Below are positions 1 through 64,000 of a stretch of 64,000 bases of DNA, piece by piece (the first letter of the stretch is position 1; every line of letters starts with the position of its first letter). Made by a program: the position numbers and the translations under genes. The notes beneath the pieces are model-generated. The model saw only the letters and a list, made by a program, of their open reading frames with translations. It had not been told where the DNA came from and searched no databases. Origin of the DNA: a virus. The stretch covers positions 38,285 to 102,284 of IMG/VR virus record IMGVR_UViG_3300002131_000176; one strand, written 5' to 3'.

Positions 1-2
1 TT

Positions 3-2903
3 GCAGTATCTGGTACTGTTGCAATGGCAACCATGGATATGGTTGATAATGCTCACGGTTATGTCACTCGTTTTGGTCTTGTAAGAGATCTAAACACTGG
101 TGGTTTAACTGCTGGTGCTGATGTTTATCTTTCTGTAGACTCTGCTGGTAAGTGGACAACCAATAGTGTTACGGTTGATGATGGTTATCCTATTCATATC
201 GGTAAAATTATTAGGGTTGATTCATCAACTGGTTCAATACTTATTGACCCGTTCACCGAACATTTTGAGTATTTAAGAATTCAAGATCGGATGATTGTTA
301 CCGGATCAGTTGAAGCATCAACAATGCTCATTGATTCCTCTCTTAAATTTGCTGATATTGATTATGCACTACGCCCAGCATGGGATGAAGGCAGAATGTG
401 GTATGATCAAGACGGTAAAACACTTGCCTATCATACCGCCGATTCTGATTATGTCCAATATATTGGTGAGAGAGAATGGGTACGAGGTAGAAATAGTTCT
501 GGCCTATTTATTGCAAAAGGTACTCCAGTTTATACGGATGGCGTGCACATTGCCGGTCATCCCATTCACGGACATCATCCATTAATCTACTCAGCCGATG
601 CTGCTGTAGATGGTAAGTATGAAGTTATTGGTGTTACTGCTCATGATGTTCCTAATGGTGCCCATGGTTATGTTATAACACGTGGTTGGATTCAGGACAT
701 TGATACAACAGGCCTCGTGTCAGGTCAAAGATTCCATTTGGCCCCAGGTGGTGGTTATCAAGTTGCTGCAGCTAATTATCCTAACTATCCGATTGATCTT
801 GGTATTGCTCTTACTATTGATTCTGCCGGTGCTGGTGGTTCAGTTTATATTGATGTTAATAGTCACACACAAGAACAATTACGTATCACTGGCGATGGAA
901 GAGTTGATGGTAACTTTACCGTTGGTGGTAACCTTAACGTTGTTGGTGTTACCACCTCGGCGATAACACAAGATATAACAGTATCATCTAACCTTGTAAA
1001 ACTTTTGGACGGCAATACACTTGGTACTGCTTATCAAAGTGTGGGTGGCTTGGATGATGCAACATTTATTGGTTCATATCGTGGTGATTCAGACCTGTTC
1101 TATTTTGTAAGAATTGCTTCCACTGATTCCAGTGGTGATGTTATTGAATGGGGTATTTCAGATTCCGATCTGATGTCATACGGTTCATTTAATGGCACCT
1201 ATGGTTATGGTGCTGGATTTGATTCAGCCAATGGTCCTACTACATGGAATCTAATTACTAATGGTTTGACTGCGCCATTAAGAAATAATATCTCTATTCG
1301 GTTTATTAACGAGACTGGCCACCAGGATTCAGATGTTTGGTGTGCGCACCCAACTGAATTGAATCTTGACCTTGGTATGGTTGGTAACTACAACCCCGCG
1401 GGCCCTGGTGGTATTAAATATGCAGGTCTGTATAGAAGCGCCACTGATGCACGGTGGAGATTCTTTGATGGCCTGACACAAAACCTTGATAGTTCTGTTG
1501 TTTCAATTTCAGACTCTGATGGGTTTACACTATCAGATGTCCAAGCAAATACTTTTTACGGTTCGCTAAGTGGTAATGCAACAAGTGCAACTTCTGCTAC
1601 ACAACTTGCCACAGGTAGAGCATTTAGTCTGACAGGTGATATTACAGCAACTGGTGTATCATTTGATGGTACTGGCTCAGTACAATTAACAACTGTTTAC
1701 AATCCAGGCTCAATTGTTAATGCTGATATTAATGCAACTGCCGGTATTGTAGATACAAAACTTGCTACAATCAGTACTGCGGGTAAAGTTTCCAACTCTG
1801 CTACTACGGCAACTGCTCTTAACACCGGTTCTGCAATCGTTGCTCGTGACGTAAGTGGTAACTTTACTGCTGGTACAATTACCGCTGCATTAACGGGTAA
1901 TGTCACAGGCCAGGTTTCTGATATCAGTAATCACAGCACTACGGACTTGTCTGAAGGTGATAACTTATATTATACCAAAGTTCGCGTTGACTCAGATGTT
2001 AATCAAGGCTTTACTGACCGCAATACAACAAACCTCGTTGAAGGTGATAACCTTTACTATACAAAAGCTCGGGTTGATAGTGATGTCAATCAAGGTTTTA
2101 CTGATAGAACAACTACTGATGTAGCAGAAGGTACCAACCTTTACTACACAACGGTTCGTGCAGATAGTGATTTTGATGTTCGATTGACCACAAAATCAAC
2201 AACCGATGTTGCTGAGGGTACTAATCTTTACTATACAACTGCTCGTGCTGATAGTGATTTTGATGCAAGGCTTACAACTAAGTCTACCGATGATGTAACC
2301 GAAGGTACAAATCTTTACTATACAACGGCTCGTGCTGATAGTGATGCAAAGAATGCAATATCAGTTACAGATACCGGTGGTGATGGTTCACTTTCATATA
2401 ATCCAATTACTGGCATTATTACATACACAGGTCCTTCACCCAGTGAAATAAGATCACATTTCTCTGCTGGTGGTGATTTAAGTTATGATTCTGCCACTGG
2501 TAGATTTAGTATTGATGTTGAAACAATTTACACCAAGATCAATTTTGATTCTGACTTGGGTGATGCTTCAACCGATGACTTGCCTGAAGGTATTATAAAC
2601 CTTTACTATACAACGGCTAGAGCAGATAGTGATTTTGATTCAAGACTTACAACAAAGACAACTACTAATGTAGCAGAAGGTACTAATTTATATTATACCA
2701 CAGCTAGAGCAGATAGTGATTTTGATGCAAGATTAAATATCAAATCAACCACAGATGTTGCCGAAGGTAGTAACCTTTACTATACAACTGCTCGTGCAGA
2801 TTCCGATGTTACAGCATTGGTTGATAGTGATTATATTGCAGCAAGAATTATTGAAGCAGATCCGGCCGGCACTGCCGTAGCAATGGCCATTGCACTTGGA
2901 TAA
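3..2903 (+). CDS. Large tail-fibre-like structural protein, 5'-partial
   Basis: The frame is open to the window edge, so the N-terminus is cut off; the first internal Met is at base 24. At least 959 residues, rich in Gly, Asp, Ser and Thr, with no signal peptide or membrane segment. Two copies of an AHGYV...G...SVYID-type module lie near residues 8-95 and 220-290 (counted from base 24). Eight copies of an EGxNLYYTxxRxDSD repeat fill residues about 639-928. These repeats are common in tail-fibre or baseplate-appended proteins of T4-like marine phages, and the array of fibre genes downstream fits that role. It may be a long or accessory tail fibre; the receptor is unknown. Confidence 0.75.
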   Translation, partial: AVSGTVAMATMDMVDNAHGYVTRFGLVRDLNTGGLTAGADVYLSVDSAGKWTTNSVTVDDGYPIHIGKIIRVDSSTGSILIDPFTEHFEYLRIQDRMIVTGSVEASTMLIDSSLKFADIDYALRPAWDEGRMWYDQDGKTLAYHTADSDYVQYIGEREWVRGRNSSGLFIAKGTPVYTDGVHIAGHPIHGHHPLIYSADAAVDGKYEVIGVTAHDVPNGAHGYVITRGWIQDIDTTGLVSGQRFHLAPGGGYQVAAANYPNYPIDLGIALTIDSAGAGGSVYIDVNSHTQEQLRITGDGRVDGNFTVGGNLNVVGVTTSAITQDITVSSNLVKLLDGNTLGTAYQSVGGLDDATFIGSYRGDSDLFYFVRIASTDSSGDVIEWGISDSDLMSYGSFNGTYGYGAGFDSANGPTTWNLITNGLTAPLRNNISIRFINETGHQDSDVWCAHPTELNLDLGMVGNYNPAGPGGIKYAGLYRSATDARWRFFDGLTQNLDSSVVSISDSDGFTLSDVQANTFYGSLSGNATSATSATQLATGRAFSLTGDITATGVSFDGTGSVQLTTVYNPGSIVNADINATAGIVDTKLATISTAGKVSNSATTATALNTGSAIVARDVSGNFTAGTITAALTGNVTGQVSDISNHSTTDLSEGDNLYYTKVRVDSDVNQGFTDRNTTNLVEGDNLYYTKARVDSDVNQGFTDRTTTDVAEGTNLYYTTVRADSDFDVRLTTKSTTDVAEGTNLYYTTARADSDFDARLTTKSTDDVTEGTNLYYTTARADSDAKNAISVTDTGGDGSLSYNPITGIITYTGPSPSEIRSHFSAGGDLSYDSATGRFSIDVETIYTKINFDSDLGDASTDDLPEGIINLYYTTARADSDFDSRLTTKTTTNVAEGTNLYYTTARADSDFDARLNIKSTTDVAEGSNLYYTTARADSDVTALVDSDYIAARIIEADPAGTAVAMAIALG
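1938..2807 (+). repeat. Eight in-frame EGxNLYYT repeats in the fibre gene
   Basis: Eight imperfect repeats of about 30 codons, each with core EG(T/D/S)NLYYT(T/K)(A/V)R(A/V)DSD, in two blocks: five copies, a roughly 75-residue unrelated insert, then three copies. The central copies are almost identical at the protein level. This is typical of extended fibre shafts that change length by recombination. Confidence 0.85.
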
Positions 2904-2921
2904 ATAATAAAAGGAAATAAT

Positions 2922-3242
2922 ATGGCAAATACATTTAAAAATTATGCAAGTGCTGGCGTTGGGACATCCCCGGCTACCATACTTACAGCAACGGCCAACA
3001 CAACGGTGATTGGTTATTCAATCGCCAATGTGACGGCAGATACCATTACTGCATCGGTTATAGTTACTATCAGTAGCAGTGATTATTATCTTATTAAAGA
3101 TGCGGTTGTTCCAACTGGTGGTGCATTGATACCCATTGGTGGTGATCAGAAGTTGGTGTTGGAAACAGGCGATGCAATTAAAGTATCTAGCAATACTGCA
3201 GCATCTGCTGATGTTATTATGAGTGTATTGGAGATTACTTAA
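2922..3242 (+). CDS. Small beta-rich virion protein, hypothetical
   Basis: 106 residues, rich in Ala, Thr, Val and Ile, with regular alternation suggesting a beta-sandwich; no membrane segment. It follows the large fibre gene by 18 bases, with an AAAGGAAA ribosome site and a near-late-promoter GATAAATA at 2899. Its stop overlaps the next start by one base. Similar short proteins sit beside fibre genes in T4-like environmental phages, so a structural or fibre-associated role is inferred. I recognise no named family. Confidence 0.6.
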   Translation: MANTFKNYASAGVGTSPATILTATANTTVIGYSIANVTADTITASVIVTISSSDYYLIKDAVVPTGGALIPIGGDQKLVLETGDAIKVSSNTAASADVIMSVLEIT

Positions 3243-3979
3243 TGGCTTATATTGGATCTTCCGCTGCACTAATACCGGTTGCGTTCTCTGCGGTTAATTC
3301 TCAAGCATTTAATGGGGATGATTCATCAGTTAGTTTTACATTGAATCGTGCTGTATTAACAAAGCAACTTGAGGTGATAGTTAATAATGTCCAACAATCA
3401 CCCTATGATGGTTCATACGCTGTATCTAGTACAACACTAACGTTTTCAGAAGCACCATCCACAGGTACTGCAAATATCTATGTTAATTATAGAGACCAAT
3501 CCGTAGGTACTATTATTGACGAAACTGCTTATAGAAAAGGTGAAGTCGATTCACTACTAGGCACTATTGATTTGTCAAGCCGTGTAGCAAAAACTGGCGA
3601 CACTATGTCAGGCACACTAATCATTAATGGTGAACTCTTTGTAAACAGCAATGAGATTAACCTTGATGATTTGCAAAGCCTGAGTTGGGGTGATGGATCT
3701 GTACAGGTAAGGGGTAATGGTACAGCAGAAACTCTGGAGTTAAGAACCAGTGCAGCAACACGACTTTATATCACACCCACTGGTGATATTGGTATGGGTA
3801 CACCAACACCAGAACGAACATTGGATGTTGTGGGCCACATCTCTAACCGTGGACTTTATTTTAATCCTAATACAATTGATAGTGATGTGCTTATTGACTC
3901 GGATCGCAACGCAATGATGGTTGGTCCAGTCACTATAAATAGCACTATAACCATCAATGGTACATTTACGGTAGTATAA
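3242..3979 (+). CDS. Tail-fibre-like protein with NAM C-terminal module
   Basis: 245 residues. The N-terminal 85 residues are a beta-rich domain with phrases such as FNGDDSSVSFTL and YVNYRD, like the tail-fibre attachment domain of cyanophage and pelagiphage fibres. A central TGDTMSGTL motif, very common in phage tail fibres, lies near residue 120. The C-terminal 40 residues (DSDRNAMMVGPVTI) resemble the C-termini of the proteins at 7676 and 8168. The ATG overlaps the previous stop (TAATG). Probably a fibre or fibre-tip protein. Confidence 0.65.
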   Translation: MAYIGSSAALIPVAFSAVNSQAFNGDDSSVSFTLNRAVLTKQLEVIVNNVQQSPYDGSYAVSSTTLTFSEAPSTGTANIYVNYRDQSVGTIIDETAYRKGEVDSLLGTIDLSSRVAKTGDTMSGTLIINGELFVNSNEINLDDLQSLSWGDGSVQVRGNGTAETLELRTSAATRLYITPTGDIGMGTPTPERTLDVVGHISNRGLYFNPNTIDSDVLIDSDRNAMMVGPVTINSTITINGTFTVV

Positions 3980-3985
3980 GAATAT

Positions 3986-4579
3986 ATGGCAAGTGAAATA
4001 ACAGTACAAACAATCAGGGGACCGGCCTCTGGTACAAATGCAAATAAAATTTTAATTCCTGCCGGCCAGACACTTGATGCAAGTAGTGGGTTTATTCCTC
4101 CAGCTGGTGGTGTGTTGCAGGTAGTGCAAACGGTAAAGTCCGACACATTTTCTACCACTAATAGTTCGTTCGTTGAAATTTCTGGGTACAGTGTTACGCT
4201 TACACCTTCTTCGGTGGCAAGCAAAGTTATGGTGGAAGTGTGCCTTCATATTGGCGAAAACACAGACGCGTTTCCAGTTTTTAGAATGTACCGCAACGGC
4301 ACAGAACTTCAAATTGCTTCGCCTATTAGCCCTGGTACTTCTGGAATGTTCGGTAAAACAACAACAGGCAACGACGCCCGCGACCAGTATTTACTAGAGC
4401 CAGTAAACTTCAAGTTTTTAGACTCACCAAACACAACAGACGCTGTTACATACACTATTCGCGTTAGGGCTATGGGCTCTACATCTAGAACAATTTTTGT
4501 GAACAGGTCACAGACTATTGGCGACGCAAACCAATACACTGTAATTTCAACATTTACTGCCACGGAGATTGCAGGATGA
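3986..4579 (+). CDS. Tail-fibre-associated protein, QVVQ/ITPSS family (copy 1)
   Basis: 197 residues. The family signature is a short variable N-terminus, then GxVLQVVQ, a beta-rich segment with TPSSxxSKxM, LDSPxTT, YTIRV, and an ending like STFTATEIAG. Paralogues are at 4576 and 10110; all three end in ME/TEIA. Such proteins are frequent in tail-fibre loci of environmental phages and probably trimerise as receptor-binding or decoration heads. It overlaps the next gene by 4 bases (ATGA). Exact function unknown. Confidence 0.6.
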   Translation: MASEITVQTIRGPASGTNANKILIPAGQTLDASSGFIPPAGGVLQVVQTVKSDTFSTTNSSFVEISGYSVTLTPSSVASKVMVEVCLHIGENTDAFPVFRMYRNGTELQIASPISPGTSGMFGKTTTGNDARDQYLLEPVNFKFLDSPNTTDAVTYTIRVRAMGSTSRTIFVNRSQTIGDANQYTVISTFTATEIAG

Positions 4580-5148
4580 GTATCGCATATGTAAATCAAA
4601 TTCTCCCAAAGGATGGTTCACAGGTTTCCATACCCAACTTCGCTCCTATTGCTGGTAGTGTGATTCAGGTAGTGCAAGCAGTTAAAACAGATTCTATGGC
4701 TGCGTCTCCTGGAGCTCTTTGGGCTGATGTACCCGGTCAGGGTGGTGTAGGGGCGTTTAGTGCGACTATTACGCCATCATCTACATCAAGCAGAATACTA
4801 ATTATTGTTGATATGAAAGGCGCTGGAACAACGGATTCTAGCGTTATACGTTCAAGACTTTTAAGAAACTCAACTCCAATTTATATTGGTGATGCCGCAA
4901 GTAATCGTCCTCAAGCTATGGGTCAGTTTTATATGGCATCGCCCGCAGGATCTTTTTATATTGCACAACTTGGGGGTACTTTTTTGGATTCTCCAGCAAC
5001 TACTTCTGCTGTTACATATAAAGTTCAATTTGGTGCTGATGGAAATACTCAAACAGTTTATGTAAACAGAACTCAAGGTGATAGAGATGCTAACGTTTAC
5101 GACTCAAGAGTAGCAGCAACTATTACAGTTATGGAGATCGCAGGATGA
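4576..5148 (+). CDS. Tail-fibre-associated protein, QVVQ/ITPSS family (copy 2)
   Basis: 190 residues, paralogous to the upstream gene: GSVIQVVQAVKTD near residue 28, ATITPSSTSSRIL near 65, LDSPATTSAVTYK near 137, VYVNRTQ near 160 and a terminal VMEIAG. Start and stop both overlap their neighbours by ATGA, so translation is probably coupled. Divergence from copies 1 and 3 is greatest in the middle, as expected for a receptor-facing surface. Confidence 0.6.
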   Translation: MSIAYVNQILPKDGSQVSIPNFAPIAGSVIQVVQAVKTDSMAASPGALWADVPGQGGVGAFSATITPSSTSSRILIIVDMKGAGTTDSSVIRSRLLRNSTPIYIGDAASNRPQAMGQFYMASPAGSFYIAQLGGTFLDSPATTSAVTYKVQFGADGNTQTVYVNRTQGDRDANVYDSRVAATITVMEIAG

Positions 5149-5663
5149 CCAGTATAATTAAAGTTGATGCCATCCAAATGAGTAATGGCGATACTCCATC
5201 TATATCTGATATGGGGTTCTCTCCTCTTGAACGAGCAGATATACCAGTGTCAGCAACTTATCAAACACAATGTGCAGCACGTACCTCTACACAGTCATTG
5301 TCAGGTGATTCTGGGTGGGTAGATCATTTATCTTCAACATTTACAGTAACCAAAGATAATACTGCAGTACTTTTTTTATATAGTTCTGCTTCCAGTTATG
5401 AATCTGGAACTGTTCAGGGATTTGCCAGACTATTATTAGATGATGTTATGATAGGATATAACTCATGTGTAGCTAAACAAAGTACAGCAAATTCAGCTGG
5501 TGCTGGAACAGTGCAGTGGGATTCTCAAACCGTATCTGCGGGTACACATACGGTTAAAGTTCAGCTACGAAATACTCAAGCCGGTACACAGTGGCAAACA
5601 CCTTACTTTACGGCCGATTCCCAAACTGCAAATACTTTGTCAATCTTATTTTACGGAAAATAA
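5145..5663 (+). CDS. Hypothetical tail-fibre-locus protein
   Basis: 172 residues, start coupled by ATGA overlap with the previous gene. Beta-rich with many Ser and Thr; the phrase GTHTVKVQLRNTQAGTQW resembles the jelly-roll C-terminal part of the QVVQ/ITPSS proteins, but the QVVQ core is missing. Probably a diverged receptor-binding or decoration protein. No catalytic motif is visible. Confidence 0.5.
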   Translation: MTSIIKVDAIQMSNGDTPSISDMGFSPLERADIPVSATYQTQCAARTSTQSLSGDSGWVDHLSSTFTVTKDNTAVLFLYSSASSYESGTVQGFARLLLDDVMIGYNSCVAKQSTANSAGAGTVQWDSQTVSAGTHTVKVQLRNTQAGTQWQTPYFTADSQTANTLSILFYGK

Positions 5664-5676
5664 AAGGAAATAAAAA

Positions 5677-6057
5677 ATGCTACTTTCAGAAGCACTATCT
5701 AAATTAGGCATCACAGAATGGGTACTGAATGGTGACCCAAAAACGGAAGCAGAATTTACCACTATGTTTGGTAAAGTCACTGGCACTGATGCCAATGGTT
5801 CTGCAATCATATCAAATAACTCAGCTGATTGGGGATTTACCTGGGCTGAATTAAAAGCCAAGTCTGATGAATTAGAAGCAGCGGCACCACTTCAAGCATT
5901 ACGTGCTGAACGTGACCGATTGATTGCCGCAACCGATTGGTGGGCGTCATCTGACTTAACGATGACTGTGGAACAATCGGCATATCGTCAGGCGTTGCGC
6001 GATATTACAGATACATATCAATCACTCGATACAGTCGTTTGGCCTACAAAGCCTTAA
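5677..6057 (+). CDS. Tail assembly chaperone-like protein
   Basis: 126 residues. The C-terminal third has the pattern LRAERDRLIAATDWW, then AYRQALRDIT, and ends in a WPTKP-like tail. That pattern is characteristic of the phage tail assembly chaperone family Phage_tail_APC (Pfam PF16778), usually found next to tail-fibre genes. The N-terminal half (GDPKTEAEFTTMFGKVTG) is less conserved. An AAAGGAAA ribosome site precedes the ATG. It probably helps fold or attach the neighbouring fibre proteins and may not be in the virion. Confidence 0.65.
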   Translation: MLLSEALSKLGITEWVLNGDPKTEAEFTTMFGKVTGTDANGSAIISNNSADWGFTWAELKAKSDELEAAAPLQALRAERDRLIAATDWWASSDLTMTVEQSAYRQALRDITDTYQSLDTVVWPTKP

Positions 6058-6068
6058 GGTGTAATTAA

Positions 6069-7250
6069 ATGAGTAATGCAAGAAATCTGTCAAGAATTAT
6101 TACTGGTAACTTTGATGTTCCCTTGGGCGCTTTAGATAACGTACCACCGTCTAATGATGCTAGTGCGTTAACTACGGGGACTTTGCCGATTGCTCGTATT
6201 GCTGGTGGTGCAATTACTGCTGATAAAATTGGCGCTGGTGTTATTACTTCTGCGGCTGTAAGCGACCAAGCAAATACAAGTACGGGGTCTTTATCATTAC
6301 CTGCGGGAACAACTGCACAACGCCCCGGCTCACCGGCGGAGGGGATGATCCGCCAAAACACCTCAAACGGCAACCCAGAGTGGTACAACGGTACTTCATG
6401 GGTATCTATAGTACCATTTAGTTATGCAGTTGAGTATCTCGTTATTGCTGGTGGCGGTGCAGGTGGTAATAACCATGCGGGTGGTGGCGGTGCAGGGGGT
6501 TATCGTTCCTCTGTTTTCGGCGAGTCATCTGGTGGTGGCGTATCTGTTGAAGCGTCTTTAACTCTTGTAACTAACACAGCGTATACAGTTACTGTTGGTG
6601 CGGGGGGTGCTGCCGCTGGTGGGGGCACAAGCAATAATACCAATGGTGGTAATAGTGTATTCGGGTCAATAACGTCAGTAGGTGGCGGAGCAGGCGGTAA
6701 TCGAAACGATTCTGCTGGCACTAGCCCCGGGCAAAACGGTGGCTCAGGCGGCGGTGGCGGCGGTGCGGTGACGTCGTTTTCGCAAAACCATGTTGCGGGT
6801 TTGGGAACAGTCGGGCAAGGATATGCAGGTGGTACTGCTACTGACCCAAATGGCGGAGGCGGAGGCGGCGCAGGTGCTGTTGGACAACCCGGTGCTGGTG
6901 GTGGTTCTCGTGTTGGTGGTAATGGTGTAACTTCTTCTATTACTGGGTCAGCAGTAACAAGAGCAGGCGGCGGCGGTGGAAGTAGCGGTGGCGATCCTGC
7001 TGCGGCTGGCGGTTCAGGTGGTGGCGGTACGTCGGGAACTAGTAGTGGTTCTAATGGTACTGCTGGAGCAGCAAACACCGGCTCTGGAGGCGGCGGTGGC
7101 GGTGCGGGTAATACTACTGGTTCTAACGGGGGCTCAGGTGTAGCTATCATCCGTTATGCTGGCTCACAGCGTGGTACTGGCGGCACAGTCACTTCGTCTG
7201 GCGGTTACACGATCCACACCTTCACAAGCTCAGGCACATTTACAGCATAA
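6069..7250 (+). CDS. Glycine-rich tail-fibre adhesin
   Basis: 393 residues in three parts. Residues 1-75 are a fibre-type N-terminus with LPIARIAGGAITADKIGAGVI, shared with the protein at 7676. Residues about 78-117 carry a TTAQRPGSPAEGMIRQNT...EWYNGTSW segment, common at fibre C-terminal junctions. Residues about 120-370 are a glycine-rich domain (runs of GGGGGAG) ending in VAIIRYAG. Glycine-rich repeats of this kind form polyglycine-II sandwiches in Salmonella phage S16 gp38, the receptor-binding tip, so a host-recognition role is inferred. The GC-rich repeats create a long false minus-strand frame. Confidence 0.7.
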   Translation: MSNARNLSRIITGNFDVPLGALDNVPPSNDASALTTGTLPIARIAGGAITADKIGAGVITSAAVSDQANTSTGSLSLPAGTTAQRPGSPAEGMIRQNTSNGNPEWYNGTSWVSIVPFSYAVEYLVIAGGGAGGNNHAGGGGAGGYRSSVFGESSGGGVSVEASLTLVTNTAYTVTVGAGGAAAGGGTSNNTNGGNSVFGSITSVGGGAGGNRNDSAGTSPGQNGGSGGGGGGAVTSFSQNHVAGLGTVGQGYAGGTATDPNGGGGGGAGAVGQPGAGGGSRVGGNGVTSSITGSAVTRAGGGGGSSGGDPAAAGGSGGGGTSGTSSGSNGTAGAANTGSGGGGGGAGNTTGSNGGSGVAIIRYAGSQRGTGGTVTSSGGYTIHTFTSSGTFTA

Positions 7251-7265
7251 AGGAAAAAATTAAAC

Positions 7266-7619
7266 ATGGCACATTTTGCAAAAGTAAATAACGGTATGGT
7301 GATACAAGTCATCGTTGCTGAACCTGAATTCTTTGATACATTCGTGGACTCAAGCCCCGGTCAATGGATTCAGACTAGCTACAACACACACGGTGGTGTT
7401 CATACTAATGGTGGCACACCACTGCGTAAGAACTATGCTGGTGTTGGATATACTTACGATTCAGTCCGTGATGCTTTCATCCCACCAAAACCATATGTAA
7501 GTTGGACTCTAAACGAAGACACTTGCTTATGGGATTGTCCTGCAGCATACCCCGATGATGGTAAGGTTTATGCCTGGGATGAGGATGCACAACAATGGAA
7601 TGAGGTTGTGGGTGAGTAA
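7266..7619 (+). CDS. Conserved virion-locus protein, hypothetical
   Basis: 117 residues starting MAHFAKVNNGMV. Trp- and Tyr-rich, with two conserved-looking blocks (RKNYAGVGYTYD and FIPPKPYVSWTL) ending WDEDAQQWNEV. I recall very similar short proteins in many cyanophage and pelagiphage structural regions; function is not established. It may be a small beta-barrel tail accessory or assembly protein. Ribosome site AAAGGAAA at 7250. Confidence 0.6.
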   Translation: MAHFAKVNNGMVIQVIVAEPEFFDTFVDSSPGQWIQTSYNTHGGVHTNGGTPLRKNYAGVGYTYDSVRDAFIPPKPYVSWTLNEDTCLWDCPAAYPDDGKVYAWDEDAQQWNEVVGE

Positions 7620-7675
7620 AGTAGCAAAGCATATTTATCATAAGCACATCTTGTTAACATAAATAAAAGAATAAT

Positions 7676-8158
7676 ATGGCACTCAGTAAAATTATAACTG
7701 GATCACTGGCAGACTCGGCAATCACTACAAATAAAATTGCAAATCTTGGGATACATTCTGTTGATATATCAGCTGATGCTATCACTGCTGATAAAATTGG
7801 CGCTGGTGCAGTTACTTCTGCAAAGCTGAATGATAATATTGCATTACCAGGCACTGATGCAGTAACAGTACCTAAAGGCACTGAGGCACAACGTGGTGCT
7901 GGTGTTGCTGGTAAGTTTCGTTTTAATACTGAAACAAATGGATTTGAAGGTTATAATGGTACTGCTTGGGGTGAAGTTGGAGGTGGTGGTGGAGCGACTG
8001 GTGGTGGTGATGATGCCATATTCTACGAGAATGGCAAGACTATAACAACAAGTTATTCAATCACAGCTAATAGTAATGCAATGTCTGCTGGACCAATTAC
8101 GATTAATAGTGGTGCTTCAGTTACAATCCCAGATGGTTCACGCTGGGTTGTTATTTAA
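7676..8158 (+). CDS. Tail-fibre protein with DKIGAG and NAM/WVV modules
   Basis: 160 residues, a mosaic. Residues 38-55 (DAITADKIGAGAVTSAKLND) match the N-terminus of the glycine-rich adhesin at 6069. Residues about 62-100 carry the TEAQRGAG...GFEGYNGTAW junction. The last 45 residues (FYENGKTITTSYSIT...NAMSAGPITI...WVVI) match the whole of the next gene. A CATAAATA late-promoter-like box lies at 7658-7665. Likely a fibre shaft or tip. Confidence 0.6.
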   Translation: MALSKIITGSLADSAITTNKIANLGIHSVDISADAITADKIGAGAVTSAKLNDNIALPGTDAVTVPKGTEAQRGAGVAGKFRFNTETNGFEGYNGTAWGEVGGGGGATGGGDDAIFYENGKTITTSYSITANSNAMSAGPITINSGASVTIPDGSRWVVI

Positions 8159-8167
8159 AGGATAGAT

Positions 8168-8386
8168 ATGAGTATTGTATTAAATGGAAATGGTTACATC
8201 ACAGGCGCTGCTGGCTTAGGTAAAGGAGGCAGTGAAACAAACATTGCTTTTTACGAAACTGATAACACAATCACAAGCGATTACACCATTGGCACAAACA
8301 AGAACGCTATGAGCGTGGGTGACATAACGGTTGCTACCGGTGTTACGGTTACTGTTCCAACTGGTTCTTTTTGGGTGGTTGTATGA
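8168..8386 (+). CDS. Short NAM/WVV fibre-tip module
   Basis: 72 residues, consisting mainly of the C-terminal module of the upstream gene: FYETDNTITSDYTI, NAMSVGDITV and a terminal GSFWVVV. It looks like a stand-alone duplicate of that module, giving a tandem paralogous pair. It overlaps the next gene by 4 bases (ATGA). Probably a fibre-tip or decoration protein. Confidence 0.55.
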   Translation: MSIVLNGNGYITGAAGLGKGGSETNIAFYETDNTITSDYTIGTNKNAMSVGDITVATGVTVTVPTGSFWVVV

Positions 8387-8745
8387 GCGGAAATATTAAC
8401 TTTAACGGCTGGCTTAACGATGACGGCTCAGAGAACTACAAGTGTAGGGCTTGGGTGAACTTCAACGGCACTGGCGTTGTGGCTATAAGAGCAAGTGGGA
8501 ATGTGAGTTCTATTACGGATGGAGGTGCTGCTAGGTATCGCATAAACCTATCTAGTGCAATGCCGGATGAAAACTATGTAGTTGCTGGGTCTGTTAACCC
8601 TAATGGTTCGTCGGGGTCGTATATGGGGTCTGGTGTAACTACAGTTTTAGGTGCTAATACAGCAAGCCAAGTGCAAATTGAGTTGCGAGACTACACCAAC
8701 AACTATACAGACACTGACACAGTGATGGTAGCCATCTTCCGCTAG
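8383..8745 (+). CDS. AWVNFNGTG fibre-locus protein (copy 1)
   Basis: 120 residues, first of three tandem paralogues. Core: CRAWVNFNGTGVVAIR, then NVSSITDGG...YRINLSSAMPDENY, and a C-terminus MVAIFR. The AWVNFNGTG motif is frequent in phage fibre C-terminal domains. I chose the ATG at 8383 (ATGA overlap with the previous stop) over the in-frame TTG at 8371, which lies within the upstream gene. Confidence 0.6.
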   Translation: MSGNINFNGWLNDDGSENYKCRAWVNFNGTGVVAIRASGNVSSITDGGAARYRINLSSAMPDENYVVAGSVNPNGSSGSYMGSGVTTVLGANTASQVQIELRDYTNNYTDTDTVMVAIFR

Positions 8746-8753
8746 GAGCTAAT

Positions 8754-9122
8754 ATGTCAACAATTAAAACAGAAACACTAAGCACCCCTAGCAACTCAAC
8801 CGTTCCAGTAGACACAGTGGTGAACGGGACAGCAAAGGCTTGGGTGAACTTTAACGGAACAGGTGCAGTGGCTATCCGTAGGGCATTTAATGTAGCGAGT
8901 ATTACGGATAATGGGACTGGTAATTACACAGTGAACTTTACGACTGCTATGGCAGATGCAGATTACTCAGCAATTTGTAATTCTTCAAGCGGGGGAGTGA
9001 CAAATACTGACACAATGGTTAATCCTTACGTCTGGAATGTGAATAGTGTGTCTTTGGGAACCAACAATAATGCTGGCACAATTGCTGACAGAATTTATAT
9101 CAACGTAACCATCTTCAGCTAA
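8754..9122 (+). CDS. AWVNFNGTG fibre-locus protein (copy 2)
   Basis: 122 residues, paralogue of its neighbours: AKAWVNFNGTGAVAIR, NVASITDNGTGNYTVNFTTAM, ending NVTIFS. The first 35 residues and the region after residue 75 differ from the other copies while the 45-residue core is nearly the same, as expected if flanks interact with variable partners. Preceded by an AGGAG-type ribosome site at 8744-8748. Confidence 0.6.
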   Translation: MSTIKTETLSTPSNSTVPVDTVVNGTAKAWVNFNGTGAVAIRRAFNVASITDNGTGNYTVNFTTAMADADYSAICNSSSGGVTNTDTMVNPYVWNVNSVSLGTNNNAGTIADRIYINVTIFS

Positions 9123-9131
9123 AGGGTTTTT

Positions 9132-9494
9132 ATGGGTACAACAATAAGCGGAACAAATGGTGTTACCTTCCCAGATAGCACCTCAATGCAAACAGGTCAA
9201 CAGGCTTGTAAGGCGTGGGTTAACTTTAATGGCACAGGGACTGTGGCGATTAGGGCAGCCTACAATGTGAGTAGTATTACTGATAACGGAACTGGTGACT
9301 ATACGGTTAACTTTACTACGGCTATGGTGGATACAGGTTATTGTGTAACTGATGGTGATGTACTAAACCGAAATGTATCAAACGCAAAATTTGATGGAAC
9401 AGGTATAAGGTCAACAACCCAACTACAGGTGTATGCATATGACGGTGCAGCGTATTCTGATTTTGCAATAATGCAGTTTTCTGTCTTCCGCTAA
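9132..9494 (+). CDS. AWVNFNGTG fibre-locus protein (copy 3)
   Basis: 120 residues, third tandem copy. The N-terminus includes GVTFPDSTSMQTG, a phrase common in phage tail-fibre proteins, then CKAWVNFNGTGTVAIR and NVSSITDNGTGDYTVNFTTAM, ending MQFSVFR. Closest to copy 2 in the core. Likely another receptor-binding variant. Confidence 0.6.
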   Translation: MGTTISGTNGVTFPDSTSMQTGQQACKAWVNFNGTGTVAIRAAYNVSSITDNGTGDYTVNFTTAMVDTGYCVTDGDVLNRNVSNAKFDGTGIRSTTQLQVYAYDGAAYSDFAIMQFSVFR

Positions 9495-9520
9495 CCAACT
9501 AATTTTTTAAGGAGTCTAAC

Positions 9521-9706
9521 ATGGACAACAAACGAGTAATTTACCCAACAGACGAAGGCGGTGTTGCTGTCATCGTTCCCGCACCCGGCGCTACACAAGA
9601 GCAGGTGCTACAGGCTGTACCAGCAGGTAAGGCTTACAAGATAGTCGATGTGGCTGATGTGCCTAGCGACCGTACATTCCGCAACGCATGGGAATACACA
9701 GCTTAA
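9521..9706 (+). CDS. Small conserved tail-locus protein, hypothetical
   Basis: 61 residues with a strong AAGGAG ribosome site 9 bases upstream. The sequence contains VIYPTDEGGVAVIVPAPG and AGKAYKIVDVADVP, a compact fold with no membrane segment. Short proteins of this type often accompany assembly-chaperone-like genes in fibre clusters. Function unknown; possibly a fibre assembly factor. Confidence 0.5.
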   Translation: MDNKRVIYPTDEGGVAVIVPAPGATQEQVLQAVPAGKAYKIVDVADVPSDRTFRNAWEYTA

Positions 9707-9715
9707 GAGATAAAT

Positions 9716-9886
9716 ATGGACTACAAAGAACTGCTTATTAAATACATAAACCATGTTGCAGATAATGAGGGTGTTACTTTCATTAAGGACACATGGAAGG
9801 GTGATGGCTTCACTGAAGAACAGTGGGCTGAACTTATCGCGCTTGATGAACAGGCGTGGAAACAAATTAACGGAGAGACAGGATGA
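9716..9886 (+). CDS. Small acidic helical protein, hypothetical
   Basis: 56 residues, starting MDYKELLIKYINHV, with Trp residues at 27, 37 and 48. Predominantly helical and acidic. The ATG lies 9 bases after the previous stop, and the TGA overlaps the next ATG (ATGA), which supports it as a real gene in a coupled run. No family recognised. Confidence 0.5.
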   Translation: MDYKELLIKYINHVADNEGVTFIKDTWKGDGFTEEQWAELIALDEQAWKQINGETG

Positions 9887-10110
9887 TTACAGTTAACGTA
9901 GACAAAGCAAAGGGCATTGCCCATGAAGTTCGCCGTGCCAAGCGCACTGAAGAGTTTGCACCACTGGATGTAAAGGCTACTATCCCATCTGAGGCTGTAG
10001 CGGCTGAAGAGGCACGTGCTGCCATTCGTACCAAGTATGAAGGTGTACAAACGTCTATTGATGCTGCCGCTGATGTGGACGCATTGAAAGCTATCGTCGA
10101 GGGGTTGTAA
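9883..10110 (+). CDS. Small helical tail-locus protein, hypothetical
   Basis: 75 residues, start coupled by ATGA to the previous gene and stop overlapping the next ATG by one base. Ala-, Glu- and Lys-rich helices (KAKGIAHEVRRAKRTEEFAPLD, AAEEARAAIRTKYEGVQ) suggest a coiled or chaperone-like protein. Similar short proteins accompany fibre genes in other phages. Function unknown. Confidence 0.5.
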   Translation: MITVNVDKAKGIAHEVRRAKRTEEFAPLDVKATIPSEAVAAEEARAAIRTKYEGVQTSIDAAADVDALKAIVEGL

Positions 10111-10739
10111 TGTCTAAGGTTGTTATTGCTGGGGATGCCAGCGGGACGGGAACGTTCACAATTAGTGCACCTAACGGCAATACCGACCGGACGCTGACGC
10201 TTCCTGATGAAGCTGGGACGGTGTTGACGAGTGCGGGTGTACCTGCTAGTGCTATGCCAGCGGGGAGTGTGTTGCAGGTGGTTCAGGGTTATCTGGGAAC
10301 AACTGCTTCAGCCTCTACTAGCAACGATACAACAGTAGACACTGGACTACAAGCAAGTATTACGCCATCTAGCGCAAGCTCAAAAATATTAGTTCAATAC
10401 AATGTATTTTTAGGTCAACAAGACTCATACAATATGTTTGTTCGTATTTTAAGAGATTCAACATATATAGGAAATGGAACATCAGAAGGTGGAAGACCAG
10501 TTGGGAACGCGGTTGCAAACAACTACCATTCAACTAATGATGGATATTCAGTATCTCCAACTTCAAACGTTTATTTAGACAGCCCAAACACTACATCTAG
10601 TATAACTTATAAGATACAAATGGGCTGTTATGGTGGGAATCTTGTTTATATCAATAGATCGCATATTTTTCAAGCCTCGGCAGGAGCATACGACACAATT
10701 CCCTTATCCACAATAACACTTATGGAGATTGCGGCATGA
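10110..10739 (+). CDS. Tail-fibre protein, QVVQ/ITPSS family (copy 3)
   Basis: 209 residues. The N-terminus GTFTISAPNGNTDRTLTLPDEAGTV is a standard tail-fibre shaft segment in many phages. It continues into the family core MPAGSVLQVVQ, ASITPSSASSKILVQYN, LDSPNTTSSITYKIQ and VYINRS, and ends in LMEIAA. This copy keeps a fuller N-terminal shaft than copies 1 and 2. Starts and stops overlap the neighbours by 1 and 4 bases. Confidence 0.65.
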   Translation: MSKVVIAGDASGTGTFTISAPNGNTDRTLTLPDEAGTVLTSAGVPASAMPAGSVLQVVQGYLGTTASASTSNDTTVDTGLQASITPSSASSKILVQYNVFLGQQDSYNMFVRILRDSTYIGNGTSEGGRPVGNAVANNYHSTNDGYSVSPTSNVYLDSPNTTSSITYKIQMGCYGGNLVYINRSHIFQASAGAYDTIPLSTITLMEIAA

Positions 10740-11023
10740 TTGACAAACCAAAAGCACTTCAATCTCTACGACCCAACGCTCAGTGGGTTCTGCGTGGCGA
10801 TGTTCTTGAATGGCTGGACACTGAGCAAACGCAACCAACAGAAGCCGAAATCACAGCCGAAGTTGCTCGCCTACAAGCTGAGTACGACAACAAAGAATAC
10901 CAGCGCCAACGTGCCCAAGCCTACCCATCAATTGCTGACCAGCTAGATTTAATCTACCACGAAGGCGTTGACGCTTGGAAGGCTCAGATTGCCGCAGTGA
11001 AACAGGAGTATCCAAAGCCATGA
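10736..11023 (+). CDS. XkdW-like tail-fibre assembly protein
   Basis: 95 residues. The N-terminus (NAQWVLRGDVLEWLD) is followed by a charged helix and a C-terminal YPSIADQLDLIYHEGVDAWK, then IAAVKQEYPKP. This matches the C-terminal signature of XkdW-like and tail-fibre assembly proteins found beside fibre genes. A related C-terminus occurs in the protein at 15505. Overlaps both neighbours by ATGA. Confidence 0.6.
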   Translation: MIDKPKALQSLRPNAQWVLRGDVLEWLDTEQTQPTEAEITAEVARLQAEYDNKEYQRQRAQAYPSIADQLDLIYHEGVDAWKAQIAAVKQEYPKP

Positions 11024-11223
11024 CATTTGAACAATGGTTTGCCTCACTAGGCGGTGGCTATTATAGCTACGAAGATTTATTCCGTGAGTGCTGGGCTAAC
11101 GCTACTGAAAGCGCCGCCAAGGTTGTGGATGAAATGGCAGAGGATCAAGAAAGAGAGTACGAGCCTACGCCAGCAATTCAATGGACTTTAAACAAAGCCG
11201 CAGAGATAAGGGCAAACAAATGA
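11020..11223 (+). CDS. Small acidic protein, hypothetical
   Basis: 67 residues from the ATG at 11020, chosen because it overlaps the previous stop (ATGA); a longer upstream start would lie deep inside that gene. Starts MTFEQWFASLGGGYY and continues as acidic helices (ESAAKVVDEMAEDQERE). No family recognised. It is in the coupled gene run and stops in an ATGA overlap with the next gene. Confidence 0.5.
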   Translation: MTFEQWFASLGGGYYSYEDLFRECWANATESAAKVVDEMAEDQEREYEPTPAIQWTLNKAAEIRANK

Positions 11224-12338
11224 GCACATTAGCAACAAACGCCATCACTGACGCTAGCGGTGGCAACACAGCAACCATAAACGGGCAAACGCCTACCGTG
11301 TCAAACATGGCTGGGCGCAACCGCCTGATAAATTCAGATATGCGGATTGACCAGAGGAACGCTGGGGCGAGTGTTACAAACGATAGTGCTGATCTTAAGT
11401 TTGCTGTCGACAGGACAAACATATATGGTGCGGTTTCATCTAAGTTCACAGCCCAACAAAATGCTGGTTCTGTAACACCACCAGCTGGATTTTCAAACTA
11501 TCTTGGTTGTACTTCATCCTCCGCTTACACTGTCGGTGCTAACGAAAACTTTTGGGTTCAGCAAAGAATTGAGGGCTACAATGTTGCCGACTTGGATTGG
11601 GGAACTGCAAACGCCAAGACTGTAACGCTTTCGTTTTGGGTGCGGTCTAGTCTTACAGGAACATTTGGCGGGTCTTTTCAAAACTCAGCATCAAACAGAA
11701 GTTATCCTTTCACATATACCATCAACACGGCAAACACTTGGGAGCAAAAGACAGTTACTGTGGTTGGAGATACCAGCGGCACATGGCTAACAACTAATGG
11801 TGTTGGTATAAAAGTAACTTGGGGGCTTGGTATTGGTTCAACATACAGCGGTACTGCTGGCGCATGGGCTGGGGCCAACTACAACGCTCCAACAGGCGCA
11901 GTCAGCGTAGTCGGCACAAGCGGAGCAACCTTTTACATCACAGGCGTACAACTCGAAGCGGGAAGCGTAGCGACTCCTTTTGAGCGTAGGCAGTATGGGC
12001 AGGAGTTGGCGTTGTGTCAGCGGTATTATGAGTGGGGAGCCGCTTCTGGTTCTGGTTACGCAGCGATTACAGCTATCTTTGACGCTGGCTCTACTTCTAA
12101 TATTGACTTTAAAGTATCAAAAAGAGTAGTTCCAACGATGACAAATATGACTTTGTCTGGCAACCAATATCCAAATAATCAAAGCAATAGTGTGCCCCGA
12201 TACGAAGGCGGATATTCGCGTGGTTTTAGATATACGACAGAACATAATACCACGTTTTGGAACGTCACTACTGGCGCTGGCGGGTCTGGAGGCCCAGCAG
12301 GACATCAAATAATTTGGAACGCTAACGCGGAGTTATAA
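11220..12338 (+). CDS. Tail-fibre protein with RN(R/L)LINSDM domain
   Basis: 372 residues from the ATG at 11220 (ATGA overlap). The motif [19 protein letters not shown] near residue 32 is a hallmark of a widespread phage tail-fibre domain (usual form RNLLINGxMxxxQRG). It is followed by a carbohydrate-binding-like jelly roll ([27 protein letters not shown]) and the [18 protein letters not shown] motif near residue 250, then a variable tip of about 100 residues. Probably a receptor- or glycan-binding fibre. Confidence 0.75.
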
Positions 12339-12340
12339 AA

Positions 12341-12493
12341 ATGATTTACAAATTAACTAGTGAAAAATATGGCGCTCAGGTTCAACGGCTGTCCGACAAC
12401 GCCTTTATCCCCTTCGACCCTGCCAACACAGATTACCAAGAATACCTGAAGTGGCTGGACGAGGGTAATACACCAGAACCCGCAGATGAATGA
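12341..12493 (+). CDS. Small fibre-locus protein, hypothetical
   Basis: 50 residues starting [17 protein letters not shown], with [21 protein letters not shown] in the second half. The [21 protein letters not shown] pattern is common in short proteins adjacent to phage tail-fibre genes and is related to assembly-chaperone C-termini. It starts 2 bases after the previous stop. Confidence 0.55.
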
Positions 12494-12497
12494 CTTA

Positions 12498-12505
12498 TAT
12501 AAATA
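12498..12505 (+). promoter_or_regulatory. T4-type late promoter box
   Basis: Exact TATAAATA, the T4 late -10 element recognised by gp55. The expected start is about 6 bases downstream, giving a leader of roughly 20 bases before the fibre gene at 12531. Confidence 0.7.
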
Positions 12506-12530
12506 CTATTAAAATTAATCGGAATCAATT

Positions 12531-13505
12531 ATGAGTTATTTGGGCATACCTCCTTTCGGTAAAACAATTAGAACTATAACTGAAATTATAGCTGATTCAG
12601 CACAGTCAAGCTTTTCTATCACCGGTGGTTATGTTACTGGCTATGTTGATGTTTATCTTAATGGTGTTGCACTATCCTCATCCGATTTTACTGCAACTGA
12701 TAACACAAATGTGGTGCTTCAAGTACCAGCTGCGGCATCTGATGAATTTAAATCTATAGCATATTTTCCAGTATCACTCGTTGATATATACAGAAAAAGT
12801 GAAGTACTTGGCCTGGCTGGAACTTCATTTCTTGCCTATGATTCAAATCTACAATCATTTGTAAACACATTTACGTTACCTGTTGCCGACGGCACCACAG
12901 GGCAAGTTCTTCAGACTAATAGCTCAGGCATATTATCCTTTGTAGATGTAGCCGCAGATGGCGTAGACTCTGCCGCTATTACTAATCTGATTGATTCTGA
13001 TTATGTGTTTAATAAATCATCGCTTCGATACGATGTATATGATAGCGTTGGTGCGTATTCATATACGCAGGCTGTTAGTATGCAGTTTTACCCAGTAGCA
13101 ACAGAAAATGGTGGTACGGTTAAAATCAATCCTAAGTTTAAATACTTAGATTCTGTTGGTACAGAGTTTGAAGCTGATGTTCACTTTACGTCTGATTTCA
13201 TTGATTCGTACTATATTCAGGCAATGATTGCTGCATCAGCACCAGCACCTGTTACTGCTTTTGGTAGCGTTGATGTTTCTGGTGATATTATACCTACATT
13301 AAATGCAACGTATGATTTAGGAAGTACTTCATTACGTTGGAATAACATATACACTAGTGACTTAAATTTAAAGAACGCATTCGGTGATTGGACCATTGTT
13401 GAGGGTGATGAAGATTTATTCTTATATAATAACAAAAAAAGTAAAACATATAAATTCGCATTAATAGAAGTTGACCCATCAACAGTACCGCCTAAAAGGG
13501 GTTAA
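12531..13505 (+). CDS. T4-like marine-phage tail-fibre/structural protein
   Basis: 324 residues. An N-terminal beta-rich attachment domain (about 1-100; AQSSFSITGGYVTGYVDVYLNG) is typical of cyanophage-like fibres. A middle shaft has GTTGQVLQTNSSGILSF, and a C-terminal signature YDLGSTSLRWNNIYTSDLNL is followed by WTIVEGDEDLFLYN and PPKRG. That C-terminal block recurs in T4-like environmental structural proteins. It has its own late promoter just upstream. Confidence 0.7.
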   Translation: MSYLGIPPFGKTIRTITEIIADSAQSSFSITGGYVTGYVDVYLNGVALSSSDFTATDNTNVVLQVPAAASDEFKSIAYFPVSLVDIYRKSEVLGLAGTSFLAYDSNLQSFVNTFTLPVADGTTGQVLQTNSSGILSFVDVAADGVDSAAITNLIDSDYVFNKSSLRYDVYDSVGAYSYTQAVSMQFYPVATENGGTVKINPKFKYLDSVGTEFEADVHFTSDFIDSYYIQAMIAASAPAPVTAFGSVDVSGDIIPTLNATYDLGSTSLRWNNIYTSDLNLKNAFGDWTIVEGDEDLFLYNNKKSKTYKFALIEVDPSTVPPKRG

Positions 13506-13508
13506 GCA

Positions 13509-14168
13509 ATGCCAATAATTGGAACTGTTCAATTCAATGATGGTACTACCCAAAGTACGAAATTTGATAGTACTATGGATACCGGGATACCTATTAGTAT
13601 AAATTATTATAATACCGCAGGTGCACATACATGGACTAAACCTACTGGATGTACTAATGTATTGGTAAAAATTATCGGTGGTGGTGGTGGTGCCGCAGGT
13701 TATTGTGAAAGTGGTGGCGGCGGTGGATATGCAGAGGAAAACATCGACGTATCAGCCGTAAGCACCGTTGCTGTAACCGTAGGCGGTGGTGGTGGTGCTG
13801 TGGGATATTATGCCGCAGCTGGTGATGGTGGTACCAGTAGTTTTGGATCTTATTGTAGCGCCACTGGCGGGTATGGTTCAAATAGAAACTATAGTCATAC
13901 TGGCGGTCATGGTGGCGTTGGTAGTAATGGCGGTATTAACCTATACGGTGGCGATGGTACTGGCCACGCAAACAGCGCAGGACATTACCCCGGCGGTACT
14001 GGTGGTGGCACTTATTTAGGTGGCGGTAGTACTGTGAATAGATCTACTACAACTACACAGATGGATATAGGATCACCTGGATGTGGTGGGCCTGGTGGCA
14101 GAACGAATGACGGCGGTGCCGGTAATGCAGGTCAACCAGGCGCAGTGATTGTTTATTCTTTTAAGTGA
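13509..14168 (+). CDS. Glycine-rich adhesin, tandem copy 1
   Basis: 219 residues. The N-terminus IIGTVQFNDGTTQSTKFDST is a fibre-joining segment. From residue 38, HTWTKPTGCTNVLVKIIGGGGGAAGY begins a glycine-rich domain ending GAVIVYSFK. Two paralogues follow directly. The domain type matches glycine-rich receptor-binding proteins thought to fold as polyglycine-II sandwiches. The loop sequences between glycine runs differ among copies. Confidence 0.7.
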   Translation: MPIIGTVQFNDGTTQSTKFDSTMDTGIPISINYYNTAGAHTWTKPTGCTNVLVKIIGGGGGAAGYCESGGGGGYAEENIDVSAVSTVAVTVGGGGGAVGYYAAAGDGGTSSFGSYCSATGGYGSNRNYSHTGGHGGVGSNGGINLYGGDGTGHANSAGHYPGGTGGGTYLGGGSTVNRSTTTTQMDIGSPGCGGPGGRTNDGGAGNAGQPGAVIVYSFK

Positions 14169-14527
14169 GAAAATTATGGCAATAAATGGAACAGTTCAAT
14201 TCACTGATGGTACAACCCAAGCTACAAAATTTGATTCAACCGATGATCAGGGAAAAATAATACAAATTAACTCTTATACCACAGCAGGTACTCATACATG
14301 GACTAAGCCTAGTGGTTGCACAAAAGCTTTGGTGCAGGTTGTAGGAGCTGGGGGCGGTGGGGCCAGCTATAACGAATCCGGTGGTGCTGGTGGTTATTCA
14401 GAAAAACTAGTTGATGTATCAGCAGTAAGTACAGTAACAGTGACAATAGGTGGAGGTGGTGGTGCTGTAGGTTATTATGCCGCAGCTGGTGATGGTGGTA
14501 CCAGTAGTTTTGGATCTTATTGTAGCG
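13807..14527 (+). repeat. 54-base identical direct repeat shared by two adhesin genes
   Basis: Bases 13807-13860 and 14474-14527 are identical over 54 bases although the surrounding genes differ clearly. Bases 15141-15180 in the third copy match with one difference. The span given covers the two perfect copies. This looks like a substrate for recombination or recent gene conversion between tandem adhesins. Confidence 0.8.
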
Positions 14528-14832
14528 CAACCGGTGGCTATGGTGCAAATAGAAATTCCAATCATACTGGTGGAGTTGGCGGCGCAGGCACGGGTGGCGA
14601 TATTAATGTACGCGGAGGCTCAGGCACTGGACATGGAAATACAGGTGGCCGAGAAGCGGTTGGCCGTGGTGGTAAAAGTTTTTTTGGTGGAGGCTCCGGC
14701 GCATCTCATTCAACTAATACGGGTAATCTTAATCCCGGCAGTCCGGGTGCTGGTGGTGTAGGTGGTGCAATGCAAAATTGGGCTGGTACCAATGGATCCA
14801 TTGGCGCAGTCATAGTTTATTCATATAAATAA
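14176..14832 (+). CDS. Glycine-rich adhesin, tandem copy 2
   Basis: 218 residues from the ATG at 14176, 7 bases after the previous stop; the upstream in-frame ATG at 14149 lies inside the previous gene. Same plan as copy 1: INGTVQFTDGTTQATKFDST, THTWTKPSGCTKALVQVVG, glycine runs, GAVIVYSYK end. The region around residues 140-205 is specific to this copy and probably faces the receptor. Confidence 0.7.
   Translation: MAINGTVQFTDGTTQATKFDSTDDQGKIIQINSYTTAGTHTWTKPSGCTKALVQVVGAGGGGASYNESGGAGGYSEKLVDVSAVSTVTVTIGGGGGAVGYYAAAGDGGTSSFGSYCSATGGYGANRNSNHTGGVGGAGTGGDINVRGGSGTGHGNTGGREAVGRGGKSFFGGGSGASHSTNTGNLNPGSPGAGGVGGAMQNWAGTNGSIGAVIVYSYK
14824..14831 (+). promoter_or_regulatory. T4-type late promoter box inside a gene end
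   Basis: Exact TATAAATA, overlapping the stop of the previous gene. The expected start (about 14837) is only 3 bases before the ATG at 14840, so the transcript would be nearly leaderless for that gene and more useful for the genes after it. Confidence 0.45.
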
Positions 14833-14839
14833 ATACAAG

Positions 14840-15502
14840 ATGTCATTAATTACTGGATCAATTACTTTTACTGATGGTACTACTCAAACTACGAAGTTTG
14901 ACAGTACAAACGATACTGGTAAAGTTAAGTCAATATCATCATATATCACAGCAGGTACTCATACATGGACTAAGCCTAGCGGATGCACCAGTGTATTAGT
15001 TAAAGTGGTTGGTGGCGGTGGCGGCGCAGCTGGTTATTGCGAAAGTGGTGGCGGTGGTGGTTACTCGGAAAAAATCATAGATGTATCAGCAGTAAGTACA
15101 GTAACAGTGACAGTAGGTGGTGGCGGCGGCGCAGTAGGTTATTATGCCGCAGCTGGTGATGGTAGTACCAGTAGTTTTGGTAGTTATTTATCAGCTAGTG
15201 GTGGTTATGGCGCAAATAGAAATTATAGTCATACTGGTGGAGTTCCAGGTCTCGGATCATCAGGTAATGTAAATCTTTACGGGGCTATGGGCACTGGTCA
15301 TGGAAACAGTATGGGGCATGGTGGATTAGGCCGTGGTGGTGATACATATTTGGGTGGTGGAAGAGGCCCTAATAGAGCCAACAACGGTGGTGTTGTCGGG
15401 CCAGGCGCGCCGGGATCAGGAGGTTCTGGTTGGCGCACAAATGAAAGTGGCACAGGTACTCCTGGAAATGCAGGAGCAGTTATTATTTTGGAGTTTTCTT
15501 AA
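14840..15502 (+). CDS. Glycine-rich adhesin, tandem copy 3
   Basis: 220 residues: SLITGSITFTDGTTQTTKFDST, THTWTKPSGCTSVLVKVVGG, glycine-rich body with VGYYAAAGDGSTSSFGSY, and an end GAVIILEFS. The gene starts 7 bases after the previous stop. The variable part around residues 140-200 differs from copies 1 and 2. Three adjacent copies suggest a receptor-binding repertoire or a source of recombinants. Confidence 0.7.
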   Translation: MSLITGSITFTDGTTQTTKFDSTNDTGKVKSISSYITAGTHTWTKPSGCTSVLVKVVGGGGGAAGYCESGGGGGYSEKIIDVSAVSTVTVTVGGGGGAVGYYAAAGDGSTSSFGSYLSASGGYGANRNYSHTGGVPGLGSSGNVNLYGAMGTGHGNSMGHGGLGRGGDTYLGGGRGPNRANNGGVVGPGAPGSGGSGWRTNESGTGTPGNAGAVIILEFS

Positions 15503-15504
15503 AC

Positions 15505-15900
15505 ATGAAAAAAGCATTATTGAATAGTTTAGAACCAGGCCGAGTGTGTGATGTTGTTGATCTGGGCAATGAGTTTGAAGCAGCAGCTTCGTTCCGATGG
15601 GTTGATTGCCCAGACGACACATTGACATCACATACATATAATGAATCCAGTGGAGAATTTATTGCATTTGATCCACTTACACAACCTGGATTTGCTGACA
15701 ATGCATACAAGCTTGCCAGAGCCGTAGCCTATACTGGTATTGGTGACCAATTGGACATGTTGTACAAGGAAATTTTAGCAAATGGGACCATATCTGCAAC
15801 AGGTCCCTGGGCAAGTCATATTACAGCAGTAAAAGCACAGATACCAAAAGATGATCCAGCAGCAGTACTAACTTATATAAGAAATAATCCTCCAGCGTAA
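15505..15900 (+). CDS. XkdW-like/tail-fibre assembly protein
   Basis: 131 residues. The N-terminal half (PGRVCDVVDLGNEFEAAASFRWVDCPDD) and the C-terminal AYTGIGDQLDMLYKEI with HITAVKAQIPKDDP resemble tail-fibre assembly/XkdW-like proteins; the same C-terminal signature is in the protein at 10736. It follows the three glycine-rich adhesins by 2 bases and could be their chaperone. Confidence 0.6.
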   Translation: MKKALLNSLEPGRVCDVVDLGNEFEAAASFRWVDCPDDTLTSHTYNESSGEFIAFDPLTQPGFADNAYKLARAVAYTGIGDQLDMLYKEILANGTISATGPWASHITAVKAQIPKDDPAAVLTYIRNNPPA

Positions 15901-15921
15901 ATTTACAGTGATAATTATTTT

Positions 15922-17151
15922 ATGAATACATTTCGAAGATTTTCAATAGCACATTATGACAAATTTCATGGTAATTACACACATACCTATTATACAATTT
16001 TAAAAAACGCAGATCAGGCATTTAGAGATAATATCCATGATGTCTATTTTGGAAAATATTTTTATTATACTTACAACGGTGAGGATAAACGTTGCGGCAA
16101 TCCAATGGGTGTTGAAGCCAGTGATGAACAAATAGAATATCTTTTTAAAATACAAAACGAATTAGGCATTGAAATTTCACTTACTGTGAATACAATGGAA
16201 TTTCCACACGAAGTTGTATTTAATGATGAAATTAGGCAACAATTTGTGGAATGGATTGGTGGATTTTATGATCGTGGCTTGAGAAGCTGTACCATATCAT
16301 CAACACATATTATGCGTACAGGTGAACTGCAAAATAGATGTCCTGATATGAGATGGAAAAGCACTGTAAATCAAATCTGTGCAGATGCTCAGCAGTTTAT
16401 TGATTTTGCATATTTGGGATATAATACAATATTATTGGATAGAAGTTTAAATAGAAATATTAAAGAACTTAGACGAATTAAACGAGCACAGGATTATTTA
16501 AATGAGAAAAATCCCAGAAAAAAGGTTTTAACCTCATTGCTTGTGGCCGAATCATGTGTCTATAGTTGTCCATTTAAACGCGAGCATGATTCAGTGGGTG
16601 AAGTTATTAGCACTGATTATTTTAAAGGCCCGGCCAATCTAACCTGCAACGGTTGGCGAGGTTCAGAGCAATTTATAAAATTGCCTAGGTCTGGAATAAA
16701 CTTGGTTGCAAGTTCCAGTGATTCATATAACCAATGGCTTGATCTGGTCGATGTATTAAAAGTTTCTGGCCGATTGTCTACTCCAATGTTTGATCACTCG
16801 TCAATTGAACACATGAAGGCTGTATGGTTTTATAGTGGAAACCCAAAAACAAAACAGACAATAACTTTTAAGGGTGAAACAATTTATGCTGATAACTTTC
16901 AAGATATATTAGATAATAATTTAGAACCAATACATGATTGGATTCCTGGTTGGATTGATACCAGACATACCAAAGATGACTTTAGGTCAACTTATAAAAA
17001 GTATTCAGGTATTTGGTCTACCGATGGTGGTAAAAGATTAGAGAAATTGTTAACCAGCTGTAAAAATCAATGTTGGGATTGCCACGAATGTGAACGTACA
17101 TTTGGTATGGAAGATATAGATTCTGCTTTGCAGCTACGCGTAAAAACATGA
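15922..17151 (+). CDS. U32-peptidase-like Fe-S protein
   Basis: 409 residues. The body resembles the TIM-barrel of the U32 family (UbiU/UbiV, TrhP and RlhA relatives), with SLLVAESCVYSCPFKREHD around residue 210 (C212, C216) and a further Cys at 242. The C-terminus has a cluster C380, C384, C387, C390 (CKNQCWDCHEC). Members of this family bind [4Fe-4S] and act in O2-independent hydroxylation of quinones, tRNA or rRNA rather than as proteases. No radical-SAM CxxxCxxC is evident near the N-terminus. It overlaps the oxygenase gene by ATGA, so the three genes form an operon. The substrate is unknown. Confidence 0.5.
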   Translation: MNTFRRFSIAHYDKFHGNYTHTYYTILKNADQAFRDNIHDVYFGKYFYYTYNGEDKRCGNPMGVEASDEQIEYLFKIQNELGIEISLTVNTMEFPHEVVFNDEIRQQFVEWIGGFYDRGLRSCTISSTHIMRTGELQNRCPDMRWKSTVNQICADAQQFIDFAYLGYNTILLDRSLNRNIKELRRIKRAQDYLNEKNPRKKVLTSLLVAESCVYSCPFKREHDSVGEVISTDYFKGPANLTCNGWRGSEQFIKLPRSGINLVASSSDSYNQWLDLVDVLKVSGRLSTPMFDHSSIEHMKAVWFYSGNPKTKQTITFKGETIYADNFQDILDNNLEPIHDWIPGWIDTRHTKDDFRSTYKKYSGIWSTDGGKRLEKLLTSCKNQCWDCHECERTFGMEDIDSALQLRVKT

Positions 17152-17729
17152 CACCTATAATCGTTGACAATTTATTGCCAGTTGGTTATGCAGATGATAT
17201 AGAACGAGACCTAAAACAAACTGGGTTCAATTGGTATTATATCGAGGATGTAACTAACCCAAAGTATGGAAACAATTCTGGGTTTGTGCATCCTGCATAT
17301 GATTATGGTAAAAGCCCTAGTGAGTGGTTTCCTTATATTAAACCACTAGTGTATTCTATAGAACAATCTCTTGGTAGAAAAATAGAAGAATTATATAGAA
17401 TACGCGTTGGGTTGTTGTTGCCATCACTAGATGATAAACAGTACAATACCCCACATGTGGATTTTTTGTGGCCACACTGCACCGCTTGCTACTACGTTTC
17501 AAACAGCGACGGTGACACAGTAGTATTTAATCAGCATCTATCAGATGCAGGTACTGACATAAATAACGAGTCGCTAAGGCTTTATGCAGAAGATACAAAT
17601 TTTACAGTAAAAACTAGTGTAGCACCTGTGAAAAATAGGCTGGTGATATTTGATGGTTTTAATTTTCATGCTAGTACAAAACCAAAACAACATGACACAA
17701 GACTGGTAATAACAGTAAACTTTAAATGA
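17148..17729 (+). CDS. 2OG-Fe(II) dioxygenase
   Basis: 193 residues with the double-stranded beta-helix layout: iron ligands H103 and D105 (TPHVDF), distal H174 (FNFHAST) and R185 for 2-oxoglutarate (TRLVITVNF). All required residues are present, so it is probably active. Related short oxygenases are frequent in cyanophage and other T4-like genomes; targets there are mostly unknown. It is coupled by 4-base overlaps to the Fe-S protein upstream and the halogenase downstream, so a joint substrate is likely. Confidence 0.8.
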   Translation: MTPIIVDNLLPVGYADDIERDLKQTGFNWYYIEDVTNPKYGNNSGFVHPAYDYGKSPSEWFPYIKPLVYSIEQSLGRKIEELYRIRVGLLLPSLDDKQYNTPHVDFLWPHCTACYYVSNSDGDTVVFNQHLSDAGTDINNESLRLYAEDTNFTVKTSVAPVKNRLVIFDGFNFHASTKPKQHDTRLVITVNFK

Positions 17730-19336
17730 GCAAACACATTAAAAAAATCCTAATCGTTGGTGGCGGAAGCTCAGGTTGGATGACTGCAGCAGCGCTAATC
17801 AAACAGGTGCCTGACATTGAAGTTAGTTTGATTGAATCACCGTCGACTCCTACAATCGGTGTAGGAGAAAGCACTATTGGGCAAATTAACACCTTTTTTA
17901 CCTACCTAGGTCTTAAAGATGAAGACTGGATGAGTTACTGCAACGCAACTTATAAGACTTCTATTAAGTTTATAAATTTTAGGGAAAACCCAACAGACAC
18001 ACCGCACGTGTTCCACTATCCGTTTGGTCGGTACAATACAGCGAATAAACCAAGGATGATAATGGAATGGTTTATCGCGAAAGCGAAAGACCCATCATTA
18101 GACCCATACACTTTTGCTGAATTTTACCACGATTCAATCGCAATGATTGATAGCAACAAGTTAACAAAAAATGAAGATGGCAGCGTTAAGGGGTTTGATT
18201 TCTCTAATGATACTGCATACCATATGGATGCAACTCTCTTTGGCCAATACCTAAGAGACCGCATATGTAAACCAAATGGATTAACACATATATTAGACGA
18301 TGTTGTTGATATTAGAAAAAACGACATGGGAGAAATAGATCACCTAACAACTAAAAACGGTGATACTCTTACTGCCGATCTCTTTATAGATTGCACGGGG
18401 TTCAAGTCTTTGTTGTTAGAAGAAACAATGCAAGTGCCATTCGTGTCTTTTTCTGACACGTTGCTCAACGACCGAGCTATCGCAACAGTAATTCCTTATG
18501 CAGATAAGGAACACGAAATGGAATCAGTTACTAGTTGTACTGCAATTGAGTCAGGTTGGGTTTGGAATATTCCATTGTGGAATAGAATAGGCACTGGATA
18601 TGTTTACTCATCGCAATTTGCAACAGAGGAAGAAGCAGAAGAACAGTTTCGAAATCATTTAAAATCAGCTAACATGCGTTTACCGCATCAAATTAAAAGA
18701 GCCGAAGAAGCTGAAGTTAGACATATAAAAATTAAACATGGTGTACACAAGCGCAGCTGGGAAAAGAACGTAGTTGGCATAGGATTATCAATGGGGTTCA
18801 TAGAGCCGCTTGAATCTACTGGCCTGATGTTGACACATGAAGGCATCATCAAACTAATACACACCTTAGGAGCTCGTAATGGCACTGTGACGCAGTTTGA
18901 TATTGATTGCTATAACTTTGCATTCTACGAGCAAATTGTGAATTTTAAAGATTTTATTTCACTGCACTATGCATTGAGCATGCGTGATGACACTCCTTAT
19001 TGGAAAAAAGTGACGTCAATGACTTACTCAGTTGGTATGAATGAACGCATTGCAAATGCAGTTGGAAACACGTATGCATCTGTAGCTTCAAATATACACA
19101 AAGAAAAGTCATTTGCATCAGAAGGTGGAGGCATTCTATACATTACTGCAGGTATGGGGCATAATTGCATTAACCAACCTCATGAAGAGTATTTAAGACT
19201 ACTGTACCAAGAGCCTGAAGAACTTACATCTAAGGTTTTTAAAGAGTGGCAAGAACACAGAAAGGTGCTTAAAAAACATGTGGATACATTACCTAGCCAT
19301 TATGAGTTCTTGCGTGACACCATATACAATAAATAA
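17726..19336 (+). CDS. Flavin-dependent tryptophan-type halogenase
   Basis: 536 residues, the usual length for the PrnA/RebH class. FAD-binding GGGSSG near residue 12, then GVGEST. The lysine equivalent to PrnA K79 is K77 (ATYKTSIKF). The WxWxIP halogenase motif is at 278-283 (GWVWNIP) and the catalytic Glu is E360 in GFIEPLEST. All hallmark residues are intact, arguing for real halogenation or a closely related reaction. It needs a flavin reductase, which I do not see here. Annotated halogenases occur in some cyanophage genomes, but the substrate is not known. Confidence 0.85.
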   Translation: MSKHIKKILIVGGGSSGWMTAAALIKQVPDIEVSLIESPSTPTIGVGESTIGQINTFFTYLGLKDEDWMSYCNATYKTSIKFINFRENPTDTPHVFHYPFGRYNTANKPRMIMEWFIAKAKDPSLDPYTFAEFYHDSIAMIDSNKLTKNEDGSVKGFDFSNDTAYHMDATLFGQYLRDRICKPNGLTHILDDVVDIRKNDMGEIDHLTTKNGDTLTADLFIDCTGFKSLLLEETMQVPFVSFSDTLLNDRAIATVIPYADKEHEMESVTSCTAIESGWVWNIPLWNRIGTGYVYSSQFATEEEAEEQFRNHLKSANMRLPHQIKRAEEAEVRHIKIKHGVHKRSWEKNVVGIGLSMGFIEPLESTGLMLTHEGIIKLIHTLGARNGTVTQFDIDCYNFAFYEQIVNFKDFISLHYALSMRDDTPYWKKVTSMTYSVGMNERIANAVGNTYASVASNIHKEKSFASEGGGILYITAGMGHNCINQPHEEYLRLLYQEPEELTSKVFKEWQEHRKVLKKHVDTLPSHYEFLRDTIYNK

Positions 19337-19342
19337 AAATCG

Positions 19343-19350
19343 TATAAATA
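19343..19350 (+). promoter_or_regulatory. T4-type late promoter box
   Basis: Exact TATAAATA just after the halogenase stop. The expected start is near 19356, 21 bases before the small gene at 19377. Confidence 0.7.
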
Positions 19351-19376
19351 GATAATAACCCTTTTGAGAAAAACCA

Positions 19377-19553
19377 ATGCCAGATAGAATTCCACTCGTA
19401 ATAGCAAACGACAAATTTCAAGAAATGACGGCTAGCGATACGCTTAGGCTTACTAGTGTCAGGGTGACTAATGATCCTGACAATCAGCTTATCATATATG
19501 ATTCTGACGGAACCAGCCTAAGAGTGATTCAAGGTGTAAAAACAATTCCATAG
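19377..19553 (+). CDS. Small protein before the neck genes, hypothetical
   Basis: 58 residues starting MPDRIPLVIANDKFQEM, with a beta-rich second half (LIIYDSDGTSLRVIQGVKTIP). It lies between two late promoters, supporting late expression and a virion or assembly role. I recognise no family. Similar very short genes occur at the fibre/neck boundary in related phages. Confidence 0.5.
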   Translation: MPDRIPLVIANDKFQEMTASDTLRLTSVRVTNDPDNQLIIYDSDGTSLRVIQGVKTIP

Positions 19554-19569
19554 TTTGTTTTCTATTTAT

Positions 19570-19577
19570 TATAAATA
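19570..19577 (+). promoter_or_regulatory. T4-type late promoter box
   Basis: Exact TATAAATA, 61 bases before the gp13 start. It probably begins the neck/terminase late transcript. Confidence 0.75.
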
Positions 19578-19637
19578 GCATTAAGATTCATATTTTAGCA
19601 CTATTTAAATTAAAATAGGCAACAGGGACAAATTAGA

Positions 19638-20393
19638 ATGGCATCACCAAACAGTAGAGCTACACTCATTGATTATTGCAAACGCAAGCTTGGTGAGCCA
19701 GTGATTGAAGTTAACGTTGATGAAGATCAGGTAGATGATCGCATTGATGAGGCATTAGATTATTATAAAGAATATCACTCAGACGCAACGGTCAAGACTT
19801 ACTTAAAGCATCTTGTGACAGCTGACGACGTGACAAATAAGTATATTACTTTATCGACTGATATTATTTACATCACGAAGTTGTTTCCAATTACTTCAAC
19901 GTTTGCGAATAGCCGTAACTTTTTTGATATCAAATATCAAATCATGTTAAATGATGTACACAATCTTGCAGGCTTTGTTGGCGACTTGGCATACTACGAG
20001 CAAATGCAACAGTATATGTCATTGTTAGAGACTAAGCTGAATGGTACACCGCAAGTTCAATTCTCAAGAAGACAGAATCGACTTTATATCTTTGGTGATT
20101 TTTCTGACGAAGATATTAAAGAAGGCGATTACATTGTTGCTGAGGTTTATGAAACAATAAACCCAGAATCACACACTGCCATTTATAACGATAAGTGGTT
20201 AAAGGCGTATTCAACAGCACTTATTAAACAACAATGGGGCCAAAACCTTATTAAGTTTGATGGTATGCAATTGCCAGGCGGTGTAACGTTAAACGGTAGA
20301 CAAATCTATGACGATGCGTCTGCTGAGTTAGAAAAACTAAAAGAAGATATCCGGCTTGAGAACGAAATGCCGCCTGACTTCTTTGTAGGATAA
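19638..20393 (+). CDS. gp13: Neck protein gp13
   Basis: 251 residues (T4 gp13 is 309). The N-terminus LIDYCKRKLGEPVIEVNVDEDQVDDRIDEALDYY is the family signature. In T4, gp13 and gp14 form the neck collar that seals the packaged head and joins it to the tail. It is followed at 2 bases by gp14, the canonical order. Acidic, soluble, no membrane segment. Confidence 0.9.
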   Translation: MASPNSRATLIDYCKRKLGEPVIEVNVDEDQVDDRIDEALDYYKEYHSDATVKTYLKHLVTADDVTNKYITLSTDIIYITKLFPITSTFANSRNFFDIKYQIMLNDVHNLAGFVGDLAYYEQMQQYMSLLETKLNGTPQVQFSRRQNRLYIFGDFSDEDIKEGDYIVAEVYETINPESHTAIYNDKWLKAYSTALIKQQWGQNLIKFDGMQLPGGVTLNGRQIYDDASAELEKLKEDIRLENEMPPDFFVG

Positions 20394-20395
20394 TA

Positions 20396-21295
20396 ATGCG
20401 TAATCTATACTTTTCAGATCAAGTAAGATCGGAGCAGAATCTCTATGAAGGTATTATCATAGAGTCGCTTAAGATCTACGGACAAGATGTTTACTATCTG
20501 CCACGCACTTTGGTGAATGAGGACAGAATCTTTGGCGACGATGTCCCTTCACAATTCAATTCATCTTATAAGATTGAGATGTACATTGAAAACATCGAAG
20601 GCTTTGACGGTGAAGGTGATTTGTTTAGTCGCTTTGGAGTCGAAATCCGGGATGAAGCAACCTTTGTTGTAGCGCGCAAGCGTTGGGCAGCAACTGTTGG
20701 CAAATACCAAAATGAGATATCAACTGAACGACCAAACGAAGGCGATTTAATTTATTTGCCTTTGACTAAAAAGTTGTTTCAAATTAACCACGTTGAGCAT
20801 GAGCAACCATTTTATCAGTTAGGTAATTTGCCTCTCTATAAAATGCGCTGTCAACTCTTTGAATACAACGATGAGAACCTTGACACTGGTGTTAATGATA
20901 TTGATGCAATTGAACAGGCTAATGCTTACGAATATATACTTAAGTTAAATAGAGCAAGTAATGCACCAATTGCTATAGGCGATACTGCATTACAGACTTT
21001 AGATTCAGCTGCCGGCATATTGATGGTTGGTGAAGTATCTCGTTGGTCAGACTCTGATCGTAATTTAGAACTTATACACGTCGGTGCTACTGATGGTAAA
21101 TACCACGAGTTCGTTACGTCAAGGCCGATTAAGATACGAGGCGACTATAGAATAGATTCTGATTATAGCATTCTAAGTATTAGTGAAAATAACCAAATTT
21201 CTAATAATGAACAGAATGATGACTTTAGTGATTTATCGGATTCTTTCTTAGATTTTACAGAAGATAATCCTTTTGGTGACGCGGAGAATAATTAA
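20396..21295 (+). CDS. gp14: Neck protein gp14
   Basis: 299 residues (T4 256). Conserved-looking segments: LYEGIIIESLKIYGQDVYYLPR near residue 20 and GDLIYLPLTKKLFQINHVEHEQPFYQLG near 118. The last 60 residues are acidic and low-complexity (SDSDRNL, NNEQNDDFSDLSDSF), an extension relative to T4. It completes the head-tail connector with gp13. The stop overlaps the next ATG by one base. Confidence 0.9.
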   Translation: MRNLYFSDQVRSEQNLYEGIIIESLKIYGQDVYYLPRTLVNEDRIFGDDVPSQFNSSYKIEMYIENIEGFDGEGDLFSRFGVEIRDEATFVVARKRWAATVGKYQNEISTERPNEGDLIYLPLTKKLFQINHVEHEQPFYQLGNLPLYKMRCQLFEYNDENLDTGVNDIDAIEQANAYEYILKLNRASNAPIAIGDTALQTLDSAAGILMVGEVSRWSDSDRNLELIHVGATDGKYHEFVTSRPIKIRGDYRIDSDYSILSISENNQISNNEQNDDFSDLSDSFLDFTEDNPFGDAENN

Positions 21296-22089
21296 TGTTT
21301 GGAACGTATTTTTATCACGAAAAGGTTAGAAAAGCAGTAGCCATTTTTGGGCGTCTGTTCAATAACATATACGTCCTTCGGAAGAACTCTTCTGGTAGCG
21401 TCATTAGCCAAGTGAAAGCGCCATTGTCGTATGCGCCAAAATCCAAATACCTGGAGCGCATTAGAGAAAATCCAAGCCTTACGAATAACAGTCAAGTAGC
21501 AGTTAAATTGCCACGGATGTCATTTGAGATTACATCTTTTGCATATGATACAACACGACAATTAGCAAAGACCAGTTCATTTAATACACTTGGTTCTGCA
21601 GCTACAACAAGACAATCATTCTTTGCACCTGTACCATACACGATTACGTTTCAATTAAATGTGTATGCAAAGTCTCATGATGATGCATTGCAAATTGTTG
21701 AACAGATTCTACCGTTTTTTAATCCTCAGTACACATTGACGATTAAACCATTTCCCGATGCTTACCCAGAGTTTAAAGAGGATGTGCCTATTGCGATGCA
21801 GTCGGTCTCATTTACAGATGACTATGATGGTGCATTAGAGCAACGAAGAACCATTATATATACTTTAGACTTTGAAATGAAAATTAATTTTCATGGACCC
21901 GTTGCAAATTCTTCTGTTATTACCAGCGCCGTTACTAATTTGTTTCAATCTGGTGTTGGCTTGGCAGATTCTGATATTAAATTAGAAACACTTACTACAG
22001 TTACAAATCCGCTGGGTGTGTATGGTTCTGCAGATAGTGATTTTGGATTTAATACAACCATTGATTTGTCTTTTGACGACAGCGCCTAA
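21295..22089 (+). CDS. gp15: Tail terminator/sheath stabiliser gp15
   Basis: 264 residues (T4 272). Begins MFGTYFYHEKVRKAVAIFGRLFNN, matching the T4-like proximal tail sheath stabiliser. The central region with LPRMSFEITSF and YTITFQLNVYAKSHDDALQIVEQILPFF is characteristic. It forms the ring that ends the tail and contacts the neck. Directly follows gp14 (TAATG). Confidence 0.9.
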   Translation: MFGTYFYHEKVRKAVAIFGRLFNNIYVLRKNSSGSVISQVKAPLSYAPKSKYLERIRENPSLTNNSQVAVKLPRMSFEITSFAYDTTRQLAKTSSFNTLGSAATTRQSFFAPVPYTITFQLNVYAKSHDDALQIVEQILPFFNPQYTLTIKPFPDAYPEFKEDVPIAMQSVSFTDDYDGALEQRRTIIYTLDFEMKINFHGPVANSSVITSAVTNLFQSGVGLADSDIKLETLTTVTNPLGVYGSADSDFGFNTTIDLSFDDSA

Positions 22090-22094
22090 AAAAT

Positions 22095-22448
22095 ATGAAC
22101 GATTCTGATTATATCAAAACGGATTACGAATATTCGCGTGAGACATATTATGACTTAATTGAAAAAGGTAAAAGTTCATTAGAGACGATGATGGAGGTTG
22201 CACGTGAATCAGAGCATCCTAGAGCATTCGAAGTACTTGCAACGATGATTAAAAACGTCAGCGATGTGAACGATAGATTAATGGACCTAAATAAAAAGAA
22301 TAGGGATATTAATCTAAAAGATCAACCCCAAAAACAACAAGCACAAATAGAGAATCAACAGAATAATATATTCTTGGGCTCTACTGCTGAATTACAAAAA
22401 TTATTACAACAGACTAATAATGCCATAGACGTTACACCAAAAACTTAG
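22095..22448 (+). CDS. gp16: Terminase small subunit gp16
   Basis: 117 residues (T4 164). Helical, with a central coiled-coil-like region (RAFEVLATMIKNVSDVNDRLMDLNKK) and a Gln/Asn-rich C-terminal tail. It regulates the packaging motor gp17 and selects concatemeric DNA. Identification rests on the gp15-gp16-gp17 order and the ARESEHPRAFEVLATMI pattern seen in T4-like gp16. Confidence 0.85.
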   Translation: MNDSDYIKTDYEYSRETYYDLIEKGKSSLETMMEVARESEHPRAFEVLATMIKNVSDVNDRLMDLNKKNRDINLKDQPQKQQAQIENQQNNIFLGSTAELQKLLQQTNNAIDVTPKT

Positions 22449-22457
22449 GAGATTCTC

Positions 22458-22718
22458 ATGCAGGAAGTTCAAACAGTACTTAACAGAGTAATGCAATTAG
22501 AACATTTTTATGTCGAATTTGAGATATCCGAGGACTTTTGTTTTCACGGTAGGTTTCCTTTTAGTCTCATGATTAATGAGCAAGGGTTTGCTACGGCAAG
22601 AGTTGCAGCTTTAACACAAGACGAAGCAGAGGTTTTAGTGTTAAATTATTTTATGCAGTCAGGTGAATATTATTTAATGGATGATGACGATGAAGATGAT
22701 GATGAGGACGAATGGTAA
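22458..22718 (+). CDS. Small acidic protein between terminase subunits, hypothetical
   Basis: 86 residues with an AGGAG ribosome site (22448-22452). It ends in a long run of Asp and Glu (residues 73-85). It overlaps the gp17 start, so translation is coupled to the large terminase. T4 has no gene here. The acidic tail resembles DNA-mimic or motor-binding extensions, but no function can be assigned. Confidence 0.55.
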   Translation: MQEVQTVLNRVMQLEHFYVEFEISEDFCFHGRFPFSLMINEQGFATARVAALTQDEAEVLVLNYFMQSGEYYLMDDDDEDDDEDEW

Positions 22719-24307
22719 CAAGTGAAAATTATCTTGGCAATCCGAATGTCAAGCGTGATGGCATAAATCAGCAATGGACAACTGAGTTAATTCAAGAGTA
22801 TGCCAAGTGCATGCACGACCCAGCGTACTTTACCGAAAAATACATTAAAGTAATTTCACTCGATAAAGGATTAGTGCCATTTAATCTGTATCAATATCAA
22901 CGTGATATGTTTGTGGAGTTTAATACAAATAGATTTAATATTGTTTTGGCCTGCCGACAGAGTGGTAAATCCATATCTGCTTGTGCCTATTTGCTCTGGT
23001 ACGCACTGTTTCACTCAGAGAAAACGATTGTAATTCTTGCCAACAAGGGTGATACTGCACGTGAAATGTTGAGTCGTATTACACTCATGTTGGAGAATAT
23101 TCCATTCTTTCTCCAACCTGGTTGTAAGGCACTTAACAAGGGTTCGATCGAGTTCTCAAATAATTCAAGGATCTTGGCTCGTGCAACATCCGGTTCTTCA
23201 GTCCGAGGCTTATCAGTTAACTTATTGTATTTGGACGAGTTTGCTTTTGTTGAACGCGCAACAGAATTCTACACATCTACCTATCCTGTAATTGCTGCTG
23301 GTACACAAACCAAAGTTATTATCACTTCTACAGCTAATGGTATTGGTAACACATTCCAAAAGATCTGGGAAGGTGCTATTCAAGGTGTAAGTGAATTTAA
23401 ACCATTCCGTGTTGATTGGTGGGACGTTCCAGGTAGAGACGAGCGATGGAAGAAACAAACCGTTGCCAATACAAGTCAATTGCAATTTGACCAGGAATTT
23501 GGAAATACTTTTTTCGGGACAGGTGATACTCTAATTAACGCAGAGACATTGATGGAGTTTAGATCTACTGAACCAATTCGACGATTGGAGAATTATTGCC
23601 TCAACATTTATAAAGAGACTGTGAAGGGCCATGACTATATCATGACTGTGGATGTAAGTAAGGGAAGAGGACAGGATTATTCTACGTTTAACGTGATCGA
23701 TATTAGTGTGAGTCCATTTGAACAAGTTGCTGTATATCGCAATAATGTTATGTCTCCCATTCTCTTCCCTAATATTATATATAAGTATGCGAAAATCTAC
23801 AATGAAGCATACGTGGTAATTGAAGCCAATGATCAAGGCGGTGTTGTCTGCAATGGATTATATCATGATTTAGAATATGAAAATATGCACGTTGAGTCTG
23901 CAATCAAGGCAAATGCGCTTGGTGTTGAAATGACACGTAAAGTAAAACGTCTTGGGTGTTCTGCAATTAAGGATGTATTAGAAAATAATAAACTTAAAAT
24001 TGTAGATGAAAATACAATTTTAGAAATTTCAACGTTCGAAGCTCGTGGTCAGTCATACGAAGCCAGTAATGGTAACCATGACGACTTGATGATGAACTTA
24101 GTTATGTTTGGATTCTTTGTTTCAACACAGTATTTTAACGATATGACAAATATTGATCTTAAGAAAATGCTCTTTGACCAGCGAATGCAAGAGATTGATA
24201 ATGATTTAGTACCCTTTGGGTTTATTGATGACGGCAGCGATCACATTGCGCAAATAGAAACACCACGAGGCGTCGAATGGGCTATTGACTATGACCCAAA
24301 TCTATAA
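22712..24307 (+). CDS. gp17: Terminase large subunit gp17
   Basis: 531 residues (T4 610). Walker A CRQSGKS at 81-87, Walker B LLYLDE at 171-176, coupling motif TSTANG near 206-210. The nuclease domain has D314 (MTVDVSKGRG), an acidic IEAND and a distal HDDLMMN. It is the ATP-driven packaging motor and headful nuclease. All catalytic motifs are intact. Confidence 0.95.
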   Translation: MVTSENYLGNPNVKRDGINQQWTTELIQEYAKCMHDPAYFTEKYIKVISLDKGLVPFNLYQYQRDMFVEFNTNRFNIVLACRQSGKSISACAYLLWYALFHSEKTIVILANKGDTAREMLSRITLMLENIPFFLQPGCKALNKGSIEFSNNSRILARATSGSSVRGLSVNLLYLDEFAFVERATEFYTSTYPVIAAGTQTKVIITSTANGIGNTFQKIWEGAIQGVSEFKPFRVDWWDVPGRDERWKKQTVANTSQLQFDQEFGNTFFGTGDTLINAETLMEFRSTEPIRRLENYCLNIYKETVKGHDYIMTVDVSKGRGQDYSTFNVIDISVSPFEQVAVYRNNVMSPILFPNIIYKYAKIYNEAYVVIEANDQGGVVCNGLYHDLEYENMHVESAIKANALGVEMTRKVKRLGCSAIKDVLENNKLKIVDENTILEISTFEARGQSYEASNGNHDDLMMNLVMFGFFVSTQYFNDMTNIDLKKMLFDQRMQEIDNDLVPFGFIDDGSDHIAQIETPRGVEWAIDYDPNL

Positions 24308-24310
24308 ATT

Positions 24311-24318
24311 TATAAATA
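24311..24318 (+). promoter_or_regulatory. T4-type late promoter box
   Basis: Exact TATAAATA right after gp17, with a leader of about 57 bases before gp18. It probably drives the highly expressed sheath and tube genes. Confidence 0.75.
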
Positions 24319-24380
24319 ATGGTATATTGAGAAAACAACCGTATTATGAGATCATATCATTAACCTAAAAGGAAAAAAAG

Positions 24381-26168
24381 ATGGCACTTTCAGCACCTAC
24401 CGAATCTCCTGCGGTTGTAGTTAGAGAAATTGATTTAACAGGCGGCGTACCGAATGTTCAGTCTACTACAGGCGCAATTGTTGGAGTATACAAATGGGGA
24501 CCAATCGGTCAGCGACAAATTATAGCAAATGAAGCAGAATTAGTAAATACTTTTGCTGCACCAGACGCGACTACTAACGTTTCGTTTTTATCAGCTACTC
24601 AATTTTTAAAATATTCAAGCACACTTTATGTTGTCCGTGAATCACTTGGACAAGATAGTGGTGATACAAACTCACTAGCATGGTCAAGCGGATCACCTAA
24701 CGCGTCTTATAGACGTCAAGTTAGGAACGAAGAATCATTCAGAACTGTTGAAGCTTCGCTAGCAGCGATTGATAGTGATGGCTTTGGGAATGCTGGCAAA
24801 ATTGAGTTTATTGGTAAATACGCTGGAGCATTAGGCAACAGTTTACAAATTTCAATTCTACCTGCAGACACCACAAATACTAAATTTGACGCGTGGGCAT
24901 ATTCTAGTAGCTTTGATGCAAAACCTGGGACTTCTATCTATGCTCAAAGCAAAGGTTCTTCAGGCGATGAAGTCCACGTTGCTATTATTGACCAGGATGG
25001 GGCATTTACCGGCACGAGAGGCACTATTTTAGAGACATTCCCTAATTTGTCTATTTTAAGAGATGCTAAAGACGATGTAGGTTCTACTGTTTATCTCAAA
25101 GAAGTAATCAACGCTAGATCTGAATATGTTAAATTCCTAAATTTTTCTGCAGCACTTGATTCTGCTGGTGCAGGCGATTTAACCGCGTTAAACACCTCTT
25201 ATTTTGTTGATTCTGCCGATAGAGCTCCATCAACAATTTCCATGGTTAATGGTAACGATACACCATTTATTGGTACTGCAGAACTTATTGCAGGTTATGA
25301 CTTGTTTGCTGATAAAGATCAAGTAGAAGTTGATTTTATCATTGCACCTAGTCGTACGGCACAAGCAGATCACGTTACGATGGTAAATGATTTGGTTGCT
25401 AAAGCGGTTGGCCGTAAAGATTGCATAGTTGTTGCATCTCCAGATAGAGCCTCGATTTTAAATACATCGAACGATGCTACAAGAGTTACAAATACTGTTG
25501 CTACCACTTCGCAGTTTACTAGATCATCATACTTGGTTGTTGATAACAACATGCTAAAAGTGTATGATAAGTACAATGATGCATATCAATTCATTCCTGC
25601 TGCATCAACAGTTGCTGGTATCATGGCTGCTACGGACTTTAACCGGGCCCCTTGGTTCTCACCTGCTGGTTCAAGACGTGGTCAATTGTTAGGCGTTACT
25701 GCTTTGGCATATAGCCCAACAAAAGGTCAACGCGATCAGTTGTATAAAGCTGGCGTTAACCCGATTGCAAATATTCCTGGCCAAGGCGTATTGCTCTTTG
25801 GTGATAAAACATTCCTCGGCCGTGTGTCTGCCTTTGATAGAATTAACGTAAGACGTTTGTTCTTGGTATTGGAAAGAGCAATTGGTAGAGCAGCGGAACA
25901 AGTCTTGTTTGAATTCAACGATGAATTTACTCGTGCTGAATTCGTTAACATTGTTGAGCCAGTGCTTCGTGAAGTACAAGGCAGACGTGGTATCACGGAC
26001 TTCCGCGTTGTAGCAGACGAAACTAATAATACATCAGCAGTGATTGACAGAAATGAATTCATTGCAAGTATCTTTATTAAGCCTGCACGTTCCATCAACT
26101 TTGTCACACTGAACTTTGTGGCCGTTAGAACTGGCGTCGACTTTGATGAAGTCGTTGGCACAGTTTAA
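24381..26168 (+). CDS. gp18: Tail sheath protein gp18
   Basis: 595 residues (T4 659). The N-terminus has SPAVVVREIDLTGGVPNVQ and GAIVGVYKWGP, the conserved sheath start. The C-terminal domain (GVLLFGDKTFLGRVSAFDRINVRRLFLVLERAI and FNDEFTRAEFVNIVEPVL) is the conserved sheath core. An AAAAGGAAAA ribosome site precedes the ATG. It forms the contractile sheath around the tail tube. Confidence 0.95.
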   Translation: MALSAPTESPAVVVREIDLTGGVPNVQSTTGAIVGVYKWGPIGQRQIIANEAELVNTFAAPDATTNVSFLSATQFLKYSSTLYVVRESLGQDSGDTNSLAWSSGSPNASYRRQVRNEESFRTVEASLAAIDSDGFGNAGKIEFIGKYAGALGNSLQISILPADTTNTKFDAWAYSSSFDAKPGTSIYAQSKGSSGDEVHVAIIDQDGAFTGTRGTILETFPNLSILRDAKDDVGSTVYLKEVINARSEYVKFLNFSAALDSAGAGDLTALNTSYFVDSADRAPSTISMVNGNDTPFIGTAELIAGYDLFADKDQVEVDFIIAPSRTAQADHVTMVNDLVAKAVGRKDCIVVASPDRASILNTSNDATRVTNTVATTSQFTRSSYLVVDNNMLKVYDKYNDAYQFIPAASTVAGIMAATDFNRAPWFSPAGSRRGQLLGVTALAYSPTKGQRDQLYKAGVNPIANIPGQGVLLFGDKTFLGRVSAFDRINVRRLFLVLERAIGRAAEQVLFEFNDEFTRAEFVNIVEPVLREVQGRRGITDFRVVADETNNTSAVIDRNEFIASIFIKPARSINFVTLNFVAVRTGVDFDEVVGTV

Positions 26169-26181
26169 GGAGAAATAAAAA

Positions 26182-26709
26182 ATGGCAATTTTAGGCGTAG
26201 ATGATTTTAAATCAAAACTCAGAGGTGGTGGCGCACGGCCCAACCTCTTTAAGGCAACCATTAACTTTCCGGGTTATGCCAATGGTGATGCTGAACTGAC
26301 TTCATTCTTATGTGAAGCGGCTCAGTTACCTGGCTCAACCTTCGGAATTATTAATGTTCCTTTCCGTGGTCGTATTTTAAAGATGGCTGGTGACCGTACA
26401 TTCCCAGAATGGACAGTGACCATCATCAATGATACTGATTTTACTATTCGGAATTCCTTTGAACGTTGGATGAATGGTATCAACTCACATTCGGCAAATA
26501 CTGGTCTTGCAGCACCAATTGCATACGAGTCTGATTTGTTTGTTGACCAATTGGATAGAGATGGCGAGTCAGTTAAGCGATATAACTTCCGTGGTTCATT
26601 TCCCACGGATTTATCACCAATTGAGTTAAGTTATGCATCGGCTGACGAAATCGAAAGATTCCAAGTTACGTTTGCGTATCAGTACTTTGAATCCGATACT
26701 ACAACTTAA
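26182..26709 (+). CDS. gp19: Tail tube protein gp19
   Basis: 175 residues (T4 163). Starts MAILGVDDFKSKLRGGGARPNLFKA, with LPGSTFGIINVPFRGR and a C-terminal FQVTFAYQYFE, all typical of T4 gp19. It forms the inner tube through which DNA passes. An AAGGAGA ribosome site lies at 26167-26173, and a hairpin follows the gene. Confidence 0.95.
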   Translation: MAILGVDDFKSKLRGGGARPNLFKATINFPGYANGDAELTSFLCEAAQLPGSTFGIINVPFRGRILKMAGDRTFPEWTVTIINDTDFTIRNSFERWMNGINSHSANTGLAAPIAYESDLFVDQLDRDGESVKRYNFRGSFPTDLSPIELSYASADEIERFQVTFAYQYFESDTTT

Positions 26710-26723
26710 ATATATAAGAGGAC

Positions 26724-26745
26724 GGGGCGGTTTAATCACCGCCCC
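26724..26745 (+). terminator. Hairpin after gp19
   Basis: Perfect 8-bp stem (GGGGCGGT/ACCGCCCC) with a 6-base loop. No long U-tract follows, so it may attenuate transcription or stabilise the 3' end of the abundant gp18-gp19 message rather than fully terminate it. Confidence 0.65.
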
Positions 26746-26766
26746 CTTACTCTAAGGATTAATTAA

Positions 26767-28299
26767 ATGGCAGACGAAAAAAGTTTTAAATTATTTGGTT
26801 TTGAGATAAAGAAGTCTAAAGGAGATGATCCTGCAAAGACCCCGTCGATTGTTCCTGCCAGAGATGATGATGGCGCTGGTTATGTGACAGCTGGTTCCAT
26901 GCATTATGGACAATATTTAAATATTGATGGCGATGAGACAAAAGATAACCATCAATTAATTATGCAATACCGTGGTGTAGCTTATCAGCCTGAGGTTGAT
27001 ATGGCGATTGAAGACATTACTGGTGAAGCAATTTCTACATCAGAACTCAAACAAAACGTTGACATTAATTTAGATAACGTTGAAGATGTTTCTGACTCTA
27101 TTAAAAAACAAATCAAGGCTGAATTTGATATTGTTTACAACATGCTTGAATTTGGTGAGTATGGGCATGATATTTTCCGTCGCTGGTATGTTGACGGCAG
27201 ACTATACCATCACTTGGTGGTAAATGAATCTAATTTAAAAGCAGGCATTCAGGAAATTAGACCTATTGACGCTTCAAAGATTCGTAAAGTAAAACAGATT
27301 AAAAAGAAAAAAGACCCAGCGACTGGAGTCGAACTTATTGAAAATGTTGATGAGTACTATATTTACCAAGAGAAACCAGGCGCAAGAACTGGTGGTGTAA
27401 AACTTACTGATGATTCGGTAAGCTATGTTACATCTGGGCTCTTGTCTGAGGATCGTAAAAAGATTGTTTCTTATTTGCACAAAGCATTGAAACCAATCAA
27501 CCAGTTGAGAATGATGGAAGACTCTTTAGTCATTTATCGTTTGGCCCGAGCACCAGAACGGCGCATTTTCTATATTGATGTAGGTAACTTACCCAAAGGT
27601 AAGGCCGAAGAATATATGAAGAATATTATGTCACGCTATCGTAACAAGCTTGTGTATGATGCACAAACAGGTGAGATCCGTGATGATCGTAAGCATATGT
27701 CTATGCTTGAAGATTTTTGGTTGCCTCGCCGTGAAGGCGGTCGTGGTACTGAGATTACTACATTACCAGGTGGTGAAAACCTAGGACAGATTGATGATAT
27801 CTTATATTTTCAAAAGAAACTATATCGTTCATTGAATGTTCCCATTAGTAGATTAGAGCAAGAAAATAACTTTAGTCTAGGTAGATCAACTGAAATTAGT
27901 AGGGACGAATTAAAGTTCCAGAAGTTTATTGATAAATTACGTCGTAGGTTTTCGCATTTGTTCTTGGGTATTCTCAAGAAACAACTTATCCTTAAAGGTC
28001 TTATTACTGAAGAAGATTGGGATGATTGGAAACAGGACATCATTATTGACTACGTCCGTGATAATCATTTTACTGAATTACGTGATGCAGAGATGTTGCG
28101 TGAAAAGATTACAATGTTAGATCAGATGCAGAATTACGTCGGAGAGTTCTTCTCTAAGGAATTCATCTATAAGAAAGTCTTATTGATGAGTGATGATGAA
28201 GTAGAGGATATTAAGAAACAAATCGACGACGAAAAGAAATCAGGTGATATTGCACCAGATGATGAAACGAGTGATGGTGATAACACACCTGCTCAATAA
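26767..28299 (+). CDS. gp20: Portal vertex protein gp20
   Basis: 510 residues (T4 524). Diagnostic blocks: YQPEVDMAIEDITGEAI near 77, LARAPERRIFYIDVGNLPKGKAEEYM near 258, and YFQKKLYRSLNVPISRLEQE near 350. It forms the dodecameric portal through which DNA enters and to which the neck binds. The last 40 residues are very acidic. Confidence 0.95.
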   Translation: MADEKSFKLFGFEIKKSKGDDPAKTPSIVPARDDDGAGYVTAGSMHYGQYLNIDGDETKDNHQLIMQYRGVAYQPEVDMAIEDITGEAISTSELKQNVDINLDNVEDVSDSIKKQIKAEFDIVYNMLEFGEYGHDIFRRWYVDGRLYHHLVVNESNLKAGIQEIRPIDASKIRKVKQIKKKKDPATGVELIENVDEYYIYQEKPGARTGGVKLTDDSVSYVTSGLLSEDRKKIVSYLHKALKPINQLRMMEDSLVIYRLARAPERRIFYIDVGNLPKGKAEEYMKNIMSRYRNKLVYDAQTGEIRDDRKHMSMLEDFWLPRREGGRGTEITTLPGGENLGQIDDILYFQKKLYRSLNVPISRLEQENNFSLGRSTEISRDELKFQKFIDKLRRRFSHLFLGILKKQLILKGLITEEDWDDWKQDIIIDYVRDNHFTELRDAEMLREKITMLDQMQNYVGEFFSKEFIYKKVLLMSDDEVEDIKKQIDDEKKSGDIAPDDETSDGDNTPAQ

Positions 28300-28320
28300 T
28301 ATAAGCTTTAGGAGAATAAA

Positions 28321-28617
28321 ATGAGTGAAGAGATTAAAGATCTAATTAGACATGCTTTGGACCAAGATTATAATAAGGCAAGTCAAGTATTTGGTGAAAT
28401 TATGACCATTAAAACTACCGACTTGTTGAATCAAGAAGAAATTAAAGTCGCTAATAGCATCTATAATGGTGTTGAAGACAGCGAAGAAGACGACGAGGAC
28501 GTTGAAATTGATGACGCTGATTTAGATGACATCGAAGACATTGAAGATACTGACGTCGAAGAAGACAATGAACCAATTGCTGACGACGATGATGATGAAG
28601 AAGAATCAGAAAATTAA
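28321..28617 (+). CDS. gp67: Acidic prohead core protein, gp67-like
   Basis: 98 residues; the first 45 are helical and the last 50 almost entirely Asp and Glu. Position between gp20 and gp21 and the acidic composition match T4 gp67, a prohead core protein cleaved during maturation. Sequence similarity to T4 gp67 is not obvious by eye, so the call rests mainly on position and composition. GGAGAATAAA ribosome site. Confidence 0.65.
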   Translation: MSEEIKDLIRHALDQDYNKASQVFGEIMTIKTTDLLNQEEIKVANSIYNGVEDSEEDDEDVEIDDADLDDIEDIEDTDVEEDNEPIADDDDDEEESEN

Positions 28618-28636
28618 TTGCCCAAATCTATTTTTA

Positions 28637-28644
28637 TATAAATA
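28637..28644 (+). promoter_or_regulatory. T4-type late promoter box
   Basis: Exact TATAAATA 4 bases before an ATG. The expected start (about 28650) falls inside the first codon of the 28648 gene, so this promoter would serve gp21 and downstream genes, while the small gene must be read from upstream transcripts. Confidence 0.55.
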
Positions 28645-28647
28645 ATT

Positions 28648-28845
28648 ATGAAAAAGTTTAAAGACGTTCGCACTAAAAAAGAAAAACCAGTTTATTCAAA
28701 ACAGGTAAATGGGTTTAGTGTAGAGGTTAGAAAAAACTCTGGCCGATTTGAAGCCTATGTAGATAGCGATTTACTTGATAGCTTTAAAAGCCAGAATGAT
28801 GCAGTGAAAGCAGCATCAGAATTTATAAAACAGTACAGGGATTAA
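28648..28845 (+). CDS. Small basic prohead protein, gp68-like
   Basis: 65 residues, basic, starting MKKFKDVRTKKEKPVYSKQV, with VEVRKNSGRFEAYVDSDLLDSF and a closing helix. It sits where T4 has gp68 (a prohead core protein), but is less than half the T4 length, so the assignment is positional. Followed by gp21 after 1 base. Confidence 0.5.
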   Translation: MKKFKDVRTKKEKPVYSKQVNGFSVEVRKNSGRFEAYVDSDLLDSFKSQNDAVKAASEFIKQYRD

Positions 28846-28846
28846 G

Positions 28847-29506
28847 ATGAAACTTATTGCAGAATTTCACGACCAAGATTTAAGTGTTCTCACCGAAGCC
28901 AAAAAAGACGGCGGTAAGAAGTACTACATCGAAGGCGTGTTTGCTCAAGCAGAGCAAAAGAATCGCAATGGTAGAGTCTATCCAAAACCAATTATGGAAT
29001 CTGCTGTCGGTAAATATGTTACTGAGCAGGTTGCAAAAGGTCGATCCGTTGGTGAGTTAAATCACCCTGAGGGTCCAACGGTCAACCTTGATAAAGTTTC
29101 GCATCTCATTACCAGCCTCCAGTGGGAAGGTAATGATATTGTCGGAAAAGCCGCTATTTTGGATACACCTATGGGTAAGATCGTACAAGGTCTGCTTGAA
29201 GGTGGCGTTCAACTTGGGGTTTCAACTCGTGGTATGGGAAGTCTAGAGCGTAATAATGGCGCGATGGTTGTAAAACCAGATTTTATTCTTAATGCAATTG
29301 ATATTGTACAAGATCCATCTGCACCTGGAGCATTCGTTAATGGGATAATGGAAGGTGTTGATTGGGTTTGGAATAATGGTATTATTGAAGCTAGGACTAT
29401 TGAGAAGATGGAGACCGAAATTAAGAAAGCATCAAGAACTGATCTCTATGAGACACAGACACGTGAGTTCAAGAATTTCCTCTCGTTACTCAAATCAAAA
29501 AAATAG
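28847..29506 (+). CDS. gp21: Prohead core protease gp21
   Basis: 219 residues (T4 212). Catalytic His in GELNHPEG near residue 67 and catalytic Ser in LGVSTRGMGS near 125; also RNGRVYPKPI near 43. It is the maturation serine protease that cleaves scaffold and capsid proteins in the prohead. Core residues are intact. Confidence 0.95.
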   Translation: MKLIAEFHDQDLSVLTEAKKDGGKKYYIEGVFAQAEQKNRNGRVYPKPIMESAVGKYVTEQVAKGRSVGELNHPEGPTVNLDKVSHLITSLQWEGNDIVGKAAILDTPMGKIVQGLLEGGVQLGVSTRGMGSLERNNGAMVVKPDFILNAIDIVQDPSAPGAFVNGIMEGVDWVWNNGIIEARTIEKMETEIKKASRTDLYETQTREFKNFLSLLKSKK

Positions 29507-29514
29507 GAGTCATA

Positions 29515-30573
29515 ATGACTAAAGACCAGAAAATGGATCAAGTCGAACTCCACGATGAAGAGAACGATATCGTGGAAGCCGCTACTCATGATCCTAAAAA
29601 TGCTGAGGCACAATCTGTGGATTCAGTGGATAAGGCAGGTGATGCTACCGGTACCGCTAAAAAGCGGAAGGGTGACAGCACTAAGCAAGATCCTATGCCT
29701 AAAACAAAGGCTGGCATGATCAATGCTGCTTATGTTAAAATGCACGGCATGAAGAAGGAAGATCTTGCAATGATGATGTCAAAGTTGATGTCTGAAGAAA
29801 TCGATGCTGAAGATGAAGAAGTTGTAGCTGAAAATGCTACCTTTGAATACGAAGCAGATTTTTCATCTGACTTGAATGCTTTGGTTCAATCAGAAGCTAC
29901 TCTATCTGAAGAATTCAAGGAAAAAGCTGAAGTTATTTTTGAAGCTGCGATTAAATCTAAGCTATCAGAAGAAATTGACCGCCTCGAAGCTCGGTACAAT
30001 GAAGAATTGTCTGAGGAAATCAGTTCAACGAAAGAAGAATTGGTCGAGAAAGTTGACAGCTACCTCAACTACGTAGTTGAAAAGTGGATGGACGACAACC
30101 GCGTCGCTATTCAATCCGGCCTCCGTGCTGAAATCGCTGAAAAGTTCATGACTGGATTGAAAGATCTATTCGTTGAATCTTACATCGAAATCCCAGAAGG
30201 TAAGGTTGATATGGTTGACGAGTTGGCCGAATCAGTTGAAGAGCTTGAGTCTAAACTCAATCAAACAACTGCTGATGCTATCGCCATGGCCGAAGAGCTT
30301 GAAGTTTATAAGCGTGATGCTATCATCCGCGAATCTGCTCAAGACCTCGCCGCAACCCAAGTTGAAAAACTCAAGTCCTTGGTTGAAGATATTGATTTTG
30401 AAGACGCTGATACTTTTGCTAAGAAAGTTCAAACCGTCAAGGAATCATACTTTACCAAGAAAGTTACTGAAAATACCCAAGAAATCACTGAAGACGAAGA
30501 TGGTGATATTGCCGTTGTAGCTTCTGGTTCTATGGCTCAGTACTTAAACGCTCTCAAGAAAACCGCAAAATAA
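29515..30573 (+). CDS. gp22: Prohead scaffold protein gp22
   Basis: 352 residues, longer than T4 gp22 (269). The N-terminal 90 residues are charged and include KTKAGMINAAYVKMHGMKKEDLA. The rest is Glu- and Lys-rich coiled coil (EELESKLNQTTADAIAMAEELEVYKRDAIIRESA), as expected for the assembly core degraded by gp21. Position between gp21 and gp23 is canonical. Confidence 0.9.
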   Translation: MTKDQKMDQVELHDEENDIVEAATHDPKNAEAQSVDSVDKAGDATGTAKKRKGDSTKQDPMPKTKAGMINAAYVKMHGMKKEDLAMMMSKLMSEEIDAEDEEVVAENATFEYEADFSSDLNALVQSEATLSEEFKEKAEVIFEAAIKSKLSEEIDRLEARYNEELSEEISSTKEELVEKVDSYLNYVVEKWMDDNRVAIQSGLRAEIAEKFMTGLKDLFVESYIEIPEGKVDMVDELAESVEELESKLNQTTADAIAMAEELEVYKRDAIIRESAQDLAATQVEKLKSLVEDIDFEDADTFAKKVQTVKESYFTKKVTENTQEITEDEDGDIAVVASGSMAQYLNALKKTAK

Positions 30574-30585
30574 GGAATATCCAAA

Positions 30586-31920
30586 ATGCAACAATCATAC
30601 GACAAACTTGTAGAAAAGTGGTCACCGGTTCTGAACGAAGAATCTGCTGGCGCTATTAAAGATTCACACCGCCGTGCCGTTACGGCACAAATCTTGGAAA
30701 ACCAAGAACGTGCATTCGCTGAGCAACACGCTCAAGCCGGCATGTTGATGGAAACACCAACAAACGCTACTACTGCCGCAGCTAATTGGGATCCCGTCCT
30801 TATTGCTTTGGTTCGTCGCGCAATGCCTAACTTGATGGCTTATGACATCGCTGGTGTTCAGCCAATGACTGGTCCTACCGGTTTGATCTTCGCAATGAAG
30901 AGCCAATACAAAACCACCAAAGCTGGTGTTTCTGTTAACCAAGAAGCTCTGTTCAACGAAGCTGCTGTTGGTTTCTCTGGTGACTCTTCTACTGCCTCAC
31001 AAGGTGGTACCTCAGGTCTCGAGGGTGTTACAGACACTAACGGTGATAGCTCAATTGTTGACTCAGGTTCATCTTATGTTCCTGGTATCGGTGATGCGTA
31101 CACAACGGCTGAAGCTGAAAACCTCGGCGCTGCTACTGAGGCATTTGCTGAAATGGGTTTCACCATTGAAAAGGCTACCGTTACTGCTAAGTCACGTGCT
31201 TTGAAGGCTGAATACAGCTTGGAATTGGCTCAAGACTTGAAGGCAATTCATGGCTTGGATGCTGAAACGGAATTGGCTAACATTCTCTCCACAGAGATCT
31301 TGGCTGAAATCAACCGTGAAGTTATCCGTACCATGAACTCACAAGCTAAGATTGGCGCACGCCAAGACGGTTTGCAAGTTAAGGGTATTTTCAACTTGTC
31401 TACCGATGCCGATGGCCGTTGGTCTGTTGAGAAGTTCAAGGGTCTGATCCTTCAAATCGAACGCGAAGCTAACGCTATTGCTAAAGAAACTCGTCGCGGT
31501 AAGGGCAACTTCATTGTTTGCTCTTCTGACGTCGCTTCTGCTTTGGCCGCTTCAGGTATGTTGGACTACACACCTGCTATGTCTACCAACTTGAATGTTG
31601 ATGACACTGGTTCTACTTTCGCTGGTGTATTGAACGGTCGCACTAAGGTTTATATCGATCCTTATGCAACTGCTGATTACGTTACCGTTGGTTACAAGGG
31701 TACTAACCCATACGACGCCGGTATGTTCTACTGCCCATACGTTCCATTGACCATGGTTCGTGCGGTTGGTGAGGATACGTTCCAGCCTAAAATTGGCTTC
31801 AAGACTCGCTACGGTATGGCTTCAAACCCATTCGTTGGCGCTGCTCCTGCTGATGGTTTGGCTGCTGCTCGTACCAACCAATACTACAGAATCTTCCGCG
31901 TTGATAACATCCTCGCTTAA
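30586..31920 (+). CDS. gp23: Major capsid protein gp23
   Basis: 444 residues (T4 521 before processing). N-terminal scaffold-binding helix, then NWDPVLIALVRRAMPNLMAYDIAGVQPMTGPTGLIFAM, the universal gp23 block. The C-terminal KIGFKTRYGMASNPF is also diagnostic. gp21 cleavage is expected in the first 65 residues. Codon use is noticeably uniform, in line with very high expression. A strong double terminator follows. Confidence 0.97.
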   Translation: MQQSYDKLVEKWSPVLNEESAGAIKDSHRRAVTAQILENQERAFAEQHAQAGMLMETPTNATTAAANWDPVLIALVRRAMPNLMAYDIAGVQPMTGPTGLIFAMKSQYKTTKAGVSVNQEALFNEAAVGFSGDSSTASQGGTSGLEGVTDTNGDSSIVDSGSSYVPGIGDAYTTAEAENLGAATEAFAEMGFTIEKATVTAKSRALKAEYSLELAQDLKAIHGLDAETELANILSTEILAEINREVIRTMNSQAKIGARQDGLQVKGIFNLSTDADGRWSVEKFKGLILQIEREANAIAKETRRGKGNFIVCSSDVASALAASGMLDYTPAMSTNLNVDDTGSTFAGVLNGRTKVYIDPYATADYVTVGYKGTNPYDAGMFYCPYVPLTMVRAVGEDTFQPKIGFKTRYGMASNPFVGAAPADGLAAARTNQYYRIFRVDNILA

Positions 31921-31937
31921 TTCTTGGTATAATAAGA

Positions 31938-31989
31938 GCCCAGTCCACTGGGCCTTTAAAGGGAATCTCGCAAGGGGTTCCCTTTTTTT
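31938..31989 (+). terminator. Tandem hairpins and intrinsic terminator after gp23
   Basis: First hairpin GCCCAGT/ACTGGGC at 31938-31953. A second follows at once: AAAGGGAA (31958-31965) with TTCCCTTT (31978-31985), running into seven T's. The second has full intrinsic-terminator form. Confidence 0.85.
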
Positions 31990-32004
31990 GTGCACTATAA
32001 TTAA

Positions 32005-32012
32005 TATAAATA
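32005..32012 (+). promoter_or_regulatory. T4-type late promoter box
   Basis: Exact TATAAATA between the gp23 terminator and the gene at 32032, restarting late transcription. Confidence 0.75.
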
Positions 32013-32031
32013 GAAGTATATAGGAAAACAT

Positions 32032-32589
32032 ATGGCAACACTAACTAATAACATTAATTACCTGCAACCTACTTCGTTCAAGATCAGTCTTGATCGGAAG
32101 AACTATCCTAACCTGGAATTCTTTTGTCAGAGTATTACGCATCCAGGCATGCTGTTAAACTCTGTTGAGGTACCATTTAGAAAAATTGCGGGCATTCCAT
32201 TTGCTGGTGATAAAATAACATTTAATGAACTTACTGCAAATATTATTCTAGATGAAGATATGTCTTCTTATGAAGAGATGTATAAATGGATTCGTAGATT
32301 GTTGGATACCCCGCCAACATCAGCATTGAATAGATCGGCTAATAACCCACCAACGTATGCTGATATAACATTACATATGTTATCAAGCGCAAATAATGTT
32401 ACAAAGCAAATTCGTTATTTGGATTGTGTACCCACATCATTAGGTGACATTCAATTAGAATCAACTGCAAGCGGTAGTGAGTTTATTTCTTTTGCTGCTT
32501 CATTCAGATTCTCATACTTTGAATTAATGAATATAAATAAAACGACAGGTGCAATTACTGAATCATTTACAGTATCAACTACATTATAA
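32032..32589 (+). CDS. Tail tube-family protein, gp3/gp54/gp19-like
   Basis: 185 residues. INYLQPTSFKISLDRKNYPNLEFFCQSITHPG and VPFRKIAGIPFAGDKITFNELTANIILDEDM follow the gp19/gp54 tube fold. The position right after gp23 and before uvsY is where cyanophage-like genomes carry gp3 (tail completion and sheath stabiliser), so gp3 is my first choice; a tube initiator like gp54 is the alternative. Either way it is a tail-tube or tail-end protein. Confidence 0.65.
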   Translation: MATLTNNINYLQPTSFKISLDRKNYPNLEFFCQSITHPGMLLNSVEVPFRKIAGIPFAGDKITFNELTANIILDEDMSSYEEMYKWIRRLLDTPPTSALNRSANNPPTYADITLHMLSSANNVTKQIRYLDCVPTSLGDIQLESTASGSEFISFAASFRFSYFELMNINKTTGAITESFTVSTTL

Positions 32590-32607
32590 TTGAAATGGAA
32601 CTATATT

Positions 32608-33054
32608 ATGTTAGAATTACAAGATATTCTAAACGAGTGGTCAACTGACTGCGAAATCAATGATATGCGTTTAGATGAGGCTTCACGAGTCTCACCTAAG
32701 CTACACGCAAAATATCTCACGCTCTCCTCTAATTACAAGTTAATGCTTAAGCGTTCAGAGTTTAAGCAAAAAGAACTGCTTAAAGATAAGTGGTTATACT
32801 ACAACGGTAAGCTATCGCCAGAGGAAATCAAAGAAAAGAATTGGGAACCAGATCCATTTAATGGCTTGAAAGTCTTAAAGGGCGAGATGGATTATTACTA
32901 TGATTCGGATCCAGATATTCAACGGTCGGAAGAGAAAATCCAGTACTATAAGACCGTTATAGATACTTTACATGAGATCATAGAAAACATTAAGTGGCGA
33001 CACCAAACAGTGAAGAATATAATTGAATGGAAAAAATTTCAATCTGGAAGTTAA
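32608..33054 (+). CDS. uvsY: Recombination mediator UvsY
   Basis: 148 residues from the ATG at 32608 (T4 137); an in-frame TTG at 32590 is possible but adds residues unlike the family. Helical and charged: ELQDILNEWSTDCEIN, KYLTLSSNYKLMLKRSEFKQKEL, YYYDSDPDIQRSEEKIQYYK. It loads UvsX onto gp32-coated single strands. It overlaps uvsW by 28 bases, and the adjacent order is conserved. Confidence 0.85.
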   Translation: MLELQDILNEWSTDCEINDMRLDEASRVSPKLHAKYLTLSSNYKLMLKRSEFKQKELLKDKWLYYNGKLSPEEIKEKNWEPDPFNGLKVLKGEMDYYYDSDPDIQRSEEKIQYYKTVIDTLHEIIENIKWRHQTVKNIIEWKKFQSGS

Positions 33055-34514
33055 ATCATGCTACCATGGGGTTACAATGTGATCAGGGAATCGGCCAAGA
33101 GTTAAATGAGTACTTCTCATTCTTTGTTCCTGGTTATAAATTTATGCCAGCGTTTAAGAATAAAGTATGGGATGGTAAAATTCGTCTCTATAATGCTCGG
33201 ACTGGCACATTACCTGGCGGGTTGTTTTATCACTTACTTAAATTTTGTGAGCAGCGTGAATACGAATTAGATCAACACGCAAGTGATTACGGTCCTCCGG
33301 AGTCAAGCAACAAAGTATCGCCGGTCGATATTATGAGTTTTGTTCAAAACCTTAATCTACCGTTTCCAGTCAGAGATTATCAGTTTGATGCAGTATGTAA
33401 TGCTATTCATAAAAAGAAAGGCGTATTAGTATCGCCCACGGGCTCTGGTAAATCGTTAATCATCTATACATTGCTTCGTTGGTTTATAGCTAACTCAGAC
33501 AAAAGGGTTTTGGTCATTGTGCCAACAACTTCATTAGTAGAGCAAATGTACGGTGACTTCAACGATTATGCAACTAATGATCTATTTGATTCAAAGAATG
33601 AAGTGCACCGAATTTACTCCGGTAAAGATAAGAACTCAGACGCAAAGGTGTACGTATCAACCTGGCAATCGATTTATAAATTTCCATTAGATTGGTTTTC
33701 GCAATTTGGTGCTGTCTTTGGTGATGAGTGCCATGGGTTTAAATCTAAATCGCTTACCACAATTATGGAAAAGTGCACTGAAGCTGAATACCGATTTGGT
33801 ACAACAGGCACGCTTGATGGTTCACTGACACACGAATTGGTATTACAAGGTCTTTTTGGAAGAGTGTTTAAGGTTACCACGACTCGCGAGTTGCAAGATA
33901 ACGACACCCTTGCTAAATTGGCAATCACGCGACTTGTGTTAAATTATAGCAACACTACTCGAGAAGCATGTAACGGTTTGACATATCAAGATGAAATTGA
34001 TTTTATAGTTACTAATGAGAAAAGAAATAATCTTATTAGAAACCTAGTAGTAGATCAAACCGGTAACACGCTGGTGCTGTTTCAGTATGTAGAGAAACAC
34101 GGTAAGGTATTATATGATATAATAAGAGCCAAGGCACATGAAGATAGAAAAGTTTTTTTTGTCTCTGGTCAAACAGAAACTGCTGATAGAGAAGCAATCC
34201 GTAAGATCACCGAAAAACAAAGTGATGCAATTATTGTTGCATCGATGGGAACCTTTTCTACCGGCATAAATATTAGAAACCTACACAATATTGTATTTGC
34301 ATCTCCATCGAAATCACAGATACGAGTGTTACAGAGTATTGGTAGGGGTTTAAGAAAAAGCGATGATGGCAGGGTTACAAAACTCTTTGATATCACGGAT
34401 GATTTATCCTATCATACTAAAAAGAACTTTTGTTTGTTACATGCCTTTGAAAGACTTAAGATGTACAAAGCAGAAGAGTTTGATTATAAAACTTATGAAA
34501 TAAGTATTGATTAA
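33027..34514 (+). CDS. uvsW: Helicase UvsW
   Basis: 495 residues (T4 503). N-terminal domain with WDGKIRLYN near 46. SF2 motifs: I SPTGSGKS near 135, II DECH near 236, III TTGTLDG near 261, VI QSIGRGLRKSDDG near 440. A 3'-5' helicase/translocase that processes R-loops and replication forks and controls origin use. All helicase motifs are present. Confidence 0.95.
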   Translation: MEKISIWKLNHATMGLQCDQGIGQELNEYFSFFVPGYKFMPAFKNKVWDGKIRLYNARTGTLPGGLFYHLLKFCEQREYELDQHASDYGPPESSNKVSPVDIMSFVQNLNLPFPVRDYQFDAVCNAIHKKKGVLVSPTGSGKSLIIYTLLRWFIANSDKRVLVIVPTTSLVEQMYGDFNDYATNDLFDSKNEVHRIYSGKDKNSDAKVYVSTWQSIYKFPLDWFSQFGAVFGDECHGFKSKSLTTIMEKCTEAEYRFGTTGTLDGSLTHELVLQGLFGRVFKVTTTRELQDNDTLAKLAITRLVLNYSNTTREACNGLTYQDEIDFIVTNEKRNNLIRNLVVDQTGNTLVLFQYVEKHGKVLYDIIRAKAHEDRKVFFVSGQTETADREAIRKITEKQSDAIIVASMGTFSTGINIRNLHNIVFASPSKSQIRVLQSIGRGLRKSDDGRVTKLFDITDDLSYHTKKNFCLLHAFERLKMYKAEEFDYKTYEISID

Positions 34515-34544
34515 AATTAATAAACAACGTCAGGATAAAATAAT

Positions 34545-34916
34545 ATGGAAGTAAAACAGTTTAAGCTAAGCAACAATGATGAAATTATTTGTTCTATTGT
34601 TTCCCATGACGCTCAAGGATATTTCATCACAGTAGATACCTTTAAAATTATAAATATAGAAGACGATAAACGTGGTTTAAAGTACTACTATTTTAAACCT
34701 TTTATGGTATTCCAAGAACAGTCAGAACAAAAAATTAATAGTTCTCATATTATCGCAGAAGGCATGCCAACGGATGAAATGCTTGAACACTATGCAGAGG
34801 CAATTAAAGATGCATCATTGGCTATAGAAAATAGAATGACTGTGACAGAGGATGAGCTAGAATCGATGGAAAGTGAAGAATTGAATATTGCTGCTACTGG
34901 TACTAAGATTCATTAA
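34545..34916 (+). CDS. LSm/Sm-fold-like small protein (copy 1)
   Basis: 123 residues. The first 70 residues (FKLSNNDEIICSIVSHDAQGYFITVDTFKI...YYFKPFMVF) have the pattern of phage Sm-like proteins: a short strand, NGxEI, then strands. It is related to the 94-residue protein at 43798, including the HI..GMP/VDxxxxxY ending. The C-terminal 45 residues are acidic. Similar proteins are common in T4-like environmental phages; RNA binding is a guess from the fold. Confidence 0.5.
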   Translation: MEVKQFKLSNNDEIICSIVSHDAQGYFITVDTFKIINIEDDKRGLKYYYFKPFMVFQEQSEQKINSSHIIAEGMPTDEMLEHYAEAIKDASLAIENRMTVTEDELESMESEELNIAATGTKIH

Positions 34917-35038
34917 TAGGGTACTCCTTTCCCCTCCGGCGTTCATACTAGGATTATATCACGTTTTTGGATTCTAGTACACAACTATTTTCTTTTCTCA
35001 ATAAAGCAAATAATACACACTTTTTAGCCATATCATGT

Positions 35039-35044
35039 TATAAT
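35039..35044 (+). promoter_or_regulatory. Probable sigma70-type -10 upstream of gp55
   Basis: TATAAT with an extended TGT before it. No clear -35 at 17 bases; a TACACA lies 19 bases upstream. Weaker than the other early promoters in the window. A GAAAGGAG ribosome site follows. Confidence 0.4.
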
Positions 35045-35066
35045 ATACAATTGAAAGGAGTGATGG

Positions 35067-35639
35067 ATGACTAAAACAGAAAAGCCACACTATGTAAAAA
35101 ACAGCGAATTTTCTCTTGCTGTAGTTGAATACGTTACTGCAGCTAATAAAGCTCGCGCAGAAAATGTACAAGCGCCCATTGTCACTAACTATATCGCCGA
35201 ATGCTTTTTGCGCATCGCCGAAGGCCTGTCTCACAAGTCAAATTTTATTCGGTACACGTACCGTGAAGAAATGGTAATGGATGCTGTCGAAAATTGTTTA
35301 AAAGCAATTCATAACTATAACTTAGAAGCCGCCACCAGGACAGGTAAACCAAATGCATTTGCGTATTTTACACAAATCACTTGGTACGCCTTTTTACGTC
35401 GAATTGCTAAGGAGAAAAAGCAGCAAGATGTGAAGATGGCTTATTTAAGTAAAGTTGATCTAAGCGAATTGTTTGGCACCGAAGATCTTGAAATCGGTGA
35501 ACAAATCGTTGAATCTCTTCGTCAGAGAATTGAGCGCGTAAAAACGGCTGATGACCATTTTAAAGAAGTAATTAAAGAAGATAAAAAAACACGCAAATCT
35601 CGCTCCCTTGATTCTGACTTAAGTGACTTTTTAGAATGA
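35067..35639 (+). CDS. gp55: Late sigma factor gp55
   Basis: 190 residues (T4 185). Region-2-like helix FIRYTYREEMVMDAVENCLKAIHNYN, then GKPNAFAYFTQITWYAFLRRI, the diagnostic gp55 segment. The C-terminus LDSDLSDFLE is a likely sliding-clamp-binding tail, as in T4, where gp45 activates late promoters. It should read the TATAAATA boxes in this window. ATGA overlap with gp47. Confidence 0.95.
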   Translation: MTKTEKPHYVKNSEFSLAVVEYVTAANKARAENVQAPIVTNYIAECFLRIAEGLSHKSNFIRYTYREEMVMDAVENCLKAIHNYNLEAATRTGKPNAFAYFTQITWYAFLRRIAKEKKQQDVKMAYLSKVDLSELFGTEDLEIGEQIVESLRQRIERVKTADDHFKEVIKEDKKTRKSRSLDSDLSDFLE

Positions 35640-36697
35640 AAATTGCCTTCTTAAATGACACGCATTGCGGAATACGCAACTCTTCTGATATCTTTCTTAA
35701 GAACCATGAAGACTTCTATGATAATGTGTTCTTTCCGTATTTGTTAGAAAATAACATTACGCAGATTATTCACTTAGGTGACTACTATGACCATCGTAAG
35801 TTTATTAACTTTAAAGCGATGCATCATAACCGTAGACACTTTCTTGAGCCATTGCGTAAACACGGTATTAAGATGGATATCATCCCTGGTAACCATGATA
35901 CCTATTATAAAAATACCAACGATCTAAACTCATTGAAAGAGCTCTTTGGCCATTTTATGAATGAGATTCATATCGTAATGGAACCAACAGTGCTTGAATA
36001 TGATAAGTTAAAAATCGGGCTGCTGCCATGGATTTGTGCAGATAACTATGACAAGTCAATGGAATTTATTCGTAACTGCGAGGCTGATATCCTTGGTGCT
36101 CACTTAGAGTTAAATGGCTTTGATCTAATGCGCGGTGTAAAAGCTACAGACGGCATGGATGCATCTTTGTTTAAAAAGTTTGAAATGGTTCTATCAGGCC
36201 ATTACCATACAAAGTCACAGAAGGATAATATCCATTATCTAGGCTCACAGCTAGAATATTTCTGGTCTGATGCTGGTGACCCAAAGTATTTCCATGTGTT
36301 AGACACTGATACTCGTGAGTTAACCGCTGTAAAAAATCCTACTACATTATTTGAAAAAGTAGTGTACGACGATAGCAAAATAGATTATAATACCTATGAC
36401 GTGACAAAATTTGATAATAAGTTTGTCAAGATTATTGTTAACAATAAGACCGACGCATTTATTTTTGATAGGTTTGTGGATAGAATTCAAGGACGACAAA
36501 TCCATGAGTTAAAAATTGCTGAAACATTTAATGAGTTTATCGGTGAAAATGTAAATGATGAAAATATCTCTTTCGAAGATACCGACGAACTCCTTAGCAG
36601 TTATGTTGAGGCAGTAGATACAGACTTAGATAAAGGCCGTATTAAAATGCAAATCAGCGAACTTATGGCTGAAGCGCAAACACTAGAAATTGCATGA
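35636..36697 (+). CDS. gp47: Recombination nuclease subunit gp47 (Mre11/SbcD-like)
   Basis: 353 residues (T4 339). Metallophosphoesterase motifs: NDTHCG near residue 7, HLGDYYDHR near 46, PGNHDTY near 83, LSGHYHTKS near 187. With gp46 it forms the end-resection complex that starts recombination-dependent replication. ATGA-coupled to both neighbours. Confidence 0.95.
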   Translation: MKIAFLNDTHCGIRNSSDIFLKNHEDFYDNVFFPYLLENNITQIIHLGDYYDHRKFINFKAMHHNRRHFLEPLRKHGIKMDIIPGNHDTYYKNTNDLNSLKELFGHFMNEIHIVMEPTVLEYDKLKIGLLPWICADNYDKSMEFIRNCEADILGAHLELNGFDLMRGVKATDGMDASLFKKFEMVLSGHYHTKSQKDNIHYLGSQLEYFWSDAGDPKYFHVLDTDTRELTAVKNPTTLFEKVVYDDSKIDYNTYDVTKFDNKFVKIIVNNKTDAFIFDRFVDRIQGRQIHELKIAETFNEFIGENVNDENISFEDTDELLSSYVEAVDTDLDKGRIKMQISELMAEAQTLEIA

Positions 36698-38433
36698 CCA
36701 TTAGATTTACACATATAAAATGGAAGAATTTTCTATCAACTGGGAATTCTTTTACTGAAATTGATTTAACGCGTAATAAATCTACATTAGTAGTTGGGCA
36801 GAATGGTGCTGGCAAATCAACAATGTTGGATGCTATCTCCTTCGGTCTCTTTGGTAAGCCACATCGGAACATTAACAAACCACAACTGGTTAATTCAGTA
36901 AATGGTAAGAATTGTGTCGTTGAGGTTGAGTTTACAATAGGCAGTAATAGCTTTAAAATTGTTAGGGGTATCTCTCCCGGTGTGTTTGAGATTTGGAAGA
37001 ACGACCAAATGCTCAATCAATCATCGCACTCTAAGGAATATCAGAAGATCCTAGAACAAAACATCCTTAAACTGAACCATAAATCGTTCCATCAAGTTGT
37101 GGTTCTAGGGTCTTCGTCTTTTATTCCATTCATGCAACTCCAGGCAGGACACAGACGTGATGTGATTGAAGACTTGTTAGGTATTAACATATTTTCAAAG
37201 ATGAATATTTTGTTGCGTGAGCAGACAAATACTTTAAAAGAAAATATTAGACAGACTAATTACGGGATTGATATTACAAAGACGCGGATTGAAGCCCAAG
37301 AAAAATACATTAAAGATGTACAGATACTTACGAATTCAAACATCGAAGCAAAACAATCTAAAATTCTATCGAATCAATCTTTAATTCAAGATCTTGTTGA
37401 CCAGAATGCAACATTGGCAGAATCAGTTGAAAATGATTTAACAGGAGCTCAGGCTAAAGCAGATAGCCTTACCGATAAGCAAAAGACTTTATTGGAATAC
37501 CAAGCTCAGTTTAAACAGCAAGTAGCAGCAGTAGCTAAAGATGCAAAATTTTATGAGGTTAATGACACGTGCCCGACATGCTCGCAAGATATTGGTGCAG
37601 ATCTAAGATCTGAAAAGCTAGAAGGTGCTAAGGCAAAAGCCAAAGAACTTAAGTCAGCCATGGACCTTGCCAATAAAGAATCAGCCAACATTGCAACTGC
37701 TTTAGAGTATGCGACTACAACGCTTTCTGAAATACAACAGTGGCAGCGTGATATGCTTGTGAATAATAAAGAAATTGCCAGGTTGCAAAATGAAATACGG
37801 GCTCTTGACGGCGAAATAAGCAGTTCAGATGTGGCAGACTTAAAAACTGCTAAAGAAGAACTTAGCAAGTACTGTAACGAAAAGAACGGCTATACGGAAC
37901 ATAAGTTAAGTCTCAATGAAGATTTATCTTATAATAATGTACTAGCTGAGATGCTAAAAGACACTGGCATTAAAACAAAAATTATTAAACAGTATTTGCC
38001 TGTTATCAATAAGCTTGTAAACCAGTACTTACAAATCCTTGATTTCTTTGTACACTTTGATCTTGATGAATCATTTCAAGAAACTATTCGTTCACGCCAC
38101 CGTGATGAATTTAGTTATGAATCGTTTTCTGAAGGTGAGAAACAGCGGATTGACCTTTCACTATTATTCACTTGGCGCCAGGTTGCTAAGATGAAAAATT
38201 CTATTGCAACTAACCTACTTATTCTAGATGAAACATTTGACTCGAGCCTTGATATTGACGGGGTGGAAAATCTACTTAAAATTTTATATACTCTCCCTGA
38301 CGATTCGAATATTTTTGTCATCTCTCACAAGGGGGAGATTCTAGACGGCAAGTTTGAAAACAAGATTGAATTTTATAAAGATAAGAACTTCAGTAAAATA
38401 AAAGGTTTACAAGAAGTCGAAACCGTGGTATAA
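36694..38433 (+). CDS. gp46: Recombination ATPase subunit gp46 (Rad50/SbcC-like)
   Basis: 579 residues (T4 560). Walker A GQNGAGKS at 35-42; coiled coils flank a zinc hook CPTC at 293-296; signature SEGEKQR near 482; Walker B LLILDE near 508. Partner of gp47. The coiled coil is short, as usual for phage Rad50 homologues. Confidence 0.95.
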   Translation: MTIRFTHIKWKNFLSTGNSFTEIDLTRNKSTLVVGQNGAGKSTMLDAISFGLFGKPHRNINKPQLVNSVNGKNCVVEVEFTIGSNSFKIVRGISPGVFEIWKNDQMLNQSSHSKEYQKILEQNILKLNHKSFHQVVVLGSSSFIPFMQLQAGHRRDVIEDLLGINIFSKMNILLREQTNTLKENIRQTNYGIDITKTRIEAQEKYIKDVQILTNSNIEAKQSKILSNQSLIQDLVDQNATLAESVENDLTGAQAKADSLTDKQKTLLEYQAQFKQQVAAVAKDAKFYEVNDTCPTCSQDIGADLRSEKLEGAKAKAKELKSAMDLANKESANIATALEYATTTLSEIQQWQRDMLVNNKEIARLQNEIRALDGEISSSDVADLKTAKEELSKYCNEKNGYTEHKLSLNEDLSYNNVLAEMLKDTGIKTKIIKQYLPVINKLVNQYLQILDFFVHFDLDESFQETIRSRHRDEFSYESFSEGEKQRIDLSLLFTWRQVAKMKNSIATNLLILDETFDSSLDIDGVENLLKILYTLPDDSNIFVISHKGEILDGKFENKIEFYKDKNFSKIKGLQEVETVV

Positions 38434-38434
38434 T
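38406..38434 (+). promoter_or_regulatory. Early-type promoter before gp45
   Basis: TTTACA (38406-38411), 17-base spacer, TGG-TATAAT (38429-38434). It overlaps the end of gp46 and gives the sliding clamp its own transcript. Confidence 0.7.
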
Positions 38435-38466
38435 ACACCATACACATTTTTTATGAGGAACCTATT

Positions 38467-39144
38467 ATGGAACTAAGCGACAGTACTCTTACGATTCTCA
38501 AGAACTTCTCTGGTATTAACCAGAATATAATGGTTCGAGAAGGCAACACACTTAAGACAATGTCTGAGGCACGTAACATCATGGCATCAGCAGATGTCAC
38601 GGAATCTTTTCCACAAGCATTTGGTGTCTATGACCTGAATGAATTCATCAGCGTCCTTGACCTGGTTGATAAGCCACAACTCAACTTTAATGAAGGTTAT
38701 GTTGTAGTCGGCGATACCGCTGGTAGATCTAAAGTTAAATACTTCTTCTCGCCTGAGGAAACCCTTACATCACCAAGTAAGGATATTAAAATGCCAGCGG
38801 CTGAAGTAACATTTGAACTTACTACTGACACACTTACAAAGCTAAAGCGAGCAGCATCGGCATTGGGGCACAGCGATGTTTCAATTACCGGTAAGAATGG
38901 TGTATTAAACTTTGCAGTAGTTGATAATGCTAATTCAACATCGAATACATATTCAATTGATGTTGATGGTACCTTTGACGCTGAAAAATCTTTTAACTTT
39001 ATTATGGGTATCAGCAATCTTAAAATCGTGCCTGGCGATTATGATGTTTCGATCTCTTCTAAACTTATTTCGCACTTTCAACACAAAAAACTTAATGTGC
39101 AGTACTGGATTGCACTAGAAAAATCATCTACATTTGGAGCTTAA
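38467..39144 (+). CDS. gp45: Sliding clamp gp45
   Basis: 225 residues (T4 228). Conserved-looking parts: LTILKNFSGINQNIMVREGN near residue 7, FGVYDLNEFISVLDL near 57, KYFFSPEETL near 92, and YDVSISSKLISHFQHK near 193. It is the processivity factor for gp43 and the late-transcription activator. TGAGGAAC ribosome site; own early promoter. Confidence 0.95.
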   Translation: MELSDSTLTILKNFSGINQNIMVREGNTLKTMSEARNIMASADVTESFPQAFGVYDLNEFISVLDLVDKPQLNFNEGYVVVGDTAGRSKVKYFFSPEETLTSPSKDIKMPAAEVTFELTTDTLTKLKRAASALGHSDVSITGKNGVLNFAVVDNANSTSNTYSIDVDGTFDAEKSFNFIMGISNLKIVPGDYDVSISSKLISHFQHKKLNVQYWIALEKSSTFGA

Positions 39145-39145
39145 C

Positions 39146-39349
39146 ATGACAGAAAAAACAACTCAAGAACAAATCAACGAAATTTCAAACCGTATCGGCC
39201 GTAGTACAGTTGCTGTGGTTGATGCTATCACTTCACGCGGTGGATTTAAAGGTGAAGAGCTATCGACTATCGGTCAACTGCGGGATCAATGCGTTCAGGT
39301 TATTCAACTGGTTGAACAACTTCAGCAAGACAAGGCCATGAATAGTTAA
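39146..39349 (+). CDS. Small helical protein between gp45 and gp44, hypothetical
   Basis: 67 residues from the ATG at 39146, preceded by TGGAG (39135-39139) at 6 bases; an in-frame TTG at 39134 would lie inside gp45. Helical: EQINEISNRIGRSTVAVVDAI and GQLRDQCVQVIQLVEQLQQD. No family recognised. T4 has rpbA near here, but I see no similarity. Confidence 0.5.
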   Translation: MTEKTTQEQINEISNRIGRSTVAVVDAITSRGGFKGEELSTIGQLRDQCVQVIQLVEQLQQDKAMNS

Positions 39350-39412
39350 TGTGTCAGATAATTGATCGAGTTAGTGTGAATAAATTTATTAAAGTATGGA
39401 GTAACTTGTCAA

Positions 39413-40351
39413 ATGTCTAATGAATTTCTATGGTGCGAAAAGTATCGGCCTAAAAAAATTAATGATACTATTCTGCCGCAACAGCTAAAGGACACCTTCA
39501 ATGCAATTGTCGCTAAAGGGGATTTACCTAATATGCTTTTTACTGGCACTGCTGGGCTGGGTAAAACCACTGTTGCTCGTGCTTTGTGCCAGTCTCTTGA
39601 CCTTGATTTTATTGTTATTAATGGCTCTGAAGATGGAAACATAGATACCTTACGAGGTAAAATCAAGCAGTTTGCATCCACTATTTCTCTGCAAGGTGGA
39701 TACAAGGTTGTAATTCTTGATGAGGCTGATTACTTGAATCCTCAATCTACTCAACCAGCACTTCGCGGGTTCATTGAAGAGTTCAGCCAGAATTGTAGGT
39801 TTATTCTTACTTGTAATTTTAAAAACCGAATCATTGAGCCTTTGCATTCTCGCTGCGGTGTTTATGAATTTAATACAACTAAGAAAGACCTAGCACAACT
39901 TGCGGCTCAGTTTATGAAACGCATGAAGTTTATCCTTGAGGAAGAAGGCGTAAGCTATGAAGAAATGGCAGTTGCAGACTTAATCATGAAGTTTGCTCCA
40001 GACTGGCGTCGTGTTATTAATGAGTGCCAACGGTATTCGTTGTCTGGTTTTATTGATTCTGGTGTCACTAAAAACTTAACTAATGATAACTATGATACTT
40101 TGTTAAAGCTTATAAAGGATAAGGACTTTAAAAAAATGCGTTCGTGGGTTGCCAATAATATTGACACCGATGCTTCTGTTATTTTTAGAGCCATTTACGA
40201 CAGAGCTACTGCCCGCGTGAAACCGGAATCATTGCCCCAGTTAATTTTAATTCTGGCCGACTATCAATATAAAAATTCCTTTGTAGCTGACCATGAACTA
40301 AACGTAGTTGCGTGTATGACAGAAATCATGGCCAACGTTGAGTTTATCTAG
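39413..40351 (+). CDS. gp44: Clamp loader large subunit gp44
   Basis: 312 residues (T4 319). FLWCEKYRPKKI at the start, Walker A GTAGLGKT at 45-52, DEAD-type box VVILDEAD near 103, sensor SRC motif (LHSRCGVYEF) near 145. AAA+ ATPase that loads gp45 together with gp62. Here three genes separate it from gp62. Confidence 0.95.
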   Translation: MSNEFLWCEKYRPKKINDTILPQQLKDTFNAIVAKGDLPNMLFTGTAGLGKTTVARALCQSLDLDFIVINGSEDGNIDTLRGKIKQFASTISLQGGYKVVILDEADYLNPQSTQPALRGFIEEFSQNCRFILTCNFKNRIIEPLHSRCGVYEFNTTKKDLAQLAAQFMKRMKFILEEEGVSYEEMAVADLIMKFAPDWRRVINECQRYSLSGFIDSGVTKNLTNDNYDTLLKLIKDKDFKKMRSWVANNIDTDASVIFRAIYDRATARVKPESLPQLILILADYQYKNSFVADHELNVVACMTEIMANVEFI

Positions 40352-40383
40352 CGTGCCAAAACGTTTTATATTATAGATATATC

Positions 40384-40809
40384 ATGACTGAAAAACAACC
40401 TAAATACTATTACGTACAGTTACCTGACGTAATAGCAAAAAAACAATTCTCTAACCATACTAGATTGCTTGCAGCTAATCTAATGGATAATCCGTATATG
40501 AGTGTTGGTAACTATCTTACCAACCTATCAGATGTTGATTTGGATTATATGTCAGGACTTACTGAAGTAGTAGACACTGATCCAAAATTGCAAGAGCTGA
40601 TTATTATAACTCTTATGCTATTGCAAGCAGAAGGCACTATTGTGACGTGTGAAGATGATGTGATTGACCACTTGTCATCATTTAAAATGATGATTGCTGG
40701 CGCAGCGTTAGGACGAAAAGGATATATAAAGGTTAACTATGAAAATTTATCATTTAATGATGACATGTCAGATTTGATAGTATTTGAAAAACTTAATGAG
40801 GAAGATTAA
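40384..40809 (+). CDS. Conserved hypothetical protein in the clamp-loader operon
   Basis: 141 residues, mostly helical, starting MTEKQPKYYYVQLPDVIAKKQF. The central segment LQELIIITLMLLQAEGTIV is hydrophobic but interrupted by charges, so not a convincing membrane helix. It follows gp44 by 32 bases. It is not gp62, which is recognisable at 41627. No family recognised. Confidence 0.5.
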   Translation: MTEKQPKYYYVQLPDVIAKKQFSNHTRLLAANLMDNPYMSVGNYLTNLSDVDLDYMSGLTEVVDTDPKLQELIIITLMLLQAEGTIVTCEDDVIDHLSSFKMMIAGAALGRKGYIKVNYENLSFNDDMSDLIVFEKLNEED

Positions 40810-40810
40810 A

Positions 40811-41194
40811 ATGTTTAAACAACTAAAAGCACTATGGAACTCACTTTTCGGTAAAGACACTGAGACCGATTACAGTAAGGAAGCACCATATAAACTTGAG
40901 CCAACCGGTGAGGTTGTGGCAGAAACCCCTGCTGAGGAACCGGTTATAGTTCAACCGCCTCCACTTCCAACAGACCCAGTTAGTTATTGGCCCTTTCCCA
41001 GCGCACCACCACACGAAGCTAATAAGCCTATTAAGGAAAGAAAGAAACGTAACCCACCAAAGGTTGCCGCTGTTACCACACCAAAGGTCCCAGCTGAATC
41101 TGTAAAGAAAACACCCAAGGAAATTGCGGCAGAACGACGTAAAGCCGCGGCAGCCGCTGATCGTAATAGAGCTAAAGGTAAGAAAACAAAATAA
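40811..41194 (+). CDS. Pro/Ala/Lys-rich low-complexity protein
   Basis: 127 residues from the ATG at 40811, 1 base after the previous stop. An N-terminal amphipathic helix (MFKQLKALWNSLFGKD) is followed by an acidic-proline segment (PAEEPVIVQPPPLPTDP) and a very basic C-terminus (RRKAAAAADRNRAKGKKTK). It looks intrinsically disordered and may bind nucleic acid through the tail. No family recognised. Confidence 0.5.
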   Translation: MFKQLKALWNSLFGKDTETDYSKEAPYKLEPTGEVVAETPAEEPVIVQPPPLPTDPVSYWPFPSAPPHEANKPIKERKKRNPPKVAAVTTPKVPAESVKKTPKEIAAERRKAAAAADRNRAKGKKTK

Positions 41195-41204
41195 AAACTA
41201 TATT

Positions 41205-41630
41205 ATGAAAATTGGTCTTACTGCATCTACATTTGACTTACTTCACGCCGGTCATATTGCTATGCTGAGAGAAGCTAAATCTACTTGTGATTACTTAATA
41301 TGTGCATTGCAGGTAGATCCTAGCTTGGATCGTACAGAGAAAAATGCTCCGGTTCAAAGCATTGTTGAGCGCCAAGTCCAACTTGATGCTGTTAAATATG
41401 TAGACGAAGTAGTAGTATATTGTACAGAATCAGATTTACTTGATATAATAAACATGTATCCTATTAATGTACGGATACTTGGAGAAGAATACCGCCAAAA
41501 AGATTTCACGGGTAAAGATGAATGTCGTAACCGTGGCATCGAACTATATTTTAATAAACGTGACCACCGATTTTCATCTAGTGACTTGCGCAAACGCGTC
41601 GCTACCAAAGAATTGGAAAATAAATTATGA
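41205..41630 (+). CDS. Cytidylyltransferase-like nucleotidyltransferase (TagD type)
   Basis: 141 residues from the ATG at 41205. The HxGH motif (DLLHAGHIAML, H14-H17) and the C-terminal RFSSSDLR (122-129, the ISSTxLR equivalent) mark the glycerol-3-phosphate cytidylyltransferase-type family. It should activate a small phosphorylated substrate with CTP. Its ATGA overlap with gp62 places it inside the clamp-loader operon, unlike T4. The substrate is unknown; a role in supplying a precursor for DNA or surface modification is possible. Confidence 0.75.
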   Translation: MKIGLTASTFDLLHAGHIAMLREAKSTCDYLICALQVDPSLDRTEKNAPVQSIVERQVQLDAVKYVDEVVVYCTESDLLDIINMYPINVRILGEEYRQKDFTGKDECRNRGIELYFNKRDHRFSSSDLRKRVATKELENKL

Positions 41631-42004
41631 ATCCATTTGAGTTTGTAAATGCTATTAACTATAGCAAAGAAAACCTAATAACAGATAATATAACTGAGAA
41701 AGCTTATAATGGTTATATGATCAATAGGTCATTATCTTACTTTCCAGACACCGTCCTTGCTGCTAATGAAATGAATGTCAATCACCAGCTTGACAAAAAA
41801 ATGCAATTTGATTTTTTGATAAATATCATTAGAAAACGAAAGCGCTTTTCAAAATGGGAAAAGAAAAAAGCTGACGGTGATGTGGATGTTATCAAAGAGT
41901 ATTATGGTTATAACGATTTAAAAGCTCGTCAAGTACTTAGCCTTCTATCACCTGAACAATTAGAACAACTATATAAAAAGGTGAACAAAGGTGGAAGAAA
42001 GTAA
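41627..42004 (+). CDS. gp62: Clamp loader small subunit gp62
   Basis: 125 residues (T4 187). The central INRSLSYFPDTVLAANEMN, then LINIIRKRKRFSKWEK, aligns with T4 gp62 (..NALSQFPECMPAVYAMN.. and ..RGKRYGKWAK..). Position before regA is canonical. Short at both ends relative to T4, as in cyanophages. Confidence 0.85.
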   Translation: MNPFEFVNAINYSKENLITDNITEKAYNGYMINRSLSYFPDTVLAANEMNVNHQLDKKMQFDFLINIIRKRKRFSKWEKKKADGDVDVIKEYYGYNDLKARQVLSLLSPEQLEQLYKKVNKGGRK

Positions 42005-42029
42005 TTTGATTGAATGGACACCCAACTCA

Positions 42030-42407
42030 ATGTTGGAGGTTGCCTTGAATGAGCCAGATGATTTTTTAAAGATCCGGGAAACCCTAACTCGTATAGGCGT
42101 AGCATCTCGTAAAGACAAGAAATTGTATCAGTCTTGTCACATCTTACACAAACAAGGACGATATTTTATTGTACACTTTAAAGAGTTGTTTTTGCTTGAC
42201 GGTAAAAAATCAAATCTTGAAGAAAACGATATTGCTAGGCGTAATACGGTAGCAGTATTAATGAGCGATTGGGGCCTTCTTAGCATTGATAACGTGGCTA
42301 ATGCGCACCCTACGGCGCCAATGCGCCAGATTAAGATTATTCCTTATAAAGAAAAAAATGATTGGGAACTTTGCCCGAAATATAATATCGGTAATAAGAT
42401 GCCATAA
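42030..42407 (+). CDS. regA: Translational repressor RegA
   Basis: 125 residues from the ATG at 42030 (T4 122). I chose this start because LEVALNEPDDFLKIRETLTRIG then aligns with the T4 N-terminus; an in-frame GTG at 41991 would add 13 residues. KKLYQSCHILHKQGRYFIVHFKE is the diagnostic block. RegA binds AU-rich start regions of early mRNAs, including clamp-loader messages. Confidence 0.9.
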   Translation: MLEVALNEPDDFLKIRETLTRIGVASRKDKKLYQSCHILHKQGRYFIVHFKELFLLDGKKSNLEENDIARRNTVAVLMSDWGLLSIDNVANAHPTAPMRQIKIIPYKEKNDWELCPKYNIGNKMP

Positions 42408-42504
42408 TGATCCCACCTTAGGGCCGTTGTAATGCAAACGGTAAAAAAGCATTCGAACAATTGGACTGGCACTCGTTAGTTGTCCCTGTATAAAGTAAGC
42501 AGGA
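42408..42504 (+). other. Structured spacer after regA
   Basis: No gene of convincing length. A small hairpin CCGTT/AACGG with 8-base loop lies at 42424-42441, and a longer imperfect one (GGAC...GTCC) near 42463-42485. It could be the 3' end of the regA message or a small RNA. No tRNA cloverleaf fits. Confidence 0.3.
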
Positions 42505-42512
42505 TATAAATA
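42505..42512 (+). promoter_or_regulatory. T4-type late promoter box before hsp20
   Basis: Exact TATAAATA with expected start near 42518, where a 5' hairpin begins. Confidence 0.7.
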
Positions 42513-42516
42513 GAAT

Positions 42517-42539
42517 TGGATGCCGAATACTCGGGTCCA
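42517..42539 (+). promoter_or_regulatory. 5' hairpin in the hsp20 leader
   Basis: TGGA pairs with TCCA and CCGA with TCGG, with a 4-base loop (ATAC) and a small internal loop. It sits at the predicted 5' end of the late hsp20 transcript and may protect the message. The hsp20 ribosome site (TTAGGAGGTC) is 25-30 bases further on and not obviously sequestered. Confidence 0.45.
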
Positions 42540-42575
42540 TAACTACAACCTTGCTTTTATTAGGAGGTCATAATC

Positions 42576-43061
42576 ATGACACATTTTAAGTTGCCGCGCT
42601 CAGCGTTTATTGGCTTTGATAACATCTTTGATGAGTTGGATAAATTATCCAATCAATCAACGGGTGATAATTATCCGCCACATAATATCCTTAAACTTAC
42701 CGATAACAAATATGCAATTGAACTTGCTGTTGTAGGGTTCAAAGAGAGCGATCTCGAGCTCAATCAACAGGATGGTATTTTGCACGTCACAGGTGATAAG
42801 TCCAGTAAATATTTACCGACTGATTACTTGCATCGGGGAATTTCAGGAAGATCCTTCAAGCGTTCCTTTCGACTGTCTGAACACGTAGAAGTAAAAGGAG
42901 CTAATCTAAGGGACGGACTGCTTGTCATTGAACTAGAAAGAGTCATCCCAGTCGAAAAGCGTCCACGTACGATTCCTATTAATCAATTCGTGGAGAACAC
43001 ACATGACACAAATCAAAAAAATCCTCAGTTTCTTTCAGAAAATGGGACTCAGCATGCTTGA
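42576..43061 (+). CDS. hsp20: Small heat-shock protein Hsp20 (IbpA-like)
   Basis: 161 residues. The alpha-crystallin domain spans roughly 35-130: YPPHNILKLTDNKYAIELAVVGFKESDLELNQQDGILHVTG, then HRGISGRSFKRSFRLSEHVEV and an IPV-type pattern (VIPVEKRPRTIPI) for oligomer contacts. Hsp20 genes are a regular feature of cyanophage-like T4 phages and probably help virion assembly or protect proteins late in infection. It has a strong AGGAGGT ribosome site and its own late promoter. Confidence 0.9.
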   Translation: MTHFKLPRSAFIGFDNIFDELDKLSNQSTGDNYPPHNILKLTDNKYAIELAVVGFKESDLELNQQDGILHVTGDKSSKYLPTDYLHRGISGRSFKRSFRLSEHVEVKGANLRDGLLVIELERVIPVEKRPRTIPINQFVENTHDTNQKNPQFLSENGTQHA

Positions 43062-43185
43062 CAGCATGATTAAAGCCCGCCAACGACAGGTCGAAGCCTA
43101 TTTGGCCCGCTCTGTTGATCTGGCTGACTTGGAGAGACGTCAGAGAGAAATTCAAAAAGCCGGTGTCGGCCAATTGAAGTATTAA
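43003..43185 (+). CDS. Small DUF3563-like protein
   Basis: 60 residues, overlapping the hsp20 end by 59 bases in another frame. The second half QVEAYLARSVDLADLERRQREIQKAG resembles DUF3563-type short proteins (EAYLAxSxDLADLERRxRxIE), which I associate with Burkholderiales. Helical with no membrane segment. If the resemblance is right it is a host-derived gene; function unknown. Confidence 0.55.
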   Translation: MTQIKKILSFFQKMGLSMLDSMIKARQRQVEAYLARSVDLADLERRQREIQKAGVGQLKY

Positions 43186-43270
43186 TATATAATATTATGA
43201 GTTGAGGAGCATCTCATACAAAACAAAAGCTCCGCCGTTCACTTAACACAACACACATAGGAGAACTAAT

Positions 43271-43486
43271 ATGTTCACACCCAACTTTTACATCGATCAG
43301 TTTCAAGCAACAAAGAAAATTGTTGCAGATCAAATCTTCAAAGACCAACCTGAGTTACAAGAAGTAGCAGTCAAGTTTATTGATACACAAACAGCGTTTG
43401 CCAAAATGCTTGTCGATAACACCGTTACCGTTAACAAATTGTTTTGGGACAAGGCAACTGCTTTGTCTCCTGCCAAAGTTAAATAA
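43271..43486 (+). CDS. Small helical protein, possibly phasin-like (a)
   Basis: 71 residues with a TAGGAGAAC ribosome site. Two amphipathic helices (IDQFQATKKIVADQIF and VAVKFIDTQTAFAKMLVDNTVTVNKLF) give a phasin-like look, but the family signature is not strong. It forms a pair with the next gene. Function unknown. Confidence 0.45.
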   Translation: MFTPNFYIDQFQATKKIVADQIFKDQPELQEVAVKFIDTQTAFAKMLVDNTVTVNKLFWDKATALSPAKVK

Positions 43487-43497
43487 TGGAGAATATT

Positions 43498-43719
43498 ATG
43501 AGTAATAAAAACCCCTTCGAGATTCGTACAGAAATGCTTCAAATGGCAAAAGATTATATGGACAAACAATGGGAGATGAATTATTTTTTCACTCAACAAA
43601 TGTTTGATCAAGGTAAGAAATCTGCCGAAGAGATGCAAGCAGCATTGACCCTATATTCAACTGAAGACTTAATGAAGAAGGCAGCAGAAATGTATACCTT
43701 CGTCTCTAAAAAAGATTAA
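43498..43719 (+). CDS. Small helical protein, possibly phasin-like (b)
   Basis: 73 residues from the ATG at 43498, because GGAG at 43488-43491 is correctly spaced; the ATG at 43486 overlaps the previous stop and lacks a ribosome site. Amphipathic helices NPFEIRTEMLQMAKDYMDKQWEMN and FDQGKKSAEEMQAALTLY. Similar short proteins occur in marine T4-like phages. A strong terminator follows. Confidence 0.5.
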   Translation: MSNKNPFEIRTEMLQMAKDYMDKQWEMNYFFTQQMFDQGKKSAEEMQAALTLYSTEDLMKKAAEMYTFVSKKD

Positions 43720-43725
43720 GCACAA

Positions 43726-43741
43726 AGGGCCTTCGGGCCCT
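43726..43741 (+). terminator. UUCG tetraloop hairpin
   Basis: Perfect 6-bp stem AGGGCC/GGCCCT closed by TTCG, one of the most stable RNA hairpins, followed by a T-rich stretch. It separates the late hsp20 unit from the next early promoter. Confidence 0.75.
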
Positions 43742-43742
43742 A

Positions 43743-43771
43743 TTTACATTATATTGTTTTTGTGATATAAT
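43743..43771 (+). promoter_or_regulatory. Early-type promoter
   Basis: TTTACA (43743-43748), 17 bases, TGA-TATAAT (43766-43771), directly after the terminator. Confidence 0.7.
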
Positions 43772-43797
43772 ATACAATTAAATTATAGAGTGAAAAA

Positions 43798-44082
43798 ATG
43801 TCAAATATTCAAATCGTTCGTCTAACCTCAGGCGAAGAACTCATTGCAGATGCCGCCATACAGACAGACGGATACCTTCTATCCGATATTGCAGTCTTAA
43901 TCCCAACCCAACAAAATCAACTAGGCCTTGCCCCATTCATGGCGTATGGTGTACCTAAGGATGGTATCTTTTTTAAGAATGAGCATATCATGTTTCTTAT
44001 AGAACCCGTCGACGGTCTTCGTCAACAATATCAAACTATGTTTGGAAAAGTAATCACACCTACTACTAGCATTATTTCGTGA
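43798..44082 (+). CDS. LSm/Sm-fold-like small protein (copy 2)
   Basis: 94 residues: IQIVRLTSGEELIADAAIQTDGYLLSDIAVLIP, LAPFMAYGVPKDGIFFKNEHIMFLIEPVDGL. Same layout as the protein at 34545. It is preceded by its own early promoter and lies just before gp43. Sm-like phage proteins of this type are widespread but uncharacterised; RNA binding is plausible only. Confidence 0.5.
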   Translation: MSNIQIVRLTSGEELIADAAIQTDGYLLSDIAVLIPTQQNQLGLAPFMAYGVPKDGIFFKNEHIMFLIEPVDGLRQQYQTMFGKVITPTTSIIS

Positions 44083-44111
44083 TATACAACTCTTGTATTT
44101 TGTGTTATAAT
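44083..44111 (+). promoter_or_regulatory. Early-type promoter before gp43
   Basis: TATACA (44083-44088), 17 bases, TGT-TATAAT (44106-44111). Confidence 0.65.
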
Positions 44112-44131
44112 GGTAGAAAATAAGGAGTAAG

Positions 44132-46639
44132 ATGTCTTTTTACACGTCAGTTTTTCGTTATGGTAACAATATCCTATTCCGTGGATATGATGACCAAGGC
44201 CGTCGCTACCAGCGTAAAGAACCATTCCAACCCACGTACTATGTGCCCTCACAGAAAGACGTAGGTTGGCGTGGGCTTGATGGCGCCGTGATTGGTCCTG
44301 TCAAGATGGATAGCATGCGTGAAGGTAAAGAATGGATGGAGAAATACAAAGATGTTTCTGGTTTTAACATCTATGGTAACCCTAACCAAATCCATCAATT
44401 TATATCAGAGAAATTTCCAGGCGATATCAAGTTTGACCGTGACCGTATTAACGTAACCACAATCGATATTGAAACTGCTTATGACGATGGCTTTCCCGAG
44501 CCAAGTAAAGCAGAGAACGAAGTGTTGGCTATTACTATCAAAAATAATATTGATGGGATGTATTATGTCTGGGGTTACGGTGATTACGACACAGAAAAGG
44601 CTTTAATTAAACCTGTAAGGTACATCAAGTGCTCATCTGAGGCCGAGTTGTTTAAGTCGTTCCTTACACACTGGCAAGCACCGCAGTTCTCACCTGATGT
44701 GATTACTGGTTGGAATGTACGATTCTTCGATATGCCTTATTTGGTCAATCGCGTCACTAAAATATTAGGCGAAGATTGGGCCAAGAAATTCTCGCCATGG
44801 GGTATGCTGAATTACCGCCAGGTCACTCGGTTAAACAGAGTTAATGATACCTATAATATCGAAGGCATACAAACCTTAGACTATCTAGAGCTCTTTCAGA
44901 AGTTTGGTTACTCCTACGGTAATCAAGAGTCCTACAAACTAAATCACATCGCCTATGTTGTACTTGGTGATACTAAGCTTTCGTTCGAGGAATCAGGTTC
45001 TCTTAAAAATCTCTACAAGGATGATTACCAAAAGTACATTGACTATAACATGAAGGACGTGGAACTTGTAGATCGGCTTGAGGATAAGATGGGTCTTATT
45101 ACCCTTGCCATGACCATGGCGTATAAGGGTGGTGTGAATTACCAGGACACATTTGGTGTTACGGCGATTTGGGAATCAATTATCTACCGTAAACTTAAGT
45201 CTCAGAAAACAATGCCACCGATTGGCAATGATACCAATCATAAGACTGCATTTGCGGGTGGTTATGTTAAAGATCCTAAAGTTGGACTTCACAATTGGGT
45301 TGTATCTTTTGACTTGAATTCGCTTTATCCAAATATCATTGTGCAGAATAACATGTCGCCAGAGACCGTGACTGATAAGTTTGTTAAGTCTGGCGTAGAT
45401 TATTATCTTGATGGCAATAAAGCAGATGTTGATGAATATGCTGCAGCTGCAAATGGTTCCACATATCGTAAAGATATTGATGGCGTAGTTCCTGGTATTA
45501 TTATAGATTACTATGACGAACGCTCTGCTACTAAAAAGGCTATGCTTGCATCGCAGAGCGCGTATGAAAAAAACAAGACGTTTGAACTTGAGAAAGAAAT
45601 CAACCGCCTTGAGAATACTCAAATGGCCCTTAAGATTCTGCTTAACTCACTTTATGGTGCGCTTGGTAATGCTTACTTCAGATACTTTGATATTCGTCTA
45701 GCCGAAGGTGTAACACTTACTGGCCAGTTAGCAATTCAATGGGCTGAAAAAGCAATGAATGAATCCATGAATAAAATCCTTAAAACTAAAAATAAGGATT
45801 ATGTTATTGCGATTGATACTGATTCGTTGTATGTAAACTTTGGCCCGCTGGTCGATACTATGAAATGGAAACCTGATGATGGCACAGATGCAAAGGTGGC
45901 ATTCTTAGATAAGGTATGTAGTCAACACTTTGAGCCTGTGCTAGCACGAGCTTATGAAGAGTTATTCAAGAACATGAACGGCCATAAAAATCGAATGGTC
46001 ATGAAACGCGAAGTGATCGCTGACCGTGGTATCTGGACTGCTAAGAAGCGCTATATATTAAATGTACATAATAGCGAAGGTGTGCAATACGCAGAACCAA
46101 AGCTTAAGATTATGGGCATTGAAGCTATTAAATCATCGACGCCAGCAGTAGTGCGTGATAAGTTTAAAGAAATATTTAAAATTATTATCAAAGGCAGTGA
46201 AGAAGAAACCAGGCAGTTTATTAATAAGTTCAGAGAAGAGTTTAAAAAACTGCCTCCAGAAGCGGTTGCCTTTCCTCGTGGCGTAAGTAATATCACTGAG
46301 TGGAAAAATAATCAGACCATTTATAAGAAAGGCACTCCCATCCACGTCCGCGGATCGCTTATGTATAATAAAGCAGTAAAGGATCTCAGCCTTGATTCAA
46401 AGTATGAGCTTATTCGTAATGGTGATAAAATAAAGTTTGCGTATCTACGGATGCCAAACCGTATCAAAGAAAATGTAATTTCATTTCCAGACCATTTGCC
46501 TAATGAGCTTGGTTTGCATCGTTATATTAACTATGACTTACAGTTTAATAAAACGTTCATCGATCCGCTTATGTTCATTCTTGATGCGGTAAAGTGGTCG
46601 CTTGAAGATAAGCAGACACTTGAAGACTTTTTTGCTTAA
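44132..46639 (+). CDS. gp43: DNA polymerase gp43 (family B)
   Basis: 835 residues (T4 898). Proofreading exonuclease Exo I with D112 and E114 (TIDIETAY), the same positions as in T4. Polymerase motif A DLNSLYP near 394, motif B KILLNSLYGALGN near 500, motif C DTDS near 562. Single uninterrupted gene with no intein or split. A TAAGGAG ribosome site and own early promoter precede it. Confidence 0.97.
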   Translation: MSFYTSVFRYGNNILFRGYDDQGRRYQRKEPFQPTYYVPSQKDVGWRGLDGAVIGPVKMDSMREGKEWMEKYKDVSGFNIYGNPNQIHQFISEKFPGDIKFDRDRINVTTIDIETAYDDGFPEPSKAENEVLAITIKNNIDGMYYVWGYGDYDTEKALIKPVRYIKCSSEAELFKSFLTHWQAPQFSPDVITGWNVRFFDMPYLVNRVTKILGEDWAKKFSPWGMLNYRQVTRLNRVNDTYNIEGIQTLDYLELFQKFGYSYGNQESYKLNHIAYVVLGDTKLSFEESGSLKNLYKDDYQKYIDYNMKDVELVDRLEDKMGLITLAMTMAYKGGVNYQDTFGVTAIWESIIYRKLKSQKTMPPIGNDTNHKTAFAGGYVKDPKVGLHNWVVSFDLNSLYPNIIVQNNMSPETVTDKFVKSGVDYYLDGNKADVDEYAAAANGSTYRKDIDGVVPGIIIDYYDERSATKKAMLASQSAYEKNKTFELEKEINRLENTQMALKILLNSLYGALGNAYFRYFDIRLAEGVTLTGQLAIQWAEKAMNESMNKILKTKNKDYVIAIDTDSLYVNFGPLVDTMKWKPDDGTDAKVAFLDKVCSQHFEPVLARAYEELFKNMNGHKNRMVMKREVIADRGIWTAKKRYILNVHNSEGVQYAEPKLKIMGIEAIKSSTPAVVRDKFKEIFKIIIKGSEEETRQFINKFREEFKKLPPEAVAFPRGVSNITEWKNNQTIYKKGTPIHVRGSLMYNKAVKDLSLDSKYELIRNGDKIKFAYLRMPNRIKENVISFPDHLPNELGLHRYINYDLQFNKTFIDPLMFILDAVKWSLEDKQTLEDFFA

Positions 46640-46646
46640 TAAGATA

Positions 46647-46675
46647 TGTACATCAGCGTGTATATATGGTATAAT
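46647..46675 (+). promoter_or_regulatory. Early-type promoter
   Basis: TGTACA (46647-46652), 17 bases, TGG-TATAAT (46670-46675). Confidence 0.75.
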
Positions 46676-46708
46676 GACTATGTTAGTTAAAATTAAAAGG
46701 TATATTTT

Positions 46709-47122
46709 ATGAAATCTTGGTTTACAGATATGAAAGAAATGCACGCACATTATGGCGTGCCAGAATGGATGAGCAAAACCCGCGAAGCTGATCCAGAAAA
46801 AGTTAATAAGTTTCTTGAGTTTCGTATGAATTTCTTGAAAGAAGAATACGATGAAACACAAAAGGCATATAAAGAAAAAGATGCCGAAGAAGTAATTGAT
46901 GGCTTGATTGACTTATGTGTTATTGCTATTGGTACACTTGAAGCGTTTGGCATTGATGCTGATAAAGCATGGAATGAAGTACTCAAAGCTAACATGAGCA
47001 AAAATGTCGGTGTAAAACCTGAGCGTCCAAATCCATTAGGAATGCCTGACTTGATAAAACCTGAAGGATGGACTGCCCCAAGCCATAAGGACAATCATGG
47101 TTATTTGCCTGACGCGCTTTAA
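46709..47122 (+). CDS. MazG-like NTP pyrophosphohydrolase
   Basis: 137 residues. The all-alpha NTP-PPase metal site is visible: EEYDE at 45-49 and EVIDGLID at 61-68 (E61, D64, D68). It hydrolyses (d)NTPs to monophosphates. T4 uses a related-fold enzyme (gp56) to destroy dCTP; since gp42 is encoded nearby and I see no gp56, this enzyme could fill that role, but that is inference. The C-terminal 40 residues are a non-catalytic extension. Confidence 0.75.
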   Translation: MKSWFTDMKEMHAHYGVPEWMSKTREADPEKVNKFLEFRMNFLKEEYDETQKAYKEKDAEEVIDGLIDLCVIAIGTLEAFGIDADKAWNEVLKANMSKNVGVKPERPNPLGMPDLIKPEGWTAPSHKDNHGYLPDAL

Positions 47123-48029
47123 AAGTATTTTTGATAATAAGACTCATAACTCATTAGAGTTTAAGACTTTTGCACAGTTTGAGATGGCACTTAAGGCTTT
47201 ATCTCAAAAACCAGTGCAATCAAAAAAAGATGCTTATCTTATATCTCCTGCAAATTATGTTGAAGGCGCTACGCGTTCTAATAAAAGCGTAATTGAATGG
47301 GGAGGTTGGGCTGCGGTTGACGTTGATGATCATGAATTTGAAGGAGATTTAGAAAATGCTTTACGAAATAGGTTTGGTAAGTGGCATTATATTTGTTATA
47401 GTACTGCAAGCAGCACTGTTGCACGGCCGAAGTTCAGGCTCGTCTTCCCACTTACAACATCTGTACCAAATGAGAAGATCCGACATTTCTGGTTCGCACT
47501 CAATAGTGAACTTGAATCAATCGGAGATAGACAAACTAAAGACCTCAGCAGAATGTATTACATCCCTGCGACGTATGCTGGCGCTAACAATTTTTTCTTT
47601 GTTAACAACGGTGAGTATATTGATGTGGACTTTCTTTGTGCCAAATGGCCATATAACGATAGGGCCAATAACGCCAACAGTTTCATGGATCGATTGCCCG
47701 ACGAATGGCAAAAACAAATTATTGAACACCGAAAGTCTCAACTAGAAAACACTAGTATCAAATGGACAGGTTATAGAGATTGCCCATTCTGGCCTAAGAA
47801 ACTTGCATCAGAATATCAAGTCATTAGCAGTACTGGATGGTATCACAAAATGTATCAGATTATGGTTGCTGTTGCTGGTAATGCTATTAAGAGCGAGTAC
47901 CCTATCACGGTACAAGAAATTTCCCAAATGTGCAGGCAATTTGATGCCGAAACCGGTAACTGGTATGCTTCTCGGCCTTTAGATAAAGAAGCAGATCGGG
48001 CTTTAGAATATGTGTATAGGAATTTTTAA
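47097..48029 (+). CDS. Primase-polymerase (AEP)-like conserved phage protein
   Basis: 310 residues. WGGWAAVDVDDHEF near residue 67 supplies a DxD-type acidic motif. YSTASSTVARPKFRLVFPLTT near 100 and KDLSRMYYIPATYA near 148 fit the archaeo-eukaryotic primase-like core seen in plasmid and phage replication proteins. The C-terminal 110 residues are helical. Close relatives occur in T4-like marine phages as unannotated proteins. Active primase function is unproven. It overlaps the MazG-like gene by 26 bases. Confidence 0.5.
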   Translation: MVICLTRFKSIFDNKTHNSLEFKTFAQFEMALKALSQKPVQSKKDAYLISPANYVEGATRSNKSVIEWGGWAAVDVDDHEFEGDLENALRNRFGKWHYICYSTASSTVARPKFRLVFPLTTSVPNEKIRHFWFALNSELESIGDRQTKDLSRMYYIPATYAGANNFFFVNNGEYIDVDFLCAKWPYNDRANNANSFMDRLPDEWQKQIIEHRKSQLENTSIKWTGYRDCPFWPKKLASEYQVISSTGWYHKMYQIMVAVAGNAIKSEYPITVQEISQMCRQFDAETGNWYASRPLDKEADRALEYVYRNF

Positions 48030-48475
48030 TGTTGTGGAATATTGAAGTTGGTGATACTTTTGTCGATAGCGATATTGACTTAGATCAATTAGAAAAGCAT
48101 TTGGCTGAAGAATACCGAGATGGATATTCAAGTTATGAAAACACTCGTAACGGTCTAATCGCTGAACATTTTCTTATTGAAAAATGTGGTTATAGTAACG
48201 ATGTCACGCCTTATAAAGATTTATTTAATCCAGAAGGGGTTTCTGTTGAAGTAAAAACATTCGGCGTTCATCGTGATCCTGATGCATGGATGGAAGAAGT
48301 ACTGCATGGTGGTAAACATAGTTTACGTAAAAGAAAAGTGTTATGGAAAAAAGATATATCTAACCATATAATCTTTTTCCAACGAGATGAGAATAGGTAT
48401 ATTTGTTATGCAAAATGGGTATTTGGCGAAAAAGGCCGATATATATGTGTACATAAGCTCGAATCTATGGTATAA
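48029..48475 (+). CDS. Putative PD-(D/E)XK-type nuclease
   Basis: 148 residues. NGLIAEHFLIEKCGY near 41, then PYKDLFNPEGVSVEVKTF near 61-79, give the E...D...(E)xK order of restriction-endonuclease-like folds (D64, E76, K78). Length is typical for a stand-alone domain. In context it could be a repair or branch nuclease, or one that acts on host unmodified DNA. Start overlaps the previous stop (TAATG). Confidence 0.45.
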   Translation: MLWNIEVGDTFVDSDIDLDQLEKHLAEEYRDGYSSYENTRNGLIAEHFLIEKCGYSNDVTPYKDLFNPEGVSVEVKTFGVHRDPDAWMEEVLHGGKHSLRKRKVLWKKDISNHIIFFQRDENRYICYAKWVFGEKGRYICVHKLESMV

Positions 48476-48476
48476 T
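48448..48476 (+). promoter_or_regulatory. Early-type promoter
   Basis: TGTACA (48448-48453), 17 bases, TGG-TATAAT (48471-48476), embedded in the end of the previous gene. Confidence 0.75.
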
Positions 48477-48495
48477 ATAATTTTTAGGAGTTGCT

Positions 48496-48843
48496 ATGCG
48501 TGAATCAATTAAAGTCTTACAAGAGTGTGCAGAAATCCAAGATCGAAAGTCTCGTGATTATCAAAATGAAAAGTCACGAATCCGTCAAGCAGACTACTAC
48601 CCTCGTGGTGTGATGTCTATTATGGAACTAATCAATACTAAAACAATCCGTTTGTGGTCAGTACTAGAAGCCATGGAAAACGATCCTAACTACGAACCTA
48701 ACTTCGAATCAGTCGAAGACTCACTTAAAGATCTGATCAACTATGCTTCTTTTGCCGTGTCATATTCACGCGGTAAGATCGACGGTCAAGATCCATCGCG
48801 TGATTTTTTAAACCGCAAAACAAAAGAATACCCGGTATTGTAA
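48496..48843 (+). CDS. Nmad1-like (DUF1599) nucleotide-modification-associated protein
   Basis: 115 residues. QDRKSRDYQNE near residue 15 and YPRGVMSIMELINTKTIRLWS near 35, then SVEDSLKDLINYASFAV near 72, match the DUF1599/Nmad1 pattern. This domain was linked by comparative genomics to phage base-modification loci; its biochemistry is unknown, with a nucleotide-processing helical fold suspected. It begins the putative modification cluster and has its own promoter and TTAGGAG ribosome site. Confidence 0.6.
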   Translation: MRESIKVLQECAEIQDRKSRDYQNEKSRIRQADYYPRGVMSIMELINTKTIRLWSVLEAMENDPNYEPNFESVEDSLKDLINYASFAVSYSRGKIDGQDPSRDFLNRKTKEYPVL

Positions 48844-49650
48844 ATGCACTTTAAAATTGCAATCATTGGCCATGGATTTGTTGGTAAAGCTGTTGACTAT
48901 GGATTTACCAATCCAAAAGTAATAAAGCAAACTATTGATCCAAAGTATAACAATAATGTTAACCATATCGATATTAGCACCGACTTAATATTTGTGTGTG
49001 TTCCTACACCTATGGGTGATTTTAGTATTATCCGTAATACGATGGAGCAGTTAAAGCTACGTGGTTTTTTAAATCATAGTATGGTAGTAATTAAATCTAC
49101 AGTACCGCCAGATGTGTTAAAGGAATTTGCAACAAGCAGTGTGGTGTATAACCCTGAGTTTTTAACTGAAAAGTCGGCTTCTGAACAATTTATTAATCCA
49201 CCGTTTCACATTTTTGGTGGAGATACCCGGGCTTCAGACACGCTTGAAAGATATTATCAGCAATATAGCCTATGCAATATTTGTCCTTCGTATAAATTGA
49301 CTATTGAAGAAGCTTCAGTTGTAAAATATACTATTAATTCTTTCCTTGCAACCAAGGTAGCTTTCTTTAATCAACTTTATAGTATGTGCGCTGATAATGG
49401 TTATAATTTTAATCAAATTATTCAAGCTGTAGGTGCTGATTCTCGTATTGGACACAGCCACACCAAAGTGCCGGGGTTTGATGGAAAACTAGGGTTTGGC
49501 GGAGCGTGTTTTCCTAAAGATACCCAAGCTTTTGTTAACTTTAGTGATAAATTATCAGTATTAGAAGCTGTTATAAGTGCCAATAATACGATGCGTGCTG
49601 AATACGAGTTAGATGACCGTGAAAAAGAACAAAAAATTATGTACAAATAA
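48844..49650 (+). CDS. UDP-glucose/GDP-mannose dehydrogenase family, short form
   Basis: 268 residues. Rossmann start AIIGHGFVGKAV (8-17), VCVPTPMGDF near 52, KSTVPPD near 84, K161 and N165 (VVKYTINSFLATK), and the catalytic Cys C222 in GFGGACFPKD. The usual C-terminal UDP-binding domain (about 100-150 residues) is missing, as in some phage versions. The catalytic set is intact, so it may oxidise UDP-glucose or a related sugar nucleotide. With the epimerase at 54509 it would give UDP-galacturonate. Confidence 0.75.
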   Translation: MHFKIAIIGHGFVGKAVDYGFTNPKVIKQTIDPKYNNNVNHIDISTDLIFVCVPTPMGDFSIIRNTMEQLKLRGFLNHSMVVIKSTVPPDVLKEFATSSVVYNPEFLTEKSASEQFINPPFHIFGGDTRASDTLERYYQQYSLCNICPSYKLTIEEASVVKYTINSFLATKVAFFNQLYSMCADNGYNFNQIIQAVGADSRIGHSHTKVPGFDGKLGFGGACFPKDTQAFVNFSDKLSVLEAVISANNTMRAEYELDDREKEQKIMYK

Positions 49651-49668
49651 CAGATTCTGTTGTATAAT
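49640..49668 (+). promoter_or_regulatory. Early-type promoter before gp42
   Basis: TGTACA (49640-49645), 17 bases, TATAAT (49663-49668). Confidence 0.75.
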
Positions 49669-49691
49669 GTTAAATCAACTCAGGAGTAATA

Positions 49692-50339
49692 ATGTTAAAG
49701 GTATCTGATATACGCACTCTTTTTGTCAAAGCTTTGGCAGATGAGCGTTTTACCACAGATCGTAATGGATCAAAAACCATTGAGATCCTTGGTGCATCAT
49801 TCGTAGCTGATGAGCCAGCTATCTTTGGCGAACCAAGCTATGAATATATCCAGCGTGAATTTCGATGGTACAATTCAATGTCTAGCAACGTCAATGATAT
49901 TGAAGGTACTGTACCTGCTGCCTGGAAAATGACTGGAAACAAGCACGGCGAGATTAATTCAAACTATGGCTTATTAGTTTACTCAGATAAATTTTATAAT
50001 CAATTTAAAAGAGTCGTGGAAGAATTACAAACTAATCCGGATTCTCGCCGTGCGTCTATGATCTACACTCGTCCATCGATTTGGAATGAGTACAATGAGA
50101 ATGGCAAAAACGACTTCATCTGTACCAATTCAGTCACATACTACATTCGTGATAGTAAGTTGCATTGTGTAGTTCAGATGCGTTCCAACGATGTCGTCTA
50201 TGGCTATAAGAATGATTATGCCTGGCAGCTGCATCTTTTACACCAAGTAGCAAATACTTTAAATGTTGAAACCGGTACTATTACATGGCAAGTTCAGAAT
50301 TTGCACGTGTACGAACGCCATTTTAATCTTGTAAGCTAA
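49692..50339 (+). CDS. gp42: dCMP hydroxymethylase gp42
   Basis: 215 residues (T4 246), thymidylate-synthase fold. SKTIEILGASFVADEPAIFG near 27 and EYIQREFRWY near 51 align closely with T4 gp42. Phosphate-binding R119/R120, nucleophile C144 (DFICTNSVTY). D175 (YKNDYAWQ) is the Asp that replaces the thymidylate-synthase Asn and gives dCMP rather than dUMP specificity in T4. So 5-hydroxymethyl-dCMP is the expected product. It ends about 30 residues earlier than T4. The stop overlaps the next start. Confidence 0.88.
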   Translation: MLKVSDIRTLFVKALADERFTTDRNGSKTIEILGASFVADEPAIFGEPSYEYIQREFRWYNSMSSNVNDIEGTVPAAWKMTGNKHGEINSNYGLLVYSDKFYNQFKRVVEELQTNPDSRRASMIYTRPSIWNEYNENGKNDFICTNSVTYYIRDSKLHCVVQMRSNDVVYGYKNDYAWQLHLLHQVANTLNVETGTITWQVQNLHVYERHFNLVS

Positions 50340-51295
50340 TGAACGTAATCACTAATCCAATATCAAACATTCCAAAGAATGAGAAGTCGCATGTGCTTGG
50401 TTGGTCTTTGTTATGGAAAGATCAACTCAAAGCATCTATAGATCATAAATGCACTCCGTACATTAAGAATGCTGATGTAGTATATATTGAGCATGGCGCT
50501 AATTTTGGTGGCACCCTTAATTTGTTTGGTGGTGCAAATAAGGAAGTATTTGATAAAATCAACCTTGTAATGTCTTGCACTAACATCGTGTCTTTAGATT
50601 GGGATATGCCAGATTACGGCGCTATGCTAAAGAAACGGCTCGATGCTCCTACTACATATAAAGGCATTACTGAGAAATGGTGCGACCTTGTATCAAAACG
50701 GATACAAAGTATTTCCTCACTCAAACAGAAAGACCTGTTGACTGATGGTGTCACAATCGGTGATTCGCATACCATAGCGTTTAGCGGCGTAGGCGATCGG
50801 GTGTATCGCGCTGATGGTAAAACCCTTTTTGGAACTTTAAAAAAAGGATTACGTCAGGATTTTGGCGAACTTGTTGGTAAAGCTACCTTTTGTATGGGGT
50901 CAATTGATATTAGGCACCACATCTTACGCTATCCTGATTTTTCTTTAAAAGATACTATTAAGGACTATGTAAGCCAGGCCAAAGAATTAGCTGATGATGT
51001 ATGGTTTGCTGCTCCAGTTCCAGTAGAGTTTGAAGGAAGACGCATTCCTAAATCTGGATTTTATAAGAAGACTCCTTTTTTTGGTTCTTGGAAAGACCGA
51101 CAAGAGCTTACCAATAACTTTATTGATATGCTATATACTGAGTCAAAAGGTAAAGTTGTAATGCCACCAAAAGAATGGTACACTATGGATCCTGAGAAAT
51201 ACGCAAATACGTTTATGGAACATGGTTCGTCTTTTCACATTGCACCGCCATTTCATTTTAGAAAAAACTGGGGAGTAACAGCACTTGCCGCATAA
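50339..51295 (+). CDS. SGNH-hydrolase-like protein in the modification cluster
   Basis: 318 residues, no signal peptide. TIGDSHT at 139-145 resembles SGNH block I, with Ser143 as candidate nucleophile. GSIDIRHH at 187-194 could be block III, and HGSSFHIAP near 295-302 could carry the C-terminal His. Overall similarity to characterised SGNH enzymes is weak. It is coupled to gp42 by a one-base overlap and to the PLP-like gene by 11 bases, so a role in processing the hydroxymethyl base or its adduct is inferred from context only. Confidence 0.4.
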   Translation: MNVITNPISNIPKNEKSHVLGWSLLWKDQLKASIDHKCTPYIKNADVVYIEHGANFGGTLNLFGGANKEVFDKINLVMSCTNIVSLDWDMPDYGAMLKKRLDAPTTYKGITEKWCDLVSKRIQSISSLKQKDLLTDGVTIGDSHTIAFSGVGDRVYRADGKTLFGTLKKGLRQDFGELVGKATFCMGSIDIRHHILRYPDFSLKDTIKDYVSQAKELADDVWFAAPVPVEFEGRRIPKSGFYKKTPFFGSWKDRQELTNNFIDMLYTESKGKVVMPPKEWYTMDPEKYANTFMEHGSSFHIAPPFHFRKNWGVTALAA

Positions 51296-52181
51296 TAACC
51301 ATGTAATTGACGGGGTCAACCGAGACATAAATCCGTTTTATGGCGATCCAAAAGAATATTATTTAGAGATGGCAAAGGATTGGGAAGATCCTTATGGAAT
51401 GCCAGAAATTGTGACACATGACGGAATCAGGGTGGTGCGGGATGATTTTCTTGTAGGATCAAAAGTACGTGGTGGAGATTGTTTGATATCATCGCTGCCT
51501 GAGCATATCGATACCATTGTGTATGTTCAGCCTAGGACTGGTTTAGCAGGTGTATCAATCCTTGATGTAGCAAAGCGCCATAATAAGAAGGTGCGACTGT
51601 TCATGCCTTCTTCTCAGAAGATTTCAGTGCATCAAGCCTGTTGTATCGAACGTGGGGCTGATGTATCTTTTCATCGTATTGCTGCAATGCCTAATCTAAA
51701 TTTGATTGCAAAGAAATGGGCTAGTGAACATTCGAATGCATTCTTTGTTCCTCTTGGATTAAAGCATGAACGTGTGACAGCAGGTATTGTAAAGTCTGCT
51801 TCACGCATACCAGCGCCTGATGTCGTGTATACTGCCACGTCCACGGGCGTGCTCACCCGCGCGCTTCAGATTGCTTGGCCAGATGCTGAATTTGTATCTG
51901 TCTGTGTATCACGTAATATGAAAGCGGGTGAACTTGGTAAAGCTAAGCCCATTTCTGAAAACCTTGCATTTACTTCAAGCGAGAAAAAAGAGAACTTACC
52001 ACCATTTCCTAACATAGATACCTACGACGGAAAGGTATGGAAATTTATACCTAAGAATAGTGATAAAGATATTCTATTTTGGAACGTAGGCCGTGAGCCA
52101 GAGCTTATTAACAAATCGATTATTGATCAAACAGACTCATATCGCGATTGGGAAAAGAATGTCAAACAAATGGCTGAATGA
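51285..52181 (+). CDS. PLP-dependent fold-type II-like enzyme
   Basis: 298 residues from a TTG start supported by GGGGAG (51270-51275) 9 bases upstream; the next in-frame ATG (51369) would cut the N-terminus. RDDFLVGSKVRGG (K60) resembles the PLP-lysine block of ACC deaminase/D-cysteine desulfhydrase, and TATSTGVLTRAL near 183 the phosphate-binding loop. VQPRTGLAGVSILDVAKRHNKKVRLFMP near 81 fits the small-domain substrate loop. PLP enzymes of other classes are used by Salmonella ViI- and M6-type phages to build hypermodified bases. The amino substrate here is unknown. Confidence 0.55.
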   Translation: MPHNNHVIDGVNRDINPFYGDPKEYYLEMAKDWEDPYGMPEIVTHDGIRVVRDDFLVGSKVRGGDCLISSLPEHIDTIVYVQPRTGLAGVSILDVAKRHNKKVRLFMPSSQKISVHQACCIERGADVSFHRIAAMPNLNLIAKKWASEHSNAFFVPLGLKHERVTAGIVKSASRIPAPDVVYTATSTGVLTRALQIAWPDAEFVSVCVSRNMKAGELGKAKPISENLAFTSSEKKENLPPFPNIDTYDGKVWKFIPKNSDKDILFWNVGREPELINKSIIDQTDSYRDWEKNVKQMAE

Positions 52182-53214
52182 AGAAGCTCTGGATGTATTA
52201 GTTAACTACTATTACCCACGCGCAAAATGGTTACAAGATAATTGCAACTGGGGCGATATATCTTATCTAGGATCAGAAGCTGATAAAGCAGTCAATGATC
52301 CATTAATGCAATATATTGACATTTACGATTGTTACACACGCGATGCGGCTGGTTTTTCGAATGTATTACAGGACTTAAAGTTTCGTGTTAACACACCCAA
52401 GAGACACCATCAAATTAAAAACTCAGCTCTCGGCCAAAAACACTGGGATCTTGTCGATAGTTATATTACTGAAAGTTGGGATACCAAGACTTGGTTCTAT
52501 ACTTACTTTGTTCATCGTATTACAGGTTCTGGCGCATCGTTCACGCGTGACCACGGCTATCGCAATAATGTAGTTCAACATTTTGGTAAGCTGCGTGATA
52601 TCAAAGATATGAAAGCTTTCATGATTGAGAAAAAGCAATCTGGAAAGCCTTTATTTACTTCGATTGGCAACCAGCCACCGTCACCCCGTAAAGGCGTTAC
52701 GTGTCTTGATTTTATGGTAAACGAACTTGAACCTTTAGTTGATCGTTTTATGGAATGGTTGCCAAAGGAAGGCCGTAAAAGGACTCATAAAGAAGTAGTT
52801 GATTATTTGAATGAGTATAACATAGAACAAGGTCACAAGCGATTTAACTTTGTGTATGCTGCATTCTCATATGATATGGGTGACTACCACAAAGATTTAG
52901 TTGATGATATGTCGCATGGCTACTTTGGTAATAACGCGATACGATGCATGAAGCTCTTATCAAACGGGTATACTACGGACGAATTCATGGATCTTCTCTG
53001 TGAGCGCATGGGAGGCGCACCACGTGATAACGAAGACGTAATGTGTGACTTTGTTCGCTTTGGCCAAAACTATGTACCACGCAGCGATAACACCTTTGAT
53101 CATGTGCCATCCGATATAAGTAATAAATCTGGATGGGAGTCTGGGTGGGAACAAAGACAAGGCCAACCGAATATTGCAAAAAACGATTTACAACTTGATG
53201 CTTTCATGGTATAA
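52159..53214 (+). CDS. Alpha-GPT-pyrophosphorylase/amino-acid:DNA-transferase-like protein
   Basis: 351 residues from the ATG at 52159, preceded by GGGAAAAG; a longer start would lie inside the previous gene. The block TWFYTYFVHRITGSGASF (111-128), then DHGYRNN and FTSIGNQPPSPRKGV (166-180), is what I recognise from the alpha-glutamyl/putrescinyl-thymine pyrophosphorylase superfamily (now amino-acid:DNA transferases). Those enzymes displace an activated hydroxymethyl group on the base with an amine. Here the base would be hmC. The match is from memory of motifs, so moderate confidence. Confidence 0.5.
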   Translation: MSNKWLNEEALDVLVNYYYPRAKWLQDNCNWGDISYLGSEADKAVNDPLMQYIDIYDCYTRDAAGFSNVLQDLKFRVNTPKRHHQIKNSALGQKHWDLVDSYITESWDTKTWFYTYFVHRITGSGASFTRDHGYRNNVVQHFGKLRDIKDMKAFMIEKKQSGKPLFTSIGNQPPSPRKGVTCLDFMVNELEPLVDRFMEWLPKEGRKRTHKEVVDYLNEYNIEQGHKRFNFVYAAFSYDMGDYHKDLVDDMSHGYFGNNAIRCMKLLSNGYTTDEFMDLLCERMGGAPRDNEDVMCDFVRFGQNYVPRSDNTFDHVPSDISNKSGWESGWEQRQGQPNIAKNDLQLDAFMV

Positions 53215-53215
53215 T
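53187..53215 (+). promoter_or_regulatory. Early-type promoter
   Basis: TTTACA (53187-53192), 17 bases, TGG-TATAAT (53210-53215), overlapping the end of the previous gene. Confidence 0.7.
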
Positions 53216-53226
53216 AGACGTATATT

Positions 53227-53859
53227 ATGAGCAATGATTTAAAAGACTTAATTTCTACTCCATTAGATCTACCATTAATTGAGCCTACAAGCTGGGATGA
53301 TTGGTGGGATTTGTGGAACAAGGAATCTGCATATACGCCTAAAGTAATAAAAACACATAACAATGTGAGTTCTCCATGGAAAGGCCTTGAGATATGGTCT
53401 AGGCCTGGTATAAATTCAAGGAGTATAGTGACATATGATGCGAAAAATGTCAATCGGCCTGACTTATTTCCATCGATTTTTGATAACCTAGATAAATTTC
53501 CTATTAAAATCGATATAGTTAGAGTTGTTTCAAATTTTGTAACAGTTATACCACACAGTGATGCACTTCCAGATAAAAAAATATTAAGTGTGCGATCTAT
53601 GCTTTATAACACTAATATTGAACCAACGTTTAATTACAGATTGAATGGCCAAAAAGTATACCAAACACTTCCTAAAGATACAAACACATGGATGTATTGG
53701 GATCATAAAACTAAACATGCTGCTGATTTTCATCATGGGTATACTAAACATTTAATAACTATATATGGCCGTCAAAAGGCTAATTATAATGAGTATATTG
53801 AAAAAAGTGCTAACATGTATAAGGACCATGCTATTTTTAACACAAAAACAATGGAATAA
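53227..53859 (+). CDS. 2OG-Fe(II) oxygenase-like protein (paralogue A)
   Basis: 210 residues. Candidate iron ligands H110 and D112 (VIPHSDAL) and a distal His at 164 (TKHAADFHH); no convincing Arg follows at the usual place, though K174 or R182 could serve. The N-terminus MSNDLKDLISTPLDLP and the end AxxYxDHAI match the protein at 61658, so they are paralogues. The neighbourhood suggests oxidation of a nucleotide, base or sugar; target unknown. Confidence 0.5.
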   Translation: MSNDLKDLISTPLDLPLIEPTSWDDWWDLWNKESAYTPKVIKTHNNVSSPWKGLEIWSRPGINSRSIVTYDAKNVNRPDLFPSIFDNLDKFPIKIDIVRVVSNFVTVIPHSDALPDKKILSVRSMLYNTNIEPTFNYRLNGQKVYQTLPKDTNTWMYWDHKTKHAADFHHGYTKHLITIYGRQKANYNEYIEKSANMYKDHAIFNTKTME

Positions 53860-53864
53860 AAATT

Positions 53865-54062
53865 ATGACAGAACCCAAGAAACGACTTAACGACGTTACG
53901 CCTGAGGAATGGAACAAAGCTCACGATAAATGGGCTAATGAATCTACGCTAGTTCACTCAGAACATTACTACGACTCTGACCGCAACAAACCATTAAATG
54001 ATGAAAAAAATGATACAAACTCCGACTGGGACAACTGGAAACCATCAAAAACATTTGTCTAA
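53865..54062 (+). CDS. Small hydrophilic protein, hypothetical
   Basis: 65 residues, highly charged and Trp-containing (EEWNKAHDKWANE; SDWDNWKP), with no hydrophobic segment. It starts 5 bases after the previous stop, and its end overlaps the dCMP deaminase frame. No family recognised. Confidence 0.45.
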   Translation: MTEPKKRLNDVTPEEWNKAHDKWANESTLVHSEHYYDSDRNKPLNDEKNDTNSDWDNWKPSKTFV

Positions 54063-54507
54063 CGAGCATAACAGCTGGGACCATGTATTTTTACGACTTG
54101 CTAAAGAAGTAGCATCATGGTCTAAAGACCCCTCAACCAAGGTAGGCGCAATTGCTGTCGGCCCTAAACGCAATGTTTTGGCTCAAGGCTATAACGGTTT
54201 TCCTAGAGGTATTTTTGATTATGCCGAAAGATATGATGATAAACCTACTAAGTACATGTATGTCGTCCATGCAGAGATGAATGTCATTTATAATGCTACG
54301 TATAATGGTGTTTCACTTGATGGTGCATCACTTTATATTCATGGATTGCCGCCGTGCTCTGAGTGCGCCAAAGGCATTATACAAGTTGGCATTAAAGAAA
54401 TTATAACTGAAACCGCTGGCATTCCTAAAAAATGGCAAGATTCATGGGAATTTTCTAAGAGTATGTTTGATGAAGTAGGTATCACTGTTCGAACTATCGA
54501 AAGATAA
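53998..54507 (+). CDS. dCMP deaminase
   Basis: Up to 169 residues. Zinc site: HAEMN near residue 91 and PPCSECAKG near 116; SKDPSTKVGAIAVGP near 43 and GYNGFPRGI near 64 are family hallmarks. It converts dCMP to dUMP for ThyX. The start is uncertain: ATG 53998 overlaps the previous gene by 65 bases, while a TTG at 54055 (residue 20) would fit the usual N-terminus better but has no good ribosome site. It competes with gp42 for dCMP. Confidence 0.85.
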   Translation: MMKKMIQTPTGTTGNHQKHLSNEHNSWDHVFLRLAKEVASWSKDPSTKVGAIAVGPKRNVLAQGYNGFPRGIFDYAERYDDKPTKYMYVVHAEMNVIYNATYNGVSLDGASLYIHGLPPCSECAKGIIQVGIKEIITETAGIPKKWQDSWEFSKSMFDEVGITVRTIER

Positions 54508-54508
54508 A

Positions 54509-55465
54509 ATGGCAAATATTTTAATAACCGGCTGTGCAGGCTTTATTGGATATCACACAGCAATAAAGCTCCACGGTGAAGGCCACCGCGTGACTGGCAT
54601 TGATAATTTTAATAATTACTATGATGCTAATTTAAAGATTGCTCGCAGCTCTTTATTAGAAAAAAATGGTATCATGGTTATTAGAGGTGATATTACTAAT
54701 ACGGTTGATGTTGAATATGCAGTTACTTCAGCTGCACCTGATGTCGTGGTGCACTTGGCTGCGTATGCCGGTGTTCGACATTCGTTAAATAATCCACAGC
54801 TGTATATCGATAATAATATTACTGCCACTAATAATTTAATTCAGATTTGTGAGCAACGTGGAGTGGATAGAGTAATTTATGCTTCCACCTCTGCTGTCAT
54901 GGTAGGTAATGAACTGCCTTGGAATGAAACCGAAAAATTAGGTTATCAGCTAAATGCATACGCATACTCTAAGGCTGCTAATGAATCTCAGTTCATGTCA
55001 AGCAAATTGCCAGTTGCCATTGGCCTTCGATTCTTTACTGTCTACGGTCCATGGGGTCGCCCAGACATGGCGCTGTTTAGCTTTACTAAGTCAATCATAG
55101 ATGGTACACCAATTAAATTATTTAATTATGGTGATATGATTCGTGACTTTACTTACATTGACGATATTATCCAAGGCATTAATATTGTTATCAGTCACGC
55201 AAATAATACACCAGTCCCGCTAAAAACAGTGTATAATATAGGTTATGGCAAACAAGTTCAACTCATGGACTTTGTGAGTGAAATCGAAAAGAACGTTGGT
55301 AAGGAGGCAATTAAAGAATTGGTTGAAAAACACCCGGCTGATGCACAAACTACCTGGTCAGACACTACCAAACTTCAAGCGCTTGGTTATAAACCAACAA
55401 CATCAGTAGAAGTTGGTGTTGCTAAATTTGTTGAGTGGTACAAAGAGTACTACAATATCGTATAA
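54509..55465 (+). CDS. NAD-dependent UDP-uronate 4-epimerase-like (SDR)
   Basis: 318 residues. NAD motif GCAGFIG near residue 8, DNFNNYYD near 31, S/T near 125 (YASTSAVM), catalytic Tyr and Lys in YAYSKAANE near 151, and RFFTVYGPWGRPDMALF near 172, typical of UDP-glucuronate 4-epimerases. With the short Ugd it can make UDP-galacturonate, a sugar donor for DNA or host-surface glycosylation. No glycosyltransferase is visible in the window. Confidence 0.8.
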   Translation: MANILITGCAGFIGYHTAIKLHGEGHRVTGIDNFNNYYDANLKIARSSLLEKNGIMVIRGDITNTVDVEYAVTSAAPDVVVHLAAYAGVRHSLNNPQLYIDNNITATNNLIQICEQRGVDRVIYASTSAVMVGNELPWNETEKLGYQLNAYAYSKAANESQFMSSKLPVAIGLRFFTVYGPWGRPDMALFSFTKSIIDGTPIKLFNYGDMIRDFTYIDDIIQGINIVISHANNTPVPLKTVYNIGYGKQVQLMDFVSEIEKNVGKEAIKELVEKHPADAQTTWSDTTKLQALGYKPTTSVEVGVAKFVEWYKEYYNIV

Positions 55466-55477
55466 GGAAATTATATT

Positions 55478-56515
55478 ATGTCCATTATGGATAAACTAAA
55501 AAAGAACAGTAAGTTAGATCATACTGAAATTTTGTCGGAGTCTAAATTTTTTACTGAAAAAGATATGGTTGCGACTGACGTACCGATGATTAACGTTGCA
55601 CTGTCTGGTAAAGTTGATGGTGGTTTGTCACCAGGCCTGACTGTATTGGCTGGTCCATCAAAGCATTTTAAAACATCATTTGCTCTTATTATGGCTAGTG
55701 CATATCTGAAGGCATATCCAGATGCAGTTATGCTATTCTATGATTCAGAGTTTGGTTCACCTCAGTCTTATTTTGAGCAATTTGATATTGACCCATCGCG
55801 TGTGTTGCACACACCAATCACTAACGTAGAAGAGCTTAAATTTGACTTAATCGGTCAACTCGAAGGATTAACACGTGGCGATAAGGTATGCGTTGTTATT
55901 GACTCTGTCGGTAACCTAGCATCAAAGAAAGAGTTAGATGATGCTATGAATGAAAAATCAGTAGCTGATATGTCTCGTGCCAAAGCTCTCAAAGGTCTCT
56001 TCCGTATGTGCACACCATACTTGAATATGAAAAATATTCCACTGATTGCTGTTAACCACACATATAAAGAAATCGGTCTGTTCCCTAAAGATATTGTATC
56101 TGGCGGCACAGGCATTTATTATTCGGCCGATAACATCTGGATTCTTGGCCGTCAACAAGATAAAGTCGGCACTGAAATTCAAGGTTACCACTTTATCATT
56201 AACGTAGAAAAATCACGATATGTCAGAGAAAAATCAAAAATTCCTATCTCAGTTTCTTGGGAAGGTGGTGTCCAGCGTTGGTCAGGTTTGTTGGACGTTG
56301 CTCTTGCTGGTGGATATGTTATTAAGCCTAGTAATGGATGGTATCAAAAAGTTGATAAGTCTAGTGGAGAAGTGCTGGAGGGTAAGTACCGAGAAAAAGA
56401 GACACTGAACGAAGAGTTCTGGAAACCAGTATTTGACACTACAGACTTTGCTGCACATTTAGCTAAGACTTACATGATTAGGAGAGAGGTATATGCAGAC
56501 GCCGACGGAGAATGA
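55478..56515 (+). CDS. uvsX: Recombinase UvsX
   Basis: 345 residues (T4 391). Walker A GPSKHFKT at 59-66, very close to the T4 form; FYDSEFGSPQSYFEQFDID near 89; VVIDSVGNLASKKELDDA near 140. RecA-family strand exchange in recombination-dependent replication. AAGGAAA ribosome site. Followed by the small gene and gp41, as in cyanophages. Confidence 0.95.
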   Translation: MSIMDKLKKNSKLDHTEILSESKFFTEKDMVATDVPMINVALSGKVDGGLSPGLTVLAGPSKHFKTSFALIMASAYLKAYPDAVMLFYDSEFGSPQSYFEQFDIDPSRVLHTPITNVEELKFDLIGQLEGLTRGDKVCVVIDSVGNLASKKELDDAMNEKSVADMSRAKALKGLFRMCTPYLNMKNIPLIAVNHTYKEIGLFPKDIVSGGTGIYYSADNIWILGRQQDKVGTEIQGYHFIINVEKSRYVREKSKIPISVSWEGGVQRWSGLLDVALAGGYVIKPSNGWYQKVDKSSGEVLEGKYREKETLNEEFWKPVFDTTDFAAHLAKTYMIRREVYADADGE

Positions 56516-56825
56516 ATTTAAAGAAAATGTTGATTATGTATTAGTGCCCTTGCAAGACAATGAAGATGCTTGGGGTGTTAGGTTTATGACCGGTGATTAT
56601 GTTGAAACGGTGTTGCAGTATAATGCAATTGCGTTTAATGAAATACAAGATCATATGACATTTAATTTTAGAATTGTATCATCGCCTGATAATGATCTAA
56701 GTGAAACAACAACTGGCCTTCAAGAACACGCGGCTTTAATACTAGAGGCCATTATTGAATTAGGCCTTACTGATGGTAGTGTAACGATGAAGGAAAGAGA
56801 GGCTGAGGTTGCAAGTAAATCTTGA
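56493..56825 (+). CDS. Conserved small protein between uvsX and gp41, hypothetical
   Basis: 110 residues, overlapping uvsX by 23 bases and gp41 by 17. KENVDYVLVPLQDNEDAWGVRFMTGDYVETVLQYNAI near residue 10 is a compact beta-alpha domain. Proteins of this size occupy the same position in related phages, suggesting a replication accessory role, but no function is known. Confidence 0.55.
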   Translation: MQTPTENEFKENVDYVLVPLQDNEDAWGVRFMTGDYVETVLQYNAIAFNEIQDHMTFNFRIVSSPDNDLSETTTGLQEHAALILEAIIELGLTDGSVTMKEREAEVASKS

Positions 56826-58182
56826 GCAAACAATTTTACGCAATATTCTTACTGATGAGAAATATATGCGTAAAGTGTTACCATTTATTAAACCTGAGTA
56901 CTTTGAGGGTATCTATCGAACTCTGTTTAAAGAGACTGGTAAGTTTGTTGCCAAATATAATAAATTGCCAACATCAACTAGTTTTAAAATTGAGTTAGAT
57001 CAAACCGATAAGTTAACCAGTGAACAACATAATATGGCAATGGATGTGTTGCCCTATATTTTCTCTGACGAGCAAGTTGATGAGCAGTGGTTGTTGGATA
57101 CTACTGAAAAGTGGTGCCAAGACCGAGCAGTGTATAATGCGATTATGGAATCCATTTCCATTATTGATGGCAAACATGAATCACTTACCAAGAACGCACT
57201 GCCTGATATTCTGACTAAAGCACTTGGTGTTGGTTTCGACACTAACGTTGGTCATGATTATATTGAAAACGTTGAACGACGATATGATTTCTATCATACT
57301 GAAGAGCAACGCGTACCATTTGACTTGGATTACTTTAATAAAATCACCAAGGGCGGTTTGCCAAATAAAACACTAAACATTGCACTTGCAGGAACTGGTG
57401 TGGGTAAATCATTATTCATGTGTCATATGGCGGCATCAGCCTTGACTCAGAACTTAAATGTGCTTTATATCACATTAGAGATGTCTGAGGAGCGTATTGC
57501 TGAACGTATCGATGCTAACTTGTTGAATGTACCTATTGACCAGATTGATAAAATGTCTAAGGATATGTTTACCACTAAGGTATCAAACATATCTAAACAG
57601 ACTACAGGCAAGTTGATTATTAAGGAATACCCTACGGGTTCTGCACACACTGGCCATTACCGTGGCTTGTTGAATGAACTCAAACTTAAGAAACAATTCA
57701 CACCTCAGATCATTTTTATTGATTACTTGAATATTTGCTCCTCATCACGAATGAAAGGAATGGGCGGTGCCATTAACTCCTATAACTACATTAAGGCCAT
57801 TGCCGAAGAAATACGTGGCCTTGCTGTCGAATTTGACGTACCAATCGTATCTGCAACTCAGACAACAAGAAGCGGATATGGAAACTCAGACGTCGGACTT
57901 GAGGACACCTCCGAGTCTTTTGGACTCCCAGCAACAGCCGATTTTATGTTCGCCCTTATCTCAACAGAAGAGTTAGAGCAACAAGGTCAGATGATGGTCA
58001 AGCAATTAAAGAATAGATACAATGATCCAACATATCATAAAAGATTCGTTATCGGTGTTGACCGTTCAAAAATGCGCCTTTATGATGTAGAGGAAACTCA
58101 ACAAACATTGACCGATGATACCCCAATGTATGATAAGTCACAAGCAGTGAAACGACAGAAGTTTGAAGGATTTAAATTATGA
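56809..58182 (+). CDS. gp41: Replicative helicase gp41 (DnaB-like)
   Basis: 457 residues from the TTG at 56809 (T4 475). I keep the TTG because NLEQTILRNILTDEKYMRKVLPFIKPEYF is the usual N-terminus; the first ATG (56866) would remove it. Walker A AGTGVGKS at 194-201, Walker B IIFIDYLNIC near 302, ATQTTRSGY near 345. Unwinds the fork and activates primase. The primase gp61 is not in the window. Confidence 0.93.
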   Translation: MQVNLEQTILRNILTDEKYMRKVLPFIKPEYFEGIYRTLFKETGKFVAKYNKLPTSTSFKIELDQTDKLTSEQHNMAMDVLPYIFSDEQVDEQWLLDTTEKWCQDRAVYNAIMESISIIDGKHESLTKNALPDILTKALGVGFDTNVGHDYIENVERRYDFYHTEEQRVPFDLDYFNKITKGGLPNKTLNIALAGTGVGKSLFMCHMAASALTQNLNVLYITLEMSEERIAERIDANLLNVPIDQIDKMSKDMFTTKVSNISKQTTGKLIIKEYPTGSAHTGHYRGLLNELKLKKQFTPQIIFIDYLNICSSSRMKGMGGAINSYNYIKAIAEEIRGLAVEFDVPIVSATQTTRSGYGNSDVGLEDTSESFGLPATADFMFALISTEELEQQGQMMVKQLKNRYNDPTYHKRFVIGVDRSKMRLYDVEETQQTLTDDTPMYDKSQAVKRQKFEGFKL

Positions 58183-58361
58183 GTGATTTTGAAACACATG
58201 AAAGAGGCACAGCCAAGGAACTTAGATTATCCAGAGCATTGGCCAATGTAGTTAATGACCACTTTAATAAGATGCCAAACGATATTAAAGATGCGTATAT
58301 GGAACTACTAGTACATTATAACTATAATGTCATGGGTGAAAATTTTGAATGGAATGAATAA
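58179..58361 (+). CDS. Small protein after gp41, hypothetical
   Basis: 60 residues, ATGA-coupled to gp41. Helical: AKELRLSRALANVVNDHFNKMP and IKDAYMELLVHYNYNVMG. Stop shares a base with the next ATG. No family recognised. Confidence 0.45.
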   Translation: MSDFETHERGTAKELRLSRALANVVNDHFNKMPNDIKDAYMELLVHYNYNVMGENFEWNE

Positions 58362-58519
58362 TGATTGATGTAATTGATTATAACGAAGATTCAGATGAAG
58401 GTCCTGCAACGATGCGGGTATTGCTTGATGCTAAGGCCAAAAAGAATCTAATTGAACTTGGGTTTATTGCATCACTTAAAAGATCCATAGAAGAATATGA
58501 AGAAAGTCTAAAGAAATGA
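58361..58519 (+). CDS. Very small acidic protein before thyX, hypothetical
   Basis: 52 residues (MIDVIDYNEDSDEGPATM..., ending EEYEESLKK). The start overlaps the previous stop (TAATG) and the stop overlaps thyX (ATGA), so it sits in an unbroken coupled series, which is the main evidence that it is real. Function unknown. Confidence 0.45.
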   Translation: MIDVIDYNEDSDEGPATMRVLLDAKAKKNLIELGFIASLKRSIEEYEESLKK

Positions 58520-59205
58520 AAGCAACATTAATAAGTTTTTCCAAACCTACGAGGCAATTATATGATCAAGGGTTATATGACGCGCAGGACCTTATTGCAT
58601 ACTGCGCCAGAGTTAGCAATCCAGCCAACCAGTTTAATACAGCGACTGCTGAAAAACTGCTCGGATATCTGGCCAAGCACAAACACTGGTCCCCATTTGA
58701 AATGGTCTCAGCCTGTATCGAAGTTGAAACAACCAGAGACATCGGCCGTCAGTTACTACGACACCGCTCGTTCTCCTTTCAAGAGTTCTCACAAAGGTAC
58801 GCAGATCCAACTAAAGATTTGGAAATGGTACTTCGCGAACCACGCCTTCAGGACGAGAAAAATAGACAGAATAGTGTAGAGCTTGATATGACCACTGATG
58901 ATGGTCGGCGACTTGCTTGGATGTGGGAAGCACAACAGATTAAGGTCCGTGATGCTGCTCGTGAAGCATACAGTTGGGCTATTGATAATGGTATTGCCAA
59001 AGAACAGGCCAGAGCCGTACTACCAGAAGGTCTCATGATGTCCAGGCTACAGGTCAATGGTACCATTAGGTCATGGATCCACTACATCGAACTACGGTCA
59101 GGCAATGGTACCCAAAAGGAACACATCCAGATCGCTCAGGCGTGCGCTCAAGCGATTACTCAAGCCTTCCCTATGATATCATCATATGTAGAAAGTAGTA
59201 CTTAA
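58516..59205 (+). CDS. thyX: Flavin-dependent thymidylate synthase ThyX
   Basis: 229 residues. The ThyX motif RHRxxSxxxxSxR is present as RHRSFSFQEFSQR near 78-90. Other conserved parts are KHKHWSPFEM near 53 and ARAVLPEGLMM near 162. It makes dTMP from dUMP using FAD and folate. Common in cyanophage-like T4 phages in place of T4 td. It takes dUMP from the dCMP deaminase encoded 4 kb upstream. Confidence 0.95.
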   Translation: MKATLISFSKPTRQLYDQGLYDAQDLIAYCARVSNPANQFNTATAEKLLGYLAKHKHWSPFEMVSACIEVETTRDIGRQLLRHRSFSFQEFSQRYADPTKDLEMVLREPRLQDEKNRQNSVELDMTTDDGRRLAWMWEAQQIKVRDAAREAYSWAIDNGIAKEQARAVLPEGLMMSRLQVNGTIRSWIHYIELRSGNGTQKEHIQIAQACAQAITQAFPMISSYVESST

Positions 59206-59208
59206 GTA

Positions 59209-59216
59209 TATAAATA
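59209..59216 (+). promoter_or_regulatory. T4-type late promoter box
   Basis: Exact TATAAATA 4 bases after thyX; it may add late expression of the accessory genes downstream. Confidence 0.6.
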
Positions 59217-59240
59217 CGCATCGGCACTAAAAAATAGAAA

Positions 59241-59264
59241 AAAGTATTACAAAAATAGTGTACA
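59241..59264 (+). repeat. Promoter-upstream repeat, copy 1
   Basis: AAAGTATTACAAAA and a nearby GTGTACA recur almost unchanged at 61481-61505. Both copies lie just upstream of a -10 and a small membrane-peptide gene, so the whole unit appears duplicated. Confidence 0.6.
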
Positions 59265-59287
59265 AACTCAGGGTTTCTTGATATAAT
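59259..59287 (+). promoter_or_regulatory. Early-type promoter
   Basis: TGTACA (59259-59264), 17 bases, TGA-TATAAT (59282-59287). Confidence 0.75.
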
Positions 59288-59314
59288 AAACTCATACAAA
59301 TAAAGGAAACCAAA

Positions 59315-59407
59315 ATGACTAAGTTCTTTCTCGACCTCTTCGGTGCCGCTGTTATCGCAACCATCCTGTTCTTCCCATTCGGTCTGTATTTTGCATTCTT
59401 TATGTAA
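59315..59407 (+). CDS. 30-residue membrane peptide (a)
   Basis: Starts MTKFFLDLFGAAVIAT and ends with a continuous hydrophobic stretch rich in Phe (residues 9-30), a single membrane helix. AAAGGAAAC ribosome site at correct spacing and a strong promoter upstream. A similar peptide with the same promoter layout is at 61559. It may be an early host-membrane effector; function unknown. Confidence 0.5.
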   Translation: MTKFFLDLFGAAVIATILFFPFGLYFAFFM

Positions 59408-59445
59408 ATTTGAATCTAAAGTAGATGGATGGTGGGAATAGAAGT

Positions 59446-59634
59446 ATGAACAACGATGAAAGCAACTTACCCATAAGTGAGCAGAGTTTGGTGTATCGTT
59501 TGAGAAAACGAGCAGAAATTCGTCGACAGATTCCTAGTCGTAAAAGTGTAGAAGAAGGCAAGTCGGATCGTATTGCAGATCTTTTGGAAGAAGCTGCTGA
59601 TGAAATCGATCGATTATGGCATATAAGTACTTAA
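59446..59634 (+). CDS. Small charged phage protein, hypothetical
   Basis: 62 residues from the ATG at 59446 (an in-frame ATG at 59425 adds 7). EQSLVYRLRKRAEIRRQIPSRKSVEEGK, then RIADLLEEAADEIDRL; I recall this helix-rich pattern as a common unannotated short protein in environmental phages. No function known. Confidence 0.5.
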   Translation: MNNDESNLPISEQSLVYRLRKRAEIRRQIPSRKSVEEGKSDRIADLLEEAADEIDRLWHIST

Positions 59635-59663
59635 TAAACCATATAGATTATCAAGGAAGCTAA

Positions 59664-60287
59664 ATGCTAGAAACAATATGTGAAGTAATGGTCGACGCGT
59701 ATAAGCGCAATTGGATCACCAGCCGTGATGGTAATGTAAGTATCCGTCACCATGATCGCGATCATTTTTATATCACGCCGAGCGGTGTTCGTAAACAGAC
59801 ACTACAGCCAGATCAATTTAAAAAGATTAAGATTGTAAACAGTTTTGAATACCGTCAGTTAGAGTACACAGACATCAGCGCCAAACTAACACCTAGTGGA
59901 GAGATTCCTCTACACTTTGGTTTACAAAGAGCAATGGGACAACATGCTGGAGATGTCCGTGTTGTAGTCCATGTGCATCCCACATATTGTATTGCTGCTA
60001 TGCATGCTGGTATTGATCTAAGCACAATCAGTGATGCCTTTCCAGAACTGAATCGGTATACTCGAGTTGCTCCTAATGTTGGAGATGTACCTCCTATCAG
60101 TCAAGAACTTGCTGATCAGTGTCATGAAAATCTGCAACTAGACAAAAATGGTAATATTGCTTATGACATTGTGGGTATTAAAGGTCATGGAGTTGTTGCT
60201 ATTGATACATCGCCGTGGCGTGCATACGAACATATCGAACGCTTAGAACATATTTGTAAGATTGTGCTTGCAAGCGGAAAATATTAA
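59664..60287 (+). CDS. Class II aldolase/adducin-family protein
   Basis: 207 residues. Zinc site HVHPTYCIAAMHAG near 103 and a distal His in GIKGHGVVAI near 173; N-terminal SRDGNVSIR near 20 and ITPSGVRK near 37 are family motifs. Members are sugar-phosphate aldolases (fuculose- or ribulose-phosphate type) or dehydratases such as MtnB. The C-terminus is near the usual length. With the DadA-like gene 5 bases after it, it forms a metabolic pair. Substrate unknown. Confidence 0.8.
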   Translation: MLETICEVMVDAYKRNWITSRDGNVSIRHHDRDHFYITPSGVRKQTLQPDQFKKIKIVNSFEYRQLEYTDISAKLTPSGEIPLHFGLQRAMGQHAGDVRVVVHVHPTYCIAAMHAGIDLSTISDAFPELNRYTRVAPNVGDVPPISQELADQCHENLQLDKNGNIAYDIVGIKGHGVVAIDTSPWRAYEHIERLEHICKIVLASGKY

Positions 60288-60292
60288 AAATA

Positions 60293-61477
60293 ATGACTAA
60301 AAAAACAGTTGCGGTAGTAGGTGCAGGGATATCTGGTGTATGCGCAGCGTATTACCTTGCTCGAGCAGGATATGCGGTAACAGTGTATGACGCAGAGCGC
60401 TATCCCGCCATGCGAACTAGTTTTGCCAATGGCGGACAAGTGAGTGTCAGTAACAGCGAGGTGTGGAATACCTGGAGTAATGTATTTAAGGGTATTAAGT
60501 GGATGTTTCGCAAGGATGCTCCTTTGCTTATCAAACCCAGTTTTGAATGGGCTCGTATCAAGTGGATAAGCAAGTTTTTGTGGACAACTATGCGAGGTCG
60601 TGCAGATGCAAACACTGCGGAGACTATTCGCATGGGACTAGAAGCCCGAGCATTGTACAAAGACATCATTGCAGAAGAGAGTCTAGAGTTCGATCAATCA
60701 AACAGTGGCATCCTACACTTCTATAAGAATCCAGAATATCTACAAAACGCACACAATGTAAAAGAATTGTATAACGCAAATGGGTGTTCTTGGGATATGC
60801 TAGGCGAAATGCAAACCAAATCAATGGATCCTGCACTAACACAAATTAGTGGCATTGTAGGTGGTGCATGGACTGGTGAAGACTGGACTGGTGACATACA
60901 CAAGTTCTGTACTGAATTATGTAAGGTGTTAGAGTCAAAGTATGGCGTGGAATTTAAGTTTGGAATGGAAGTAAATGGTAAGCTATTAGGATATGATGCT
61001 GTAGTTATTGCTAACGGCGTAGGTAGTACGCGATTAGCAAATACTATTGGTGATACTTTAGATGTTTATCCAGTTAAGGGATATAGTATTACTATCAACG
61101 TCAGTGATGATAATATGAAGTATGTACCAAAGGTTAGTCTATTAGATGACGAGGCAAAGATTGTTACCAGCACACTAGGAAACCGATTCCGTGTTGCAGG
61201 TACAGCCGAACTTGCCGGAGAAGACTACGATATCAGACGTGATCGCATTGAACCCTTGTTGAATTGGGTACACACTAACTTTCCCAATATAAATACCAGT
61301 GACTACACACAATGGGCATGTTTGCGTCCTATGGCACCAGACATGATGCCTATTGTCAAACAAAGTAAGGTTGATAGCAGAGTATTTTACCATACTGGAC
61401 ACGGACACTTGGGTTGGACACTAAGCCCGGCAACTGCTAAAAAATTAACAAATGCGGTGTTAAATGCGCATTTTTAG
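60293..61477 (+). CDS. D-amino-acid dehydrogenase-like FAD oxidoreductase (DadA family)
   Basis: 394 residues. FAD dinucleotide fold VVGAGISGVCAAYYLARAGYAVTVYD (7-33), FANGGQVS near 45, VYPVKGYSITI near 260, and the C-terminal TGHGHLGWTLSPATAKKL, all close to bacterial DadA (432 residues). DadA deaminates D-amino acids to keto acids. FAD enzymes of the same broad class act as amine lyases on amino-acid-modified bases in some phages, so a link with the transferase at 52159 is possible. Unusual for a T4-like phage. Confidence 0.8.
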   Translation: MTKKTVAVVGAGISGVCAAYYLARAGYAVTVYDAERYPAMRTSFANGGQVSVSNSEVWNTWSNVFKGIKWMFRKDAPLLIKPSFEWARIKWISKFLWTTMRGRADANTAETIRMGLEARALYKDIIAEESLEFDQSNSGILHFYKNPEYLQNAHNVKELYNANGCSWDMLGEMQTKSMDPALTQISGIVGGAWTGEDWTGDIHKFCTELCKVLESKYGVEFKFGMEVNGKLLGYDAVVIANGVGSTRLANTIGDTLDVYPVKGYSITINVSDDNMKYVPKVSLLDDEAKIVTSTLGNRFRVAGTAELAGEDYDIRRDRIEPLLNWVHTNFPNINTSDYTQWACLRPMAPDMMPIVKQSKVDSRVFYHTGHGHLGWTLSPATAKKLTNAVLNAHF

Positions 61478-61480
61478 ACG

Positions 61481-61505
61481 AAAGTATTACAAAATACTGT
61501 GTACA
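61481..61505 (+). repeat. Promoter-upstream repeat, copy 2
   Basis: Second copy of AAAGTATTACAAAA...GTGTACA, about 2.2 kb after the first, bracketing the aldolase/DadA pair. Confidence 0.6.
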
Positions 61506-61527
61506 TTTCTACCGGTTATGGTATAAT
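61500..61527 (+). promoter_or_regulatory. Early-type promoter
   Basis: TGTACA (61500-61505), 16 bases, TGG-TATAAT (61522-61527). Confidence 0.7.
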
Positions 61528-61558
61528 GGTACCATGCCAACCAAACGGGAATACTAAA

Positions 61559-61648
61559 ATGAAATCAGTACTCAAAGACGTCTATGCAGCAGCTGTATGT
61601 GCTTTAATTATTACTTCGCCACTGGCTATGCTTTTCTTTATTAGTTAA
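61559..61648 (+). CDS. 29-residue membrane peptide (b)
   Basis: Starts MKSVLKDVYAAAVCAL and continues hydrophobic to the end (residues 9-29), one membrane helix with a positively charged N-terminus. Same promoter arrangement as the peptide at 59315; sequences are only loosely alike. Function unknown. Confidence 0.5.
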   Translation: MKSVLKDVYAAAVCALIITSPLAMLFFIS

Positions 61649-61657
61649 GGTGATTAT

Positions 61658-62398
61658 ATGTCTAGTGATATTTTAGATATTTTATACACGCCTATCGATA
61701 CTCCTCCTGTTCCTGATTATAATAGGCTCGAGCTAGATAAATGGTGCGCTAAAAATGCACCTAATCAGCACGTTGTAAATAGGCGAGATGGTTCGAAAGA
61801 AGCGCGTATTCAAGATACTGGAATGCATTTTTCCAAGGTATATCCGTGGGACATAGTTTATGCAAGAAACAACTATGCGTGGCTTGACGATTTCGATATT
61901 AAGTTTTCACAATTATCAACTTACTTTTGTTCAATTTTTTCATTGGAACCAGAAGTCATTTCTTCTATAGTATTCCTTCCTGTAAAAACAAATTATACAG
62001 GAACAACGTATTGGCATGCAGATCCTGATGAAATTGGTTTAAGACTGTATATTGAAAATAATGAAACTGATGGGGACTTTTTATTAATAAAACCAACAGT
62101 AGAAAAATATCAGTCACGGTCAGAATGGGGATTCATTCCTCCAGTAGATGGCATTTCACCTAAGATACAAAATGTGATGCACTCAGCAAAAGTAACAAAA
62201 CCGCAACAAGCTTTTTATATTAATAATGTGAGAGCTGTACACGCAGTAAATGTTAACGTTCCTAATCTTCGTAGGTTGGCTGTCTTAGTTCTTACAAAAA
62301 GAACCGCGGCAACTACTACAGAAGAAACAAAAAAGCTGATATTAAGTTCAGCTGAAAAATATCCAGATCATGCAATTAAATGGTCGCAACAGAGGTGA
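61658..62398 (+). CDS. 2OG-Fe(II) oxygenase-like protein (paralogue B)
   Basis: 246 residues. H120 and D122 (TYWHADPDE), distal H195 (VRAVHAVN) and R206 (NLRRLAV) give a full 2OG-Fe(II) site. N-terminus MSSDILDILYTPIDTP and C-terminus AEKYPDHAI match the protein at 53227. This copy has the clearer active site. Target unknown. Confidence 0.65.
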   Translation: MSSDILDILYTPIDTPPVPDYNRLELDKWCAKNAPNQHVVNRRDGSKEARIQDTGMHFSKVYPWDIVYARNNYAWLDDFDIKFSQLSTYFCSIFSLEPEVISSIVFLPVKTNYTGTTYWHADPDEIGLRLYIENNETDGDFLLIKPTVEKYQSRSEWGFIPPVDGISPKIQNVMHSAKVTKPQQAFYINNVRAVHAVNVNVPNLRRLAVLVLTKRTAATTTEETKKLILSSAEKYPDHAIKWSQQR

Positions 62399-62402
62399 TA
62401 CC

Positions 62403-62630
62403 ATGAGCTTAGAAAAATATATAGAATCAGTTGAGATATCCCCAGAAGGTTATCCTATTACTAAATATCGATATGTTGAACCCAAAGAACGTACGTTCCT
62501 TGGTATTGTCGGTGGTAAGTACACAATTGCTAATTTAGGGTACCAGCGCGCGAATGCCACTGGAGTATCTGTCGATCACATTGGTGACACTCCACGTAAA
62601 AGAAGTGTGTACAAACCAAAAGAAACATAG
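62403..62630 (+). CDS. Small protein, hypothetical
   Basis: 75 residues from the ATG at 62403 with AGAGGTGAT upstream; the longer frame starts inside the previous gene. Beta-rich and basic: SVEISPEGYPITKYRYVEPKERTFLGIVGGKYTIANLGYQR. No family recognised. Its stop lies within the spacer of the next promoter. Confidence 0.45.
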   Translation: MSLEKYIESVEISPEGYPITKYRYVEPKERTFLGIVGGKYTIANLGYQRANATGVSVDHIGDTPRKRSVYKPKET

Positions 62631-62636
62631 TATAAT
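62608..62636 (+). promoter_or_regulatory. Early-type promoter
   Basis: TGTACA (62608-62613), 17 bases, TATAAT (62631-62636). First of two promoters before the winged-helix gene. Confidence 0.7.
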
Positions 62637-62648
62637 AGTAGTTACACG

Positions 62649-62677
62649 CAAGAAAGGATTCGTCCCACCCTTTCTTG
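62649..62677 (+). terminator. 9-bp hairpin between two promoters
   Basis: CAAGAAAGG (62649-62657) pairs perfectly with CCTTTCTTG (62669-62677), 11-base loop. No U-tract follows, so it could be an attenuator, a message-stability element or an operator. Confidence 0.45.
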
Positions 62678-62703
62678 TATTTGAAACGGGGCAATTGTAT
62701 AAT
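62675..62703 (+). promoter_or_regulatory. Early-type promoter
   Basis: TTGTAT (62675-62680), 17 bases, TATAAT (62698-62703), only about 10 bases before the ATG at 62713, so transcripts would be almost leaderless. Confidence 0.5.
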
Positions 62704-62712
62704 GGAGATATT

Positions 62713-62958
62713 ATGTCTAAAATCGCTAAACTCGAATCTTACCTGCAAACTGGTGCAGCTGTAACCGCTAAGCAAATCAAGTCAATGTTTAAATTGGCTA
62801 GCCCGACTGCCGCTGTAAGCGAGTTGCGCCGTAAAGGTGTTTGTATTTACTCTAATGAAGCAACACTGTATACTGGTGCCAAAACTACCAAGTACCGTGT
62901 CGGCCGTCCTTCAAAGGCTATGGTCGCCGCTGCTTTCCAGGCCGGTTTTACTGCCTAA
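62713..62958 (+). CDS. Winged-helix DNA-binding protein
   Basis: 81 residues from the ATG at 62713. LESYLQTGAAVTAKQIKSMFKLASPTAAVSELRRKGVCIYS reads as helix-turn-helix followed by a wing, and GRPSKA near residue 66 is an AT-hook-like phrase. Phage proteins of this form are presumed transcription regulators. Two promoters and a hairpin just upstream suggest autoregulation. Confidence 0.65.
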   Translation: MSKIAKLESYLQTGAAVTAKQIKSMFKLASPTAAVSELRRKGVCIYSNEATLYTGAKTTKYRVGRPSKAMVAAAFQAGFTA

Positions 62959-62983
62959 TAGTAAAGAGAGGGACTACAGTTCA

Positions 62984-63409
62984 ATGACACAAGTTGCCGG
63001 ACTACATCCTAATAAAGATGAAGGATTATTTGAAAAAATTGCATCTGATTCGGTCCCCTTTTTTACTATGCCTAAAGCTTATAAATATAACGGGATTGCT
63101 CTTACCATGACTGAAATAGTAGATTACAAATTCAATGAAGGTCAACTGATTGAAGAATTTAGACGATACATCGATTCTACATACGGTGGCCATTATTCAG
63201 TGAATAAGTTTCAGGCAACTGAATTTGTGATTGATGGTGGCCACGGCACTGGATTTTGTATCGGTAACGTGATGAAATATGCACAGCGTTATGGTAAAAA
63301 GGGCACATATATTGATGCTCGTAAAGACCTAATGAAAGTACTTCATTACGCTTTGATTCAATTATACATTCACGATAACTTACCGAAGGAAACAAATGAA
63401 ACTAAGTAA
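62984..63409 (+). CDS. DUF3310-like protein
   Basis: 141 residues from the ATG at 62984. The C-terminal half GGHGTGFCIGNVMKYAQRYGKKGTYIDARKDLMKVLHYA follows the DUF3310/SaV-like pattern (GNxxKYxxRxGxK...DLxKAxxY), found in many phages near nucleotide-metabolism genes. Function unproven. Overlaps the next gene by 14 bases. Confidence 0.6.
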   Translation: MTQVAGLHPNKDEGLFEKIASDSVPFFTMPKAYKYNGIALTMTEIVDYKFNEGQLIEEFRRYIDSTYGGHYSVNKFQATEFVIDGGHGTGFCIGNVMKYAQRYGKKGTYIDARKDLMKVLHYALIQLYIHDNLPKETNETK

Positions 63410-63860
63410 AAACTTCTCAATGGCCGAGTTCACCAAGTCACAAACTGCTGAACGCAAGGGTATCGACAACACACCACAGGGTGAGCATTTGGAAGCCGCA
63501 ACGGCTCTATTTGAAAATGTCGTACAGAAGGTACGTGACCATTTTGGAACTACCACAATTAATAGTGGTTACCGTTCACCAGAACTAAATTCTGCTGTGG
63601 GTGGTTCAGCTACCTCACAACATTGTCACGGTGAAGCCGCAGACATTGAAGTTCCTGGTGTAGCCAATGGTGACCTTGCTAATTGGATTGTAGAGAACAC
63701 TGACTTTGATCAGGTGATTCTAGAGTTCTACACACCCGGTATTCCTGACTCCGGATGGGTTCATGTCTCCTATAAGGCAGATGGTAGCAATAGAGGTAAG
63801 GCATTGACCGCATCTCGAGTAGATGGTAAAACCGTCTATTCGGTAGGTATTAACGCTTAA
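63396..63860 (+). CDS. M15-family peptidase, probable endolysin
   Basis: 154 residues. SGYRSPELNSAVGGSATSQHCHGEAADIEVPG (56-87) contains the zinc-binding SxHxxGxAxD pattern, and SGWVHVSYK near 122 carries the third ligand. This is the M15_3 (L,D-/D-Ala-D-Ala carboxypeptidase-like) family used as an endolysin by many phages. No signal peptide, so a holin would be needed. A strong terminator follows. Confidence 0.85.
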   Translation: MKLSKNFSMAEFTKSQTAERKGIDNTPQGEHLEAATALFENVVQKVRDHFGTTTINSGYRSPELNSAVGGSATSQHCHGEAADIEVPGVANGDLANWIVENTDFDQVILEFYTPGIPDSGWVHVSYKADGSNRGKALTASRVDGKTVYSVGINA

Positions 63861-63862
63861 AG

Positions 63863-63888
63863 AAAAAGGACCTTTCGGTCCTTTTTTT
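63863..63888 (+). terminator. Bidirectional intrinsic terminator
   Basis: AAAAAGGACC pairs with GGTCCTTTTT (10 bp, loop TTTC), with T's after it and A's before it, so it can end transcription from both the M15 gene and the convergent minus-strand gene. Confidence 0.9.
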
Positions 63889-64000
63889 AATTTGCCAATG
63901 GGTTATCCAGAGCTCTTTGAAGCTTCTTGTTTAACCTATCCTCAACATCTTTGATCTTTTGGTCAGTTGCATCTCTCAATGCACTGGCCTTTTGATCATA
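63887..64000 (-). CDS. C-terminal end of a minus-strand gene, partial
   Basis: The complementary strand is open from the window edge to a TAA at 63887-63889, giving the last 37 residues: charged, helical (DATDQKIKDVEDRLNKKLQRA) and ending NPLAN. Placement against the convergent terminator supports a real gene. It is the only minus-strand gene seen. Identity unknown. Confidence 0.6.
   Translation of the reverse strand, partial: YDQKASALRDATDQKIKDVEDRLNKKLQRALDNPLAN

Follow-up and report, generated by a model that had tools for sequence, protein, structure and literature searches.

A candidate kinase-independent module for hydroxymethylcytosine hypermodification in T4-related ocean phages

Introduction

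T4 has genes 42 and b-gt between gp43 and uvsX. In the T4-like marine phage studied here the same interval holds a gp42-type dCMP hydroxymethylase gene followed by genes for an SGNH-domain protein, a PLP fold-type-II-like protein and an all-helical protein resembling amino acid:DNA transferases. Which DNA modification could such a set of genes bring about?

Phages ViI, M6, SP10 and PhiW-14 hypermodify thymidine by means of a 5-hmdU DNA kinase, an amino acid:DNA transferase and tailoring enzymes. To our knowledge amino-acid-type hypermodification has been characterised on hydroxymethyluracil (hmU) only, and the decorations described so far for cytosine are methyl, glycosyl and carbamoyl groups. 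Glycosyl variants include the arabinosyl-hydroxymethylcytosine (arabinosyl-hmC) of RB69 (PMC6024577) and the pentose-modified cytosine of Thanatos (PMC12838424). An incomplete literature search returned no published account of the present cluster. Here we argue that a widespread group of T4-related ocean phages probably makes hmC and decorates it, within the DNA and with no recognisable kinase, with a new substituent that is likely derived from an amino acid. If true, a conserved hmC module that combines transferase-like with PLP-like genes and does without a kinase would form a new branch of DNA chemistry, affect the resistance of phage DNA to restriction and CRISPR as well as the sequencing of marine viromes, and be a source of new hmC-specific enzymes.

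Sequence and gene layout

The sequence analysed is IMGVR_UViG_3300002131_000176, positions 38,285-102,284, a stretch of 64,000 nt hereafter called the window. The record measures 102 kb and may be a fragment. All ORFs listed in the initial annotation of this DNA are present and run in the same direction (Table 1). The coupled operons it described were also found, since the gp42, SGNH, PLP-like and transferase-like genes overlap at each junction (-1, -11 and -23 nt, respectively). These four genes are referred to as the core.

Table 1. Genes of the cluster and its surroundings, in window coordinates
Product	Position	Strand	Evidence
Nmad1/DUF1599-related small protein	48496..48843	+	PF07659 E 0.053
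UDP-glucose/GDP-mannose dehydrogenase, accessory	48844..49650	+	PF00984 3e-20; phrog_9148 7e-43
gp42-type dCMP hydroxymethylase, core	49692..50339	+	PF00303 3e-22; phmmer vs T4 gp42 1e-71
beta-GT-like N-domain plus SGNH domain, core	50339..51295	+	model pLDDT 88.7; phrog_13881 3e-95
PLP fold-type-II-like protein, TTG start, core in most	51285..52181	+	PALP 5e-4; phrog_7093 3e-34
Amino-acid:DNA-transferase-like all-helical protein, core	52159..53214	+	Foldseek BFVD A0A6J5L8T5 3e-13
210-aa protein without family match (earlier '2OG-like'), not conserved	53227..53859	+	
dCMP deaminase, nucleotide-pool gene	53998..54507	+	PF00383 4e-20; phrog_174 9e-43; 34/38 intervals
NAD-dependent nucleotide-sugar epimerase, accessory	54509..55465	+	PF01370 3e-46; phrog_540 3e-66
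ThyX flavin-dependent thymidylate synthase	58516..59205	+	PF02511 5e-39; 24/38 intervals
Class II aldolase, possible accessory	59664..60287	+	PF00596 6e-28
FAD-dependent DAO-family oxidoreductase (D-amino-acid-dehydrogenase-like), possible accessory	60293..61477	+	PF01266 1.5e-58

Conservation of the core and accessory genes

Contigs were fetched by means of one of three partner genes, hence the informative part is the linkage of the others. The gp42, SGNH and transferase-like genes occur together in all 38 non-redundant contigs that span gp43 to uvsX, and 35 of these 38 intervals contain the PLP-like gene as well. Scans of viral contigs gave 582-588 matches per scan, corresponding to hundreds of contigs. 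Conservation across dozens of divergent contigs excludes chance grouping.

The genes around the core behave differently. Pfam upheld the dehydrogenase, a two-domain form with catalytic motif GFGGACFPKD, and the epimerase. They occur in just 11/38 and 8/38 intervals, respectively, frequencies on which UDP-sugar genes were rejected as core and which do not support the uronate-derived group on hmC that had been proposed initially. The 2OG-like oxygenase label finds no support in Pfam or PHROG, neither of which gave a match, and the gene was found solely in a near-identical contig. The DAO-family gene lies directly 3' of the aldolase gene; a single other fetched locus (L029) has it. A carbamoyltransferase was rejected as a core component, as its gene lies in another region of the genome and is present in 3/6 marine records.

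Hydroxymethylase and nucleotide pool

Thymidylate synthases carry Asn at the pyrimidine-specifying position, gp42-type enzymes Asp. The window's gp42 homologue combines the thymidylate-synthase fold with the catalytic Cys and with Asp instead of Asn; nucleophile C144 and dCMP-specifying D175, noted in the initial annotation, are both invariant in 28 homologues, and T4 gp42 is the closest relative. Since ThyX is encoded in the window, gp42 is not needed for dTMP. In the comparison with T4 no homologues of gp1 dNMP kinase and gp56 dCTPase were found, hence formation of hm-dCDP and removal of dCTP would depend on enzymes of the host or on phage enzymes not recognised as such. The gene once labelled Nmad1-like has a sub-threshold match of its own to PF07659, and 16 of its 16 homologues match the same family, the best at 3e-4; its product is likely a dNTP-pool pyrophosphatase or accessory protein. 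Other phages have a dGTP_diPhyd_N protein in its place beside gp42 (c20: PF18909, 1e-27).

SGNH protein

HMM searches place this protein in phrog_13881, and its SGNH assignment comes from the predicted model (pLDDT 89), for which the top PDB fold matches by Foldseek are GDSL/SGNH esterases (E 1e-3 at best). This agrees with the SGNH-like label given earlier. The GDS and His blocks are present, with S143 of GDSH, G187-I189-D190-R192-H193-H194 and S298/H300. The block-III oxyanion Asn is not conserved (S/N at 188), so the reaction could differ.

The N-domain, with wedge N61-L62-F63-G64-G65 and D89, appears to be remotely related to T4 beta-glucosyltransferase (beta-GT), including the N-x-F-G-G loop, which is a new finding. 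It is suggested by profile comparison with hhalign (P 4e-5, prob 69.5%, 45 columns), which pairs N-L-F-G-G with N70-F-F72-G-G of beta-GT and D89 with D100; the score of 38.8 compares with 20.8 for the best of 60 column shuffles. A direct sequence comparison of the SGNH protein with T4 beta-GT gave no match, and the homologue in L090 matches the beta-GT PHROG at 8e-4. The UDP-glucose-binding C-terminal domain of beta-GT is absent, the C-terminal part being modelled as an SGNH fold. The idea of a complete GT-B glycosyltransferase was dropped after the fold search, the likeness being confined to the N-domain.

The SGNH homologue of Aeromonas phage 44RR, a phage that encodes td and gp42 as well, is fused to HMUDK_hel, the helical domain of 5-hmdU kinase, and in L332 SGNH and HMUDK_hel genes adjoin between gp42 and uvsX (HMUDK_hel 45 bits, cut-off 25). 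Fusion and adjacency, neither of them noted in the initial annotation, independently tie the SGNH protein to DNA modification.

Transferase-like and PLP-like proteins

The proposed amino-acid:DNA-transferase likeness finds its counterpart in predicted structure and none in Pfam or PHROG families. The model (pLDDT 82) matches an 'amino acid:DNA transferase domain-containing' protein, BFVD entry A0A6J5L8T5 (E 3e-13, TM 0.75). Residues R61, H119-R120, G123-S124 and E292-D293-x-x-C296 are invariant. Neither Pfam nor PHROG assigned the protein to a family, even when the searches took in divergent homologues and c120, a neighbouring family; PF18724 (ADDT) gave no above-cut-off match in the phage's own genome or in 30 family members, nor was the transferase-like family recognised by PF18723. 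In an hhalign comparison with PF18724-type sequences, alignment was confined to E-[DT]-x-x-C (P 0.011), a motif that every member of the transferase-like family carries, and the family profile had no significant match to single ViI ADDT or HMUDK_hel sequences or to the 44RR C-terminus. A PF18724 match in G003 turned out to be clamp loader gp44. PDB sequence searches with the SGNH and transferase-like families gave chance matches only.

The PLP fold-II-like protein belongs to phrog_7093, and its PALP (PF00291) match remains under the curated cut-off. Among homologues PALP matches reach 8e-7 (L138) and, above cut-off, 3.5e-10 in phage ZS04. Lys K60 in GSKVRGG is invariant in 27 sequences. The substrate loop is altered to PRTGLAG and the canonical S-G-N loop is absent from the alignment, hence the protein may lack PLP-enzyme activity. 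Erythrobacter phages have the homologue fused to a DNA methylase (N6/N4 type in ZS04), a link absent from the initial annotation, which independently ties it to DNA modification. In L020 and L028 the order is SGNH-PALP-aldolase-AADT, with the aldolase gene lying before the transferase-like gene.

Kinase and glycosyltransferase searches

The initial annotation saw neither a kinase for the hydroxymethyl group nor a T4-type glucosyltransferase, and wider searches agree. P-loop scans of the 102-kb record and a 142-kb relative yielded gp17, 46, 44, 41 and incidental motifs only. HMUDK_hel is absent from the record, possibly a fragment, and from G001-G007. Direct comparison found no a-gt or b-gt homologue, and the phage's own and related genomes lack a TET-associated glycosyltransferase.

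Discussion

We consider it moderately probable that the cluster is a kinase-independent hmC hypermodification module, which would probably add an amino-acid-derived group. In the pathway that we envisage gp42 would produce hm-dCMP and the phage polymerase would incorporate hmC. After replication the putatively beta-GT-derived N-domain of the SGNH protein would flip hmC out and the SGNH active site would act on the exposed hydroxymethyl, most likely yielding an ester-type activated form, which is the least certain step. Such activation would replace the role of the 5-hmdU DNA kinase of hmU phages. The methylene carbon could then receive a group of amino-acid type from the transferase-like protein, a group that the PLP fold-II-like protein may make or tailor.

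With T4 hmC glucosylation the locus shares the gp42 Cys and Asp, the interval gp43-42-x-uvsX-41 and, in the next gene, an apparently beta-GT-related N-domain with N-x-F-G-G. It differs by an SGNH domain in place of the sugar-donor domain, by the added PLP-like and transferase-like genes and by the lack of T4-type alpha- and beta-GTs. The systems of ViI, M6, SP10 and PhiW-14 resemble it in the hydroxymethylpyrimidine start, the all-helical transferase-like protein, the putative PLP-type tailoring enzyme and the SGNH relatives with HMUDK_hel; here, however, the base would be hmC instead of hmU, no kinase is recognisable, the transferase-like clade falls outside PF18724 and the PLP-like protein is of a divergent fold-II type. 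RB69 (PMC6024577) and Thanatos (PMC12838424) are likewise T4-like phages in which gp42-type cytosine is decorated with a non-glucose group, but they use sugar-nucleotide synthesis and glycosyltransferases, whereas here sugar genes are accessory and the cluster has no such GT. As proposed for the present locus, phages with 5-hmC carbamoyltransferases, described by MetaGPA (PMC8670742), pair a thymidylate-synthase-family gene with an enzyme whose target is the hydroxyl of hmC. The enzyme family is different, and the window phage's carbamoyltransferase N-domain gene lies far off, beside GT8 genes, and is absent in 3/6 marine records tested.

Other readings have to be weighed. One, possible although we think it unlikely, is that hmC receives a polyol, sugar or acyl group, with the SGNH protein as transferase and the helical protein as a DNA-presenting partner only. 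SGNH homologues without a PLP gene do lie beside UDP-galactopyranose mutase (Aes508), a sodium:solute symporter (44RR) or myo-inositol-1-phosphate synthase (L324, L332, L336), and the likely kinship of the N-domain with a DNA glucosyltransferase and the sugar genes of the window fit as well. What stays constant in the window's clade, however, is the pairing with PLP-like and transferase-like genes, with sugar genes in a minority of intervals and inositol synthase not seen, and in its C-terminal half the SGNH protein is predicted to have an SGNH domain and no nucleotide-sugar-binding GT domain. A scheme as in ViI and M6 seems improbable: a hidden or host kinase would phosphorylate hmC, the transferase-like protein would displace pyrophosphate and the SGNH protein would edit or deacylate. 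Transferase-like proteins and HMUDK_hel are part of that pathway in hmU phages (PMC6449724) and one divergent relative (L328) has a P-loop kinase near the cluster, yet the P-loop scans of the record and of the 142-kb relative gave no DNA kinase and the constant partner of HMUDK_hel and transferase-like genes is an SGNH gene, not a kinase.

It is very improbable that gp42 is an ordinary thymidylate synthase amid host-metabolism or cell-surface genes. Pfam does label it thymidylate synthase, and pelagimyophage group C was described with two thymidylate synthases and dCMP deaminase (PMC7029224), a second synthase of ordinary function having been assumed in pelagimyophage annotation. Against this stand the invariant D175, the closeness to T4 gp42, the ThyX gene in the window and the partner genes fused or adjacent to DNA-modification domains.

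A broader version of the kinase-independent hmC reading is offered tentatively, as one that we doubt more than we trust. In a T4-like phage the ancestral beta-GT gene would have been rebuilt, keeping the hmC-flipping N-domain and exchanging the sugar-donor domain for an SGNH acyl-transfer domain. By esterifying hmC in DNA, the SGNH protein would make a carboxylate, not pyrophosphate, the leaving group and so open an ocean-wide, kinase-independent route to amino-acid-modified cytosine. Other phages would have exchanged the partners for different ones (amino acid, inositol, sugar). The hmC module as a whole also leads to a testable prediction for a cultured phage, Aeromonas phage 44RR2.8t, which has gp42 and the SGNH::helical fusion.

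Gene context and conservation

The window covers positions 38285-102284 of a 102,284-base virus record that carries T4-like replication genes. Between gp43 and uvsX, where T4 has 42, b-gt and uvsX, all genes run in the same direction and most overlap, those of the gp42/SGNH/PLP-like/transferase-like run by 1, 11 and 23 nt in turn. Viral contig scans, with counts bounded by the search patterns, gave at least 588 SGNH and up to 582 PLP relatives. The gp43-to-uvsX span is complete in 38 of 120 non-redundant groups; gp42, SGNH and transferase-like genes occur in all 38, the PLP gene too in 35 and a dCMP deaminase in 34, where each contig was retrieved via one of the three partner genes, present by selection, while gp42 and the remaining partners were not selected. 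Since the order of these genes differs from clade to clade (gp42-SGNH-PLP-transferase in some, gp42-transferase-PLP-SGNH in others), this co-occurrence is more than common descent of a single arrangement. The UDP-glucose dehydrogenase (11/38), epimerase (8/38) and 210-aa genes are accessory. A literature search of incomplete coverage found no published description of this cluster.

Features of the cluster and its surroundings (window positions)
Feature	Position	Match or role
DNA polymerase gp43	44132-46639	upstream border
UDP-glucose dehydrogenase	48844-49650
gp42	49692-50339	Pfam thymidylate synthase 3e-22; T4 gp42 1e-71
SGNH protein	50339-51295
PLP-like protein	51285-52181
Transferase-like protein	52159-53214
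210-aa protein	53227-53859
Epimerase	54509-55465
uvsX	55478	downstream border
ThyX	58516	5e-39
Class II aldolase, then directly a DAO/D-amino-acid-dehydrogenase-like FAD enzyme	59664-61477
Unassigned protein, possible relative of 210-aa protein	61658-62398	absent from all other fetched loci

A class II aldolase gene is also inserted within the cluster in several relatives. The 210-aa protein and the one at 61658-62398, both unassigned, have alike N-termini (L-x-D-[IL]-[IL]-x-[ST]-T-P-[IL]-D), and each may contain an H-x-D motif; by sequence they perhaps form a small family. Elsewhere, a 2OG-Fe(II) oxygenase gene in the structural region has next after it the gene of a tryptophan-halogenase family member (17148-19336; PF04820 1e-112), and outside the window a carbamoyltransferase N-domain, GT8 and GCSHT (SGNH-like) cassette lies amid tail genes (record G000 C1:31,000-34,300; locus L161 12032-15285, minus strand).

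The hydroxymethylase

Genes such as this gp42 were labelled a second thymidylate synthase in a pelagimyophage study (PMC7029224). Its Cys144 and Asp175 are unchanged in 28 homologues (45-68% identity to it), and Asp at this position specifies dCMP rather than dUMP (T4 Cys148/Asp179; Graves et al. 1992, as cited in PMC8670742). ThyX is encoded as well, and therefore dTMP synthesis by gp42 is not needed. Formation of hmC is strongly supported by sequence. Compared with T4 gp42, the protein is some 20 residues shorter at its C-terminus, as are many homologues. L122 (7652-8029) and related loci, 13 in all, have a small protein resembling the UDG superfamily (PF03167 0.0098) inserted between dCMP deaminase and SGNH. 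KdsA-like (PF00793), CMP-Kdo-type cytidylyltransferase-like (PF02348) and cupin genes, likely for surface sugars, cluster upstream of gp42 in L108 and relatives.

The SGNH protein

The AlphaFold2 model (33-sequence alignment; pLDDT 88.7) has only SGNH/GDSL esterases as top PDB matches, at E 1e-3 to 0.1, probability ~1 and TM ~0.3-0.5, so the predicted fold is supported, yet remote. Its conserved sequence blocks read GDSH, G-x-I-D-x-R-H-H and S-x-H. Residues 1-130 form a separate N-domain, whose profile (54 sequences) matched that of the T4 beta-GT family (P 4e-5, probability 69.5%, score 38.8; best of 60 column shuffles, 20.8), and the homologue in L090 matches the beta-GT PHROG at 8e-4. Invariant N-L-F-G-G aligns opposite beta-GT N70-F-F72-G-G, and D89 opposite D100; in beta-GT structures, N70/F72 work at the base that is flipped out, and D100 serves as the catalytic base.

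Aeromonas phage 44RR, which also encodes td and gp42, has an SGNH protein extended by a fused C-terminal domain that matches HMUDK_hel, the 5-hmdU-kinase helical domain (E 4e-4 to 4e-3). In L332 and L336, contigs binned with Planctomycetes and Rhodobacteraceae MAGs, an HMUDK_hel protein (44-45 bits, cut-off 25; 29% identity to the 44RR C-terminus) has its own gene adjoining SGNH, near gp42 and, in L332, upstream of uvsX and gp41; both also encode myo-inositol-1-phosphate synthase and a C5 DNA methylase. The fusion and these neighbourhoods independently connect the SGNH protein with DNA modification, and they point to gp42 plus SGNH as the constant element, around which helical partners and donor genes are swapped. 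SGNH relatives adjoin the synthase in L332 (1593-6545), L336 (4866-10117) and L324 (gp42-SGNH-7655-8935), MAG-binned phage contigs that possibly make an inositol-based hmC modification. In Caulobacter phage Cr30, three consecutive genes encode ADDT (gp123), a protein like the TET-associated glycosyltransferases (gp122) and inositol-1-phosphate synthase (gp121).

Transferase-like and PLP-like proteins

The transferase likeness named in the initial annotation holds by structure: the all-helical model (pLDDT 82) matches A0A6J5L8T5, 'amino acid:DNA transferase domain-containing' (E 3e-13, TM 0.75), followed by 5-hmdU-kinase helical-domain proteins (0.01-0.04), while Pfam and PHROG searches assigned no family. 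The neighbouring family c120 of other contigs is homologous (hhalign P 7e-6) and shares a C-terminal E-D-x-x-C motif.

The PLP assignment is a distant one, PALP being matched at 5e-4, under the cut-off; the homologue of Erythrobacter phage ZS04, fused to an N6/N4 DNA methylase (L005 2326-4764), exceeds it (3.5e-10). K60, the putative Schiff-base lysine, is invariant across 27 homologues, and R-T-G-L replaces the usual S-G-N substrate loop, so the substrate is probably unusual. The homologue of Microcystis phage Mae-JY30 adjoins two ParB/sulfiredoxin genes (L004 4378-6696); it and the ZS04 locus perhaps represent another PLP-dependent DNA modification.

Proposed pathway

Gene context gives good support to hypermodification of hmC by the cluster. 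As initially annotated, it works like a blend of two strategies, sharing the hmC start with T4 and transferase plus tailoring with ViI/M6; by all tests it is a full member of neither, since the GT donor domain is missing, as is a kinase, and the transferase-like clade falls outside PF18724. The kinase and T4-type glucosyltransferase that the initial annotation had not seen did not emerge: a P-loop scan of the record and a 142-kb relative returned only gp17, gp46, gp44, gp41 and chance matches, neither held homologues of T4 alpha-GT, beta-GT, gp1 or gp56, and HMUDK_hel was not found in the source record or seven related records; some of the records searched may be fragments.

In the hmU pathway, a DNA kinase phosphorylates hmU in DNA, an amine-bearing group is transferred and tailoring follows (PMC6449724). 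Because SGNH replaces the kinase as constant partner of the helical protein, we suggest that its target is the hydroxyl group of flipped-out hmC, which it would most likely turn into a leaving group by acyl transfer; the helical protein would then perform the transfer, with PLP-dependent tailoring last. We consider this pathway as a whole rather probable and infer an amino acid as the added group; ester activation by the SGNH protein, taken singly, is a tentative and doubtful step.
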